A DNA stretch of 48,041 nucleotides from Verrucomicrobiota bacterium (lineage in GTDB: Bacteria > Verrucomicrobiota > Verrucomicrobiia > Chthoniobacterales > UBA10450), in contig QHQA01000203.1 in the NCBI GenBank assembly GCA_003219695.1, forward strand, positions 1 to 48,041, read 5' to 3'. This document shows, piece by piece, positions 1 to 48,041 of this stretch. Every line of letters starts with the position of its first letter. Positions within the stretch are counted from its first letter, which is position 1. Below the pieces are notes generated by a model. That model did no database searches. It was not told where the DNA came from and saw nothing but the letters and a program-made list of their open reading frames with translations. The position numbers and the translations under genes were made by a program.

Positions 1-112
1 CCCGCAAGAGCGTTTCTTTGCCATGGACTTTGCGCAGCCGCCCAATCCATTTTTCCACCGCGTGCAAATCGTTGCTGAGCGCTCCAGTCTCGCGCACTTC
101 TCCCTAGATGAC

Positions 113-829
113 ATGCACGCTACCCGATTACCCCTGCTTATCCTGATTGCTACGTTTGTCTTTGCCTTTCAACTCGAAGGCGCAGACACGGCTATTGTTT
201 CTGTCGGCGGCACTTCTATCGTTTTGCCGATACCCGAAGGCTTTTTTCGCTATGACGGCAAGAGCACAAAAGTTGATAGACTTCATCAAGGGCTACTCCC
301 AGCAAGCAACCGTATGCTTGCCGAATTCTGTTCAGAGGAGAGCTTGGCCGAGGTGCTTCTAGATCGCTTTCCAAAAATCGAACGCCGTTTTAACGCGCAG
401 GCGGAGCGCAGCCTTGAAACGCTTTCAGTGACCCCTGAGTTATTCAACGAGATCAAGCCGGAATTGCGCAAGAGCATGGCAGTTTCAGAAAGCTATCGGG
501 ACGTCATCAAAGAACTGGAGAGGAATACAGCCTCAGCCGTTGCAACGCAATTCAACTTACCAATGACCATGAAAGTCGGCGAGATGATTCCTCTCGGAAT
601 CTTCGATGAGACGGACGAATCGGTATGTTTTTCAGTCTTAGGTAAGGTGCATGTACCTACGCTCCCGGACGATTATGTCTCAATCACGGCGGGTTGCATT
701 CTCAGAGTTCGAGGCCGTGTGTTCTATCTCTTCTCTAGCTCGCCGTATCACGATAAGTCAGATATTGCGTGGGCGCGACGAAGCCTCCAAAACTGGAGGG
801 ACGCCGTCCTCAAAAGCAATGCTCGATGA
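113..829 (+). CDS. secreted protein of unknown function
   Basis: The 238-residue protein starts with MHATRLPLLI followed by a hydrophobic stretch and an Ala-rich end (about residues 1-24), a good Sec signal peptide, so it is probably exported to the periplasm or outside. The frame stays open upstream to about position 23, but that extension would put about 30 polar residues before the signal peptide, so the ATG at 113 is preferred. The mature part is mixed alpha/beta with no cysteine cluster or catalytic motif that I recognise. It stands alone, with no close partner on the same strand. Function unknown; existence as a gene is likely from the signal peptide and the protein-like composition. 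Confidence 0.7.
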   Translation: MHATRLPLLILIATFVFAFQLEGADTAIVSVGGTSIVLPIPEGFFRYDGKSTKVDRLHQGLLPASNRMLAEFCSEESLAEVLLDRFPKIERRFNAQAERSLETLSVTPELFNEIKPELRKSMAVSESYRDVIKELERNTASAVATQFNLPMTMKVGEMIPLGIFDETDESVCFSVLGKVHVPTLPDDYVSITAGCILRVRGRVFYLFSSSPYHDKSDIAWARRSLQNWRDAVLKSNAR

Positions 830-1194
830 CAGTCCAGAGGCCAACCTTCGATTGCAACATAGGTTATCCCAAAATCGATATTTTTTCTTGCCATGAGTTC
901 GGTTTTTACTATTTCATTGCCAACTTACGACAGGGCAGCCGCAATCGGTGCAAACGACAATAGTCCTTAGAGACTCGGCTCTATGAATCTAAAAAAAGCA
1001 GGGACCCCATGGACGGGCCTTCTTCTGATGGCTGATTGCTTGGCCAGAAATGTTAATAGGCAAGGCTGCGCGCCAACCAGCATCACCAGATTCCATGAGC
1101 TGCTGCATATTGCTGCTGAATCCTACTTGTCGGATTTTAAGCAGGTTAAGCTGGTGTCCGACGATGCTAGCGGCGAGTGAGGAAACCGAGGTGT
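830..1194. other. 365-bp gap without a convincing gene
   Basis: Short overlapping open frames of 60-80 codons exist on both strands (for example plus 983-1180 and minus 989-1225), but none has a recognisable motif or a clear ribosome binding site. It is AT-richer than the flanking genes near 880-1000. It probably holds the promoter of the gene starting at 1195; I cannot pick a promoter with confidence. Confidence 0.4.
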
Positions 1195-1857
1195 ATGACA
1201 AAATTCGCGCCAGAAAGTGTAGCATGCGGTAATTGTCGGCATGTGTTCACCCATCACACCCTTGCCAGCACTTACACTTTTGGCTCTCCCGACCTAGATA
1301 CGCGTCCGCCGGAGATGCAGCGTTCCACGATGCATGCGTGGGTTCAGCGTTGCCTGTCCTGCGGTTACTGCTCCCACGACGCGAGCGAATTTGACGAACG
1401 ATTTCGACAGGTGATCGAGGGCAGCGCGTACCGCTCGCAGCTCACTGATACCCGTTACCCGAAGCTTGCCTCCGAATTCATCTGTACAGGAATGCTCGCC
1501 GAGGCGGCCGAGCAGGGAGCAGACGCTGGCTGGGCGTATCTCCACGCGGCTTGGGCGTTGGAGGATGCGAATAAGGACGAGCTCGCTAGAATTTGGCGCG
1601 GGAAGGCTGCCGACAAAATTCTTGCTGTTCTTGGCGACGGGCAGTTATTCGCAGAGCAGCCGGGTGCATCGGAGGCCATCATGGCCGACTGCCTGCGGCG
1701 TGCCGGTCGCGGCGCTAAGGCGCTGGAAGTTGTAGAACGAGGTTTGAGCCAAAGTTATGCAAACGTGATTCGTAAGATTCTGTCGTTCGAGCGAGTACTT
1801 ATCCAGCATGGGGATACGGGCCCGCACTTAATCAAGGAAGCACTTGAAGCTGGATAG
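1195..1857 (+). CDS. zinc-ribbon protein, DUF2225-like N-terminus with helical C-terminus
   Basis: The 220-residue product begins MTKFAPESVACGNC; the GAGG-like sequence just upstream of 1195 supports this ATG over one six codons earlier. Two cysteine pairs, CGNC near residue 12 and CLSCGYC near residue 57, look like the knuckles of a zinc ribbon. The spacing and the intervening PDLDTRPP segment resemble DUF2225-type proteins (inference from pattern only). From about residue 90 the protein is Ala- and Glu-rich helix, reminiscent of TPR-like repeats (AAWALEDANKDELAR, ALEVVERGL). No enzymatic motif is visible; a zinc-binding scaffold is the most that can be said. Confidence 0.75.
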   Translation: MTKFAPESVACGNCRHVFTHHTLASTYTFGSPDLDTRPPEMQRSTMHAWVQRCLSCGYCSHDASEFDERFRQVIEGSAYRSQLTDTRYPKLASEFICTGMLAEAAEQGADAGWAYLHAAWALEDANKDELARIWRGKAADKILAVLGDGQLFAEQPGASEAIMADCLRRAGRGAKALEVVERGLSQSYANVIRKILSFERVLIQHGDTGPHLIKEALEAG

Positions 1858-1903
1858 GCGGCAGTCGATCACTGCCCTCTGTCGCCCTGAGGCCCGGGAA
1901 TAA

Positions 1904-1971
1904 GCACGAATCGACACGAACAGTTTGGGAAAGTCTTCTCTAAATTAGTGTTTATTCGTGTCCATTCGTGG
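1904..1971. repeat. inverted CACGAAT-type intergenic repeat
   Basis: GCACGAATCGACACGAA near 1904-1920 is mirrored by TTCGTGTCCATTCGTG at 1955-1970. Related words recur near 2305-2335 (CACGGATTACACGGATGACACGG), 2500-2520 and 41910-41945. It sits between the 3' ends of convergent genes and could form a hairpin that ends transcription from both sides. Confidence 0.6.
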
Positions 1972-2040
1972 TTGAAATCACCGTTCGCAGTAATCCGTGG
2001 TTAAGAATTCCTCCTGGGACAATCGCTCTGACGAATTTAA

Positions 2041-2067
2041 TGCGACGGTCGCAGACCGCCGCTACAG
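2041..2067. repeat. short palindromic element edged by CTACAG, supplies a stop codon
   Basis: The element contains GGTC and GACC arms (GACGGTCGCAGACCGCCGC) and ends CTACAG. On the minus strand it reads CTGTAGCGG, and its TAG is the stop codon of the gene at 2062-2292. Similar edges are seen at 12730, 18050, 18137, 18330, 18380, 31121, 32329, 37437, 40834 and 45945. Confidence 0.6.
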
Positions 2068-2292
2068 TTTTTCCAAGCATTCGAGCGCTTTGTCGTAGCT
2101 TTTGCGATCCAGGTAATGTTTCAGTCGCGGATCGATCGGCTGCGGAAGCGATTGTTGCAGCTTCTCGATTTTTTCTGAGACTGCGCGCAATCGCGCGATG
2201 TGTTTTGCTTCGTCGCGGCGGCTCTCCTCGTCCCGAATCACTGCAAGGCGCTCTCGCAAAGCCTGCGCTAAATCGACCAGAGTATTTTGCAT
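2062..2292 (-). CDS. small coiled-coil protein of unknown function
   Basis: The 76-residue product starts MQNTLVDLAQALRE; the frame extends five codons upstream only to a GTG inside a repeat, so the ATG at 2292 is chosen. Residues 5-50 are strongly helical and charged with a heptad-like pattern (LAQALRERLAVIRDEESR, RAVSEKIEKLQQSL), followed by a short KHYLDRKSYDKALECLEKL helix. There is no signal peptide or membrane segment, so it is probably cytosolic. Its stop codon is part of the repeat at 2041-2067, which raises the possibility that the original C-terminus was slightly longer. Function unknown. Confidence 0.6.
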   Translation of the reverse strand: MQNTLVDLAQALRERLAVIRDEESRRDEAKHIARLRAVSEKIEKLQQSLPQPIDPRLKHYLDRKSYDKALECLEKL

Positions 2293-2528
2293 TTGATTAA
2301 GAACCACGGATTACACGGATGACACGGATTCATCAAATGACGAAATCCGAATGACGAATTAATGACAAAACTCGACTGTGGAAACACTGGATCGTTGTGA
2401 TAAGTCGGTCGCGGCAGCCACTGGATTCGATATTTGCCATTTTTGTTCCTTCGGCATTCGACATTCGTGCTTCGTCATTATCTCATCCTTCATCCGCACC
2501 CATCCGTGAAATCCGTGATTAGAATTTT

Positions 2529-2948
2529 TCAGCGGCGGCCGGTTTCAGAGAGTAACTGGCGTTTCGCTTCAAGCCAGTCTGACTCTGCGTCGCCGGGTAA
2601 GCCAAATCGGCGGCGGCGTTCGGAGATGAAGTAGGCGCGGAGACGAACGGCGTCGTCCGATGGCTCCGCAGTAATACTTCGTGCTTCGGCGGGTATTGAG
2701 ATTTTGCCTCCACGCGTTACCGGGATTTTCCTGCGGGCGGCTCCGGAAGTTTTTCGCGCAGCTGATGTCCGGCGCACCGTTGGGGTCTTTTTGATTTTCA
2801 TTTCGGCGGGCGGTCCGTCGGCTTCGGGAGGCACCGGATTTTTGCTTTGGATAGTTTTCGTTTTTTTCGGCACAGATTGATCGGTATTGGTGGTTTCAAT
2901 TCGTTTATCGCGCGTCAGCCGGTTGGCAAGTGGTTTCTCGCTCTTCAC
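2529..2948 (-). CDS. basic linker protein with C-terminal DUF2934 domain
   Basis: The 139-residue protein has two parts. Residues 1-95 are a low-complexity Lys/Arg/Ser/Thr/Pro tail (KKTKTIQSK, RRTSAARKTSGAARR) typical of a flexible nucleic-acid-contacting region. Residues about 98-135 (RLRAYFISERRRR to ESDWLEAKRQLL) match the DUF2934 pattern, a roughly 35-residue helix-turn-helix-sized domain of unknown function found in many soil bacteria. No partner gene overlaps it. A DNA- or RNA-associated role is only a guess from charge. Confidence 0.75.
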   Translation of the reverse strand: MKSEKPLANRLTRDKRIETTNTDQSVPKKTKTIQSKNPVPPEADGPPAEMKIKKTPTVRRTSAARKTSGAARRKIPVTRGGKISIPAEARSITAEPSDDAVRLRAYFISERRRRFGLPGDAESDWLEAKRQLLSETGRR

Positions 2949-2975
2949 AAGACGTCGCCTCCAATAGTAATTTAG

Positions 2976-3131
2976 GCTTCCAGTCCGCCACCGGACGGAT
3001 TCGCCGTGGCGAACCTGACGGGTCGTGCAAGCTTCCCAGTCCGCCAGCCGGACGGACTCGTCCTGTGGCGAGCCTGCTCATTACCGACCAGGCAAGATGC
3101 CTGGTCGACGAGACAGGCAAGATGCCTATGT
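2976..3131. repeat. tandem palindromic intergenic repeats
   Basis: Two copies of a unit beginning GCTTC(C)CAGTCCGCCA and running through CCGGACGGA to GTGGCGA(A/G)CCTG lie at about 2976-3017 and 3031-3076. They are followed by two copies of AGGCAAGATGCCT (3090-3102 and 3115-3127), itself an imperfect palindrome. Together they fill most of the gap between the divergent genes at 2948 and 3169, where regulatory sites would be expected. Confidence 0.75.
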
Positions 3132-3168
3132 TACGTGTCACGCGGCCACATAAAAAATCCATAGCAAT

Positions 3169-3585
3169 ATGAGACATTTCGTTTTTCGCTGGGCTGCCAC
3201 GACGATTGCGGTCATGGTTGCTTCCTCAATCATCCATGGAATCCGTTACGACACTGTCGCGGCGCTAATCGGCGCGTCGCTGTTGCTCGGTATTCTCAAC
3301 GCCTTTGTTCGCCCGTTCCTGTTGATCCTAAGCGCGCCGCTGATCCTGCTTACACTGGGCTTTTTCATTCTGATCCTGAACGGACTGTTGCTGCTCCTGG
3401 TGCCGAGCATCGTGGGCGGTTTTCATGTGGATAGCTTTTGGAGCGCGTTCTGGGGCGCGATCGTGATCAGCATTGTCAGCTGGATCTTGAGCGCATTTTT
3501 CCGCGGCAGCGACGGACGCGTGCATGTGCTGACGCATCACAGCCATATCAAACGTGTGCGAGGGCGGGTGATCGAGCATGAGTAA
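3169..3585 (+). CDS. YvlD-like four-TM membrane protein (phage holin superfamily IV)
   Basis: The 138-residue protein has four hydrophobic segments (about residues 8-24, 30-50, 53-80 and 92-112) and a basic C-terminal tail. The pattern RWAATTIAVMVAS, LLGILNAFVRPFLLIL and GFFILILNGLLLLLVP is characteristic of the YvlD / mycobacterial four-TM holin-like family. Despite the name this is a widespread chromosomal membrane protein, not evidence of a prophage. The gene is single, diverging from the DUF2934 gene; a tandem GAATGAC repeat begins right after its stop codon. Confidence 0.85.
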   Translation: MRHFVFRWAATTIAVMVASSIIHGIRYDTVAALIGASLLLGILNAFVRPFLLILSAPLILLTLGFFILILNGLLLLLVPSIVGGFHVDSFWSAFWGAIVISIVSWILSAFFRGSDGRVHVLTHHSHIKRVRGRVIEHE

Positions 3586-3596
3586 TGAGGAAGCAC

Positions 3597-3650
3597 GAAT
3601 GACGAATGACGAAGGAATGACCCGCCTTCGCCCGGGCTACGGCGGGCGGA
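3597..3650. repeat. GAATGAC tandem repeat plus CCCGCC hairpin
   Basis: Copies of GAATGAC / GACGAA run through 3598-3620, immediately followed by CCCGCC at 3621 pairing with GGCGGG near 3641 around a CGGGCTAC loop. The rest of the gap up to 3821 contains more ATTCGA/GACGAA words and no gene. Related GACGAA/CGTCATT words occur near 2340-2365, 2450-2480 and 31166-31199. Confidence 0.6.
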
Positions 3651-3821
3651 CGAAATCCAAGTGACGAAGGCGCGGGAATTCGCTGTGTTATCGATGTTTG
3701 GGTCATTTGATCTTTGTCATTGTTTCGACATTCGATATTCGAGATTCGATTTTCGGCTCGGCGATGCGAGCTTTATGAATCATCGGATATGAGACGTGCA
3801 TCATGAATCCTGAAACCGCCG

Positions 3822-4430
3822 CTAACTCAGATATTTGCTGAGCCGGGAGCGGAGTTCTGTGCGCGCGCGAAAGAGGACGCTTTTCACAGCGGGAACGGAG
3901 AGATCGAGGACCTCGGCAATTTGCTCGTAGCTGAGCTGCTGATACCTGCGCAGCACCAGCGCCATTCGCTGGGTTTCTGGTAACTGCTGAATCGCTTCCT
4001 CGATTGCTTGCTGAAGTTCCGATTCCAAAAGGGACGCATCCGGCGCAAGAATTGTCTCATCCTTCAGCGGCGGATCTTCCGTGCCCGGTTCTGGTTGAAG
4101 CGGAACATGGGGATGACGTTTGGTCCGGCGCATCTCGTTGAAAACCAGGTTGCGCGTAATTTTTAAGAGCCAGGTGGTGAACTTGGCGCGCGGCACATAG
4201 CGGCGCGCACTTTTCCAGACGCGGATAAAGACCTGTTGCGCGATATCTTCAACATCGGAATTACTCCCAAGCATGCGCGCGATGGTGCCCGCGACCAAAG
4301 CCTGATGCTTCTCGATGAGCTCCTCGAATGCGCTGGTGTCGCCCTGGCCCACCAGCCGCATCAGTCGCACGTCCGCAGCGTCCTCTTCCGATCTTCCCTG
4401 GGTTCCTCGATCGTTCTCAGACATCGTCAC
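3822..4430 (-). CDS. RNA polymerase ECF sigma factor
   Basis: The 202-residue protein has the two conserved ECF regions. Region 2 is at about residues 40-105 (FEELIEKHQALVAG, DVEDIAQQVFIRVWKS, FTTWLLKITRNLVFNEMRR) and region 4 at about 137-200 (AIQQLPETQRMALVLRRYQ, YEQIAEVLDLSVPAVKSVLFRAR). It would direct RNA polymerase to a small set of promoters. An ATG two codons in is an alternative start. No anti-sigma factor or zinc-finger partner follows or precedes it, so its control must lie elsewhere. It lies about 100 bp downstream of aat on the same strand, possibly co-transcribed. Confidence 0.93.
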   Translation of the reverse strand: MTMSENDRGTQGRSEEDAADVRLMRLVGQGDTSAFEELIEKHQALVAGTIARMLGSNSDVEDIAQQVFIRVWKSARRYVPRAKFTTWLLKITRNLVFNEMRRTKRHPHVPLQPEPGTEDPPLKDETILAPDASLLESELQQAIEEAIQQLPETQRMALVLRRYQQLSYEQIAEVLDLSVPAVKSVLFRARTELRSRLSKYLS

Positions 4431-4529
4431 TTAGACGTTTGCACAAGATAATCATTCCCCCAAAAATGGCAGCTCGCCAAAATTCGGCTCGACACCACAC
4501 TCGTAGCCACGGTCCTCGGGCTGCAAGAT

Positions 4530-5111
4530 CTACACGCCGCTCTCCGCGAATCTTCGTGGCAATTCGACCGCTCTACGCAAGAGCCGCAGGTAATGATTCC
4601 GCGAAATTTCAATCCCGCCAAATTGCTGGAGGTGCGGCGTGAGCCATTGCGTATCGAGCAGGACGAATTTGCAGGCGCGCAAATGCTCGACCAGTGCCAC
4701 GAGCGCAATCTTGGAGGCATCGGTCACACGATGAAACATCGATTCACCAAAGAACGCGCCACCCACCGCCACACCGTAAAGTCCACCGGCCAGCCTGCCT
4801 TCTTTCCAAGCTTCGACCGAGTGCGCATGGCCGAGCTCATGCAAACGCGTGTAGCTCTCAACAATCTCGCGGTTGATCCAGGTATCTTTCCGTTTGGCGC
4901 AGCCTTCAATTACTTCCGAAAATGCACGGTCGATGGTGGTTTCAAAAACGCTCCTGCGCAGGAGACGTCGCAACGCATGCGGCACATGAAAATCTTCCAA
5001 GGGGAGGATGGCGCGCGGATCGGGCGAAAACCATTCGATGGAATCGTCTTCCACGGCCATGGGAAAGACGCCCAGCCGGTAGCCTTGAAGCAGAAGATCG
5101 GGGTCGATCAT
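4530..5111 (-). CDS. aat: leucyl/phenylalanyl-tRNA--protein transferase
   Basis: This enzyme moves Leu or Phe from aminoacyl-tRNA onto proteins with N-terminal Arg or Lys, marking them for ClpS/ClpAP in the bacterial N-degron pathway. Family blocks are clear: GYRLGVFPMA, WFSPDPRAILPL (about residues 27-38), FSEVIEGCA, TWINREIVESYTRLHELGHAHSVE (about 76-100), GGLYGVAVGGAFFGESMFHR and a C-terminal LLDTQWLTPHL. At 193 residues it is the short form that lacks the N-terminal extension of the E. coli protein. The start lies a few bases after a GCTTCAAC repeat array. A sigma factor gene follows about 100 bp downstream. Confidence 0.95.
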   Translation of the reverse strand: MIDPDLLLQGYRLGVFPMAVEDDSIEWFSPDPRAILPLEDFHVPHALRRLLRRSVFETTIDRAFSEVIEGCAKRKDTWINREIVESYTRLHELGHAHSVEAWKEGRLAGGLYGVAVGGAFFGESMFHRVTDASKIALVALVEHLRACKFVLLDTQWLTPHLQQFGGIEISRNHYLRLLRRAVELPRRFAESGV

Positions 5112-5118
5112 TATTTAA

Positions 5119-5153
5119 ACGTTGAAGCGTTGAAGCGTTAAAGCGTTGAAGCG
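5119..5153. repeat. GCGTTGAA/GCGTTAAA octamer array
   Basis: Four consecutive octamers of the form CGTTGAAG / CGTTAAAG lie just upstream of the aat start codon. The same array occurs at 18811-18828, 35981-36023 and 40634-40671, always between genes and usually just upstream of a minus-strand start. Confidence 0.85.
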
Positions 5154-5163
5154 GCGACAATTT

Positions 5164-5254
5164 TGTCATTCTGAGCGGAGCGAAGAATCTCTGATCAGTT
5201 CCTCCTGCAGAAGTTAAAACGACATCAGAGATGTTCCGCTTCGCTCAACATGAC
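5164..5254. repeat. long palindromic TGTCATTCTGAGC element
   Basis: TGTCATTCTGAGCGGAGCGA at 5164-5183 with CTCTGAT at 5189 is mirrored by ATCAGAGAT at 5223 and TTCGCTCAACATGACA ending at 5254. The two arms can form a long hairpin. A relative is at 44025-44115. Similar CATTCTGAGCGAAGCGAAG words are known as dispersed repeats in many soil bacteria (general knowledge). It lies between divergent genes. Confidence 0.75.
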
Positions 5255-5330
5255 AGCCTAGGACTGATGGTTGTAATGCTTCAATCTTTCAACTTCTTGC
5301 AATGAAACATTCGCTTCATAAAATACGCAG

Positions 5331-5528
5331 ATGAAACGCATGCCGATCCTGCTCGCGATCGCATGGCTCACTGCGAGCGGTTGCGCAGACCCGCTCGAAC
5401 AACGCAGTACGCAGGAAGTCCAACAGCAATTGGAACGCGGCGTGACCGGTCAGGGAACGCTTGGCCCAGAGGAACGGTCTCCCGACGACGCGGCTGCGCA
5501 GCATGGCATTCCGCAAACTCATCCGTAG
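5331..5528 (+). CDS. small predicted lipoprotein
   Basis: The 65-residue product has an N-terminal basic-hydrophobic segment MKRMPILLAIAWLTASGC in which ASGC is a reasonable lipobox, so Cys18 would be lipid-modified after signal peptidase II cleavage. The mature part is a short polar, charged peptide (QEVQQQLERG, EERSPDDAAAQH) without known domain. It ends only a few bases before guaA and probably shares its transcript, although no functional link is evident. The lipobox is its main support. Confidence 0.6.
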   Translation: MKRMPILLAIAWLTASGCADPLEQRSTQEVQQQLERGVTGQGTLGPEERSPDDAAAQHGIPQTHP

Positions 5529-5537
5529 CGCGTGAAG

Positions 5538-7121
5538 ATGGCCGACGCACCGACGCATTCGAAAATTCTCATCCTCGATTTCGGCTCGCAGTACACGCAA
5601 GTGATAGCCCGCCGCGTGCGGGAATGCCAGGTGTATTCGGAAATTGTTCGCTTCGATACGCCCGCCGCCGAAATCGCCGCGCTGAAACCGAATGGCCTGA
5701 TTCTTTCCGGCGGGCCAGCCAGTGTGTATGACAAAGGCGCGCCGCAAATCGATCCGGAGATTTTTTTGCTGGGCGTTCCCGTACTGGGAATTTGTTACGG
5801 ACTGATGCTTATGGCGCACCACCTTGGCGGCAAGGTCGTATTCACCGGACGACGCGAGTATGGCGCGGGCGGGTTACACATCAAGAATCGGTCGGAGCTC
5901 TTCGCTGGATTAGGCAGCCAGCTCGACGTTTGGAACAGCCATGGCGACGAAGTGACGGCGTTGCCGAAAGGTTTTCGCGTTGTCGGGACCACTGAAGGCT
6001 GCGACTTCGCCGCCGTCGAAGATCCCCAACGGAAGCTCTACGGATTGCAATTCCATCCCGAAGTCGTGCACACGCCGCGCGGCAAGGAGATTCTGCAAAA
6101 CTTCGTTTATCACATCTGCCATTGCGCGATGGACTGGACGATGGGCTCTTTCATCGAAGAGGCTTGCGCGCGTGTCAGGAAACAGGTCGGCGCTGACAAA
6201 GTGGTGCTCGGTTTGAGCGGTGGCGTGGATTCTTCAGTGACTGCTGCACTGTTGCACAAGGCGATCGGCGACCAGCTGACCTGCATTTTTGTCAATAACG
6301 GCCTGCTGCGCGCGCGAGAGGAGGAAATCGTGCAGCGCGTGTTCGGCGAGAATTTTCATGTCCAACTCAAATATGTGGACGCTTCGGAGCGGTTTCTGTC
6401 GAAATTGCGGGGCGTCACTGATCCTGAGCAGAAACGGAAGATCATTGGCAACGAGTTCATCCGAGTGTTTGAAGACGCGATCATTGATCTCGCAAAGACT
6501 AATGGATCACCGATTACCGATCACAAATTCCGTTTTCTCGCGCAAGGCACGCTTTACCCGGACGTGATCGAGAGCGTGTCAATCCAAGGCAATCCCGCGC
6601 AGGTGATCAAGAGCCATCATAACGTCGGCGGATTGCCGGAGAAGATGCATTTCGAACTGGTCGAGCCGCTGCGCCAATTGTTCAAAGACGAAGTGCGCCA
6701 GGTGGGCCTGCAGCTTGGTTTGCCGAAAGAAATTGTGTATCGGCAGCCTTTCCCGGGGCCGGGTCTGGCCGTTCGCATTCTTGGAGAGGTCACGCCTGAG
6801 CGTTTGTCCATTCTGCGCGAGGCGGACACGATCGTGCAAAGTGAAATGGAAGCCGCCGACTGGTATTACAAAGTCTGGCAATCGTTCGCCGTTTTGCTGC
6901 CCGTGCAATCTGTCGGCGTGATGGGCGACCAACGCACCTATGAAAATACTGTCGTGCTTCGCATCGTCGAAAGCCAAGACGGCATGACCGCCGACTGGGT
7001 CCGCGTTCCCTACGAATTGCTTGCGCGCATTTCCGGCCGCATCAGCAACGAAGTCAAAGGCGTCAACCGCGTCTGCTACGATATCTCCAGCAAACCACCG
7101 AGCACGATCGAGTGGGAGTGA
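5538..7121 (+). CDS. guaA: GMP synthase (glutamine-hydrolysing)
   Basis: This enzyme converts XMP to GMP with ATP and glutamine, the last step of de novo GMP synthesis in the cytosol. The N-terminal class I amidotransferase has the nucleophile elbow [10 protein letters not shown] (Cys86 from this start) and the [10 protein letters not shown] His/Glu motif. The ATP-pyrophosphatase domain carries the P-loop [16 protein letters not shown]. The C-terminal dimerisation domain ends in KPPSTIEWE, the family's invariant tail. The ATG at 5538 is chosen; a GTG two codons upstream is equally in frame. Length (527 residues) is normal. It converges with dop, only about 40 bp away. Confidence 0.98.
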
Positions 7122-7160
7122 AAATACTGTGATCAGTCAACGTCCACCCACGCCTGACAA

Positions 7161-8687
7161 TCAGTCCACCCGCGCGATGGCGCTCATGAACTCGGAGAAA
7201 TCTTTTCCGTTGCGCGCAGCGTGATTCAGCGCGTCCAGGCGCGCATCCGTCGCCGCCTCGGGCAATGGAATCCGACATGAATAGGCGCCGTTGGTGAAAA
7301 CGATTTCGTCCCACTGGATCGAGGAAATCTCGTCGTTGAAACGCGCCACAGCGCGGCCGCGGAAAAATGCGCGCGTCGTCTCCGGCGGATTAAAGATCGC
7401 AGCTTTGATCTCCTCCTCGGTCGTAATGCGGCGCATCAAACCTTTGCGCAGCAACTCGTAGTACAACCCGCGGTCGAGATCGAGATTGTGATATTCCAGA
7501 TCGATGGATTGCAACCAGGGATCGCTCCACGAAAGTTTTTCCTCTTCCTGTAAAGTATCCAGCAGGAACTTCTTCGCCGCCCAATCAATGCGGTCGCGCG
7601 CTGCCATCGGCTCGCGCTCGAGGTCGTTGAGGACATTCTCCCATTCGCGCAATATCCATGCGAACTCATCTCCGTCTGGCACGTCCCTGCGCAGCTTGCT
7701 GGCGGCGCGCAGATAAATCCGTTGCACGTCGATGGCGGAGATTTTGCGGCCATCCTTCAGTTCGATGATCCAATCGTAAGTTTGATCGCGGCTGATTGAT
7801 TTGTTGGCGTCCACTGGTTGCGCGATCTCAAGCTGCGGCGCTTCGCCACGTTCGATCAGATCCAGAACTAGGGCTGTGGTTCCGATCTTCATCGCTGTGG
7901 CCCATTCGCTCATGTTCGAATCGCCAAGGATCACGTGAAACCGGCGGTAGCGGCTCGCATCCACATGCGGCTCGTCGCGCGTGTTGATCAAAGGGCGGCG
8001 ATTCATCGTGTCGATGCTCACCACCACGCTGAAAAAATCGGCGCGTTGCGAGATTTGATAAATGCCTGGCTCGCTCTGGCTGCTTTCAGCTTCCACGCCC
8101 ATCTTGCCGGCGCCTGCGTAAATCTGGCGAGTGACGAGAAACGGCAGAATCCCGGCGACGATACGATCCCACGCGATATCGCGGTTCATCAGATAATTGT
8201 CGTGGCAACCGTAACTGTGCCCGGCAAAGTCGGTGTTGTTTTTGTAAAGCCGCACCTCGTAGCCGGGCGGCAACTTCTGATTTCGGCGCCGCGCGCATTC
8301 CGCGATGATGCGTTCGCCGGCTTTGTCCTGTGCCGCGATCTGGCAAAGAGTTGTGCATTCCGGCGTGGAATATTCCGGGTGCGCGTGATCGTTGTAGAAC
8401 CGGGCGCCGTTTGAAAGCACGAGGTCGCTCTTTATTTCCTCGAAGCTCAGCGGCCGGCGTTTGTCGATCTCGTAGTAAGCGGATTCATCCGTATCCTGGA
8501 GCAATTCGCGCGCGCGAAAGCCCCGTGCGTCAAGGTGCGGATCTTCCAGATCATAATCCCATTTCATCAGCGCGCCGTGATCGGTGTAACGCCGCACCAA
8601 CTCGATCGATTCGGCTACGACATCGATCGTGTCAGCACCGCACAGCGTGATGCCGTACTCCGTCTCCAGCCCAAAGACGCGTCTCAT
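7161..8687 (-). CDS. dop: Pup deamidase/depupylase Dop
   Basis: Dop deamidates the C-terminal Gln of Pup and removes Pup from substrates; it shares its glutamine-synthetase-like fold with the ligase PafA. Several features indicate Dop rather than PafA. Glu8 is in GLETEYGI. The motif YNDHAHPEYSTPEC contains Asp100, aligning with the Dop nucleophile Asp (Asp95 in Mycobacterium). The Dop-type segment WDYDLEDPHLDARGF is present, and so is the C-terminal RIDWAAKKFLLD with LSWSDPWLQSIDLEY. Conserved core motifs YKNNTDFAGHSYGCHDNYL, INTRDEPHVDASRYRRFHV and GDSNMSEW are intact. The 508-residue length is normal. AGGA five bases before the ATG is a good ribosome binding site. It follows arc by 50 bp, the order seen in actinobacteria, but no pup, prcBA or pafA is adjacent. 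Confidence 0.95.
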   Translation of the reverse strand: MRRVFGLETEYGITLCGADTIDVVAESIELVRRYTDHGALMKWDYDLEDPHLDARGFRARELLQDTDESAYYEIDKRRPLSFEEIKSDLVLSNGARFYNDHAHPEYSTPECTTLCQIAAQDKAGERIIAECARRRNQKLPPGYEVRLYKNNTDFAGHSYGCHDNYLMNRDIAWDRIVAGILPFLVTRQIYAGAGKMGVEAESSQSEPGIYQISQRADFFSVVVSIDTMNRRPLINTRDEPHVDASRYRRFHVILGDSNMSEWATAMKIGTTALVLDLIERGEAPQLEIAQPVDANKSISRDQTYDWIIELKDGRKISAIDVQRIYLRAASKLRRDVPDGDEFAWILREWENVLNDLEREPMAARDRIDWAAKKFLLDTLQEEEKLSWSDPWLQSIDLEYHNLDLDRGLYYELLRKGLMRRITTEEEIKAAIFNPPETTRAFFRGRAVARFNDEISSIQWDEIVFTNGAYSCRIPLPEAATDARLDALNHAARNGKDFSEFMSAIARVD

Positions 8688-8737
8688 TTAAATCCTGCGA
8701 TTTCCGAGACTACCCGTTCGACGCACCGCTTTGCACC

Positions 8738-10423
8738 TCAAATCACGCCAAACGGTGCGCGTCCACGAGCATCCGAGACCGGTTTTACGGGCGAAATCTT
8801 CACGACGTTTTCCGGGTCGTAATCGATCAGCTTCAACCAGTCTTCGGTGATATCGGTGGTCGGGAAAATGTCGTTCTCCATGTACTCGGCGTTGAAGGCG
8901 AGTTGCAGGTCGGTTTCCCGAATGCCTTCCTCCTGTCGAGTCCCAATGGCTCGTTTGATCGCTATCGCTTTCGCGCGCTCGACGATTGAGGCAATGATGG
9001 CGCCGCTGATGAGATCGCTCCGAAAGAGCGTCTCTTTTCGGCCGCTGCGCAGTGTCACCTCTAAAAATCTGTTTTCATCCCGGCGCGCAAACTGCCAGTC
9101 AACAAACCGCTCGATCAACCGCTCGATCGACGCGCCGATCCCATCCGCTTCCTTTGCCAGCACGCCATCGTAAGGCAGGCCGTCCGTGAGATAGATTCGG
9201 TAAATTTCTCGCGTGCCCAGCTTGTCCGGTCGGTTGACCTTGATTTTTCGATCGATTCGGCCCGGGCGCAAAATTGCCGGATCGATCAGATCGGCGCGAT
9301 TTGAAGCCAGGATAATCACCACGTCGTTGAGCGAATCGATTCCATCCATCTCGGAGCAGAACATCGGCACCAGTGTGGAAAGAATATTCGAATAACGCGA
9401 AGCGCGGCGCGTGCCGAGGATCGACTCGGCTTCGTCGATGAAGAGGAACGGCATGAAACCTTCGCTCTTTTTCTCGCAAGCGGTGGCAAAAATTTCGCGC
9501 ACCATGCGTTCTGATTCGCCCACCCACATGTTGAGAATCTCGGGACCTTTGACGTGCATGAAATATTCGCGCATCTCAGTGCCTGTTTTGTCGCGGAGTT
9601 GCCGCGTCAAATTGTAAGCAGTCGCCTTGCCGATCAGCGTCTTCCCGCAGCCCGGTGGACCGTAAAGCAAAAATCCTTTCGGCGTGGCGTGCTGAAATTT
9701 TTGGAAAAGATCGGGATGCAAAAGCGGCAGCTCGATCGCGTCTTTGATGGCTTGCAGCGCCGCCTCCTGGCCGCCGACTTTTTCCCACGGCAGGTCCGGC
9801 ACGGTGTCGAGATAATATTCGTTGGATTTCGTGCTTGAGAGCATCTCCAACGCCATCCGGTAATTTGAATCGACGCGGACTTCGTCACCTGATTTCAAGT
9901 TCGACTGCACAAGATCGGCGGAGCGTTGCAGCACCATCGAATGCAACCCGTGTTCGGAGCCAACGCGCAACCGGTCCTTGCCCATCACCTCGGTAATTTT
10001 CGTCACCGGGCCGGCTGTCTCGAATCCCAGATCACCGACGATCACGAAAGCTTCGTTGACGAGAACGCGCGTACCCCTTTTCAATTTCGAAAGCGCAATG
10101 CGCGGATCGACGTTGCAGTAATAATCGGCGCCTCCAACGACAATGTGCGCCGTCTCCTTCGAAGTGGCTCCGAGAAACGTGCCAATCCGGTTCGCGGGCG
10201 AAGTGACTTTTTTGATGACTTCCTCGAGCTTCTCAATCATCCGACGCGCCTCGACCATGGTTTCCTGCTGATCGTAAATCTGCGGCCGCAATTCCAACAA
10301 GTCGCGCCGAACCGGATCGCCCGGAGGCAACGATGCGATCACCTGATCGAATGAATCGAGAAGAGTATCCGGAGCCGAGTCCCCAACCCCGTCCTGCAAT
10401 CCCTCGCTGCGCTCGTCGCTCAT
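8738..10423 (-). CDS. mpa: proteasome-associated AAA+ ATPase (Mpa/ARC)
   Basis: In actinobacteria this hexameric ring ATPase binds Pup through an N-terminal coiled coil, unfolds pupylated proteins and feeds them to the 20S proteasome. Here the coiled coil is at about residues 42-72, followed by two OB-like domains (78-190) and the AAA+ module: Walker A GPPGCGKT at 255-262, Walker B FLFIDE with Asp330-Glu331, pore-loop region HVKGPEILNMWVGESE and the arginine-finger region LRPGRIDRKI. The ATG at 10423 is preferred to a TTG five codons earlier. At 561 residues it is shorter than Mtb Mpa. It ends RAPFGVI and lacks the GQYL-type tail that docks to the proteasome, so it may work alone or use another protease. 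Confidence 0.93.
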   Translation of the reverse strand: MSDERSEGLQDGVGDSAPDTLLDSFDQVIASLPPGDPVRRDLLELRPQIYDQQETMVEARRMIEKLEEVIKKVTSPANRIGTFLGATSKETAHIVVGGADYYCNVDPRIALSKLKRGTRVLVNEAFVIVGDLGFETAGPVTKITEVMGKDRLRVGSEHGLHSMVLQRSADLVQSNLKSGDEVRVDSNYRMALEMLSSTKSNEYYLDTVPDLPWEKVGGQEAALQAIKDAIELPLLHPDLFQKFQHATPKGFLLYGPPGCGKTLIGKATAYNLTRQLRDKTGTEMREYFMHVKGPEILNMWVGESERMVREIFATACEKKSEGFMPFLFIDEAESILGTRRASRYSNILSTLVPMFCSEMDGIDSLNDVVIILASNRADLIDPAILRPGRIDRKIKVNRPDKLGTREIYRIYLTDGLPYDGVLAKEADGIGASIERLIERFVDWQFARRDENRFLEVTLRSGRKETLFRSDLISGAIIASIVERAKAIAIKRAIGTRQEEGIRETDLQLAFNAEYMENDIFPTTDITEDWLKLIDYDPENVVKISPVKPVSDARGRAPFGVI

Positions 10424-10456
10424 TATGGTTTGGGTCAATCCGCCGAACCGAGTGGC

Positions 10457-10484
10457 ATTATAGCGTGGTCACGCACATTCGCAA
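10457..10484 (-). promoter_or_regulatory. sigma-70-type promoter of the mpa-dop operon
   Basis: On the minus strand TTGCGA (10484-10479) and a consensus TATAAT (10462-10457) are separated by 16 bp. The predicted start of transcription would be about 25-30 bases before the ATG at 10423. No strong ribosome binding site is seen before that ATG. Confidence 0.65.
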
Positions 10485-10610
10485 TCTTCACTCACGAAAA
10501 CCTTTCGGGGTTCGACGCCACAACATACAAAATGTTCAACCGCAAAGTTGATCTGTTGTTGCGCACAGTCCTTCTCCTCGCTCGTAGTCTTGCCAAAAGC
10601 GCGGCGACAG

Positions 10611-10639
10611 TTGCCACTGAACACGGCTGCCTTTACACT
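10611..10639 (+). promoter_or_regulatory. promoter of tRNA-Asp
   Basis: TTGCCA (10611-10616) and TACACT (10634-10639) are exactly 17 bp apart, and the tRNA begins 15 bases after the -10 box, a normal spacing for a stable RNA promoter. Confidence 0.65.
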
Positions 10640-10653
10640 TTGTTTTTCGTCGG

Positions 10654-10727
10654 GGAGCCTTAGCTCAATTGGTTAGAGCGCCGCCCTGTCACGGCGGAGG
10701 TTGCGGGTTCGAGCCCCGTAGGCTCCG
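10654..10727 (+). tRNA. tRNA-Asp (anticodon GUC)
   Basis: A full cloverleaf can be drawn. The acceptor stem is GGAGCCT pairing with AGGCTCC (10654-10660 with 10720-10726). The D arm is AGCTCAATTGGTTAGAGC, the anticodon arm CCGCC-CTGTCAC-GGCGG with anticodon GTC, and the T arm GCGGG-TTCGAGC-CCCGT, with discriminator G at 10727 as expected for Asp. CCA is not encoded. The 74-base length is standard. Confidence 0.97.
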
Positions 10728-10786
10728 GATTCTGCAGCTAGCGAACGCACGTCCGTTTTTGCTGCGCCGCACGTTTTAAAACGTAA

Positions 10787-11062
10787 ATGAACAATGGCGC
10801 TACAATTTACAATAGGCGGCGCATTATCGATCAAACATTAATGGCGATGCAGGAAGTGGAGCGCTATTGCGCAGCGCATCCCAACAGCCCGGTGGCGATA
10901 CGTCATCCGAAACTTTCCATTCGCGGCCGTACTTTTATCGTGTTATTGGGCCCAAATATTGAGGAGGGTATCGCCGGCTTTGGCGACACCGTTCCAGCAG
11001 CGCTGCGTGCGTTCGACCTGCAATATTCGCGTTCTCTCACCCCGCCTGCTGATCGCGATTAG
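10787..11062 (+). CDS. small protein of unknown function
   Basis: The 91-residue product has a helical N-terminal half (RRRIIDQTLMAMQEVERYCAAHP) and a beta-rich segment (KLSIRGRTFIVLLGPNIEEGIAGFGDTVPAALRAF). The overall alternation suggests a small globular cytosolic protein; the FGDTVPAALRAFD ending resembles short proteins that accompany HicB-like folds, but this is a weak impression. It follows tRNA-Asp by about 60 bp. Function not recognised. Confidence 0.55.
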   Translation: MNNGATIYNRRRIIDQTLMAMQEVERYCAAHPNSPVAIRHPKLSIRGRTFIVLLGPNIEEGIAGFGDTVPAALRAFDLQYSRSLTPPADRD

Positions 11063-11128
11063 GATCGGTGGCACCGAACGAGAACCGCCGCCGCGGTACA
11101 TTTGTCGAAAAGCGACGGGCACGATCAC

Positions 11129-11854
11129 CTAAACTTTGGGCGTGAACTGCGCCAGATCGTAAATGCCGAAGCGCTTCTCGATTGCCGCCACTTTATCTAC
11201 AACCTTCTCAAACCCGTCCTCGCCGAATAATTCGTCTTCTTTTTTCTCGAAATCTTCACCGAGCGAATCGAATTCGTGTGGCGAAACGATCTTGCGAAAT
11301 GCCGGGAAGAGGACTGTGTCCTCGCGTGCCTCGTGCGGGTTGTACATGCGGATGAATTGCTGCATGGAATTCATGAGCTGCGCACATTCGGAGTCGTTTT
11401 TCAATGATTTGAGATTCGCAAATTGCAAAGTGACGTCTGTCACGCGGCGCCCAGCCTGATGCTGTGTGCGCAGTACCTTGACCAGATCGACAAGTCGATT
11501 GGCTTTTTCGAAGCGCGGGAAAAGAAAATCTTCCTCGAGCTTTTCGTGATAATCTTCCACAAAGCTCCGAATGATTTTCGCGGCATCAGCCAATGCGTCC
11601 GGCGGAAAATCCTGTTTCGCATCGAGCCGGCGCACCGCTTCGCCGTAAATCAGAAGCACGCGTTTCAGCACGCCATGCTCGCGCATCAAATCTTCCGGCG
11701 GCCCAACGGGTATTTCTCCTTCCTCATTTTTCTTCTCGTTTTCCGCGCCACGCAACAGCCTCACTCCCGCCAGGGTTGCGCCACCAAGAATGATACCGCT
11801 TCTGAGAAAAACTCTGCGATGAAGAATGCGCCCGGCTTGATGTCGATCGTTCAT
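11129..11854 (-). CDS. hemerythrin-like HHE domain protein with Tat-type signal
   Basis: The 241-residue protein begins with a twin-arginine-like signal (HRRVFLRSGIILGGATLAGVRLL, read in parts; arginines at about 13-14), suggesting export of the folded protein. The core is a four-helix HHE domain: DLMREHGVLKRVLLIYGEAVRRL, FVEDYHEKLEEDFLFPRFE, RTQHQAGRRVTDV and MYNPHEAREDTVLFPAF hold the His and Glu residues that bind a di-iron or other metal site in hemerythrin-like proteins. The C-terminal third (EFDSLGEDFEKKEDELFG) is typical of periplasmic members. A role in oxygen or metal sensing or storage is likely but not determined by sequence. Confidence 0.85.
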   Translation of the reverse strand: MNDRHQAGRILHRRVFLRSGIILGGATLAGVRLLRGAENEKKNEEGEIPVGPPEDLMREHGVLKRVLLIYGEAVRRLDAKQDFPPDALADAAKIIRSFVEDYHEKLEEDFLFPRFEKANRLVDLVKVLRTQHQAGRRVTDVTLQFANLKSLKNDSECAQLMNSMQQFIRMYNPHEAREDTVLFPAFRKIVSPHEFDSLGEDFEKKEDELFGEDGFEKVVDKVAAIEKRFGIYDLAQFTPKV

Positions 11855-11935
11855 GTTTGGGTCCCCTGCTCAAACCGAAGAATCGAGTTCCAATTCACTG
11901 ACGAGCGTATCAGGCACAACAAAATTCGCGGCGAT

Positions 11936-12256
11936 TCACCTTCGCATAATGTGAATGGACAGGATCCGGCTTTGATGGCGCGCAAGCAAATAATCGACAA
12001 AGTCGCCAATGATCGAGTTCGGCTTGTTGCCCAGCTTTGTTACGACCCGGCAAATCAAAGTGCGGCTACGACCGTGCCATTCGAGATTGATCGCGCCGTG
12101 CGCGGTCTCACTGTGGATTTTCGCCCAGCCATGCGGACGACCCGGACGCTGGTGTTCAGTGGGAATCAAATCGAACCGCCGAAGTTGTGGATCAGTCATG
12201 ATTTTTTCCCGAAGCGACCCGCGCCCGGTTGTGATGACCTGGATAACCGTTTGCAT
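11936..12256 (-). CDS. conserved-looking small protein of unknown function
   Basis: The 106-residue product is a plausible real gene. It has an ordered alternation of charged and hydrophobic segments (LRRFDLIPTEHQRPGRPHG, INLEWHGRSRTLICRVVTKLGN, IIGDFVDYLLARHQSRILSIHI) and an AGG six bases before the ATG at 12256. A second ATG twenty codons in (12199), preceded by GGGA, is an alternative start. No domain or transmembrane segment is recognised. It is on the same strand as the GNAT gene and lies just downstream of it. Confidence 0.6.
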   Translation of the reverse strand: MQTVIQVITTGRGSLREKIMTDPQLRRFDLIPTEHQRPGRPHGWAKIHSETAHGAINLEWHGRSRTLICRVVTKLGNKPNSIIGDFVDYLLARHQSRILSIHIMRR

Positions 12257-12302
12257 TTCAAACCTAGGTTCAACAGGAAACCAAGTTCTTTTGCAATCTC
12301 GT

Positions 12303-12905
12303 TTAGCTGGTAGGGCGCGACCGCCGGGCGCGCCGAACGCGACTACCCTTAAGCAGCGAGCGGTACATCACGTAAACATCGACGTATCCTTTTTCCGGAT
12401 GGCGAAACGCGCCGGGCAACGTGCCGACGATCTTGAAACCGAGCTCTTGCCAAAGACGAATCGCCGGAATGTTCGTCGAAACCACGAAATTAAATTGTAT
12501 CGCGCGAAAACCGAGCCGCCGCGCTTCGCTCAGACAATGCTCCGCCATGGCACGACCGACCCCCTGCCCGCGCGCGCTGGCTGCGACCATGAACGCTGCA
12601 TTCGCGACATGCGCGCCGCCGCTGGCCTGGTTCGGCCGCAAGATGTATGTGCCAGCAACGCACTGATCTTGCCTATTTGCTGCTTGGGGCGGCGGTGCGC
12701 TCCCTGGGAAGCCAACGGCTTCCCCTACAGACTGTTGATCAAGTTCCGCCACGTACGTGTGTGTGTCAGGCGCAAACCAGTACGCCAGCGCATCCTCGCG
12801 TGAAATCGTGGGATCGAGCGCGTAGGTGTCGCTGGCGGCAACGACCTCACGGAAAATATTCCAGATCGCGTCGTGATCTGCTTTGGTTGCTGCTCGAATT
12901 TTCAT
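12303..12905 (-). CDS. GNAT family N-acetyltransferase with two repeat-derived segments
   Basis: The protein (200 residues from ATG 12905, MKIRAATKADHDAIWNIFREV) has the GNAT acetyl-CoA site: NAAFMVAASARGQGVGRAMAEHCL carries the Q/RxxGxG/A motif, followed by FNFVVSTNIPAIRLWQELGF and the C-terminal GYVDVYVMYR. The substrate is probably a small amine or amino acid (PhnO/YncA-like), which is inference. An upstream in-frame extension is not GNAT-like. Residues encoded by 12680-12730 (VGEAVGFPGSAPPPQA) are a 51-bp repeat inserted in the loop before the core. The last residues ([13 protein letters not shown]) come from a second repeat at 12307-12347. The enzyme core appears undamaged. Confidence 0.9.
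   Translation of the reverse strand: MKIRAATKADHDAIWNIFREVVAASDTYALDPTISREDALAYWFAPDTHTYVAELDQQSVGEAVGFPGSAPPPQAANRQDQCVAGTYILRPNQASGGAHVANAAFMVAASARGQGVGRAMAEHCLSEARRLGFRAIQFNFVVSTNIPAIRLWQELGFKIVGTLPGAFRHPEKGYVDVYVMYRSLLKGSRVRRARRSRPTS
12307..12347. repeat. GGTAG...CTACC element forming a protein C-terminus
   Basis: The element is bounded by GGTAG (12309) and CTACC (12343-12347). Its first 27 bases, 12307-12333, are identical to 36975-37001 inside the lipase maturation factor gene. Here it encodes the Arg-rich tail of the GNAT. Confidence 0.85.
12680..12730. repeat. 51-bp element inserted in frame in the GNAT gene
   Basis: The 51 bases align without gaps to 18330-18380 in the RfbD-like gene, 41 of 51 identical by my count. 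It contains the arms GGGAAGCC and GGCTTCCC and ends CTACAG. On the minus strand it is read in the same frame as the other copy, giving VxEAxGFPGxAxPxP. Confidence 0.9.
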
Positions 12906-12958
12906 TGTTTGCAGCCGAAATTGTAGGACAACTGCTTCGATCGCCGCAATTGCCGGAG

Positions 12959-13555
12959 CTAGCGCAGTGCAAGCAATGCAGCCAGCGCGGCGAGTTTTTG
13001 CTCGGCGCGCCACGATCCCGCACCAGCCGGGTGGAGCCGGCCCAGATGTTGCAACATTCGTCGCACACCATCAATCGATTGTTTCAATTGCGCGGACGCG
13101 CGCGCATAAGCATCGCGCTCCAGTAGAACGTCCGTGGGAATGCGGTGGCGCCGTAAAGCCTCCTCGGTCACCGATCGAAATAGTCGGCCTTCGAAGGTAT
13201 GCGCGCGAATGTGCGGATTTGCAACGGTAGCCGGATCAATCTGGCTTCCTACCACGAGTGCCGCGCGCTGGATTCGGAAACCTCTTTGCCGATAGCGCGC
13301 GAGAAGCGTCGCAATCGATGCTTGGGCAATGCATCGCACCACGCGCTCGCGCCGATTCACTTTTCTCGAGTCGGTCTCCAGTTTTCCCATGGCAGCGTGA
13401 TACGGCTGCCGCGTTTCAGGAAGGCGCGGCTCCGATAGCTCGATTCGTTGGACGTCGCAGAGCTGAGGCGAATCGGCTGAACCTGCCAGCAGCACAGCGG
13501 CCGCCCAACCCGATTTTATTCGAAAACCGAGAGCGGCGGTTTGCGGTTTGGTCAT
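12959..13555 (-). CDS. protein of unknown function, translationally coupled to a protease-like gene
   Basis: From ATG 13555 the product has 198 residues (MTKPQTAALGFRIKSGWAA). This ATG overlaps the stop codon of the upstream gene as ATGA, which strongly supports the start and implies coupled translation; the frame is open 20 codons further. The N-terminal half alternates beta strands (AALGFRIKSGWAAAVLLAG, VQRIELSEPRLPETRQPYHA) and the C-terminal half is Arg/Ala-rich helix (REARRHRIPTDVLLERD-like, ASAQLKQSIDGVRRMLQHLG). The order of strands and helices suggests an RNase H-like or related alpha/beta fold, but no catalytic residues can be assigned. Confidence 0.7.
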   Translation of the reverse strand: MTKPQTAALGFRIKSGWAAAVLLAGSADSPQLCDVQRIELSEPRLPETRQPYHAAMGKLETDSRKVNRRERVVRCIAQASIATLLARYRQRGFRIQRAALVVGSQIDPATVANPHIRAHTFEGRLFRSVTEEALRRHRIPTDVLLERDAYARASAQLKQSIDGVRRMLQHLGRLHPAGAGSWRAEQKLAALAALLALR

Positions 13556-14586
13556 CTGGTTTGAAACGTCACCGGAACAGTCGCTTGCCATCCCTGGCTG
13601 GGCGCGGATTTCCATTGCCGAAGCGTCCTGATCGCCGATTGATCGAACGCTGGGTTCCCCGTGGACTTAATGACCTGGATATTCGTCACGTTTCCCTGCG
13701 GGTCGAACGTCAATCGGAAGTGGCCTGTCCCCGATTGTCCGGGCAGAGAAGCGCCGGGCGGAAAGGCCGGCGCAGGCGCATAGACCAATCGCGGCCTCGG
13801 CGTTGGCCGTGGCGTGGCACGCGCTTCGAGGGCTTCGGGCCAGCGAGCCTCGGTATCAGCCGCAACTCGAGATAATAGTGAATCCAGCGCAGCGGCCGGG
13901 CGCGCAGTGGTCTTTTCTCCTGCCGATGTGACAACGCCAATCACCTCACCATTGTCGTTAACGATAGGCGCCCCAACTGAACTGGCCGGAGTCGCTCCTG
14001 TAATTTCCAAACGGTCCGAGGCTTCCCCTGCGATTGTCGTTTCACGAGCGCTGCCCTCGCTTCCAGCCAGCGCGCTGCCGACTCTTACAACGCTTGCGCG
14101 CGCCGGTACATTGCCTTCTTTGCTTAGCTCGAGAAATGGAACGTGCTTCACGTCGGCTTTCAGGATCGCCAGATCCAAAGCTTTCGAAGCCGCGAGAACT
14201 CCAGTCACGTTGTAGATCCCGCCGTCCCCCGTCTTCGCGACGGCATTGACGGCGCCTTCAATGGCGTGTGCGGTAGTCACGAACTCACCATCCGGTGAAA
14301 TAAAAAAGCCGGTCTCCGTCCTCAACAGATTTCCTTTCGGATCAAACGCCGTCACCCAAATCACGGAAGGCCGGACCCGGGTTTCCAGTCTCGCTAAATC
14401 GGACGATGGACTTTGGCCGCCTTGTGCTTCCGGAGAAGCCAGAGTGATTGGTGACGTCGATTGCGACTGCTGCGCCAGTCGCGATTCACCAAGAAGCTGA
14501 CTCGTCGAATTTCGCGCATACGCGGCGGTCACAAAGACGGCCATGCAAAGCGCGTAGTATCGAACAGCGAGCCGGGTCGGTCTCAT
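13552..14586 (-). CDS. trypsin-like protease domain (serine apparently lost) fused to a TonB C-terminal domain
   Basis: The 344-residue protein has an N-terminal signal or anchor segment (YYALCMAVFVTAAYA, about residues 10-24). A chymotrypsin-fold domain follows at about 65-235: TTAHAI gives His107 and ALDLAIL gives Asp138. Where HtrA-type enzymes have GNSGGP, this protein has SSVGAP, so the catalytic Ser position holds Val204 (Ser203 is adjacent). A Pro-rich linker (RATPRPTPRPRLVYAPAPAFPP) leads to a TonB C-terminal domain (GHFRLTFDPQGNVTNIQVIKSTGNPAFDQSAIRTLRQWK). It is probably periplasmic. It may be a non-catalytic scaffold or sensor; the serine assignment rests on alignment by eye. Confidence 0.85.
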   Translation of the reverse strand: MRPTRLAVRYYALCMAVFVTAAYARNSTSQLLGESRLAQQSQSTSPITLASPEAQGGQSPSSDLARLETRVRPSVIWVTAFDPKGNLLRTETGFFISPDGEFVTTAHAIEGAVNAVAKTGDGGIYNVTGVLAASKALDLAILKADVKHVPFLELSKEGNVPARASVVRVGSALAGSEGSARETTIAGEASDRLEITGATPASSVGAPIVNDNGEVIGVVTSAGEKTTARPAAALDSLLSRVAADTEARWPEALEARATPRPTPRPRLVYAPAPAFPPGASLPGQSGTGHFRLTFDPQGNVTNIQVIKSTGNPAFDQSAIRTLRQWKSAPSQGWQATVPVTFQTR

Positions 14587-14675
14587 GGCAAGCTACAGCA
14601 TTACAGTGTTGAATACGCACGGCAGTATAATCAAGCCGGCAAAAAATTGCGCCTTGGGCCGCGGCGCATGGTGAA

Positions 14676-14840
14676 TCAAACGGGCGCGAAACCTATTGCC
14701 GCTTGAAACTGAACGGCGCGCTCGTGTTTCTTCGCCGCGGCTTTGGTCTTGAATGTGCCCAGATTTCTGCGTTTGCCGGTCTTCGGATTTTTCTTCCGTG
14801 AAGACAACCGATACTTGCCCGATTTCAGTTTCCTGATCAC
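14676..14840 (-). CDS. small basic conserved protein (VIRKLKSGKYRL type)
   Basis: The product is a very basic 54-residue peptide: IRKLKSGKYRLSSRKKNPKTGKRRNLGTF, then KTKAAAKKHERAVQF. This composition matches a family of short Lys/Arg-rich proteins found next to unrelated genes in many bacteria, possibly nucleic-acid-binding. A GTG at 14840 gives a protein starting at the conserved part; the frame is open upstream to a TTG at 14918, with GTG options between, so the start is uncertain. Confidence 0.6.
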   Translation of the reverse strand: MIRKLKSGKYRLSSRKKNPKTGKRRNLGTFKTKAAAKKHERAVQFQAAIGFAPV

Positions 14841-14968
14841 GGCTCCATCGAGTACGCGCAGGCCCGCTACACTCCGCGTGTCCGCAACAATGATCCCCAC
14901 AACACTGGGTGTAGCCAAGTGCGGAGGACCTTCACCGTTGCCAGCCGTTGTTCTCCCCCATCAAATCT

Positions 14969-16027
14969 CTAGCACAGCGCGCCGAGACTCTCGTAGAGTG
15001 CGCGTCTGGTGGCGCGGGCCTGCCTTCTCACCACCTCGAATTGGATCGACATCATGCGCAGTGCAAACGGCAGGAGCGCGCTCTTTTCATGTGGCAGTTG
15101 GACGGCCCCGATGTTGCCGCCGCTGATTTTGCGGAATGGCCACTGATCAAAAAGCCATTCCGCGCCATACGACGCAGGCCACGGCGGCGTCTGGCCAGTT
15201 TCGGCTGCTTTGCGGCCGATGGTGCCCCACTGAATATCGTGCAGCAGGATCCAACCTTCGCTCCTGACACAAGGCGCCACTCGAAGTAAATCAAGGAGCG
15301 GCATCGGGTGGCGATGGTCCGCGTCAATAAAGATAACCCCCAGTTCGTCGCGTTTGGCGATTTGCCAAACAAAAGTCGCATCTCTCGGGGCGTGCAGGCG
15401 AATCAGCGGCACAAGCTCCGGAAACGTCTCCGAAATTTCAAAACCAGTCGGGCGCGTTCTGTCGATGGCGCACTCGACGTTGATGTCGATTGTATCAACC
15501 CAGCTCGCGCCATCGGTTCCATCTTGGCGAAGCAGAGCGGCTGCGATGAGCCCGGCCGAAAAACCGGTCAGCGTTCCAATTTCGATCACGTGTTGCGGCG
15601 CGAGAATGCTGACAAAAGCGGTCAAAAAAAAATAATCGCTCGGTCCAACCGTGCCCGGATGCCAAGTCCGGCGGCGCTTCATGATTGAATCCAGAAATTC
15701 TACCTCGCCCGGCGGCGGTGTTTTGCCAGCATGTCCGAGGATCGCCGCCAATCGTGCGTACCCTGAATTGAAATCGGCCAACGAGTTGATCTCGCAAACC
15801 TCGGCCGTCCTGGGCGGAGCCGGCCTTCGAATGGAACGAATTGCTTCCCGAAGAATTTTGGTCCGGCTGCCGCGGGGCGCGCGACAAACCGCGCCCAACG
15901 CAGTCACCACCGGAAGCTTCATGGCCGCCGCGATTGCGTGATCGATCATAAAAAGCTCGCGTCCGGCTTTTCGAACTTTTCGCAGCCAATCGCGTGCCGC
16001 GTGTGAGAGGTCCCTGATTGTCTCCAT
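14969..16027 (-). CDS. class I SAM-dependent methyltransferase
   Basis: The 352-residue protein starts METIRDLSHAARDWLRK at ATG 16027; the open frame runs 100 codons further upstream but that part overlaps the MauE-like gene in another frame and is not protein-like. The Rossmann motif HVIEIGTLTGFSAGLIAAALL (about residues 170-190) binds SAM, and VIFIDADHRHPMPLLDLLRVAPCVRSEGWILLHD is the Methyltransf_24-type acidic and strand-4/5 region. The substrate cannot be read from sequence; relatives modify sugars or secondary metabolites. It is the last gene of a minus-strand operon, 38 bp after the MauE-like gene. Confidence 0.85.
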   Translation of the reverse strand: METIRDLSHAARDWLRKVRKAGRELFMIDHAIAAAMKLPVVTALGAVCRAPRGSRTKILREAIRSIRRPAPPRTAEVCEINSLADFNSGYARLAAILGHAGKTPPPGEVEFLDSIMKRRRTWHPGTVGPSDYFFLTAFVSILAPQHVIEIGTLTGFSAGLIAAALLRQDGTDGASWVDTIDINVECAIDRTRPTGFEISETFPELVPLIRLHAPRDATFVWQIAKRDELGVIFIDADHRHPMPLLDLLRVAPCVRSEGWILLHDIQWGTIGRKAAETGQTPPWPASYGAEWLFDQWPFRKISGGNIGAVQLPHEKSALLPFALRMMSIQFEVVRRQARATRRALYESLGALC

Positions 16028-16065
16028 CTTCAAAGACGCGAACCTCAGGCGTGCGTTCCGCCTTC

Positions 16066-16602
16066 CTACCGCTCGCTGAGAGCGAAATTTCGCCTGCACC
16101 TGAGCAGCAGAAAAATCACCAGCCCAAACAAAACCAGATCGAACCCCAGATGCGCGGGGAAATTCCAATGTTGGCTGGCGTGCCCGAAGCAACCGCAGGT
16201 GATGTCGAGACCGCGAACCTTTGCAGCGACCGTGGCGATTATGAAGATCGCGATCAGCACCGTTAGAATCGACAACGCGCCGCGATACTGCCGGCGGAAG
16301 ACAAGCCCCAGCCCACAAAAAATCTCGAGCCACGGGAGATAAAACGCGAGCGCGACACTAATGGGCCACGGTAGAATTTTGTAATGATCGATGTCATGGG
16401 CGAACTGGACCGGATCACGTACCTTAAGCACGCCAGCGTAGATGAAAATTGCGGCAATAATAAGATCGAGAACGCGCCAAAAGATGTTTGATGTCCGATG
16501 TTTGAGATCTGATGCAGTTCCACTTGCCGACGTTTGGATGTTCGACGTTGAGAGTTGAACGCCTTGCTCGCGAATACTTTCGGAGTTGGGCGTTTCCCTC
16601 AT
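16066..16602 (-). CDS. MauE/DoxX-like redox membrane protein
   Basis: The 178-residue protein has four transmembrane segments from about residue 42 (FWRVLDLIIAAIFIYAGVLKV, ISVALAFYLPWLEIFCGLGLVF, ALSILTVLIAIFIIATVAA, LGFDLVLFGLVIFLLL). The cysteine motif DITCGCFG lies before the last segment, typical of MauE-family proteins that supply disulfide/thiol redox power to periplasmic proteins. The start overlaps the rhodanese stop as ATGA. The first 40 residues (VQLSTSNIQTSASGTASDL) are polar and translated from repeat-like DNA; the word at 16536-16550 recurs at 23074-23088. They may not belong to the ancestral protein. Confidence 0.85.
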   Translation of the reverse strand: MRETPNSESIREQGVQLSTSNIQTSASGTASDLKHRTSNIFWRVLDLIIAAIFIYAGVLKVRDPVQFAHDIDHYKILPWPISVALAFYLPWLEIFCGLGLVFRRQYRGALSILTVLIAIFIIATVAAKVRGLDITCGCFGHASQHWNFPAHLGFDLVLFGLVIFLLLRCRRNFALSER

Positions 16603-17027
16603 TTGTTCTTCTTCAGCCAGGCTTCCCAGCCGCCCTCAAGCACGAACACATCCGGAAGCTGCGCTTCCTTGCGTAGCCGTTCGGCCACTTCGCGGGCGAG
16701 ATCGCAGCTTTGAGCGCTGCAATAGACAACCACCTTTTTCCCCGGTGACCACACAGCCAAAAACTGGGGCAACAATTCGTTCCAGCGGTCTTCGTTCAAT
16801 AAAATTGCACCAGGCACATGATCGCGCGCGAACTCGGCATCGGGCCGAGCGTCGATCCAAATCGCGCTGTCACCCCACTGGCGCGCTTGATCGACGCTAA
16901 CCATTTGCGAAGGCGGAATTGGTGATTGCCAGGAGATCTTGTCGCGAAAATAGATTGCTTGCCCTACGCCGGGAAGAAGCGAGAACGCTGCGAGAATAAG
17001 CGCCTGGCGCAGCAGTGAAAATTTCAA
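16599..17027 (-). CDS. exported rhodanese-like sulfurtransferase
   Basis: The 142-residue product has an N-terminal hydrophobic segment (LLRQALILAAFSLLPGVGQA) that should export or anchor it. A rhodanese domain follows: WGDSAIWIDARPDAEFARDHVPGAILL and the active-site loop VVVYCSAQSCDLAREVAERL, with catalytic Cys in YCSAQSC and a second Cys five residues on. It ends LEGGWEAWLKKNK. Such proteins carry persulfide sulfur. The start codon is a TTG at 17027 that overlaps the stop of the upstream DUF1573 gene (TTGA), and the stop overlaps the MauE-like start (ATGA). The operon suggests periplasmic sulfur or thiol redox work. Confidence 0.88.
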   Translation of the reverse strand: MKFSLLRQALILAAFSLLPGVGQAIYFRDKISWQSPIPPSQMVSVDQARQWGDSAIWIDARPDAEFARDHVPGAILLNEDRWNELLPQFLAVWSPGKKVVVYCSAQSCDLAREVAERLRKEAQLPDVFVLEGGWEAWLKKNK

Positions 17028-17770
17028 TGTGTTTGATCAGCCGGAGCGGTGGGACGACCCGGGGCCGTCGGAGCAACTGGAGCAATCGGAGCTTTCTGAC
17101 CAGGCGGAGCGACCGGCGCAGTCGGGGCGTTGGTTATGCGCGCGGTCGCGTAAAAGACCTTCGGTGAGTCCTCCGGCTGAATCGTTAGCGTCGAGGCGAT
17201 AAGGTTGGTCGTTTCCTTGGGTTGCACATCGATTTTGAACTCCCCCTTACCGGTTTCCTCGATCTTGGTTTGAAAATCCGGACTCGATGAGGTGACCTTG
17301 ATATGGTTCACGGTAAAATCCTTGCCCGCTTTCACCGAGATCGTCTTTGGCTCCGGCTTGTCGCCCTGCTTCCAAAAGACAAACGTCGGGCTGATCTCCA
17401 GTTGCTGCGGGATCACGGCCTTGAGCGTCAGCACAGTTTTTGAATTTGTCTGCTCGTCGGTTTCCACCGTCACGGTTTTGACCTGCGTGCCGGTGCGGTC
17501 GCCGATGTTGAATGTGGCCGTGATCTCGCCTTTTTCGCCTGGCGGCACTTCGTCCTTCTGTGTTTGCGCAGTGGTGCAACCACAGGAGGCGTGAACAGAC
17601 TTGAAGTGCACCGGCGTTTTCCCGGCGTTCTGATATTTGAAATGGCCGATCGCCTGTTTATCGGTGGCAGTCGGATGCAGCTGCACGGATGTCTGCTCCC
17701 ATTTCAATTCGGCGTGCGCGCTGAGACAGGTGATGATCGACAGGCTAAAAACAAGGATTTGCGTTTTCAT
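17024..17770 (-). CDS. DUF1573 periplasmic protein
   Basis: The 248-residue protein has a Sec signal peptide (MKTQILVFSLSIITCLSAHA) and an immunoglobulin-like DUF1573 domain: FKYQNAGKTPVHFKSVHASCGCTTA contains the hallmark CGCT pair, followed by PPGEKGEITATFNIGDRTG. A second beta domain (about residues 125-205) and a Pro/Ala-rich tail (PTAPVAPPGQKAPIAP) end the protein. The tail is low-complexity and may face the envelope. Its stop codon is shared with the rhodanese start and its start overlaps the RfbD-like stop (ATGA), so it is translated with both. The family's biochemical role is unknown. Confidence 0.9.
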   Translation of the reverse strand: MKTQILVFSLSIITCLSAHAELKWEQTSVQLHPTATDKQAIGHFKYQNAGKTPVHFKSVHASCGCTTAQTQKDEVPPGEKGEITATFNIGDRTGTQVKTVTVETDEQTNSKTVLTLKAVIPQQLEISPTFVFWKQGDKPEPKTISVKAGKDFTVNHIKVTSSSPDFQTKIEETGKGEFKIDVQPKETTNLIASTLTIQPEDSPKVFYATARITNAPTAPVAPPGQKAPIAPVAPTAPGRPTAPADQTH

Positions 17771-18792
17771 TTTTTGGAGTAGAAGCGCGTAATATAATCA
17801 GCAACCGCGTCTCGCCAAGCGCGAGGTGGCGTGCCGGTCAGCTGCGTGTATCTGGCCGTGGAAAGCACGGAGTAAACGGGCCGGCGCGCGATCCAGTCGG
17901 CTATGTTTTTTAGTTTGCGCGCGCCGACGGTCTTTGCTTTCAGAGGAAGACCAGCTTCGTGACAACAATCCAGGGCCCATTGCGCGTATTCCTGCCAAGT
18001 GCATTCGCCGGCATTGGCGAAATGCAAAATGCCACCGTAATCGCCTACGCTGTAGCCCGGATCAGTGATCCCGGTGGGAATGCCGGAGCCATGGCCGGCG
18101 GTCGTGCGTGGGCCGGGACCACCGGTTCCGGCTACAGCAACGCCCGTAAAAAAACGCGGGAGCATCTCGGCGATATCGCGCGTGTACGTCGGCGTGGAAA
18201 ATTTGTCCGCGATTGCATCGACTTGCCGCTCTTCCCGCGCTCGCTTGATGATTGCGTCAATAAAGCTCGGCCGATCGGGACCAAAGACCCAAGAGACGCG
18301 CACGACGAGATGCCGAGGTACTGGGCTGTCTGTAGGGGACGGCGTTGCAGTCCCGGGGAAGCCATCGGCTTCCTCTACAGTAGCGAGTACATTTTTTTCT
18401 CCGGCCAGTTTCGATTGGCCATAGACGCTAATCGGGTTCGCTTTGTCTTCTTCGGTGTACGGTTCGCGTTTCTCGCCATCGAACACGTAATCGGTGCTGA
18501 AGTGAATCAGCTTCGCGCCCTTCTCGCGGCAGATTTTTGCGAGAACACCCGGCGCTTCGCCGTTAATCAGAAAAGCGCGGTCGCGCTCTGTCTCGCAAAG
18601 ATCGACATTCGTGAACGCCGCAGCGTTGATCAGCACATCGAGATTCGTCGCGTTCAGTTTCTCGCGCAGATCATCCAAATTCGACAGATCGAGTTGGGCG
18701 TGATTAAAGCTGGAAACGTCGAATTTGTCCTGATATTCCCGCATGAGCGCCGCGCCGAGTCGCCCGCCCGCGCCAACAATCCCAATTTTCAT
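17767..18792 (-). CDS. dTDP-4-dehydrorhamnose reductase-like protein (RfbD family) with two repeat insertions
   Basis: The family reduces dTDP-4-keto-rhamnose to dTDP-L-rhamnose for cell-surface polysaccharide. The Rossmann motif GIVGAGGRLGAALM is at residues 4-17, with INAAAFTNVDLCE and the catalytic HFSTDYVFDG, then YxxxK in VYGQSKLAGE. Later blocks are RVSWVFGPDRPSF, DKFSTPTYTRDIAEM, LHFANAGECTWQEYA. Two segments are foreign: TVEEADGFPGTATPSP (18330-18380, 51 bp) between the YxxxK and VSWVFG motifs, and VAVAGTGGPGPRTTAGHGSG onward (18049-18138, 90 bp). Both keep frame. It is the first gene of a five-gene operon; the neighbours are redox, not sugar, genes, so the exact substrate is uncertain. 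Confidence 0.88.
   Translation of the reverse strand: MKIGIVGAGGRLGAALMREYQDKFDVSSFNHAQLDLSNLDDLREKLNATNLDVLINAAAFTNVDLCETERDRAFLINGEAPGVLAKICREKGAKLIHFSTDYVFDGEKREPYTEEDKANPISVYGQSKLAGEKNVLATVEEADGFPGTATPSPTDSPVPRHLVVRVSWVFGPDRPSFIDAIIKRAREERQVDAIADKFSTPTYTRDIAEMLPRFFTGVAVAGTGGPGPRTTAGHGSGIPTGITDPGYSVGDYGGILHFANAGECTWQEYAQWALDCCHEAGLPLKAKTVGARKLKNIADWIARRPVYSVLSTARYTQLTGTPPRAWRDAVADYITRFYSKK
18049..18138. repeat. 90-bp element inserted in frame in the RfbD-like gene
   Basis: Ends GCTGTAGCCCGG and CCGGCTACAGC are inverted repeats. The interior contains GC-rich arms (CCGGAGCC / GGCCGGCGG). Length 90 bp is divisible by three and the encoded insert (VAVAGTGGPG to TDPGYS) is Gly/Thr/Pro-rich. 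Its end resembles the shorter element at 37436-37463. Confidence 0.8.
18330..18380. repeat. 51-bp element inserted in frame in the RfbD-like gene
   Basis: Bounded by CTGTAG and CTACAG and containing the arms GGGGAAGCC and GGCTTCC. It aligns ungapped with 12680-12730 in the GNAT gene (41 of 51 identical) and is read in the same frame. Confidence 0.9.
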
Positions 18793-18810
18793 CAGTGGTC
18801 AGTGGTGGAC

Positions 18811-18828
18811 GCGTTGAAGCGTTAAAGC
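18811..18828. repeat. GCGTTGAAGCGTTAAA array copy
   Basis: A short copy (two octamers) of the array found at 5119, 35981 and 40634, lying just upstream of the RfbD-like start codon. Confidence 0.7.
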
Positions 18829-18898
18829 CGGAACAGAAACGACAGCCCCGCGCTCCGGTTTAGCTTTTCAAGTTTTAACCAATCAACGTGAGCAAAAC

Positions 18899-19510
18899 TC
18901 AATCGCTCAATTCGACGTTCCAGTAAGCGAGATCCACAAAGTGCTTCCAGAGGTCGTGTTGTGGCCCGGAAAACGTGATCTGCACAAACGGCCGCCATTT
19001 TGGCCGCTTTGGTTTGCGTATTAAGCTCATGTGCGCTTCGCGCGGAACACGGTTGCCCTTGCGCGTATTGCACGCGATGCACGAGCAAACCACGTTCTCC
19101 CACGTTGTGGTCCCTCCCTGATCTCGCGGCACGATGTGATCGAGATTGAGTTCGCTGCGATCGAAAATGTGGCCGCAATACTGGCAGGTGTTCTTATCGC
19201 GCTCGAAAACGTTGTGACGCGTGAATTTCACTTCCTTCTTCGGAAGCCGATCGAAAACCAGCAGCACGATCACCCGCGGAATACGAATTTTGAACGAAAT
19301 CGTCGTGACCACTTCATGGTCCGGTGCGTTGGTCGACAAATCGCGCCAGCTTTCGAAATCGTGGGTCATGAAATTGTTCGCCTCATCGGACGAGACGTCC
19401 TGGGCGTGCCCCGCATATACCAGGGAAAAGGCCCTGCGGGCCGTGCAGATGTTCACCGCCTGCCAGAGACGGTTGAGCACCAAAACCTGACTGTTTAGCA
19501 GCGTATGCAA
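18899..19510 (-). CDS. HNH endonuclease family protein
   Basis: The 203-residue protein has an N-terminal domain typical of small genomic HNH proteins (NSQVLVLNRLWQAVNICTARRAFSLVYAG). A zinc-bound HNH nuclease module follows: CQYCGHIF, ELNLDHIVPRDQGGTTTWENVV and CSCIACNTRKGNR provide the four zinc cysteines and the HNH residues. It would cut DNA; the biological target in this widespread family is not known. The start is a TTG at 19510 (residues HTLLNSQVL), as no ATG precedes the conserved part. A separate gene, upstream of the rfbD operon by about 100 bp. Confidence 0.9.
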   Translation of the reverse strand: MHTLLNSQVLVLNRLWQAVNICTARRAFSLVYAGHAQDVSSDEANNFMTHDFESWRDLSTNAPDHEVVTTISFKIRIPRVIVLLVFDRLPKKEVKFTRHNVFERDKNTCQYCGHIFDRSELNLDHIVPRDQGGTTTWENVVCSCIACNTRKGNRVPREAHMSLIRKPKRPKWRPFVQITFSGPQHDLWKHFVDLAYWNVELSD

Positions 19511-19652
19511 ATCTCTGTTGGTACCCGCGTTGTTATCCGCCTTTTACGGACTTCCCGCGTAAATTTGCGCGACGGTACCATTGGCATTTTTCGCTGTCAA
19601 CGGATCGGCTTTAACGTGACGCTGCGCGAGGTTTAGTGTAAAATTCGCGCAA

Positions 19653-19855
19653 ATGAAAACCGCTGAGCTGAAACGGATCGCGCAGCGCCGACCATTCCGC
19701 CCCTTCGGCGTGCGGCTATCGAATGGTGCGCGCTATTTCTTCAATGAGCCGCGCCAGTTCGGCGCGCCAAAGGATTTCCACGTTATCTTTTTTTTGGTCA
19801 AAAGGAATGGGCGCTCATCGACACGGAAAACATCCTCAAGATCCTGCCGAGATAA
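19653..19855 (+). pseudogene. small conserved-type protein gene interrupted at a run of eight T
   Basis: Reading starts MKTAELKRIAQRRPFRPFGVRLSNGARYFFNEP, a pattern common to short conserved proteins in soil bacteria. At T8 (19788-19795) the frame goes off into a Ser/Arg-rich tail that runs on to 19865. In the -1 frame directly after the T run the sequence reads GQKEWALIDTENILKILPR and stops at 19855, which fits the family's ending. So one T is missing, or the product is made by slippage (-1 ribosomal or transcriptional). A sequencing or assembly error is the simplest alternative. Function unknown. Confidence 0.6.
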
Positions 19856-19880
19856 GAGCGGCTGATTTTCTACTCGGCTT

Positions 19881-20846
19881 ATGAAAGCGCAGTTTCCAGC
19901 CGAGCAGACTGAGTCTGGAGAGTTTCAGCGGCAGGAGGACGCATTTCGAGAATGGATCTCGAATGACGAATCTACACCATACGCCGCAGCGGCGGGTCGG
20001 TATCATCTTTACGTTTCGCTCGCCTGTCCGTGGGCGAGTCGCACGGTTATTTTCCGGAAGTTAAAGGGACTTGAAGAAGCGATCGGCATGACCGTCCTCG
20101 ATCCGATTCGAGATGAGAAAGGCTGGGCGTTTCGCGATCCATCCGGCAAAACTCCGCTTGGTGCGCCGTTTGAATCCACCGATCCGATCAACGGCTTCCA
20201 TTTCTTGAGCGAAGCCTACAAAGTCAGCGATCCGGACTACGAAGCTCGTGTGACTGTGCCCGCGCTCTGGGACAAGCAGGCGAAGCGGATCGTCAACAAT
20301 TGTGAGGATGACATCTGCCGGATGTTTAATGACGTGTTTAACGATTTTGCTCCAAATAAAGATACCGATTTTTTTCCGAAAGGGATCGAAGTGGAGCACG
20401 CAAAGCTCTCGAGTTTTCTATATGACAATGTGAACAACGGCGTTTACAAAGCAGGCTTCGCCACCCGCCAGCGCCCATACGAGGTCGCCTGCCGCAAATT
20501 GTTTCAAGCGCTCGATCAACTGGAGGAGCGTTTGTCGAAGAGCCGTTTTCTTTTCGGCAACCGCATCGTTGAGGCGGACTGGCGATTGTTCTGCACTCTG
20601 ATCCGGTTCGACGCGGTTTACCACGGGCACTTCAAGTGCAATCTGCGCCGAATTATCGATTATCCAAATTTGCAGAGTTATCTGATGGACTTGTATCAGC
20701 AGCCCGGCATCGCTGACACTGTGAGCATCGATCATATCAAACGTCATTACTACATGACGCAGGCGGAAATTAATCCGACCCGCATCGTGCCCATCGGCCC
20801 GCTACTCGATCTCACGAAGCGGCACGGGCGCGAGAAGATGGCGTGA
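19881..20846 (+). CDS. glutathionyl-hydroquinone reductase (YqjG/ECM4 family)
   Basis: This is a Xi/omega-class glutathione transferase that reduces glutathionyl-hydroquinones. The thioredoxin-like N-terminal domain carries the catalytic Cys49 in SLACPWASRT, with RVTVPALWDKQ giving the cis-Pro. The all-helical C-terminal domain includes ADWRLFCTLIRFDAVYHGHFKCN and IDYPNLQSYLMDLYQQPGI, which are diagnostic blocks, ending in HYYMTQAEINPTRIVPIGP. The length of 321 residues is normal. It is cytosolic. It lies about 60 bp before the pyrophosphatase gene, on the same strand. Confidence 0.95.
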   Translation: MKAQFPAEQTESGEFQRQEDAFREWISNDESTPYAAAAGRYHLYVSLACPWASRTVIFRKLKGLEEAIGMTVLDPIRDEKGWAFRDPSGKTPLGAPFESTDPINGFHFLSEAYKVSDPDYEARVTVPALWDKQAKRIVNNCEDDICRMFNDVFNDFAPNKDTDFFPKGIEVEHAKLSSFLYDNVNNGVYKAGFATRQRPYEVACRKLFQALDQLEERLSKSRFLFGNRIVEADWRLFCTLIRFDAVYHGHFKCNLRRIIDYPNLQSYLMDLYQQPGIADTVSIDHIKRHYYMTQAEINPTRIVPIGPLLDLTKRHGREKMA

Positions 20847-20903
20847 GCCATTTGCCAGGGCGGCAATTCTTCATACAGTCGTGCGCTTCAACGCGAAGCG
20901 ATT

Positions 20904-22979
20904 ATGAATCTTTTCGCCTTAAGCATTCTCAACTTAGGCGTGCCATTCTCGATGGTGTGCGCCGCTATTGGGCTTGTTGCAGCGTTCCTTTTAATCGCGG
21001 CTGTCATCCGGTCGCCGTCGGGGACCGAACGGATGCGAGAGATTTCGGCCGCTGTGCAAGAGGGCGCCAAAGCCTATTTGAATCGGCAAGTCAAGACGAT
21101 CAGCGCAATTGCCGTCGTCATTTTCCTTTTGCTCTTCTTTTTCAAAGATCACCCGACGGCGATTGGCTTTGTGATCGGCGCTTTCTGTTCGCTGGCGGCA
21201 GGCTTCATCGGCATGCGCGTGGCCGTGCTGGCGAATGTCCGCACGGCACAAGCCGCCACAGTTGCGCGCCTTAACGCGTTGCGCATGGGTTTCAATGGCG
21301 GCTCGGTGACTGGCCTGTTGGTGGTCGGGCTGGCGCTGCTCTCGGTGTCGATCTTTTACACGGTCGCGGCAAAGCTGATCGGAAGCGACGCAGCCATACG
21401 CAGCCTGGTGGGTCTCGCGCTGGGCGGTAGTCTCATTAGCGTTTTTGCACGACTCGGCGGCGGCATTTACACCAAAGCCGCCGATGTCGGCGCCGATCTG
21501 GTAGGCAAAATCGAAAAGGGTCTCGAGGAAGACGATCCGCGCAACCCGGCGGTAATCGCCGACAATGTCGGAGACAACGTAGGCGATTGCGCAGGCATGG
21601 CTGCGGACGTTTTTGAAACGTACGCTGTCAGCTTGGTCGGTGCGATTTTGGCTGGCCTGTTAACACTCGGCGGAAACCCGGCAGCGATTGTTTATCCGTT
21701 CGTGCTTGGTGGAATTTCAGTGCTGGGAACGATCTGCGGAGTTGTCTTTGTGAATGTGGCGCGCGGCAGGCCAGCGGCCGTGTTGATGGGTGGGGTGATG
21801 ATTAACGCGCTGATCTCCGCAATCCTCTTTTGGCCAGCCACCCGCAACCTCTTCCCTGGCGGCGTAACCGTTGAGGGCGTGTTGCGCTCACCGGTCCAAC
21901 TTTATTTTGCTTCGCTGGTGGGTCTCATCATGACTCCGGTCATTGTCGCGCTCACGAACTACTACACTTCGTCTAACTTCCGCCCCGTCCAAAAAATTGC
22001 GTACGCATCGGAGACTGGCCACGCCACGAACATCATCGCGGGCCTGGCAGCGGGAGAACACGCCACGGCGTTGCCTGTGCTCTGCATCGGGCTGGCGATT
22101 CTGGTCACTTTTCATTTTGCGGGGCTATACGGAATTGCGATTGCAGTGATGTCGATGTTGTCCATGGCCGGCATCATCATCTCGCTCGATTCATTCGGGC
22201 CGATCACCGATAACGCAGGCGGCGTGGCAGTGATGGCCCCCATGCCCAAGGAAGTTCGCGTGGTAACAGATGAGCTCGACGCCGTTGGAAACACCATGAA
22301 AGCTGTGACCAAAGGTTACGCTATTGCTTCGGCGGGATTGGCGGCGCTGGTTTTGTTCGGATCGTACGTTGAAGAATTGCGTGGGCATATCACGCGTCGC
22401 GGTGAGGTGTTTACGTTTCAATTCTCGCTGAGCGAACCGAAAGTAATCATCGGCCTTTTCATCGGCGGCCTGCTGCCGTTCGTCTTCACGGCTTTTAGCA
22501 TGGACGCGGTAGGCAAGGCGGCCGGTGCCGTGGTGCGCGAGGTGCGGCGGCAATTGCAGGCGAAGCCGGGAATTTTGACTGGCCAGGACAGGCCCGAGTA
22601 TGGGACTTGCGTTGACATCGTAACAAAAGCGGCCTTACGAGAGATGATTGTTCCGGCATTGTTGCCGCTGGTCGCAGTGATCCTGGTCGCTGTGATCAAG
22701 CCCCTAGGCGCAGTCGTCCTCGGCGGCCTCCTGGTCGGCACAATCGTCACCGGATTATTCATCGCGATCGCAATGACATCCGGCGGCGCCGCATGGGACA
22801 ACGCGAAGAAATTTATCGAGGAAGGCAACCTCGGCGGCAAAGGCTCGTTCACGCACGCAGCAGCAGTCACGGGCGATACCGTGGGCGATCCTTACAAGGA
22901 CACCGCCGGACCGGCGATCAATCCCATGATCAAAGTCGTCAATATTCTGGCGATTTTAATCATTCCGATTTTCTTCTAG
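20904..22979 (+). CDS. hppA: membrane-bound proton-translocating pyrophosphatase, K+-independent type
   Basis: This integral membrane enzyme hydrolyses pyrophosphate and pumps H+ across the inner membrane. The substrate loop DVGADLVGKIEKG (residues 194-206), DNVGDNVGDCAGMAADVFETYAVS, and the second acidic set TDNAGGVAVM and GDTVGDPYKDTAGPAINP are intact. Some 15 or more hydrophobic segments are seen over 691 residues, the normal size. Lys466 in GNTMKAVTKG is the residue that marks K+-independent, H+-pumping members (K+-dependent ones have Ala here). It follows the glutathionyl-hydroquinone reductase on the same strand. Confidence 0.97.
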   Translation: MNLFALSILNLGVPFSMVCAAIGLVAAFLLIAAVIRSPSGTERMREISAAVQEGAKAYLNRQVKTISAIAVVIFLLLFFFKDHPTAIGFVIGAFCSLAAGFIGMRVAVLANVRTAQAATVARLNALRMGFNGGSVTGLLVVGLALLSVSIFYTVAAKLIGSDAAIRSLVGLALGGSLISVFARLGGGIYTKAADVGADLVGKIEKGLEEDDPRNPAVIADNVGDNVGDCAGMAADVFETYAVSLVGAILAGLLTLGGNPAAIVYPFVLGGISVLGTICGVVFVNVARGRPAAVLMGGVMINALISAILFWPATRNLFPGGVTVEGVLRSPVQLYFASLVGLIMTPVIVALTNYYTSSNFRPVQKIAYASETGHATNIIAGLAAGEHATALPVLCIGLAILVTFHFAGLYGIAIAVMSMLSMAGIIISLDSFGPITDNAGGVAVMAPMPKEVRVVTDELDAVGNTMKAVTKGYAIASAGLAALVLFGSYVEELRGHITRRGEVFTFQFSLSEPKVIIGLFIGGLLPFVFTAFSMDAVGKAAGAVVREVRRQLQAKPGILTGQDRPEYGTCVDIVTKAALREMIVPALLPLVAVILVAVIKPLGAVVLGGLLVGTIVTGLFIAIAMTSGGAAWDNAKKFIEEGNLGGKGSFTHAAAVTGDTVGDPYKDTAGPAINPMIKVVNILAILIIPIFF

Positions 22980-22992
22980 CTACGGACGATTG

Positions 22993-23012
22993 ACTCCGAA
23001 AGTTTCCGGAGT
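22993..23012. terminator. possible terminator hairpin after hppA
   Basis: ACTCCG pairs with CGGAGT around a AAAGTTTC loop, 14 bases after the hppA stop. No T run follows, so it is a weak rho-independent candidate or a stabilising 3' hairpin. The rest of the gap up to 23097 has CAACGTCCAACATCC-type repeats. Confidence 0.35.
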
Positions 23013-23097
23013 TGACTCCAAAATCTTCGCGCGGCGGCTCCGTCCGCCTGCGCTGCGCTTGACGTCGAAAGCGCAACGTCCAACATCCCAGCATCCA

Positions 23098-24525
23098 ATG
23101 AATTCGCGCCTGCAGGCTTTGTTGCTCGTGCTCGCCGTCTGGGCAGTCGTTTATCTTCCGGCGCTGGGTTCGCTCGCCGTCAAAGGAGAGGAAGGACGAC
23201 GTATCTTGCCCGCAATCCGAATGCTCGAGAAGGGCGATTACGTTGTCCCGCAAGTCGGCAGCAACCCCTATTTTCGCAAGCCGCCCCTGGTGAACTGGCT
23301 TGTGGCGGCGTCCTTTAAAATTTTTGGGACGCGTAATGAATGGACAGCGCGTCTGCCTTCGGCCGTCGCGGTGCTGGCAGTGGCGTTCGCGTTTGTGACG
23401 GTTGCGCGGGCAAGCCTCGGACCTCGTGGATCGTTGGTCGCCGCGCTGATCTGGCTGACGAATATCGGAATGATAGAGAAAGGCCGGCTGATCGAGATTG
23501 AAGGACTCTACGTTTCGCTTTCCGGCCTTGCCATCATTTTTTGGTTGAGCTTCTGGAATCAGAACAAATCCGCGTGGCTGATTTGGGTTCCAACGTCGAT
23601 TTTTCTCGGGCTGGGGATGCTGGCCAAGGGCCCGACGCACCTGTTATTTTTCTATGGCATTGTGCTGGCTGTTCTTTGGCAAACGAAAAATTGGCGGCTT
23701 CTGTTTCATCCTGCGCATTTGGTCGCACTCGCAATCATGCTCGGCATTTTTTCCGCCTGGGCTGTTCCGTTTGCCAGGGCCATGACCATGCAGCAGACGA
23801 TCCACAACTGGTCAATTCAATTCAGTGGCCGGTTGAAGGGCACCGAATTTCATTTTTTGAGCTGGGTCCTAAATATCCCTCGGGCCCTGATCTATTTCCT
23901 GCCTTGGCTCATTTTGTTGCCGTTTGTGCGATTTTCAAAATTTCAGGACGACAAGCAGCGGCAACTCGCTCGTGCTCTTGCCTGGGGGATGGCGGTGCCG
24001 TTTCTTGTAGTAAATCTTGTGCCGGGGGCGGTTGCTCGCTACAGCATGCCGTACTTGGTAACGGCGTCATGGCTTTTGGCGATGAGTTATGCTGGTGGTG
24101 GGTTGCAGATGCCTGACAAAATTCCTCTGATGAACGAACGCGCCCTGGCCAGGGTGATCACGGCTTTCGTGGTGCTCGGGCTCGTAATCGGCGGAATCGG
24201 CTATCCAGTGACTGCGCTTGCTTTACGGAACAGACAGCGGGTAACAGTTGCGGCCGCGGCCCTTAACGCGGCTCTGCCGCCCGACGAGACCGTGTATGTG
24301 GTGGATCCGCGCTATGTGCCGGTGCTTTTCTATTTGAAGACGCCGCTCGAGTATGTGAGCACCATTGAGAAGCTGCCAGCCGATACGCATTATTTTCTCG
24401 TTCGTGCTCGCGACGAAAAGGAAGCAGCGACAACGCAAAAATGGGCGCCGCGTAAGGCGCGTCCGATCGCTCGTGCGACGGATTACACCAAACGTGAGAT
24501 GATTCTCTTTGAGGTCGGGCCTTGA
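23098..24525 (+). CDS. membrane glycosyltransferase of the ArnT/PMT (GT39) superfamily
   Basis: The 475-residue protein has about ten hydrophobic segments. The first periplasmic loop contains GEEGRRILPAIRMLEKGDYVVP and FRKPPLVNWL, corresponding to the acidic residue and KPP motif of lipid-phosphosugar transferases such as ArnT. These enzymes move a sugar from a polyprenyl carrier onto lipid A or proteins on the outer face of the inner membrane. The ATG at 23098 is chosen because the 36 codons before it are repeat-derived DNA and the protein there is not membrane-like. The neighbour at 24565 is another membrane glycosyltransferase, so surface glycan work is likely. The acceptor is unknown. Confidence 0.85.
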   Translation: MNSRLQALLLVLAVWAVVYLPALGSLAVKGEEGRRILPAIRMLEKGDYVVPQVGSNPYFRKPPLVNWLVAASFKIFGTRNEWTARLPSAVAVLAVAFAFVTVARASLGPRGSLVAALIWLTNIGMIEKGRLIEIEGLYVSLSGLAIIFWLSFWNQNKSAWLIWVPTSIFLGLGMLAKGPTHLLFFYGIVLAVLWQTKNWRLLFHPAHLVALAIMLGIFSAWAVPFARAMTMQQTIHNWSIQFSGRLKGTEFHFLSWVLNIPRALIYFLPWLILLPFVRFSKFQDDKQRQLARALAWGMAVPFLVVNLVPGAVARYSMPYLVTASWLLAMSYAGGGLQMPDKIPLMNERALARVITAFVVLGLVIGGIGYPVTALALRNRQRVTVAAAALNAALPPDETVYVVDPRYVPVLFYLKTPLEYVSTIEKLPADTHYFLVRARDEKEAATTQKWAPRKARPIARATDYTKREMILFEVGP

Positions 24526-24564
24526 AGAGAGATCAAACAGCGCTCTCTACCGCATTTGTTTAGC

Positions 24565-25764
24565 ATGAGGAGCAGAAAAGTACCGACGTTGTTCCTGGCG
24601 ACGCTGCTCTTGTGGATTCTCTCTGTAATCATTGTTTGCCTTCGCACGTATGCGCATCCCGGCTGGCATTCTGTTTTTCCGACGTACCGGGACGCGGGCG
24701 CAGGCTGGATTCACCAGGCGCAGCTTTATGGAGCTCCGGGGGTATTCTTGTATAGTCCGCTGGTCGCCGCGCTTTTTTCGCTGTTTGCGCTTGTTTCCCA
24801 GAATGTAGGTGAAGTGCTCTGGAGATTGCTCCTGGGTGTCGCCCTGCCGCTCGCCCTCTGGTTTAATGCGAGGACGCTGTTTGACTTCTCAAAGAAGGAA
24901 TTCGCCTGGCTTTTCTTACTTATTCTGCCGTTGACGTTGAGTAGCTTGAACAACGGACAGGCCAATATCATCATCATAGTGCTTTTTCTCGTCGCTGCCG
25001 GCACCGCATCGCAAGCTCGCTGGAATATCGGTGCCTTTTGCGCCGCGTTCGCGGTTTATTGGAAAATATATCCGATCGCATTTGCCTTATTGCTCGCCGT
25101 CGTTTTTCCGAAGAAACTGATTTCTCGAATCCTTTTGACGCTGATCGGCCTGTTCGTTGTTTCGCTCTTATTTCAGAAGCCGTCCTACGTGCTGCAACAG
25201 TATGGCGATTGGCTGGTGAATCTTGCCTCCGATCGCCGTCGAGCACATGAATACTACGGGAAATGGCGCGACTTTTATTTATTGCTCCGCCTCCTGGGCA
25301 TCCCGCTCTCCATCGTGTGGTGGCAGGTTGTGGAACTGATCACCGGAGTCATCGCAGCCGCGATTTGCTTTGTGGGAACGATTCGGCGCTGGCCGAGGGC
25401 AACGCTGCTCTTTGGCGCTATGTCCCTGGCCATTGTGTGGATTCTGCTTTTTGGTCCCGCCACCGAAGCGGCTACTTACGCGCTGATCGCTGTTCCGTCA
25501 GCCTATTTATTGATCGCGGCGTGGTCTGACGCCTCACAGCAATCCTGGCAGATAATGAGCACCATCACCTATCTCGGCTTCGTTAGCGCGCAGATACTAA
25601 ACTCCTGGTTTCGAATCAAAGGTGACGTTTATTTCCTCCGGGCGATTCAACCCTGCTTTGCTCTTTGTTTTTGCGCGGCGCTCTTTTTCTGGTGGAAACG
25701 AGAGTTGCGTGATGAAGCAGAGCAGCCTTGCACCGCGAGCGAGAGATCGAAGATGCAGTGTTGA
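24565..25764 (+). CDS. polyprenyl-phosphate mannosyltransferase-like membrane protein (GT87/DUF2029)
   Basis: The 399-residue protein is almost entirely hydrophobic, with about ten transmembrane segments. It contains the family pattern AHPGWHSVFPTYRDAG followed by LYGAPGVFLYSPLVAALF, whose Asp and Tyr residues lie in the first periplasmic loop of GT87 enzymes. SSLNNGQANIIIIVLFLVA and FCAAFAVYWKIYPIAFALLL are typical later blocks. The ATG at 24565 is preferred to a TTG three codons earlier. It follows the ArnT-like gene by 40 bp and is probably co-transcribed with it. Donor and acceptor cannot be told from the sequence. Confidence 0.85.
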   Translation: MRSRKVPTLFLATLLLWILSVIIVCLRTYAHPGWHSVFPTYRDAGAGWIHQAQLYGAPGVFLYSPLVAALFSLFALVSQNVGEVLWRLLLGVALPLALWFNARTLFDFSKKEFAWLFLLILPLTLSSLNNGQANIIIIVLFLVAAGTASQARWNIGAFCAAFAVYWKIYPIAFALLLAVVFPKKLISRILLTLIGLFVVSLLFQKPSYVLQQYGDWLVNLASDRRRAHEYYGKWRDFYLLLRLLGIPLSIVWWQVVELITGVIAAAICFVGTIRRWPRATLLFGAMSLAIVWILLFGPATEAATYALIAVPSAYLLIAAWSDASQQSWQIMSTITYLGFVSAQILNSWFRIKGDVYFLRAIQPCFALCFCAALFFWWKRELRDEAEQPCTASERSKMQC

Positions 25765-25837
25765 GTTCTCGCGCCGCCTGGGCCGGGCTCCTTTTGAGGT
25801 TGGCCACCGAAGACGGATTGACAGCCTCGCAAATCAG

Positions 25838-25861
25838 AATTGGTTAGCATACTAACCAATT
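25838..25861. promoter_or_regulatory. perfect palindromic operator in front of marR
   Basis: AATTGGTTAG and CTAACCAATT are exact inverted repeats, ten bases each, separated by CATA. The right arm ends 11 bases before the marR ATG. A TTGACA at 25818-25823 lies upstream at the distance of a -35 box, so the palindrome would cover the -10 region and transcription start. This is a typical MarR autorepression site; bound MarR would shut the whole efflux operon. Confidence 0.8.
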
Positions 25862-25872
25862 TGATCCCTATA

Positions 25873-26436
25873 ATGTCGGACGGCGACACACCTGAAAGCT
25901 TGGGTCATTTGCTCCACGGCACCGCTCGTGCGTGGCGGCAAAAGCTCGACGAACGTCTCAAGCCAATGGGTCTGAGCCAGGCCAAGTGGCGGACGCTGAT
26001 GCATCTCTCGATTGCGCAGGAAGCGCTCACGCAGGCCGAAATCGCAGCGCGCCTGGGCGTGGAAGAGCCCACAGTCGTGACGTTATTGCATCGGTTGGAG
26101 AGGGAAGCCTGGATTACGCGCACAAATTCTCCACATGATCGCCGCTGCAAGATGGTGCTCCTCGGCCGGCGCGCCCAGCGTGTGATTACACAAATCAACG
26201 CAACAGCCCAGAAACTGCGACACGAATTATTAGCTGATATTCCGGAATCCGATCTCCAAACGTGTATGAAAGTGCTGGCACGGATTCGACAGCGAGCGGA
26301 GAAGAACGAGCGGCGGGAGTCCGGCACGCGCCAGCATGCGGCTCGCGTTTTCGCCGAGCATAACGGCCAGACCAAACGGCGACATTCGATTCCAAGAAAA
26401 AGCGCAATCTCACGGCGCGACGGAGGGTTGAGATGA
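25873..26436 (+). CDS. MarR-family transcriptional regulator
   Basis: The 187-residue protein is a winged-helix dimeric repressor: LGHLLHGTARAWRQKLDERLKPMGLSQAKWRTLMHL, recognition helix region ALTQAEIAARLGVEEPTVVTLLHRLERE, and wing WITRTNSPHDRRCKMVLL (DRR is the wing motif). ATG 25873 is chosen since the open frame upstream runs through the operator from a TTG. The C-terminal basic tail (QTKRRHSIPRKSAISRR) is longer than in most members. The stop overlaps the membrane-fusion gene as ATGA, so it is the first gene of the efflux operon. The inducer is unknown, probably a phenolic or drug-like molecule. Confidence 0.92.
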   Translation: MSDGDTPESLGHLLHGTARAWRQKLDERLKPMGLSQAKWRTLMHLSIAQEALTQAEIAARLGVEEPTVVTLLHRLEREAWITRTNSPHDRRCKMVLLGRRAQRVITQINATAQKLRHELLADIPESDLQTCMKVLARIRQRAEKNERRESGTRQHAARVFAEHNGQTKRRHSIPRKSAISRRDGGLR

Positions 26437-27671
26437 AACTTCATACGGAAGTGAGCGATGTTAAGACATTGGATCACGGCGCGCCCCAGCGCTCGAGGAG
26501 CTCTCAAATGAAACGCACCCGTGCTGCGAATCAGAAGGTTCCTAAATGGGCCTACTTGCTTTTCATCATTCTGGCAGGGTTTGTCACTTATCGGCTTCTT
26601 CAACACAGGGCCGCCGAAATTAAAACCGCTCAGCCGCCGGCGCGCCCCGTGACTGTAGCCAAAGCCATCACAAAAGATGTGCCGGTTTATCTGGATGAGA
26701 TCGGCACGTGTGCAGCGTACGAAACCGTGCAGGTGCAGGCGCAGGTGAGCGGCAAGATCATCGAGCGCCATTTCCAAGACGGCTCGGACGTCAAGAAAGG
26801 AGATCCCCTTTTTACAATCGACCCGCGTCCATATCAGGCCGCTTTTGACCAGGCAAAAGCGCAGGCCGCACTAGACCAGGCGACGCTGAAACGACAAGAG
26901 GACCTTCGAGCGAGAAAGGTCATATCGCAGCAGGACTACGACACTGCCGTGGCGAATGCACAGAAATCTCAGGCAGCGGCGGAGGCTGCCCAGGTGAACC
27001 TCGATTATTGCTACATCAAGTCGCCCATCAACGGACGAGTCGGTCTCCGCAATGTTGACGTTGGCAACTTGGTCGGACCTTCGACTCCGCCACTCGTCAC
27101 AATCCAGGGTTTGGATCCGATTTACACCGATTTCACTGTGGCCGAGAACGATCTGCCGCTTGTGCGAAAATATCTCGGCGGGCCAAACGTGAAGGTGGAA
27201 ACCTACCTGGCGGACGGCTCGGTCGCCCCGCGTTTGGGTGATTTGTACTTTATCGACAACGCAGTGCAGCCCGGCTCGGGAACGGTGAAAGCCCGCGGGG
27301 TTACTCCGAACCCTGATCGCGCGCTGTGGCCGTCGGAATTTGTCCTGGTTCGTTTCATTCTGGACATGCTCAAGAACGCCACGCTTGTGCCGTCGCAGGC
27401 CGTCCAGGTTAGCCAGAGTGGGCCGTTCGTTTTTGTGGTAAAGCAGGACAATACTGTCGATCTCCGACCCGTGAAACCAGGTCAGCGCCAGGACGGCGAT
27501 CTTGTCGTGGTTGAGAGCGGCGTGAAACCCGGCGAGACCGTTGTTGTCACCGGCCAGCTCGCGCTTTCGCCGGGAACGAAAGTGGCGCCGCAACCGTATG
27601 CTGCTGAGACGTCGGGCACGCTTCAGTCCGGAGAGGTTGGGACTCCAAAAAGCGCAACGTCGTATGAATGA
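26433..27671 (+). CDS. RND efflux membrane-fusion (periplasmic adaptor) protein, MdtA-like
   Basis: The 412-residue adaptor links the inner-membrane pump to an outer-membrane channel. A membrane anchor (WAYLLFIILAGFVTYRLL, about 39-56) is followed by the lipoyl half ETVQVQAQVSGKIIERHFQDGSDVKKGDPLFTIDPRPYQ, a long alpha-hairpin (AFDQAKAQAALDQATLKRQEDL to AEAAQVNLDYCYI), the second lipoyl half SPINGRVGLRNVDVGNLV, and a beta-barrel. GGAGG upstream and the ATGA overlap with marR support the start at 26433; a second ATG at 26508, with GAGGAG before it, is also possible. It overlaps the pump gene by 8 bp. Confidence 0.93.
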   Translation: MKLHTEVSDVKTLDHGAPQRSRSSQMKRTRAANQKVPKWAYLLFIILAGFVTYRLLQHRAAEIKTAQPPARPVTVAKAITKDVPVYLDEIGTCAAYETVQVQAQVSGKIIERHFQDGSDVKKGDPLFTIDPRPYQAAFDQAKAQAALDQATLKRQEDLRARKVISQQDYDTAVANAQKSQAAAEAAQVNLDYCYIKSPINGRVGLRNVDVGNLVGPSTPPLVTIQGLDPIYTDFTVAENDLPLVRKYLGGPNVKVETYLADGSVAPRLGDLYFIDNAVQPGSGTVKARGVTPNPDRALWPSEFVLVRFILDMLKNATLVPSQAVQVSQSGPFVFVVKQDNTVDLRPVKPGQRQDGDLVVVESGVKPGETVVVTGQLALSPGTKVAPQPYAAETSGTLQSGEVGTPKSATSYE

Positions 27672-30600
27672 CGCAGAGGAACATGACGGCGAACGTGAAG
27701 TAAGAGATCGGGATCGCCGTAGATCAAGGTCGTTCGCCGGAGATCAGCCGGAGCCGACGGCAAAGTTAGTTCCAGTCGAAGGCTCGGGACTCTCAGGGCC
27801 GTTTATTCGCCGGCCTGTGATGACCGTGCTGCTGACTCTGTCCGTGATTGTCGCCGGGCTCGCGACTTACGGGAAACTTGCCGTCAACGATCTGCCCGCA
27901 GTGGATTATCCGGTCATTCAAGTTACCTGCTCGTATCCCGGCGCGGACCCCACGACGATGGCCAACAACATCGCCACGCCGTTGGAGAAACAATTCATGC
28001 AGATCCCCGGGCTGGACATCATCACCAGCACTAGCACGCAGAGCAACACGTCGCTGATCTTGCAGTTTGTTCTGAGCAAAAGCATCACCGATGCCGCGAC
28101 AGATGTGCAGGCTGCGATCCAACGTGCCACGGGGAAATTGCCAATCGATCTGCCGAGTCCGCCCACGTTTACAAAAACCAATCCGAACGATCAGGCCGTT
28201 TACTTGTTAGGCCTGATGTCAGATACGCTGACTGACTGGGACCTGTACAAGTACGCGTCCACGGTTGTCGCGCAGCGCATTAACATTCTGCCGGGTGTTT
28301 CGCAGGTGAACATTTACGGAGTGCAGGGCGCAATTCGAATCAAGGCCGATCCGTCGGCTCTGGCCGTGCGCGGTCTGACGATGGATGATCTGGCCAGCGC
28401 GATCAAAGCGGGCACAGTCTATTCCGGCGCAGGACAATTCGACGGTGCGCATCGCACCTTTGTCCTTCAGCCTAATGGACAGATCGATAAGGCTGAGGGA
28501 TATCGCAACCTGATTGTGGCGCGCAACCCGAATGGTTTGCCGGTTTACTTGCGCGATGTTGCTGATGTGTACCAGGGTGTTCAGGACGAACGCATCTCGC
28601 GCTTTTTCTGGATGCGCGGTTTTAAACCGCCCGGCTCGGTAGTGGTGCTTGCGGTTTCACGACAGGCTGGCGCAAATGCAGTGGAAGTAGCGAACTCCGT
28701 CAAAGCGCTGTTCCCTGAGCTGCGCGCGAGTCTGCCGGGTTCGATCAAATTCACGCCGGTATTCGATCGTTCGCAAACGATTGTCAATTCCGCCGCGGAA
28801 GTGAAATGGACGCTGATGATCGCGTTCGTGCTGGTAGTGATGGTTATCTACGTGTTTCTCGGTCGCGCTACCGACACACTGATTCCGGCTGTGGCGTTGC
28901 CCATGTCGTTGCTGCTCACAGTGGCGGTGATGTACATGCTCAATTTCTCTATCAACAATCTGACTTTGATGGCGCTGACACTGGCTATTGGTTTCCTTGT
29001 CGATGACGCCATTGTGTTTTTGGAAAACGTGGTGCGCCGCGCCGAGCACGGTGAGTCGATCGTAAAAGCCACCTTCAACAGCGCCGGCGAAATTTCGTTC
29101 ACGATCCTGTCAATGACGCTGTCACTCGCTGCGGTTTTCATTCCGTTGGTCTTCATCCCTGGACTGCTTGGCCGCATCTTCCGCGAGTTTTCCGTCACGA
29201 TCATCGTGGCGATTCTTGCCTCAGGCCTTGTGTCGCTCACGCTCACGCCGTTGATGTGCGCGCGCATCCTGGGTGAGCGCAGGGCGGGCCACAAACGCGC
29301 CTGGATGGAACGGCACACCAGCAATTTCATCAAAAGAGTGATCGCTGCCTATGGGCGTGTGCTCGACAAGTTTCTCGACCGCGCGTGGCTCACCGTGCCG
29401 ATCTTGATCATCTGCATCCTTGGTCTCTGGTTCTTCTTCACCCATTTGCCGTTCACGTTGTTGCCGCCGGGCGATAGCGGTTTCGTTCGCGGCGTGTTCA
29501 TCGCGCAGGAAGGTTCGTCGCCGGCGCAGATGCGCGCTTATCAAACGGAAGTCAATAAGAAACTGCAAGAGGATCCAGCCGTCGGGCAATTCTTCACACT
29601 CGCTGGTTTCTCCTCGCGTACCGCATTGTCGCAGGGGCTGCTGTTTCTTTTTCTGAAACCGCGCGGTGAACGTCCGCCTATCGATCGAGTCATTTTGCGG
29701 CTGCAAAAATCGCTCGGCTCAATTCCTGGCATGACAGCTGTGTTAACGCCAAGTCCCGTGTTGCAAATCAGCGTTGGGGCCACGAGTCAGACGCAAGGGC
29801 AGTACGCGTACACCATCAGCGGCATCGTGCCGGGAGACGTCTATGCTGTGGCCGACGAACTGATGAAAAAACTGAAACAGTTTAAAGGCTTCTCCAGTGT
29901 CCGCTCCGATTACTATCACGACACGCCGAATCTTCGGATCGACATGAACCGGGATCGCGCAGCCACCTACGGCGTTTCTACTTCTTCAATCCAAAGCCTG
30001 TTGCGCAACGCTTACTCGCAAAACTACGTCTATCTTATCAAGGAACCGGATGACCAATACCAGGTTATTCTCGAAGTTACCGACAAGAATCGCGCGCACC
30101 CTGGGGACCTGGACGATCTCTACGTGCGCAGCAGCACCAGCGGCAATTTCAGCGCGAGCGGCTCAGGCGGCGGAACCATAGCGACGACCACAGGTAACAT
30201 GACGAACCTCGTGCCGCTGCGTGTTGTAACATCAACAAAAGAAGTTATTGGTCCGCAAGCCGTGAACCATTTGAATCAGTTCACAAGCGTTACGTTCAAT
30301 TTCAACCTGTTGCCGAACGTCGCCATCGGCGACGCGACCAAGTTTATCGAGGACGCTTTCGCGCAAATCCATCCGCACTATCCGACCGTGCAGGGTATCT
30401 TCCAGGGTGAAACGCTCGTGTTCCAGCAGCTGTTCCGTTCGCTGCCACTGCTCTTGCTCGCCGCGGTCTTTGTCATGTATGTGATCCTGGGAATTCTTTA
30501 CGAGAGCTACGTGCATCCATTCACAGTTTTGTTTCCCGCGATTGTGCCCGCGCTCGTCGGTGGCTTGGCCACATTATATCTTTTCCACTCAGTCCTTTCG

Positions 30601-31029
30601 CTCTACAGCGTGATCGGACTCTTTCTCTTGTTAGGCATCGTGAAGAAGAACGGAATCATGGTGGTCGATTTTGCCTTGCAACGAATCGACGAAGGCTGGG
30701 ACTTGCGCTCAGCCATTCACGAAGCCAGCATGGAACGGTTTCGGCCCATTATGATGACAACTCTCGCCGCGCTTATGGGCGCGATACCGATTGCACTCGG
30801 GTTCGGGCAGGACGCCGCATCGCGTCGGCCGCTGGGTCTGGTGATCGTGGGCGGTCTAATTATCTCTCAGATGGTCACGTTGTTCATCACACCAGTGATC
30901 TATCTCTGGCTCGAATGGTTCCAGGAGCACGTGCTCGACAAGGTGCCGTTCCTCCGCAGCGCTCACTATCATGAGGAGGCTCCACCCGCGAAAGGACAGA
31001 TGCGACCCGAGCCAGTCGGCGCGCGCTGA
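27664..31029 (+). CDS. RND multidrug efflux pump, HAE1/MdtB-C type
   Basis: The 1121-residue inner-membrane pump exports drugs using the proton gradient. It has the RND topology: FIRRPVMTVLLTLSVIVAG as TM1, a large periplasmic loop, the TM4 proton-relay LAIGFLVDDAIVFLENVV with paired Asp, FIPLVFIPGLLGRIFREFSVTI, and a second half with the same layout (ILLGILYESYVHPFTVL region, FLLLGIVKKNGIMVVDFAL). The start ATG 27664 overlaps the adaptor stop; the open frame begins earlier in the adaptor gene. It carries about 45 extra polar residues before TM1 and a Ser/Gly loop (SASGSGGGTIATT). No outer-membrane channel gene is in the window. Confidence 0.96.
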   Translation: MNDAEEHDGEREVRDRDRRRSRSFAGDQPEPTAKLVPVEGSGLSGPFIRRPVMTVLLTLSVIVAGLATYGKLAVNDLPAVDYPVIQVTCSYPGADPTTMANNIATPLEKQFMQIPGLDIITSTSTQSNTSLILQFVLSKSITDAATDVQAAIQRATGKLPIDLPSPPTFTKTNPNDQAVYLLGLMSDTLTDWDLYKYASTVVAQRINILPGVSQVNIYGVQGAIRIKADPSALAVRGLTMDDLASAIKAGTVYSGAGQFDGAHRTFVLQPNGQIDKAEGYRNLIVARNPNGLPVYLRDVADVYQGVQDERISRFFWMRGFKPPGSVVVLAVSRQAGANAVEVANSVKALFPELRASLPGSIKFTPVFDRSQTIVNSAAEVKWTLMIAFVLVVMVIYVFLGRATDTLIPAVALPMSLLLTVAVMYMLNFSINNLTLMALTLAIGFLVDDAIVFLENVVRRAEHGESIVKATFNSAGEISFTILSMTLSLAAVFIPLVFIPGLLGRIFREFSVTIIVAILASGLVSLTLTPLMCARILGERRAGHKRAWMERHTSNFIKRVIAAYGRVLDKFLDRAWLTVPILIICILGLWFFFTHLPFTLLPPGDSGFVRGVFIAQEGSSPAQMRAYQTEVNKKLQEDPAVGQFFTLAGFSSRTALSQGLLFLFLKPRGERPPIDRVILRLQKSLGSIPGMTAVLTPSPVLQISVGATSQTQGQYAYTISGIVPGDVYAVADELMKKLKQFKGFSSVRSDYYHDTPNLRIDMNRDRAATYGVSTSSIQSLLRNAYSQNYVYLIKEPDDQYQVILEVTDKNRAHPGDLDDLYVRSSTSGNFSASGSGGGTIATTTGNMTNLVPLRVVTSTKEVIGPQAVNHLNQFTSVTFNFNLLPNVAIGDATKFIEDAFAQIHPHYPTVQGIFQGETLVFQQLFRSLPLLLLAAVFVMYVILGILYESYVHPFTVLFPAIVPALVGGLATLYLFHSVLSLYSVIGLFLLLGIVKKNGIMVVDFALQRIDEGWDLRSAIHEASMERFRPIMMTTLAALMGAIPIALGFGQDAASRRPLGLVIVGGLIISQMVTLFITPVIYLWLEWFQEHVLDKVPFLRSAHYHEEAPPAKGQMRPEPVGAR

Positions 31030-31054
31030 TTCGGTAAATCTGCATTCTTTATGA

Positions 31055-31121
31055 TGTAGCGTGCGCTGTCTCCAGCGCAGATTCGGCGCGCAAAATCCGC
31101 TCAGGACAGCGGACACTACAG
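31055..31121. repeat. TGTAGCGTGCG...CTACAG element before the alcohol dehydrogenase
   Basis: Bounded by TGTAG and CTACAG, with CAGCGCAG and GCGCTG arms inside. Its right end (AAATCCGCTC to GACAGCGGACACTACAGC) closely resembles the right end of the element at 32226-32329 on the other side of the dehydrogenase gene. Confidence 0.75.
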
Positions 31122-31208
31122 CTGCCTTTAGGCTTCAACGATCCAACGCGGCGTTAGCCATCCTTGATTCGAGCTTCGTCATTTGTCATTCGTCATTTAT
31201 GTTGGCTC

Positions 31209-32201
31209 ATGCGCGCGATGGTTCTCGATAAGTCAGCGCAGCCGCTCCAACTACGCGATGTGCCAAAACCAAGGCCGGGCAGGGGAGAACTGCTTGTGCG
31301 CATCAACGCGTGCGCTGTGTGCCGCACTGATCTTCACGTGGTCGATGGTGAACTGCCGAACCCGAAGCTACCGCTGATTTTAGGACACCAGATTGTCGGG
31401 CGCGTGGAAGAGATCGGGCAGGAAGCAAATTCGAAATTCCAGATCGGGGATCGCGTCGGCATTCCATGGCTCGGTTGGACAGATGGCGAATGTGCTTATT
31501 GCCGATCGGGCCGGGAGAATCTGTGCGATCACGCGCGTTTCACCGGCTACACCATCGACGGCGGTTACGCGGAGTACACCGTCGCCGATGCGCGATTCTG
31601 CTTTCATCTGCCCGACCGCTATAACGATGTTGAAGTTGCGCCGTTGCTTTGCGCCGGGTTGATTGGCTATCGCTGCTATCGGAAGACAGGTGACGCGCGC
31701 CGGCTTGGCATGTATGGCTTTGGCAACGCCGCGCACTTGATCGCGCAGATCGCGCTTTACCAAGCCCGCGACCTCTTTATTTTCACGCGGCCAGGTGACA
31801 ATGCTACGCAGCAGGCTGCGAAGAAACTTGGCGCAGCCTGGGCCGGCGGTTCTGATGAGATGCCGTCTGAAAAACTGGATGCCGCAATTATTTTTGCTTC
31901 AGTCGGCGCGCTCGTGCCCGCGGCACTCCACGCGCTAGCCAAAGGTGGCATTGTGGTTTGCGGCGGAATTCACATGAGTGACATTCCTTCGTTCCCTTAC
32001 GCCGCTCTTTGGGAAGAACGCATAATCACTTCAGTGGCAAACCTGACCCGGCGCGACGGCGAAGAGCTTTTTGCTCTCGCACCGCGCATTCCGGTTCAGA
32101 CGAAGACGGAGACATTCGCCTTGGAAGAAGCCAACACCGCGCTGAACAGATTTCGGGCGGGTGAGCTCAAGGGCACAGCAGTGCTAACGATTACCGGATG
32201 A
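31209..32201 (+). CDS. zinc-dependent alcohol dehydrogenase
   Basis: The 330-residue protein belongs to the medium-chain dehydrogenases and would oxidise an alcohol with NAD(P). Catalytic zinc ligands lie in ACAVCRTDLHV and the GHQIVGRVEEIG block. The structural zinc lobe reads GWTDGECAYCRSGRENLC: three cysteines, with Asp where the first cysteine of the CxxCxxC pattern would be, so that site may be weakened or use Asp. The nucleotide-binding part is RRLGMYGFGNAAHLIAQIAL. ATG 31209 is chosen because the upstream frame lies in repeat DNA. The gene is alone, with related repeats on both sides. Confidence 0.9.
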   Translation: MRAMVLDKSAQPLQLRDVPKPRPGRGELLVRINACAVCRTDLHVVDGELPNPKLPLILGHQIVGRVEEIGQEANSKFQIGDRVGIPWLGWTDGECAYCRSGRENLCDHARFTGYTIDGGYAEYTVADARFCFHLPDRYNDVEVAPLLCAGLIGYRCYRKTGDARRLGMYGFGNAAHLIAQIALYQARDLFIFTRPGDNATQQAAKKLGAAWAGGSDEMPSEKLDAAIIFASVGALVPAALHALAKGGIVVCGGIHMSDIPSFPYAALWEERIITSVANLTRRDGEELFALAPRIPVQTKTETFALEEANTALNRFRAGELKGTAVLTITG

Positions 32202-32225
32202 CGAAGCTCGAATGCAATGTGCGTG

Positions 32226-32329
32226 CTATAGCGTGCGACTCGTCCGCCGGAGCACGAGCGAAGGAGGGGTCCTATGCAGACAAATTCAGCGCGCGAGAGA
32301 AATCCGTTGAGGGACAGCGGACGCTACAG
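32226..32329. repeat. repeat element after the alcohol dehydrogenase
   Basis: Starts CTATAGCGTGCG and ends GACAGCGGACGCTACAG, matching both ends of 31055-31121. The interior holds ACTCGTCCGCCGGAGCACGAG, a small hairpin. It ends six bases before the pilT stop codon on the other strand. Confidence 0.7.
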
Positions 32330-32334
32330 CCTTG

Positions 32335-33501
32335 TTAGCGCGCTGGTGCCTGCGCGCGAGTGACGAACGGTCTTACAAGATTACCCGGGCCCCGTTTGCC
32401 GTCGTCGGCGACGGAACCCGCCGCGCTGGCGAGCGCTTCTTCCTCTGGTGAGAGGAACGGCTTGAAGCGGCTTTTATCGATCGCTTTCATGAAAGCCTCG
32501 TGAGGGGAGACAATGCCTTTTTCCAGAAGCGCCCAGATGGCGTCGTCCATGAACTGCATCCCCTGCGTCTTGCCGGATATGATCACGTCTTGGAGTTTTT
32601 GCGTTGCACCTTCTCGAATAATTGCGGCGACAGCGGCATTGGCGATTAAAATCTCGTTGACTGCGATTCGTCCGGGCCGGTCTGCTCTTTTCAAGAGCAA
32701 TTGAGCGACCACGCCGCGCAGCGAGTTCGCCAGCATGGCGCGGGCCTGCGATTGGCGTTCTACCGGAAAAACGTCCACCATTCGGTCAACCGTCTTGCGC
32801 GCATTGTTCGTGTGCAGCGTGCCGAACACCATAAGCCCGGTCTCGGCGGCAGTCAGAGCGAGTGAAACTGTTTCCAAGTCGCGCATTTCTCCCACCAGCA
32901 CAATGTCGGTGTCCTCGCGCAACGCCGCCTTGAGCCCTGCGGCGAACGAACTGGAATCGCCCGGCACTTCTCGCTGGGTGATGGTGCTGAGCTTGTTGTC
33001 ATGCACAAATTCAATCGGTTCCTCGATCGTTATGATATGCTTTGCAAAATTTTGATTGATGTAGTCGACCAGCGCAGCCTGCGTGGTGGTTTTGCCGGAG
33101 CCGGTGGGACCAGTCACAAGGACCAGGCCGCCGCGTAAATTGGCAAAGTCTTTCACCACCATTGGAATGCCCAGATCCTCGAGTGTGGCGATCTTGGTAG
33201 GAATCAGCCGAAACGTTGCGCCGTACCCATCCGACTGCTTGAAATAGTTGCTGCGGAAACGAGAGGCTTCATCCATTTCGTAGGCAAAATCGAGGTCGCC
33301 GCGCTGCTCAAAGATTTCCCAGTTATGCGCGCCACAGAGTTCACTCATCATCCGCACCGCTTCCTCGTGCGAAATCGGCTCGGCGCGAATGGGCATGATA
33401 TCACCATGCACACGCATTTTCGGCGGCTGCCCCTCGGCGAAATGCAGATCAGATCCACCGTGCCTGACGATTACGCTCAGAAATTGGTCAAGGTAAGCCA
33501 T
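32335..33501 (-). CDS. PilT-family twitching motility ATPase (first copy)
   Basis: The 388-residue hexameric ATPase would power retraction of type IV pili from the cytoplasmic side. The N-terminal PAS-like domain (SDLHFAEGQPPKMRVHG) precedes Walker A GPTGSGKTT (about residues 129-137), the Asp box TIEEPIEFVH, Walker B IVLVGEMRDLETVSLALTAAETG, the His box GTLHTNNARKTVDRMVDVFP and the C-terminal ALREDTD / LLEKGIVSPHEAF helices. The tail after about 350 is low-complexity. A second PilT-like gene lies upstream by about 100 bp. No other pilus genes are here. Confidence 0.95.
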   Translation of the reverse strand: MAYLDQFLSVIVRHGGSDLHFAEGQPPKMRVHGDIMPIRAEPISHEEAVRMMSELCGAHNWEIFEQRGDLDFAYEMDEASRFRSNYFKQSDGYGATFRLIPTKIATLEDLGIPMVVKDFANLRGGLVLVTGPTGSGKTTTQAALVDYINQNFAKHIITIEEPIEFVHDNKLSTITQREVPGDSSSFAAGLKAALREDTDIVLVGEMRDLETVSLALTAAETGLMVFGTLHTNNARKTVDRMVDVFPVERQSQARAMLANSLRGVVAQLLLKRADRPGRIAVNEILIANAAVAAIIREGATQKLQDVIISGKTQGMQFMDDAIWALLEKGIVSPHEAFMKAIDKSRFKPFLSPEEEALASAAGSVADDGKRGPGNLVRPFVTRAQAPAR

Positions 33502-33597
33502 TTTAACGGGACAACGAGAGCACAGGACGACGAGACAACAAGACTATTCGGCTGTGCGCTTGCAGGCCCGTAGTCCTGTGATCTGTGGCCATGTGGT

Positions 33598-34707
33598 CTA
33601 CGTATTCAACTGCTGGCGCACCAGTAGTTTCTGGTCGGCGCGCGCGTAAGCCTCCTCGGCGGTGATCACACCGCGCTGGTAAAGTTCGATGAGCGTATCA
33701 TCCATGAGACGCATGCCTTGTTTTTTGCCGGTCTGAATGATGCCCGGCAACATATAGGTTTTGTTTTCGCGAATCACGTTAGCTATAGCTGGCGTATTCG
33801 TGAGAATTTCCAGTGCCAGCACGCGTCCGGTGCCGTCTGCCCGCGGTATCAGCTGGTGACTGACGACTCCGCGGAGAGATTCGCTCACCATCACCCGGAT
33901 TTGTTCCTGCTGATGAGGCGGAAACACGTCGAGCAACCGATCCAGCGTCCGGGAAGCATTACTGGTGTGCAGCGTTGCCAAAACAAGATGGCCGGTTTCA
34001 GCGGCGGTGATGGCGAGGGAAATCGTCTCCAGGTCGCGCATTTCTCCGACCATGATCACGTCCGGGTCCTCGCGAAGTGACGCGCGCAGCGCCGTAGCGA
34101 AAGACTCGGTGTGAGTGAATACCTCCCGCTGGGTAACGTGGCAGTTTTTCGATTTCAAAATGTACTCGATCGGATCTTCCAGTGTGATGATGTGATCGTG
34201 GCGCTCGACGTTTATGTGCTCGACCATCGCTGCCAGCGTCGTCGATTTGCCCGTTCCCACCGAGCCGGTCACCAGGATCAGCCCGTTCTGATAGCGGGTG
34301 AGTAACTTGAGACGCTCGGGCAAGCCCAGTTCGTCCATGGTTCGCACATGGGCGTTAATCACGCGAAAAACCATTTCGATCCCAAGCCGCTGGCGCACCA
34401 CGCTGGTGCGGTAACGGGCGAATTGGTTGGCATAGGCAAAATCCGAGTCGCCGCGCCTATTCAGCTCATCTTTATAGACGCTGGGCACAAAAGCTTCTGC
34501 CAGGGCCGCGGTTTGCTCGGCAGTGAACCGCGGTGCGTCCGGCCAGATTGGCTCTAGTCGTCCGTGTAAACGCCATCTCGGCTGCGCGTTCACGCCCAGA
34601 TGAATGTCGGATGCGCCCGCCTTTTGCCCAACCTCAAGATAGTCATCCACGTGACTCAGCGGATGAGATTTCACTGCGATGTCCGAAACAAGACTATTAG
34701 CGATCAT
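33598..34707 (-). CDS. PilT-family twitching motility ATPase (second copy)
   Basis: The 369-residue protein has the same plan as its neighbour: N-terminal ASDIHLGVNAQPRWRLHGRL, Walker A VTGSVGTGKSTTLAAMVEHI, ITLEDPIEYI, VTQREV, Walker B VIMVGEMRDLETISLAITAAETG, His box LATLHTSNASRTLDRLLDVFP and C-terminal IELYQRGVITAEEAYARA. Walker A reads GSVGTGKS where most PilT have GPTGSGKS. The pair may be PilT and PilU-like partners that act together in retraction; which is which cannot be decided by eye. It is probably transcribed with the first copy. Confidence 0.94.
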   Translation of the reverse strand: MIANSLVSDIAVKSHPLSHVDDYLEVGQKAGASDIHLGVNAQPRWRLHGRLEPIWPDAPRFTAEQTAALAEAFVPSVYKDELNRRGDSDFAYANQFARYRTSVVRQRLGIEMVFRVINAHVRTMDELGLPERLKLLTRYQNGLILVTGSVGTGKSTTLAAMVEHINVERHDHIITLEDPIEYILKSKNCHVTQREVFTHTESFATALRASLREDPDVIMVGEMRDLETISLAITAAETGHLVLATLHTSNASRTLDRLLDVFPPHQQEQIRVMVSESLRGVVSHQLIPRADGTGRVLALEILTNTPAIANVIRENKTYMLPGIIQTGKKQGMRLMDDTLIELYQRGVITAEEAYARADQKLLVRQQLNT

Positions 34708-34795
34708 GGGCGCTTACAGGAATCATTACGCCGCCCAGCCCGGCGCGTAAATACTAAAACGAGCAAGTCCCCCGGGGAACATCAGACACATGGGC

Positions 34796-35182
34796 TTATG
34801 TTTTGCGACGTGGCCGCCCTGCAAAATCAGTGAGGCGACTTTTGACCAGCTCCACAATCACCGGCCGAACCAGGCTGGCCGCGATTTTTAGTGCAGCCAG
34901 GGCAAAGCCGGTTTCGACCAGCTTTTTCTTTGCTTTACGGCTGTTCTTTGCATCCACATAAACTTTTCTCTTCCGCATTGGAGCCAGTGCGATCAGCGCG
35001 CCGACGGCGGCCGCCGCCGTGAGCCAGGAGACGGTCTGTTGCCGGAACGATCTGCGGAATTTTGCCGGGAAATCCAATTCATAGCGCAGCCCGCGCAAGT
35101 CGTGCCTCAGGCGTTCACGAGATCGCGCGAGCTCCGCTCTCAACTCGTCGATTGATTCGTTGCGTCGAGATGTTTTAGCCAT
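34796..35182 (-). CDS. YqjK-like basic membrane-associated protein
   Basis: The 128-residue product has a helical charged N-terminus (IDELRAELARSRERLRHDLRG), one hydrophobic segment (SWLTAAAAVGALIALAP, about 52-68) and a basic C-terminal half with a second weak hydrophobic helix. The start ATG 35182 has AAGGA six bases before it. It overlaps the holin-like gene by 43 bp and is third in a trio matching the order of E. coli yqjD-yqjE-yqjK. Function is unknown; similarity is by position, size and charge rather than clear motif. Confidence 0.65.
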   Translation of the reverse strand: MAKTSRRNESIDELRAELARSRERLRHDLRGLRYELDFPAKFRRSFRQQTVSWLTAAAAVGALIALAPMRKRKVYVDAKNSRKAKKKLVETGFALAALKIAASLVRPVIVELVKSRLTDFAGRPRRKT

Positions 35183-35571
35183 TCGCGATCCTTCTTTAAT
35201 TCGGCAACTGTGTTTCGGAAAAACGGTTTAGTGACACGGCTGCGCGCCACCAGAAGGAAAATCAGCGCGACCAGGAAATGCACCGCGGCAGCGATCAGCG
35301 CTACAGCGGGCCACGACGTGCCAATCAAATGCGCCAGGCCAACAACTACCGCCACGATGAGAAAGACATAGCCCATCACGCAGAGCGCCAGCGCCAGAAC
35401 CACACAGACGATGAGTACCAGCACCTGCACCGCCGCCGCTTTGGATTCCCGGGCGACAAGCGCAAAGCGACTCTCGAAAAACTCTGTCAGCGCGCCTACC
35501 AGCGCGATCAGGTTTTCGAGCAAACCGGCGTGCCCTGCAGGATTGCGGGGCCGAGAGCTCTCGCTGGTCAT
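35140..35571 (-). CDS. YqjE-like holin superfamily III (DUF1469) membrane protein
   Basis: The 143-residue protein has an amphipathic start (ENLIALVGALTEFFESRFALVARESKAAA) followed by two long transmembrane hairpins: VQVLVLIVCVVLALALCVMGYVFLIVAVVVGLAHLIG and VALIAAAVHFLVALIFLLVA. This is the Phage_holin_3_6 / DUF1469 pattern of YqjE. It sits between a DUF883 gene and a YqjK-like gene. In E. coli this cluster encodes inner-membrane proteins linked to stationary phase (general knowledge). No lysis cassette is nearby. Confidence 0.85.
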   Translation of the reverse strand: MTSESSRPRNPAGHAGLLENLIALVGALTEFFESRFALVARESKAAAVQVLVLIVCVVLALALCVMGYVFLIVAVVVGLAHLIGTSWPAVALIAAAVHFLVALIFLLVARSRVTKPFFRNTVAELKKDREWLKHLDATNQSTS

Positions 35572-35588
35572 TTCGAGAGCTTTCAGAG

Positions 35589-35912
35589 TTAACGCCGGAA
35601 GATCAGACCCAGCACGAACCCAATGCCGAGCGCCGTGAATATCGCCTTGGTGGGATTTTCACGCACGTATTGCTCTGCGTCTTCCTGAAACGTCCGGGCG
35701 CGGGTCCTCGCGTCTCCCCACGCTTGTTCCGCTTTGCCGCGTGCTTCATCCCAAGCCTGCTCCGCCTTCCCGCGATACTCTTCCGCGAACGCGCCTGCGG
35801 CTGATTTCAATTCTTCCGCCGCCTTGCGTGCATGTTCCCTGCTGCTTTGCAATTTATTCTGCGCCTCGCCGGCGGCCGACGGTTTCTGTTCTGGTTGCTT
35901 TTCTTCTGCCAT
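35589..35912 (-). CDS. YqjD/ElaB-like DUF883 membrane-anchored protein
   Basis: The 107-residue product begins MAEEKQPEQKP. It has a long charged helix with AEQAW repeats (YRGKAEQAWDEARGKAEQAWGDA) and a C-terminal DUF883 tail (EQYVRENPTKAIFTALGIGFVLGLIFRR) in which one transmembrane helix ends in two arginines. In E. coli such proteins bind ribosomes and anchor them to the membrane in stationary phase (known for YqjD and ElaB). It is first in the trio, 17 bp before the YqjE-like gene. Confidence 0.88.
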   Translation of the reverse strand: MAEEKQPEQKPSAAGEAQNKLQSSREHARKAAEELKSAAGAFAEEYRGKAEQAWDEARGKAEQAWGDARTRARTFQEDAEQYVRENPTKAIFTALGIGFVLGLIFRR

Positions 35913-35980
35913 TGGTAATCTCCAGTTGATTTTCGCCTCAATTATCCGCGCGCTTTGCTAAATGGGCAAACGCTCAGTTT

Positions 35981-36104
35981 CGTTAAAGCGTTGAAGCGTT
36001 TAAGCGTTTAAGTGTTTTAAGCGTCCAAGAGTTCAGAGGAAAAGCCGCTTGAACTCCGAAAGCCTTCGCGAGCGGGGCGCTTCAACGTGTTTAATGCTTT
36101 AACG
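35981..36104. repeat. GCGTTGAA/GCGTTAAA array with an inverted copy
   Basis: CGTTAAAGCGTTGAAGCGTTTAAG units fill 35981-36023; GCGCTTCAACG and CTTTAACG in opposite orientation lie at 36077-36104. The unit matches those at 5119, 18811 and 40634. The array lies between the DUF883 gene and infA. Confidence 0.8.
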
Positions 36105-36121
36105 GCGCGCCAGCGCGCGCA

Positions 36122-36340
36122 TCACTGTTCGCGGAAAATGATTCGCGCTTTCGTCAGGTCGTATGGCGAAAGCTCCACGGAAACTTTGTCTCCGGGCACG
36201 ATCCGGATGAAATGCTTGCGCATTTTGCCCGAAATATGTGCGAGCACATTGCGCTGGCCGGGCAGATCGACCCGGAACATCGTCCCTGGCAACACCTGGG
36301 TCACCGTGCCCTCGGTCACGATCTGTTGTTCCTTCGCCAT
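36122..36340 (-). CDS. infA: translation initiation factor IF-1
   Basis: The 72-residue OB-fold protein binds the A site of the 30S subunit during initiation. The family pattern is complete: [59 protein letters not shown]. The open frame continues about 135 codons upstream, but that part is non-homologous shadow, so ATG 36340 is the start. It is not within a ribosomal protein cluster. It lies 56 bp beyond the stop of the lipase maturation factor gene. Confidence 0.97.
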
Positions 36341-36396
36341 CGCGGGCGAATATACCCGCGAACATGCGTCTCTCAAGAGCGCGCGCGTCACGTCAT

Positions 36397-38298
36397 TTAC
36401 TGCAACTGATCGAGAGAGATCGCAGGCAAATACTCGCGAAGCTCCTGACGTTTCCACCACGCGCCGGTCTGGCGAAGTTCGTTCACGGTCGTGAACCGGT
36501 AACGATAAAACATCGCGCGAATATAGCGGGGCGGCTTGTCTGGAAACGGATTTCGCGCAAGCAAGCCGCTCACGTCGTGCGAGCCTTGGAGCAGCCGGAA
36601 GATCAACCCCACTAGCCACGAATTTCCTCCCGGCGTTTCCAGAGCGGCAAACCACATCTGCCAGTCGAGACGTGGCTGGTGCGGCGCACACCAGCCCGGC
36701 GCCCCTTTCACGTCGCCTGGTTTCCATTTGAATTCGTACGGGAGCCAATCCATCCCGTCCGCACTGCCTTCGATGATGATTTCGTCGCGGTCCTTTGTCA
36801 TCACGCGAAACAGTCCGTAGCCATTCAGGATCCGAAACGCTTCGAGCTGTTCATAAAGCTTTGCCAGTGCGCGCGGCGGCCGGGCCTGCGGCTTGAACGC
36901 GCTGAAGATCAGCCACGCATTGATCGGCAGCGTCACAATAATCACCGCAACCGCCGCATAACTGCACAATCGATCTGGTAGGGCGCGACCGCCGGGCGCG
37001 CTGATGGTCCGTGCGCGGCCGGCCTCCCGCAACCGCGGAATCCTTACCGCCGCGTCATCAAAAAGCAACAAACACAAAGCGATCGTGAGCAGATTGAAAA
37101 AGCAATAGTTGCCGGTGAGACCGATCACGAGCTGAAGAAAAATCATCAGTCCGGCAGCGATAAGTCGCGGTCGTCGCGGCGCCCAGATTAAAAAAGGCAC
37201 GACGATTTCCACCACGAGACAAACCCCGACCGAAAAATGCTTAAACCATTCCGGACTTTTATCCGCCCACCAGCCAAACACCGTGGGCAACGGTTGCGAC
37301 CAGTAGTGATAATCGAGTGCCGTCAGGCTCCACCAGGAATCATCGCCGCTGGTCAGTTTCACCACGCCAGACATCAGCATCAGTTTGAAAAGAAGAAACT
37401 TGAGCAAAAACAAACCCGCGCTTGAAACCGGAGCCGCTGTAGCCGGGGGCGATGACCCCGGCCACCATATTAATCCCGTTGGCCGAAGCTGCCACGGCGC
37501 GAGAAAGATCGATAAGAAGCCAGTCTCCAGCAGGAGAACGTCCCATTGAAAATTGAGAAAGATTTGTCCGGCAATCGTGAGTGACAGGTAAAAGATAAAA
37601 AGCGCAACGAGCGAAAGTGCCGGGGCGACCCCGAAAACTAAAAGCAACGAGAGAACAACGCCGCCGCCGCAAAGGAAATGAAGAAAGCCGTTGCTGAAGT
37701 CGAACCAGCAGAGCGTGGGCAAAAAAGTGTAGGCGCCTCGTCCAAGTTGTGCGCGAACTGCCGGCAAGAATTGATTGACCGGCGACATTCCGTCGCTCCC
37801 GATGAGTCCGTCCACTTGCACCCACAGCGAGACGAACGCGATCAGGTAAATCACGCCGAGCGTACGCAAGAACCAGCGGCGCGCCCAAAAATAAGTTGGC
37901 GGGCGCACATCTTTGCCCGAGAGCAAACGCGTCACTGCCGCTGCAAGGTTCCGATGGCGAGCAATAAAGTTATAGCCGGTTTCGGAAATCGCCGCGAATC
38001 CGGGAAGGTGATCATAGCTCCACGCCAGCCATTTTCTCGAAGCTCGATGTCCTAAGGAGCGATAGATCGCTTCCGCCGCGAAAAACACTTTACCATCCGG
38101 CTCGATGAAAACCATCGAGCGTTTGAACTGTTCGATTGAAATTTCGGGAAAGCGACCGGCTGCCTCCTGATAGATGGCGTAATCGACGTTGCCACCGGTG
38201 CTTTCGCGCCAGCGTTCGATCCACAGCCGGCAAAAATCACATTCGCCATCCCAGATGAGGAGCGGCTTTGGCGGTGGATTGGAAACGCGGAGGCGCAT
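36397..38298 (-). CDS. DCC thiol-disulfide protein fused to lipase maturation factor (LMF1-like)
   Basis: The 633-residue protein joins two domains. Residues 8-120 are a DCC/DUF393 domain with the CxxC site DGECDFC (Cys20, Cys23), usually a thiol-disulfide oxidoreductase. From about residue 145 the protein matches lipase maturation factor: multiple membrane segments, [80 protein letters not shown] and the C-terminal [27 protein letters not shown] and [17 protein letters not shown]. It would help disulfide-bonded exported enzymes fold. Two segments come from repeats at 36975-37001 and 37436-37463. Confidence 0.9.
36975..37001. repeat. 27-bp identical repeat inside the lipase maturation factor gene
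   Basis: The 27 bases beginning CTGGTAGGGCGCGACC are identical to 12307-12333. Here the minus-strand frame reads [11 protein letters not shown] in a loop after [11 protein letters not shown], just before a transmembrane segment, while the other copy is read in a different frame. Confidence 0.85.
37436..37463. repeat. GCTGTAGCCGG hairpin inside the lipase maturation factor gene
   Basis: GCCGGGG and CCCCGGC arms with a short loop follow CTGTAG. On the minus strand this is CCGGGGTC to CCCGGCTACAGCG, very like the end of the 90-bp element at 18049-18138. It encodes the Pro/Ala loop [11 protein letters not shown]. Confidence 0.65.
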
Positions 38299-38313
38299 TC
38301 AGATTAGTAGAAC

Positions 38314-38385
38314 GTGAGAGGTGAGATGTGAGAAGTGAGAAGTGGTTTGCGTTTTCACTTCTCATCTCTCACCAATACTTCTCAC
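38314..38385. repeat. GTGAGAAG / CTTCTCAC inverted repeat
   Basis: GTGAGATGTGAGAAGTGAG and GTTTTCACTTCTCATCTCTC form a long hairpin between the xth and lipase maturation factor genes. A second block is at 39153-39241. The xth stop codon TAG runs straight into TGAGAAG on the minus strand. Confidence 0.75.
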
Positions 38386-39149
38386 TAATCCCGAAACTCC
38401 GCCCACACCGGCGCATGATCGGAAGGGTCTTTGCCCGTTCGCATTTCGCGATTGATCCCGGACGCAACACATTTTTTTGCCAGCGATTCGCTGGCCAGAA
38501 CTGCATCGATGCGAAGGCCGCGATTCTTTTCAAATGCGCGCATTTGATAATCCCACCAACTGAAAAGATTTCCCTCTTTGTGATGCAATCGCAGCGTGTC
38601 CCGCAGACCTGCGTCGCATAATTCGCAAAATGCGCGCCGTTCATTTTCCGAGCACATGATGGTCCCGTGCCAAAGCGCGGGATCGTAAACGTCGATGTCT
38701 TCCGGGGCGACGTTGAAATCTCCGCATACCACAAGGTCTGTGGATTTTTCCCCGGCCAAACAATCTCGCAGGCGCCGATACCAATGCAGCTTGTATTCGT
38801 AAGCAGGCGAGCCGACTGCTTGTCCATTCGGTGCGTAAATCGAGTACACGCGCAGGTCGCCGATGGTCGCTGCGATCACCCGCGCCTGCGGATCGACCAC
38901 TTCATCACAAAGCGACAGGCGGACATCGCGCGGCTCGCTTTTCGCGAGGATGGCCACGCCGTTATACGATTTCTCACCGTGATAAGCCGAGTGGTAACCA
39001 GCTGCCTGCAGAGCAAGCGCGGGGAATTGTTCGTCCGGGCACTTGGTCTCTTGCAAGCAAACAATGTCCGGCTCGGTGGCCTGTAGCCAGGTGAACAAGC
39101 GATCCTGGCGTTTGCGCAAGGAGTTGATGTTCCAGGTCACGATTTTCAT
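38385..39149 (-). CDS. xth: exodeoxyribonuclease III
   Basis: The 254-residue AP endonuclease/3'-5' exonuclease repairs abasic DNA. Conserved blocks are MKIVTWNINSLRKRQDRL, DIVCLQETKCPDEQFP (metal-binding Glu), VYSIYAPNGQAVG, VCGDFNVAPEDIDVYDP, FSWWDYQMRAFEKNRGLRIDAVLAS and the catalytic GKDPSDHAPVWAEF near the C-terminus. Size is normal. The start codon is followed upstream by a repeat region, and no partner gene is evident. Confidence 0.97.
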   Translation of the reverse strand: MKIVTWNINSLRKRQDRLFTWLQATEPDIVCLQETKCPDEQFPALALQAAGYHSAYHGEKSYNGVAILAKSEPRDVRLSLCDEVVDPQARVIAATIGDLRVYSIYAPNGQAVGSPAYEYKLHWYRRLRDCLAGEKSTDLVVCGDFNVAPEDIDVYDPALWHGTIMCSENERRAFCELCDAGLRDTLRLHHKEGNLFSWWDYQMRAFEKNRGLRIDAVLASESLAKKCVASGINREMRTGKDPSDHAPVWAEFRD

Positions 39150-39152
39150 TTC

Positions 39153-39241
39153 GTGAGATGTGAGAGGCGAGAAGCAAGAAGTAAGCGCTTTTCAATTTAC
39201 ACCCGCTAAGCCACCCCTCACTAGTCACTTCTCACTTCTCA
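39153..39241. repeat. second GTGAGAAG / CTTCTCAC region
   Basis: GTGAGATGTGAGAGGCGAG near 39153 and CACTTCTCACTTCTCAC ending at 39241 are inverted. The last bases, TGAGAAGTGAG on the minus strand, provide the TGA stop codon of the beta-CASP hydrolase. Confidence 0.7.
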
Positions 39242-40627
39242 CAACTCTAACTCCACGCCCGGCGTAGGCACAATCACCTCTGAGTCGGGAAGCTCGGCTG
39301 TCAAAGTCGCGCGCATCCACTCCACCGCGGGCGGATCGCCATGCACGAGAACGATTTTTCGGGGCGCGAGTTTCGTCGCGTAATCGACAAGCGCTTCGCG
39401 TGTGGAGTGCGCGCTGAACTGGAACTGTTCGATGTTGCAACGGATGCGCTGAGCTGGTTTGTCGGGATCCAGAGCGACCTCGCCCTCCGTGCCTGTGTCC
39501 CGCAGAAGACCGGCAGGCGATTTCGGATTGGCGTAGCCGACGAAGAAAATCGAGTGCTGCTGATTTTCAATTAGTCGCCGGGCAAAAACGTTCGAGAGCG
39601 TTCTGGGGATCATCATGCCGCTGGAGAGGACGTAAGCGCGTCCTCCGCGCAGCGGCGCATCTCGGATAGTTTCGTCATTCAAAATGAAGGGCGCCACTTC
39701 CCTCATAAGTTGCAGGCGAGGCAATTGCCGGCGAGTCATGTGCGCGCGGCGATCGTAAATATCGGTGAACTTCGAGCTGAGACCGCCGATATAGATTGGA
39801 AATTCGGGCAGGCGCCGCTCGCGACGGAATTTGTAAAACATCGCCAGCACTTCCTGTGTTTTGCCAAGCGCGAAAACGGGTATGAGCACGCATGACCCAC
39901 GCTCAAATGCAGCGGCGAGCGCCTCTGCCAGGCGTCGCTCTTCGCCAGCGCGCGTCCAGTCCGCCGGCTTGGCGTGATCGCCTCGCGTGCATTCCACGAT
40001 CAGGACATCGATCTTCTCTTGAGGGAAGATCGCCGCTTCCATGATCGTTTGATCGTCGAAATTGACGTCGCCAGTGTAAAAGACCGTTTGGCCTTCGGCG
40101 CGCAGCAAAACTCCTGCCGAGCCAAGCACGTGCCCTGCATCAAAAAACTCGAATGTCAGCCCCGAAATCCTTTGGGGCTGCGGCGCCCGTTCGCCTGAAA
40201 TGGAGATACGCTGGCGTAGCGGACACCAGCGCCACCGTTCCGATGCGCGATCGGTTTCGCGATGCGTGAAAAGTGGATACAATCCCGCGACTGGGGGACC
40301 GATCTCCTCGCGTTGTCGGGTCATCACGTTGACGGAGTTGTGCAAAAGCACACTGCCGACCTCGGCCGTGGCCTCCGTCATGAAAACGCGCGCGCCGGGA
40401 AAGCGTCGCATTGCCAGTGGCAACGTGCCGATGTGATCCTGGTGCGCGTGCGAAATCAGAATCGCTTCGATCTCGCGGCCCGCGGTTAGCTTGAAATTAG
40501 GCAGCGCTTCCTCGCCTGTGTTTTTGGGATGCATCCCGCAATCGAGCAACAGCCGATGGCGACCAATCTCAAGATAGTACGAGTTCGCGCCGATCTCCGT
40601 GCGGCGGGTGAGATTAATAAATTTCAA
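39239..40627 (-). CDS. MBL-fold beta-CASP RNA/nucleic-acid hydrolase
   Basis: The 462-residue protein combines a metallo-beta-lactamase core with a beta-CASP cap, like CPSF73-type and RNase J-related enzymes. Zinc motifs are ISHAHQDHIG (HxHxDH), DAGHVLGSAG (motif 3), and YTGDVNFDD (motif 4). The beta-CASP part has VLIPVFALGKTQEVL and SSGMMIPRT. QFSAHSTREALVDY carries the late His and KIVLVHGDPPAVEWM the last one. It probably cuts RNA. A segment of about 20 residues (ERWRWCPLRQRISIS) before the DAGH motif looks inserted. The start is a TTG at 40627 just after a repeat array; the stop lies in a repeat. Confidence 0.9.
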   Translation of the reverse strand: MKFINLTRRTEIGANSYYLEIGRHRLLLDCGMHPKNTGEEALPNFKLTAGREIEAILISHAHQDHIGTLPLAMRRFPGARVFMTEATAEVGSVLLHNSVNVMTRQREEIGPPVAGLYPLFTHRETDRASERWRWCPLRQRISISGERAPQPQRISGLTFEFFDAGHVLGSAGVLLRAEGQTVFYTGDVNFDDQTIMEAAIFPQEKIDVLIVECTRGDHAKPADWTRAGEERRLAEALAAAFERGSCVLIPVFALGKTQEVLAMFYKFRRERRLPEFPIYIGGLSSKFTDIYDRRAHMTRRQLPRLQLMREVAPFILNDETIRDAPLRGGRAYVLSSGMMIPRTLSNVFARRLIENQQHSIFFVGYANPKSPAGLLRDTGTEGEVALDPDKPAQRIRCNIEQFQFSAHSTREALVDYATKLAPRKIVLVHGDPPAVEWMRATLTAELPDSEVIVPTPGVELEL

Positions 40628-40633
40628 TTCGTG

Positions 40634-40671
40634 GAAGCGTTGAAGGGTTAAAGCGTTGAAGCGTTAAAGCG
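40634..40671. repeat. GCGTTGAA/GCGTTAAA array
   Basis: GAAGCGTTGAAGGGTTAAAGCG repeated about four units, lying directly before the start of the beta-CASP hydrolase gene. Same family as at 5119, 18811 and 35981. Confidence 0.85.
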
Positions 40672-40800
40672 CTGCTCAGGCAAGACAAAAGCTAACCTGT
40701 CGAAATCGCTCCAAGGTGGATCGGCTTTTCCGAAGGCGATGGCTATCTCCGAAGGCGCTGGATGATCCCTCAAAAGCCAGGCGGGCGAGAAGACACTCAC

Positions 40801-40834
40801 CCAACGTGTTGAGGACAACGCGTTCCACCTACAG
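40801..40834. repeat. AACGTGTTGAGG...CTACAG element that ends the dipeptidase gene
   Basis: CAACGTGTTGAGGACAACGCG followed by TTCCACCTACAG. On the minus strand it begins CTGTAGGTGGAACGCG, and its TAG is the dipeptidase stop codon. The adjoining stretch 40690-40800 has further short repeats (CCGAAGGCGATGGC / TCCGAAGGCGCTGG) and no gene. Confidence 0.55.
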
Positions 40835-41872
40835 CCATTCTTCAAAAATCCGCAGCCAATTGCCTCGCAGGATTTTTTCGATATTCTCGTCGGAAAAGCC
40901 GCGCTCGATGAGTTTGCGGGTGAGATTTCGCGCATGCGAATGGTTCGTTAGGTCGGGAATGAAATGCGGGGTCGTTAACTTCGCAGCAAGCTCGGCCCGC
41001 AGGCTCTCCGGCAGCTGCTGGAAGAGATACTCGCAAAAATCAAAACCGATCCCGACGCTGTCGATGCCGGCCAGGCCTATCACGTGCTCGATATGATTGA
41101 CATAACGATCGATCGTGCTCGTTTGAGGGTCTGGGCTAACGAGAATCGCATTGAGCCCGACCACGCCGCCGCGTTGACCAATGATCTTGATTTGTTCGTC
41201 GGTGATGTTGCGCTCGATGTCGTAAAACTTTCGCGCGTTGGTGTGCGAAACAATGAGCGGTTTGCTCGTCAGATCGATAATGTCCTCGAATCCCCTTGGG
41301 TTAATGTGCGCAAGATCGATGAGGATGCCGAGCCGCTCGCACTCGCGCACCAGGTCGCAGCCGAAATTTGTCAGGCCGTCGCGTGGCGAACCGCTCGGCT
41401 TGAAAATCCCGCCGCTGCCCGCGGCGTTGCGCCGCGCATGCGTCAAGCCAACCGATCGCACGCCGAGCTCGTAAAATGCGCGGAGCAAGTTTAAATCGTC
41501 GCCTAACGGTTCGACGCCTTCCATCGTGATGACCAGCGCGATTTTGTTCGCCGCGCGGGCCTGCTCGATCTCGGCAAACGTTTTGCAAATCGCGAGTCGC
41601 TCCGTTTGCTCCACCTCAGCGTACAGTCGTGCAACCTGATCGAGCGCCACGCGCAAACCCATTTCGGGCAGATAACGGTCCTCGATGTAAATTGCCACGC
41701 CAAGGACGCCCATACCGCCGGCTCCGAATTCCGGCAGAAAATGCGAGACGAGAACGCCCGGACGATCACGCTTTTCATATAAATCGATCAGCAGATCGAA
41801 GTGAAAATCGACAACTCCGCCGGCATGCAGCCCGTCGATTCGTTCTTCGATGGATTCTTCCTTAGCAGTCAT
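40829..41872 (-). CDS. membrane dipeptidase (peptidase family M19)
   Basis: The 347-residue zinc amidohydrolase-fold enzyme cleaves dipeptides, often D-containing or beta-lactam-like ones. Family signs are VVDFHFDLLIDLYEKRD with the HxD metal pair, ITMEGVEPLGDDLNLLRAFYELGVRSVGLTHARRN with the bridging Glu, LIDLAHINPRGFEDII and PLIVSHTNARKF with metal His residues, and GIGFDFCEYLFQ. No signal peptide is present, so a cytosolic location is likely. Its stop codon is the TAG of a CTGTAG repeat, so the C-terminus EEWL may have been set by that insertion. No clear operon partner. Confidence 0.93.
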   Translation of the reverse strand: MTAKEESIEERIDGLHAGGVVDFHFDLLIDLYEKRDRPGVLVSHFLPEFGAGGMGVLGVAIYIEDRYLPEMGLRVALDQVARLYAEVEQTERLAICKTFAEIEQARAANKIALVITMEGVEPLGDDLNLLRAFYELGVRSVGLTHARRNAAGSGGIFKPSGSPRDGLTNFGCDLVRECERLGILIDLAHINPRGFEDIIDLTSKPLIVSHTNARKFYDIERNITDEQIKIIGQRGGVVGLNAILVSPDPQTSTIDRYVNHIEHVIGLAGIDSVGIGFDFCEYLFQQLPESLRAELAAKLTTPHFIPDLTNHSHARNLTRKLIERGFSDENIEKILRGNWLRIFEEWL

Positions 41873-42009
41873 TCCGTAGCCGGAGTTTACCTGTCACGCG
41901 TAGCCCAGCACTCTCTAAATTCGCGTCAATTCGTGTGATTCGCGGGCCTTCTTCGTGCTTGGCAGAGTGCGCTAGGAACGAGAGTCGCGGACGCTCGTTG
42001 GAAGACTTT

Positions 42010-42978
42010 CTAGCTACTTAACTCGAGCATCCGCAGAATCGGTATTTCTGCGCGTTTGCGCACTGGTTCCGGCAAAGTGATTTCCGGTTCCATGTTTAAC
42101 AGCGCGTCGTAAGCTTTTTCCAGCGTATTCATTTTCATGAACCGGCATTCGCCGCAGAAGCAATTATCTGTCGGGCCTGGAATGAATGTCTTGTGCGGGA
42201 TCTCTTTTCGCAGCCGGTGCAACAAACCCGCTTCGGTGACGACAATGATCTCGCGCGCTGGCGATTCTTTGCAAAACGCTACCATTTTCTCGGTGGAACA
42301 AACTTCATCGGCAAGCATGCGCACGGCGTAGGTGCATTCCGGGTGCGCAACGACTGGCGCATTGGGATATTCTTCACGAATGCGGTTTATGCTGCGCGCC
42401 GTGAACTCGACGTGGACATAACAGGTGCCCTGCCACAAATCCATCTTGCGCCCGGTTCGTTCCATCACCCAGGCACCGAGGTTTTGGTCTGGAACGAAAA
42501 GAATGTTTCGATCGGCTGGCGCGGCACGCACGATTTTGTCGGCATTGCCGCTGGTACAGATCACGTCGGCCTGTGCTTTCACGCCAGCGCTGCAATTGAT
42601 GTAGGCAATGACGTAGTAGTTCTTATCCGCGTGCTTCTTTAAAAACGCCGCTAGTTTTTCCGGTGGACATGATTCGGAGAGCGAGCAGCCAGCCTCGAGA
42701 TCCGGCAAAATCACGCGCTTGTTTGGATTAATGATCTTGGCCGTTTCGGCCATGAAATGGACGCCGCAAAACAAGATCACGTCGGCGTCCGTTTTCGCTG
42801 CCTGATAACTCAGGCCCAGCGAATCGCCTACGAAATCGGCCACGTCCTGCAACTCGGGCACTTGATAGTTATGCGCGAGAATCACAGCGTTGCGCTCCCG
42901 CTTGAGCTCTAGCAGTTCTTCGCCAAGATCGGTGATGACGCGGCCAGGCCTAGCGAAGTTTATCCCGGCACTTACCAT
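42010..42978 (-). CDS. nadA: quinolinate synthase
   Basis: NadA condenses iminoaspartate with dihydroxyacetone phosphate to quinolinate for NAD. The protein of 322 residues has the [4Fe-4S] ligands: FCGVHFMAET, LEAGCSLSESCPP, HPECTYAVR and the C-terminal DNCFCGECRFMKMN. The substrate motif AHNYQVPELQDVADFVGDSLGLSYQAAKT is complete. It lies alone between the dipeptidase and aroE; nadB and nadC are not here. Confidence 0.97.
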   Translation of the reverse strand: MVSAGINFARPGRVITDLGEELLELKRERNAVILAHNYQVPELQDVADFVGDSLGLSYQAAKTDADVILFCGVHFMAETAKIINPNKRVILPDLEAGCSLSESCPPEKLAAFLKKHADKNYYVIAYINCSAGVKAQADVICTSGNADKIVRAAPADRNILFVPDQNLGAWVMERTGRKMDLWQGTCYVHVEFTARSINRIREEYPNAPVVAHPECTYAVRMLADEVCSTEKMVAFCKESPAREIIVVTEAGLLHRLRKEIPHKTFIPGPTDNCFCGECRFMKMNTLEKAYDALLNMEPEITLPEPVRKRAEIPILRMLELSS

Positions 42979-43027
42979 CGGCTAATATGGCGGTTTCTTG
43001 CCGATTTACAAACCAACTTGCCATGCA

Positions 43028-43085
43028 TTGTAGGGCGTTTCTGTGAAACGCCAAGTTCACGGCGTCTGACACAGACGCCCTACAA
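43028..43085. repeat. TTGTAGGGCG...CGCCCTACAA inverted element
   Basis: The 58-bp element has perfect outer arms TTGTAGGGCGT / ACGCCCTACAA (allowing the intervening TCTGTG / CACAG). It has an internal GAAACGCC hairpin. On the minus strand its TTGTAG gives aroE its TAG stop. Confidence 0.8.
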
Positions 43086-44012
43086 GAGGGCGGCGCGCAT
43101 CGCTTCGATCGGCGCCTCGCAATTAAACCAGATTTGGAACGACAGCGCGCCCTGATGCAGCAACATCGATAGTCCATTTGCGCCGCGCGCGCCTGCTTCC
43201 TCGGCTGAGCGAAGCAGAGCGGTCTTCGATGGTCCGTAAACGCAATCGAAAACCATATGATGGGGCGCGAGTAATCGCGCCGGCATCGGGGACGGATCAC
43301 CTGGATTCATTCCAGCTGGCGTGGCATTCACGATAAGATCGATGTCCCCAATTTGCGCACGCATTGCCGATTCCTCCCATGCAACGGCTTCCAGGCGCGC
43401 TGCGGGGCCAAGCACGCGTGGTCCCATAAAAAACGGGCGCAACTGTTCCGCGAGTGCATTTGCTTTTTCCAGAGTGCGATTGACGAGGACGAGGCGTTCG
43501 CAATTCTCGAGCGCGCATTGCCAGGCAATGGCGCGCCCCGCCCCGCCGCCGGCGCCGAGAATCATCACTCGAAGATCGCGTACATCGACGGAGAATTCGC
43601 TGCGAATCGCTCGCAGGAATCCCTCGCCATCGGTATTTGAACCAATCAGTTTTTCATCGCGAACGCGAATCACATTTACCGCTGCGGTGCGAGTTGCAGA
43701 TTCGTCCGCCTGATCGATTTGCGTGAACGCCGCAATCTTGTGCGGGACGGTCAAATTGATTCCCACGAAATCGAGCCTGCGCAGAATGAGCAGCGCCGAT
43801 CGCAACTCATTTGGCCGAATATGGAAGCGTGCGTACTGCATCTCGATCTCGCAGGTACGCAGGGCAGCGTTTTGCATTTGCGGCGAAAGCGAATGCGCGA
43901 CCGGATCGCCAAAAACGCCGAGCCGAATAGGCGGCTCGATGTCGCCTGCAATCTCGCGCCACTTTTCAAGATCGGCCAGCGTGTAGCGCTCGGTGGTTTG
44001 CTTGTTTTTCAT
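43080..44012 (-). CDS. aroE: shikimate dehydrogenase
   Basis: This NADP-dependent enzyme of 310 residues reduces 3-dehydroshikimate to shikimate in aromatic amino-acid synthesis. The N-terminal substrate domain has GVFGDPVAHSLSPQMQNAAL and VGINLTVPHKIAAF (catalytic Lys); GSNTDGEGFLRAI provides the conserved Asp. The Rossmann domain carries MILGAGGGAGRAIAWQCAL and VNRTLEKAN. The C-terminal block DCVYGPSKTALLRSAEEAGA, GLSMLLHQGALSFQIW is typical. The first 28 residues are an unusual charged extension. The stop codon is part of the 43028-43085 repeat. Confidence 0.95.
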   Translation of the reverse strand: MKNKQTTERYTLADLEKWREIAGDIEPPIRLGVFGDPVAHSLSPQMQNAALRTCEIEMQYARFHIRPNELRSALLILRRLDFVGINLTVPHKIAAFTQIDQADESATRTAAVNVIRVRDEKLIGSNTDGEGFLRAIRSEFSVDVRDLRVMILGAGGGAGRAIAWQCALENCERLVLVNRTLEKANALAEQLRPFFMGPRVLGPAARLEAVAWEESAMRAQIGDIDLIVNATPAGMNPGDPSPMPARLLAPHHMVFDCVYGPSKTALLRSAEEAGARGANGLSMLLHQGALSFQIWFNCEAPIEAMRAALL

Positions 44013-44024
44013 TCCGGCCTCGCG

Positions 44025-44115
44025 GTCATTCCGAGCGAAGTCGAGGAATCCCGTCGCATTACTCTTCGGCAGGGCCAGGGGATCCTTCGAATCCGCTTCG
44101 CTGCGCTCAGGATGA
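44025..44115. repeat. GTCATTCCGAGCGAAG palindromic element
   Basis: GTCATTCCGAGCGAAGTCGAGG at 44025 is mirrored by CTTCGCTGCGCTCAGGATGAC ending at about 44115. It is related to the element at 5164-5254. It lies between the divergent aroE and glnS genes, where their promoters must also lie. Confidence 0.7.
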
Positions 44116-44193
44116 CGCGCGAAATTATTCTAACGCAGCGCCGCGCAAGTTGTCGATGCGCGCGTTCGCCGATAGCTTTGCTCGTTACAATCA

Positions 44194-45870
<1,677 letters not shown>

Positions 45871-45912
45871 CGAGCGCACGAGATTCGCAGCCTCTCGATC
45901 TCTCCATCAATC

Positions 45913-45945
45913 CTACGCCGGTTGCGCTAACGGTCGGCGCTACAG
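45913..45945. repeat. palindromic element edged by CTACAG after glnS
   Basis: CTACGCCGGTTGCGCTAACGG followed by TCGGCGCTACAG. Read on the minus strand, its CTGTAGCGCC gives the TAG stop codon of the VOC gene. The lead of 2041-2067 (CTGTAGCGGCGGTC) is similar. Confidence 0.6.
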
Positions 45946-46323
45946 GTTGTACGCCAGCTTGTGTGTCGGCTGATACAGCTGGATGTCATCCGCACCGGGC
46001 ACGATCATCATGATGACGCGTCCGTACTCGCGTTGCTCGATAGAACCCCGGAACTGCGCTCCTTTCGCACGTAACTCGCCGACCGTCCTCTCGATATCGT
46101 CGCACATCAACGCGATCGAGTGGTGACGCGGGTGATCATAAGTCTTGCCTTCCCACACGCTGTGCGTCGGGTGCACACCCATCTCGCTCGGTCCCGATTT
46201 GAAGATCAGCCAATCGTTATCCCAATCTTCGGCCACATACTTCCAGCCGAGCACGTCCCGCAGAAACGCCCGCGTCGCCTGCGCGTCGTCGGAGTAAATC
46301 AAGGTGTGAATTGAGGTAATCAT
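45940..46323 (-). CDS. VOC-superfamily (glyoxalase/dioxygenase-like) protein
   Basis: The 127-residue product has a double beta-alpha-beta-beta-beta fold signature: ITSIHTLIYSDDAQATRAFLRDVLGWKYV at the N-terminus, GPSEMGVHPTHSVWEGK, HSIALMCDDIERTVGELRAKGAQF and GRVIMMIVPGADDIQLYQP. His and Glu-like positions resemble a metal site, but VOC members include resistance proteins, isomerases and dioxygenases, so the reaction cannot be named. Its final residues (KLAYNL) stop at a repeat-derived TAG, so the tail may be altered. Confidence 0.85.
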   Translation of the reverse strand: MITSIHTLIYSDDAQATRAFLRDVLGWKYVAEDWDNDWLIFKSGPSEMGVHPTHSVWEGKTYDHPRHHSIALMCDDIERTVGELRAKGAQFRGSIEQREYGRVIMMIVPGADDIQLYQPTHKLAYNL

Positions 46324-46341
46324 AATGCTGCGACTTAATCA

Positions 46342-48041
46342 TCACCACGTCGCCGAGTCATTTTCCCCCGAGCTGAATTCACCGGCGAGAGTTCGACGAC
46401 GTACTCTAAACTCAGCATTTGTTCGAATCGCCTCTGCTGCCTCTTTCCAGTCCTGCTGGAGAGGTCGATTCAAAATTGAGAGGTCGGATCGGTCGCCAAG
46501 TTGGACGACGGCTTCCGCCATTATGCTGTAACGCCGAATCGATGGGGCCGAATCAAACACAGCCGCGGCTATTTCAATAATGTTCTTTGCTTGCGCTTCC
46601 CTTTCTACTAGCCTTACGAAGGCGAATTGCGGAAAACGCCACCCGTGGTCATCGTGGGCCAGGTGCTCAAGTTCACTCCGAATCGAAGATTCATCTGCGA
46701 CGTAAAGGCCCCGTTCATCATCGGAAAGTCGTGGCAGAATATGGCGACGACACCACGTCGTCTCGCCGGCCCAGTTACAGTATTGCGGAAAGCGAGAGAG
46801 TTCTTTCTCGGATAAAAGATCGAGATAGGGTTCTAGGTTACGCAAGAATTGGCTAGCAGACCATTTTGGATTCAGTTGTCGTACATCGTTCATCCTCATC
46901 TCCAAGAACTCAAACGGGTCGCTGACCGTCCCCGCGCGGATAGCCTCGTCAGCTAATCTAATCGAGACCGTGCTGCTAATTAGAAGGGCAGCTTGAACAA
47001 AGTACCGTTCGGTCCGAAGACCAACCCAATTCTTGCTTAGCAGGTTCTCTGCGTCGAGCGGAGGAATCAGTGGCAGTAGGTGTTCGAAGCAAGATGCAGC
47101 GTATTCTGGTTCGTCTATCTGTCCTTTGCAAAATCGCTCGAGCCACTCATCGACTACCGCAAACAGATCAGCGCACCAGACATGATGCGCAATATGGGCA
47201 AGCCAAGGATCATTGCGGAGACATGTGCACAATGCCGAAACGCAACTGGTATCGCCCAGTTGAGCACGTTTCCACAGAGCCGTGCGGAATTGTGGTGAGT
47301 CGTCTGAAACTTGTCGCAGGTATGAAATATCGTTCGTGTCAGCTGTCCAACTCCAGATTGTAAATGCTGCGGACCGCACGACTGGATCCTCAGCTGAGGA
47401 TTGCCACAGGGTTCGCAACGATCGCGAGAAGCATCTGAGGGACGCACAAACCTCAAATCGTTAGACGGGTCCCAACGAGAAAAGAAGAAATCGATACGCG
47501 AAACTTCAGTTTTTCCGCGCGCGCTGACCTGCGCCGCCTTGTGTCGGGCGAGGTGCTCCAGGCTAACCGGCAAATCCATAGCGTGTATCAGAGGAAACAG
47601 TACGTCCTGCAGCTTAGGCTGCTCTTCGGCTCTCCGGATGATGTGAGCTACAACCTCCGCAGGGAATGTTCTCGGCGACATATCGCCAAATGCGCGAACG
47701 ATGGAATGTCTGGGCGACCAACCGTGTTGATCTTTTTCATTCGACACGTCTTGCAGTAATACGAACAACCTATCGAGAAGCGCATGCACGTCCTCGCCGC
47801 CGGAGCGACCGACTGCCCAGATTGCTTCCGGCAACAAACGCCAATTGCCGTTCGAGTTTTCGACGCAACGAACCACTGCGAAACTCAGTTCTGGCGCCGC
47901 GAGATAACCCGCCAACAAAATCGCACCGCACGCCTGATCAAAGGTTAATTCGTGGCGCGGTAAAATGTCGCGCAATTCGGCTATCAACCTTTCGCGATGA
48001 TTTCGAAAGGCATGGAAAAGAATGTTGTCGCGCCATGTGTT
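46342..48041 (-). pseudogene. large helical-repeat-like protein, frameshifted and running off the window
   Basis: Two minus-strand frames abut. The first runs open from the window end (48041) to about 47430 and carries AELRDILPRHELTFDQAC, LPEAIWAVGRSGGEDVHALLDRLF and RAFGDMSPRTFPAEVVAHII. The second runs from about 47418 to the stop at 46342 and carries TLWQSSAEDPVVRSAAFTIW and SDDERGLYVADESSI. The first continues after about 47430 in a frame whose composition is not protein-like. One base missing near 47420-47470 would join them as one reading with SDASR...SLRTLWQ. The content is leucine- and acid-rich helix like HEAT or NACHT-associated C-terminal parts; no catalytic motif is visible. It may be a real mutation or a sequencing error. 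The true N-terminus is outside the window. Confidence 0.55.

What the first reader, a model, noticed from the sequence alone, without database searches (positions are those of the whole stretch)
12680..18380. Same 51-bp element inserted in frame in two unrelated enzymes
12680-12730 in a GNAT acetyltransferase and 18330-18380 in an RfbD-like reductase align over 51 bases without a gap, 41 identical by my count. Both are 17 codons and read in the same frame, giving VxEAxGFPGxAxPxP. The copy in the reductase has CTGTAG / CTACAG ends. Both sit where a surface loop would tolerate extra residues and the enzyme motifs on either side are intact. This looks like a protein-coding palindromic element, comparable in idea to Rickettsia palindromic elements but of a different sequence.
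Basis: partly seen in the sequence, partly recalled or inferred. Interest (0 to 1): 0.85.

Follow-up and report, generated by a model that had tools for sequence, protein, structure and literature searches.

The report
Mobile DNA hairpins inserted inside enzymes
A 51-base mobile DNA hairpin pair of a known kind (a doublet of GTAG-tagged REP repeats), more often found outside recognised genes, has landed in frame inside several enzyme genes of a soil bacterium and its relatives, adding a short stretch of amino acids to each protein.

Summary
In detail: the two stretches share 41 of 51 bases; the best unrelated placement in the window is 27. Both are in-frame insertions: 27 of 29 aligned relatives lack the RfbD one and 20 of 29 the acetyltransferase one. 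The element is two GTAG-footed hairpins head to head, the layout of a REP doublet. It matches in 31 of 35 congeneric genomes. In five relatives a REP-associated tyrosine transposase (RAYT) gene is bracketed by this REP, at the place of window 8687-8742, which lacks it. Of 75 copies examined (of 88 listed), 23 lie in nine recognised genes; for 52 no recognised gene was found across them. So it is not a dedicated protein-coding element but a REP doublet that sometimes survives inside genes. In-gene GTAG REP dimers were reported in 2013, most in the verrucomicrobium Opitutus terrae. Less expected: the same in-gene site is filled in scattered species, in both orientations. In RecO, loss alone cannot explain the empty alleles, because the bases the insertion replaced are present there. 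New member of a known kind; transposition is inferred.

The parts
12680..12730 (-). 51-nt GTAG REP doublet inserted in frame in the GNAT acetyltransferase; one end decayed
   Evidence: 41 of 51 identical to the second copy; covariance-model hit (it was in the training set); absent from 20 of 29 aligned relatives
18330..18380 (-). 51-nt GTAG REP doublet inserted in frame in the RfbD-like reductase
   Evidence: in the training set; absent from 27 of 29 aligned relatives; 1vl0 and 3sc6 align on either side of it
12306..12905 (-). GNAT acetyltransferase gene carrying the first copy
   Evidence: Pfam Acetyltransf_1 matches residues 38-157, across the insert; Foldseek best hit 4h89
17767..18792 (-). 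RfbD-like dTDP-4-dehydrorhamnose reductase gene carrying the second copy
   Evidence: Pfam RmlD_sub_bind in three stretches; PDB 1vl0, 3sc6
18050..18137 (-). Second in-frame palindromic insertion in the same RfbD gene: REP doublet of another family (GTAGCCGGGATCRGTGATCCCGG type); ends read by eye
   Evidence: extra residues about 216-252 relative to most aligned relatives; a REP of the same type brackets a Y1_Tnp gene at G000:C106:55692 (L015)
12307..12336 (.). Single GTAG REP of a third family at the 3' end of the GNAT gene; second copy at 36975-37004
   Evidence: direct repeat D9; the same REP lies on one side of a Y1_Tnp match in L018
8687..8742 (.). Position (right edge 8742 to 8771, depending on the relative) at which five relatives carry the cognate RAYT gene bracketed by this REP; neither REP nor RAYT here in the window
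   Evidence: BLASTN synteny of L256-L260 (earlier) and sequence

Best explanation
The 51-nt element is a non-autonomous head-to-head doublet of GTAG-tagged REP hairpins (a BIME/REPIN-like unit). Layout: CT-GTAG, hairpin GGGGAAGCC-nnn-GGCTTCCC, a short linker, hairpin GGGACGGC-nnn-GCCGTCCC, CTAC-AG. Inferred mechanism: a cognate HUH tyrosine transposase (RAYT) recognises GTAG plus the hairpin in single-stranded DNA, cuts at the CT beside it and inserts copies elsewhere. Most copies persist outside recognised genes; inside genes only those survive that keep the frame and fall in a tolerant loop or linker. The TAG inside CTGTAG is a stop in one of three phases on each strand. The phase that reads GTA as Val gives a Gly/Ala/Pro/Ser-rich peptide, and 21 of 23 in-gene copies use it. 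Shown: structure, copy distribution, in-frame insertion by comparison with relatives, RAYT bracketed by the REP in relatives. Inferred: transposition by that RAYT, the CT cut, tolerance of the added residues. No RAYT bracketed by this REP was seen in the window's genome, so its copies are probably inherited relics or were made by a transposase since lost or not assembled.
For: Structure counts on 14 copies: 90.8% of cells paired, covariation score 0.150 against 0.094 in shuffles, 0 of 500 reaching it. Matches in 31 of 35 congeners at E <= 0.001. A RAYT at 75-100% identity to the G034 protein is bracketed by inverted copies of this REP in 5 of 5 genomes (G034, G028, G003, G009, G020), while RAYTs at 52-57% (G006, G000, G001, G004) lie beside other REPs, chiefly GTAGGGCAAGC and GTAGGGCGGGC types. 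The G034 RAYT's only PDB hit below E 0.5 is E. coli TnpA-REP 4er8, E 7e-7. Model-match counts are higher in the 5 genomes with the RAYT: mean 19.2 against 7.1 in the other 30, p = 0.002, not corrected for phylogeny or completeness. Alleles without the element in relatives. Pfam matches run across the insert in the GNAT, DAO, DUF2851, MFS, AMP-binding and M48 proteins, lie on both sides in E2 and RfbD, and reach only the near side in RecO.
Against: No RAYT bracketed by this REP was seen in 15 own-genome RAYT loci examined; two of them (L008, L016) have a copy of this palindrome on one side only. The genome is about 93% complete. A target-site duplication at the GNAT site was tested on 5 of 6 forward copies and not supported (p 0.09-0.83), and RecO lost about 17 target bases, so insertions are not clean. 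Two of the five structure measures do not stand out from shuffles: pairs changed on both sides 50 of 500, further pair types 134 of 500. No transposition has been observed. All 14 model-training copies are in-gene copies and the examined copies are high-scoring ones, so the in-gene share is biased upward.
Confidence: 0.85

Rival explanations
1. A dedicated protein-coding palindromic element like Rickettsia RPEs, selected to live inside genes.
For: 23 of 75 examined copies are in recognised genes, and 21 of these 23 use one phase.
Against: For 52 of 75 copies no recognised gene was found across them: 26 have no spanning ORF of 105 aa or more with 25 aa on both sides, and of the 28 such ORFs at the other 26 sites, 20 (19 sites) were scanned with no domain across the element. 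It carries GTAG, not CGTC, and has a RAYT in relatives.
Confidence: 0.06
2. Ancient single insertion in each gene with repeated losses, rather than repeated insertion.
For: Forward GNAT copies share one insertion point in G000, G003, G007, G025, G034 (read by eye; the G011 row was blank there); the three RecO copies share boundaries; the RfbD copies of G000/G031 and G034 have similar flanks. RfbD copies are slightly more clustered on the tree than shuffled labels (2 changes against 2.9; 33-44 of 500 as low).
Against: A single gain would need about 10 losses for GNAT and 6-7 for RecO. The RecO insertion replaced about 17 target bases; the other 25 of 28 aligned loci (23 genomes) have a segment of matching kind there, which loss cannot recreate. 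The two reversed GNAT copies sit 6 nt upstream of the forward ones (by eye).
Confidence: 0.2
3. Short-tract recombination between species spreads filled alleles.
For: Scattered distribution with shared boundaries; Fitch changes about equal to shuffled values (GNAT 6 against 6.3-6.4, RecO 3 against 2.9, E2 5 against 5.6).
Against: Apart from sister pairs (G000/G031 in RfbD, G020/G024 in E2, G011/G034 in GNAT) the gene trees do not group the filled alleles; branch supports were not examined. Orientation differs among filled alleles of GNAT and RecO.
Confidence: 0.25
4. Conserved residues of the enzymes or chance similarity, not an insertion.
For: None found.
Against: 27 of 29 (RfbD) and 20 of 29 (GNAT) aligned relatives lack the residues; best unrelated match 27 of 51.
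Confidence: 0.01

Closest known systems
In-gene GTAG REP dimers (Di Nocera, De Gregorio, Rocco 2013, PMC3733652), most numerous in Opitutus terrae (Verrucomicrobia)
   Same: GTAG-tagged hairpins, head-to-head dimers, inside enzyme genes, 20-30 encoded residues for dimers or groups, repeat-specific REPtrons
   Different: Their Figure 1 with the 24 family consensus sequences and their supplementary tables were not available to me, so I could not check whether this REP is among them. Here the same in-gene sites are compared across congeneric genomes, with both orientations
E. coli BIME / REP y-z doublets and TnpA-REP (PMC8266576 passages; PDB 4er8)
   Same: Two unlike REPs in inverse orientation, GTAG foot, CT beside it, RAYT homologous to TnpA-REP
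   Different: Hairpins with 7-bp near-perfect stems and 3-nt loops; some copies inside genes
Rickettsia palindromic elements (RPE)
   Same: Palindromes inserted in frame in unrelated proteins
   Different: Reported as CGTC-tagged; CGTC repeats reported as not associated with transposase genes (PMC3733652, passages and section 16)

Membership tests
GTAG REP doublet (BIME/HH dimer) | GTAG directly at the foot of a hairpin | tested here: met
   Both ends of the consensus; decayed at one end of the 12680 copy
GTAG REP doublet (BIME/HH dimer) | Two REPs in inverse orientation, GTAG outside | tested here: met
   Three helices counted on 14 copies, 90.8% of cells paired
GTAG REP doublet (BIME/HH dimer) | Multicopy, mostly between genes | tested here: met
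   31 of 35 genomes; no recognised gene found across 52 of 75 examined copies; the sample leans towards in-gene copies
GTAG REP doublet (BIME/HH dimer) | Cognate RAYT bracketed by the same REP | tested here: met
   Met in 5 relatives; not seen in 15 own-genome RAYT loci
GTAG REP doublet (BIME/HH dimer) | Processed and moved by the RAYT | not testable with these tools
   Needs biochemistry; CT beside GTAG is present in the sequence
Rickettsia palindromic element | CGTC tag | tested here: not met
   Ends are CTGTAG/CTACAG
Rickettsia palindromic element | In-frame insertion in unrelated proteins | tested here: met
   Nine genes
RAYT (TnpA-REP) | HUH motif and homology to TnpA-REP | tested here: met
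   DHVHW in the G034 protein (motif recognised from memory); PDB 4er8 E 7e-7; Pfam Y1_Tnp

The most novel reading that the evidence does not exclude
Certain codon positions (RecO, GNAT, E2 linker, RfbD) are recurrent landing sites. Independent RAYT-driven insertions of the same doublet, in either orientation, repeatedly graft a Gly/Pro/Ala/Ser-rich linker into the same loop in different species. The doublet's symmetry leaves the same phase open on both strands, so REP doublets act as ready-made linker inserts, usable in either direction, in protein evolution.
Probability: 0.3. Interest if true: 0.7.

Novelty: new member of a known kind. Interest (0 to 1): 0.45.

Why it matters
It gives a natural experiment on how a mobile hairpin enters working genes: filled and empty alleles in related species, both orientations at one site, and a candidate transposase whose neighbouring REP changes with the transposase clade. 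It also warns that protein alignments and gene calls in these soil Verrucomicrobia will show species-specific inserts that come from mobile DNA.

Tried and rejected
Target-site duplication at the GNAT site: 21 extra bases accompany the forward copies; tested on 5 of 6 forward copies against shuffles, p 0.09-0.83, not supported. In-place inversion of one ancestral GNAT insertion: the reversed copies lie 6 nt upstream of the forward ones, so it is not favoured. For RecO, where both orientations share boundaries, in-place inversion or conversion is not excluded. Whole-gene transfer as the cause of the scattered RecO copies: the gene tree does not group them. Rfam: only a tRNA in the window at gathering thresholds. 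AlphaFold of RfbD too poor to place the insert. Named organisms: the one scan of genome contigs, with an exact pattern, gave one contig, Verrucomicrobia bacterium isolate AV94 QHMS01000220.1, with the same length and copy position as G034:C127. The Pfam search of the own genome did not list a RAYT at G000:C58 that the protein search found. The covariance model prefers the reverse strand for the G021 RecO copy, while reading its GAAG hairpin makes it forward; I use the latter. The last part of the script (pairwise identities) stopped with an error and was not repeated. In one search the G011 GNAT row came out blank and G022, G024, G039 and G056 lacked an anchor; for those I rely.
Full report
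Observation. Sliding the 18330 copy over both strands of the window (95,982 placements), the only placements above 27 of 51 are the two copies themselves, in either orientation. Both lie in minus-strand genes and are read in the same phase.

Insertion. I searched 58 genomes (the own one and 57 relatives) with each protein; 54 of 58 matched for RfbD and 37 of 58 for the acetyltransferase. The searches return at most 30 loci, so I aligned 29 relatives for each. For RfbD, 27 of 29 lack the insert; G031 and G034 have it. For the acetyltransferase, 20 of 29 lack it, 5 have it in the same orientation (G003, G007, G011, G025, G034), 2 have it reversed but still in frame (G014, G016: VGDGVAVPGKP and VGDGVALPGKP), and 2 (G027, G031) have other short insertions there. 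The two RfbD structures printed (1vl0, 3sc6) align on either side of the insert, as does the closest solved GNAT, 4h89.

What it is. The consensus is CTGTAG GGGAAGCC-nnn-GGCTTCCC n GGGACGGC-nnn-GCCGTCCC CTACAG: two hairpins with GTAG feet pointing outward, a head-to-head REP doublet. On the 14-copy alignment 90.8% of cells pair and the covariation score exceeds all 500 shuffles; two other measures (pairs changed on both sides, further pair types) do not stand out (50 and 134 of 500). The folded consensus is more stable than all 200 shuffles (z = -7.2). A covariance model finds matches in 31 of 35 genomes of the genus at E <= 0.001. Listed copies often appear on both strands, and only 150 first-look candidates per genome were scored, so the counts per genome are rough. 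In the own genome a 22-base pattern of one REP with up to 3 mismatches has 43 sites against 2 for the reversed-pattern control; these include related REP families.

Transposase. The own genome has 14 Y1_Tnp matches. Three loci are bracketed by GTAG REPs of other families (L013, L015, L016); L015 has the type seen in the second RfbD insertion. Two (L008, L016) have a palindrome of this family on one side only. A further own-genome RAYT at C58 has other REPs (L262); one more weak match listed (C200) was not examined. RAYT genes bracketed by inverted copies of the 51-nt element's REP occur in G034, G028, G003, G009 and G020, all at one syntenic place corresponding to window 8687 to 8742-8771, where the window has neither REP nor transposase. 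Homologues at 52-57% identity (G006, G000, G001, G004) lie beside other REPs, chiefly GTAGGGCAAGC and GTAGGGCGGGC types. The G034 protein's best PDB hit is E. coli TnpA-REP (4er8, E 7e-7; the only other hit listed has E 0.58). The five genomes with this RAYT have more model matches (mean 19.2 against 7.1 in 30, Mann-Whitney p = 0.002, not corrected for relatedness or completeness).

Inside and outside genes. The cut listing shows 88 distinct sites, of which I examined 75; the 13 left out are low-scoring. The 75 are 60 fetched contexts, 4 other own-genome copies, 8 GNAT and 3 RfbD copies. Twenty-three lie in nine recognised genes: GNAT 8, RfbD 3, the E2 subunit of a 2-oxoacid dehydrogenase 3, RecO 3, an M48 peptidase 2, and one each in a DAO oxidoreductase, a DUF2851 protein, an MFS-like transporter and an AMP-binding enzyme (Pfam was run on one protein per gene). 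Of the other 52, 26 have no spanning ORF of 105 aa or more with 25 aa on both sides. At the other 26 sites there are 28 such ORFs; I scanned 20 of them (19 sites) with Pfam and no domain crossed the element; 7 sites were not scanned. A gene of an undescribed family cannot be excluded for these. All 14 training copies of the model are in-gene copies and the listing is by score, so 23 of 75 overstates the true share. In-gene lengths are 51 (15 copies), 52 (6), 55 and 61; the others range from 48 to 63. In 21 of 23 in-gene copies the phase reads GTA as Val; the two M48 copies use another phase.

Same sites, scattered species. In RecO, G000 and G021 carry the element with the GAAG hairpin first and G011 with it second, at the same boundaries, replacing about 17 target bases; the other 25 of 28 aligned loci (23 genomes) have a segment of matching kind there. 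The nearest relatives with RecO data (G031, G030, G034) are empty, and the gene tree does not group the filled alleles; branch supports were not examined. For GNAT, RecO and E2 the number of changes on the trees is close to that of shuffled labels (GNAT 6 against 6.3-6.4 with 7 of the 8 filled alleles in the tree; RecO 3 against 2.9; E2 5 against 5.6). For RfbD it is slightly lower (2 against 2.9; 33-44 of 500 shuffles as low), since sisters G000 and G031 share it. The E2 linker has the full element in G000, G020 and G024, remnant-like forms in G034, G028 and G019, and another repeat in several further species. Repeated insertion at tolerant sites, or exchange of short tracts, fits better than one old insertion with many losses, at least for RecO; I cannot separate the first two.

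Wider pattern in the same genome. Another REP family has inserted in frame in PurL (residues 146-177, lacking in PDB 3viu) and in GcvP (about 16 extra residues near 217-233 relative to 4lgl). The RfbD gene of the window has a second REP-doublet insertion (18050-18137), and the acetyltransferase gene ends in a REP of a third family (12307-12336).

Literature. Seen: abstract, passages and sections 5, 14 and 16 of PMC3733652; passages of PMC8266576; other papers only as search listings. Di Nocera and colleagues reported GTAG and CGTC REPs inside genes, more than half of the inserts being dimers or grouped repeats encoding 20-30 residues, with the highest number of GTAG cases in Opitutus terrae, and REPs at about the same site of recB in two Xanthomonas. 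So the kind is known. The listings of my five searches showed no paper whose title or abstract start treats this family in soil Verrucomicrobia; subscription journals are mostly not held. That TnpA-REP cuts at CT sites selected with GTAG is from passages of PMC8266576.

Noticed in passing
window 18050-18137: Second in-frame REP-doublet insertion in the same RfbD gene, of the GTAGCCGGGATC type, with a Y1_Tnp gene bracketed by that REP type elsewhere in the genome (L015).
   Followed up: partly
window 12307-12336 and 36975-37004: Third REP family; the first copy forms the C-terminal tail of the acetyltransferase, beyond the point (about residue 185-196) where hits in relatives end, many at a stop codon.
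   Followed up: partly
window 43028-43085: Doublet of a fourth REP family (GTAGGGCGTCTGTGTCAGACGCC); the same REP brackets a RAYT homologue in G030 (L265).
   Followed up: partly
L044 (G000:C66) and L040 (G000:C34): PurL and GcvP of the same genome carry in-frame insertions of yet another REP family.
   Followed up: yes
L201-L228, E2 linker region: Several relatives carry a different in-frame repeat (KADLSAVASAKAE-like; DNA like TTGTCCGCCGTAGCC...GGCGAAGGCGGA) in the linker where others carry the 51-nt element.
   Followed up: no
L085 (G031), acetyltransferase: A perfect short palindrome (GAACTTGACTGC-TTAAA-GCAGTCAAGTTC) lies where sister G000 has the element; possibly a scar.
   Followed up: no
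window 5104-5161, 18796-18837, 35965-36022, 40622-40679: Short arrays of an 8-bp unit (GTTGAAGC/GTTAAAGC).
   Followed up: no
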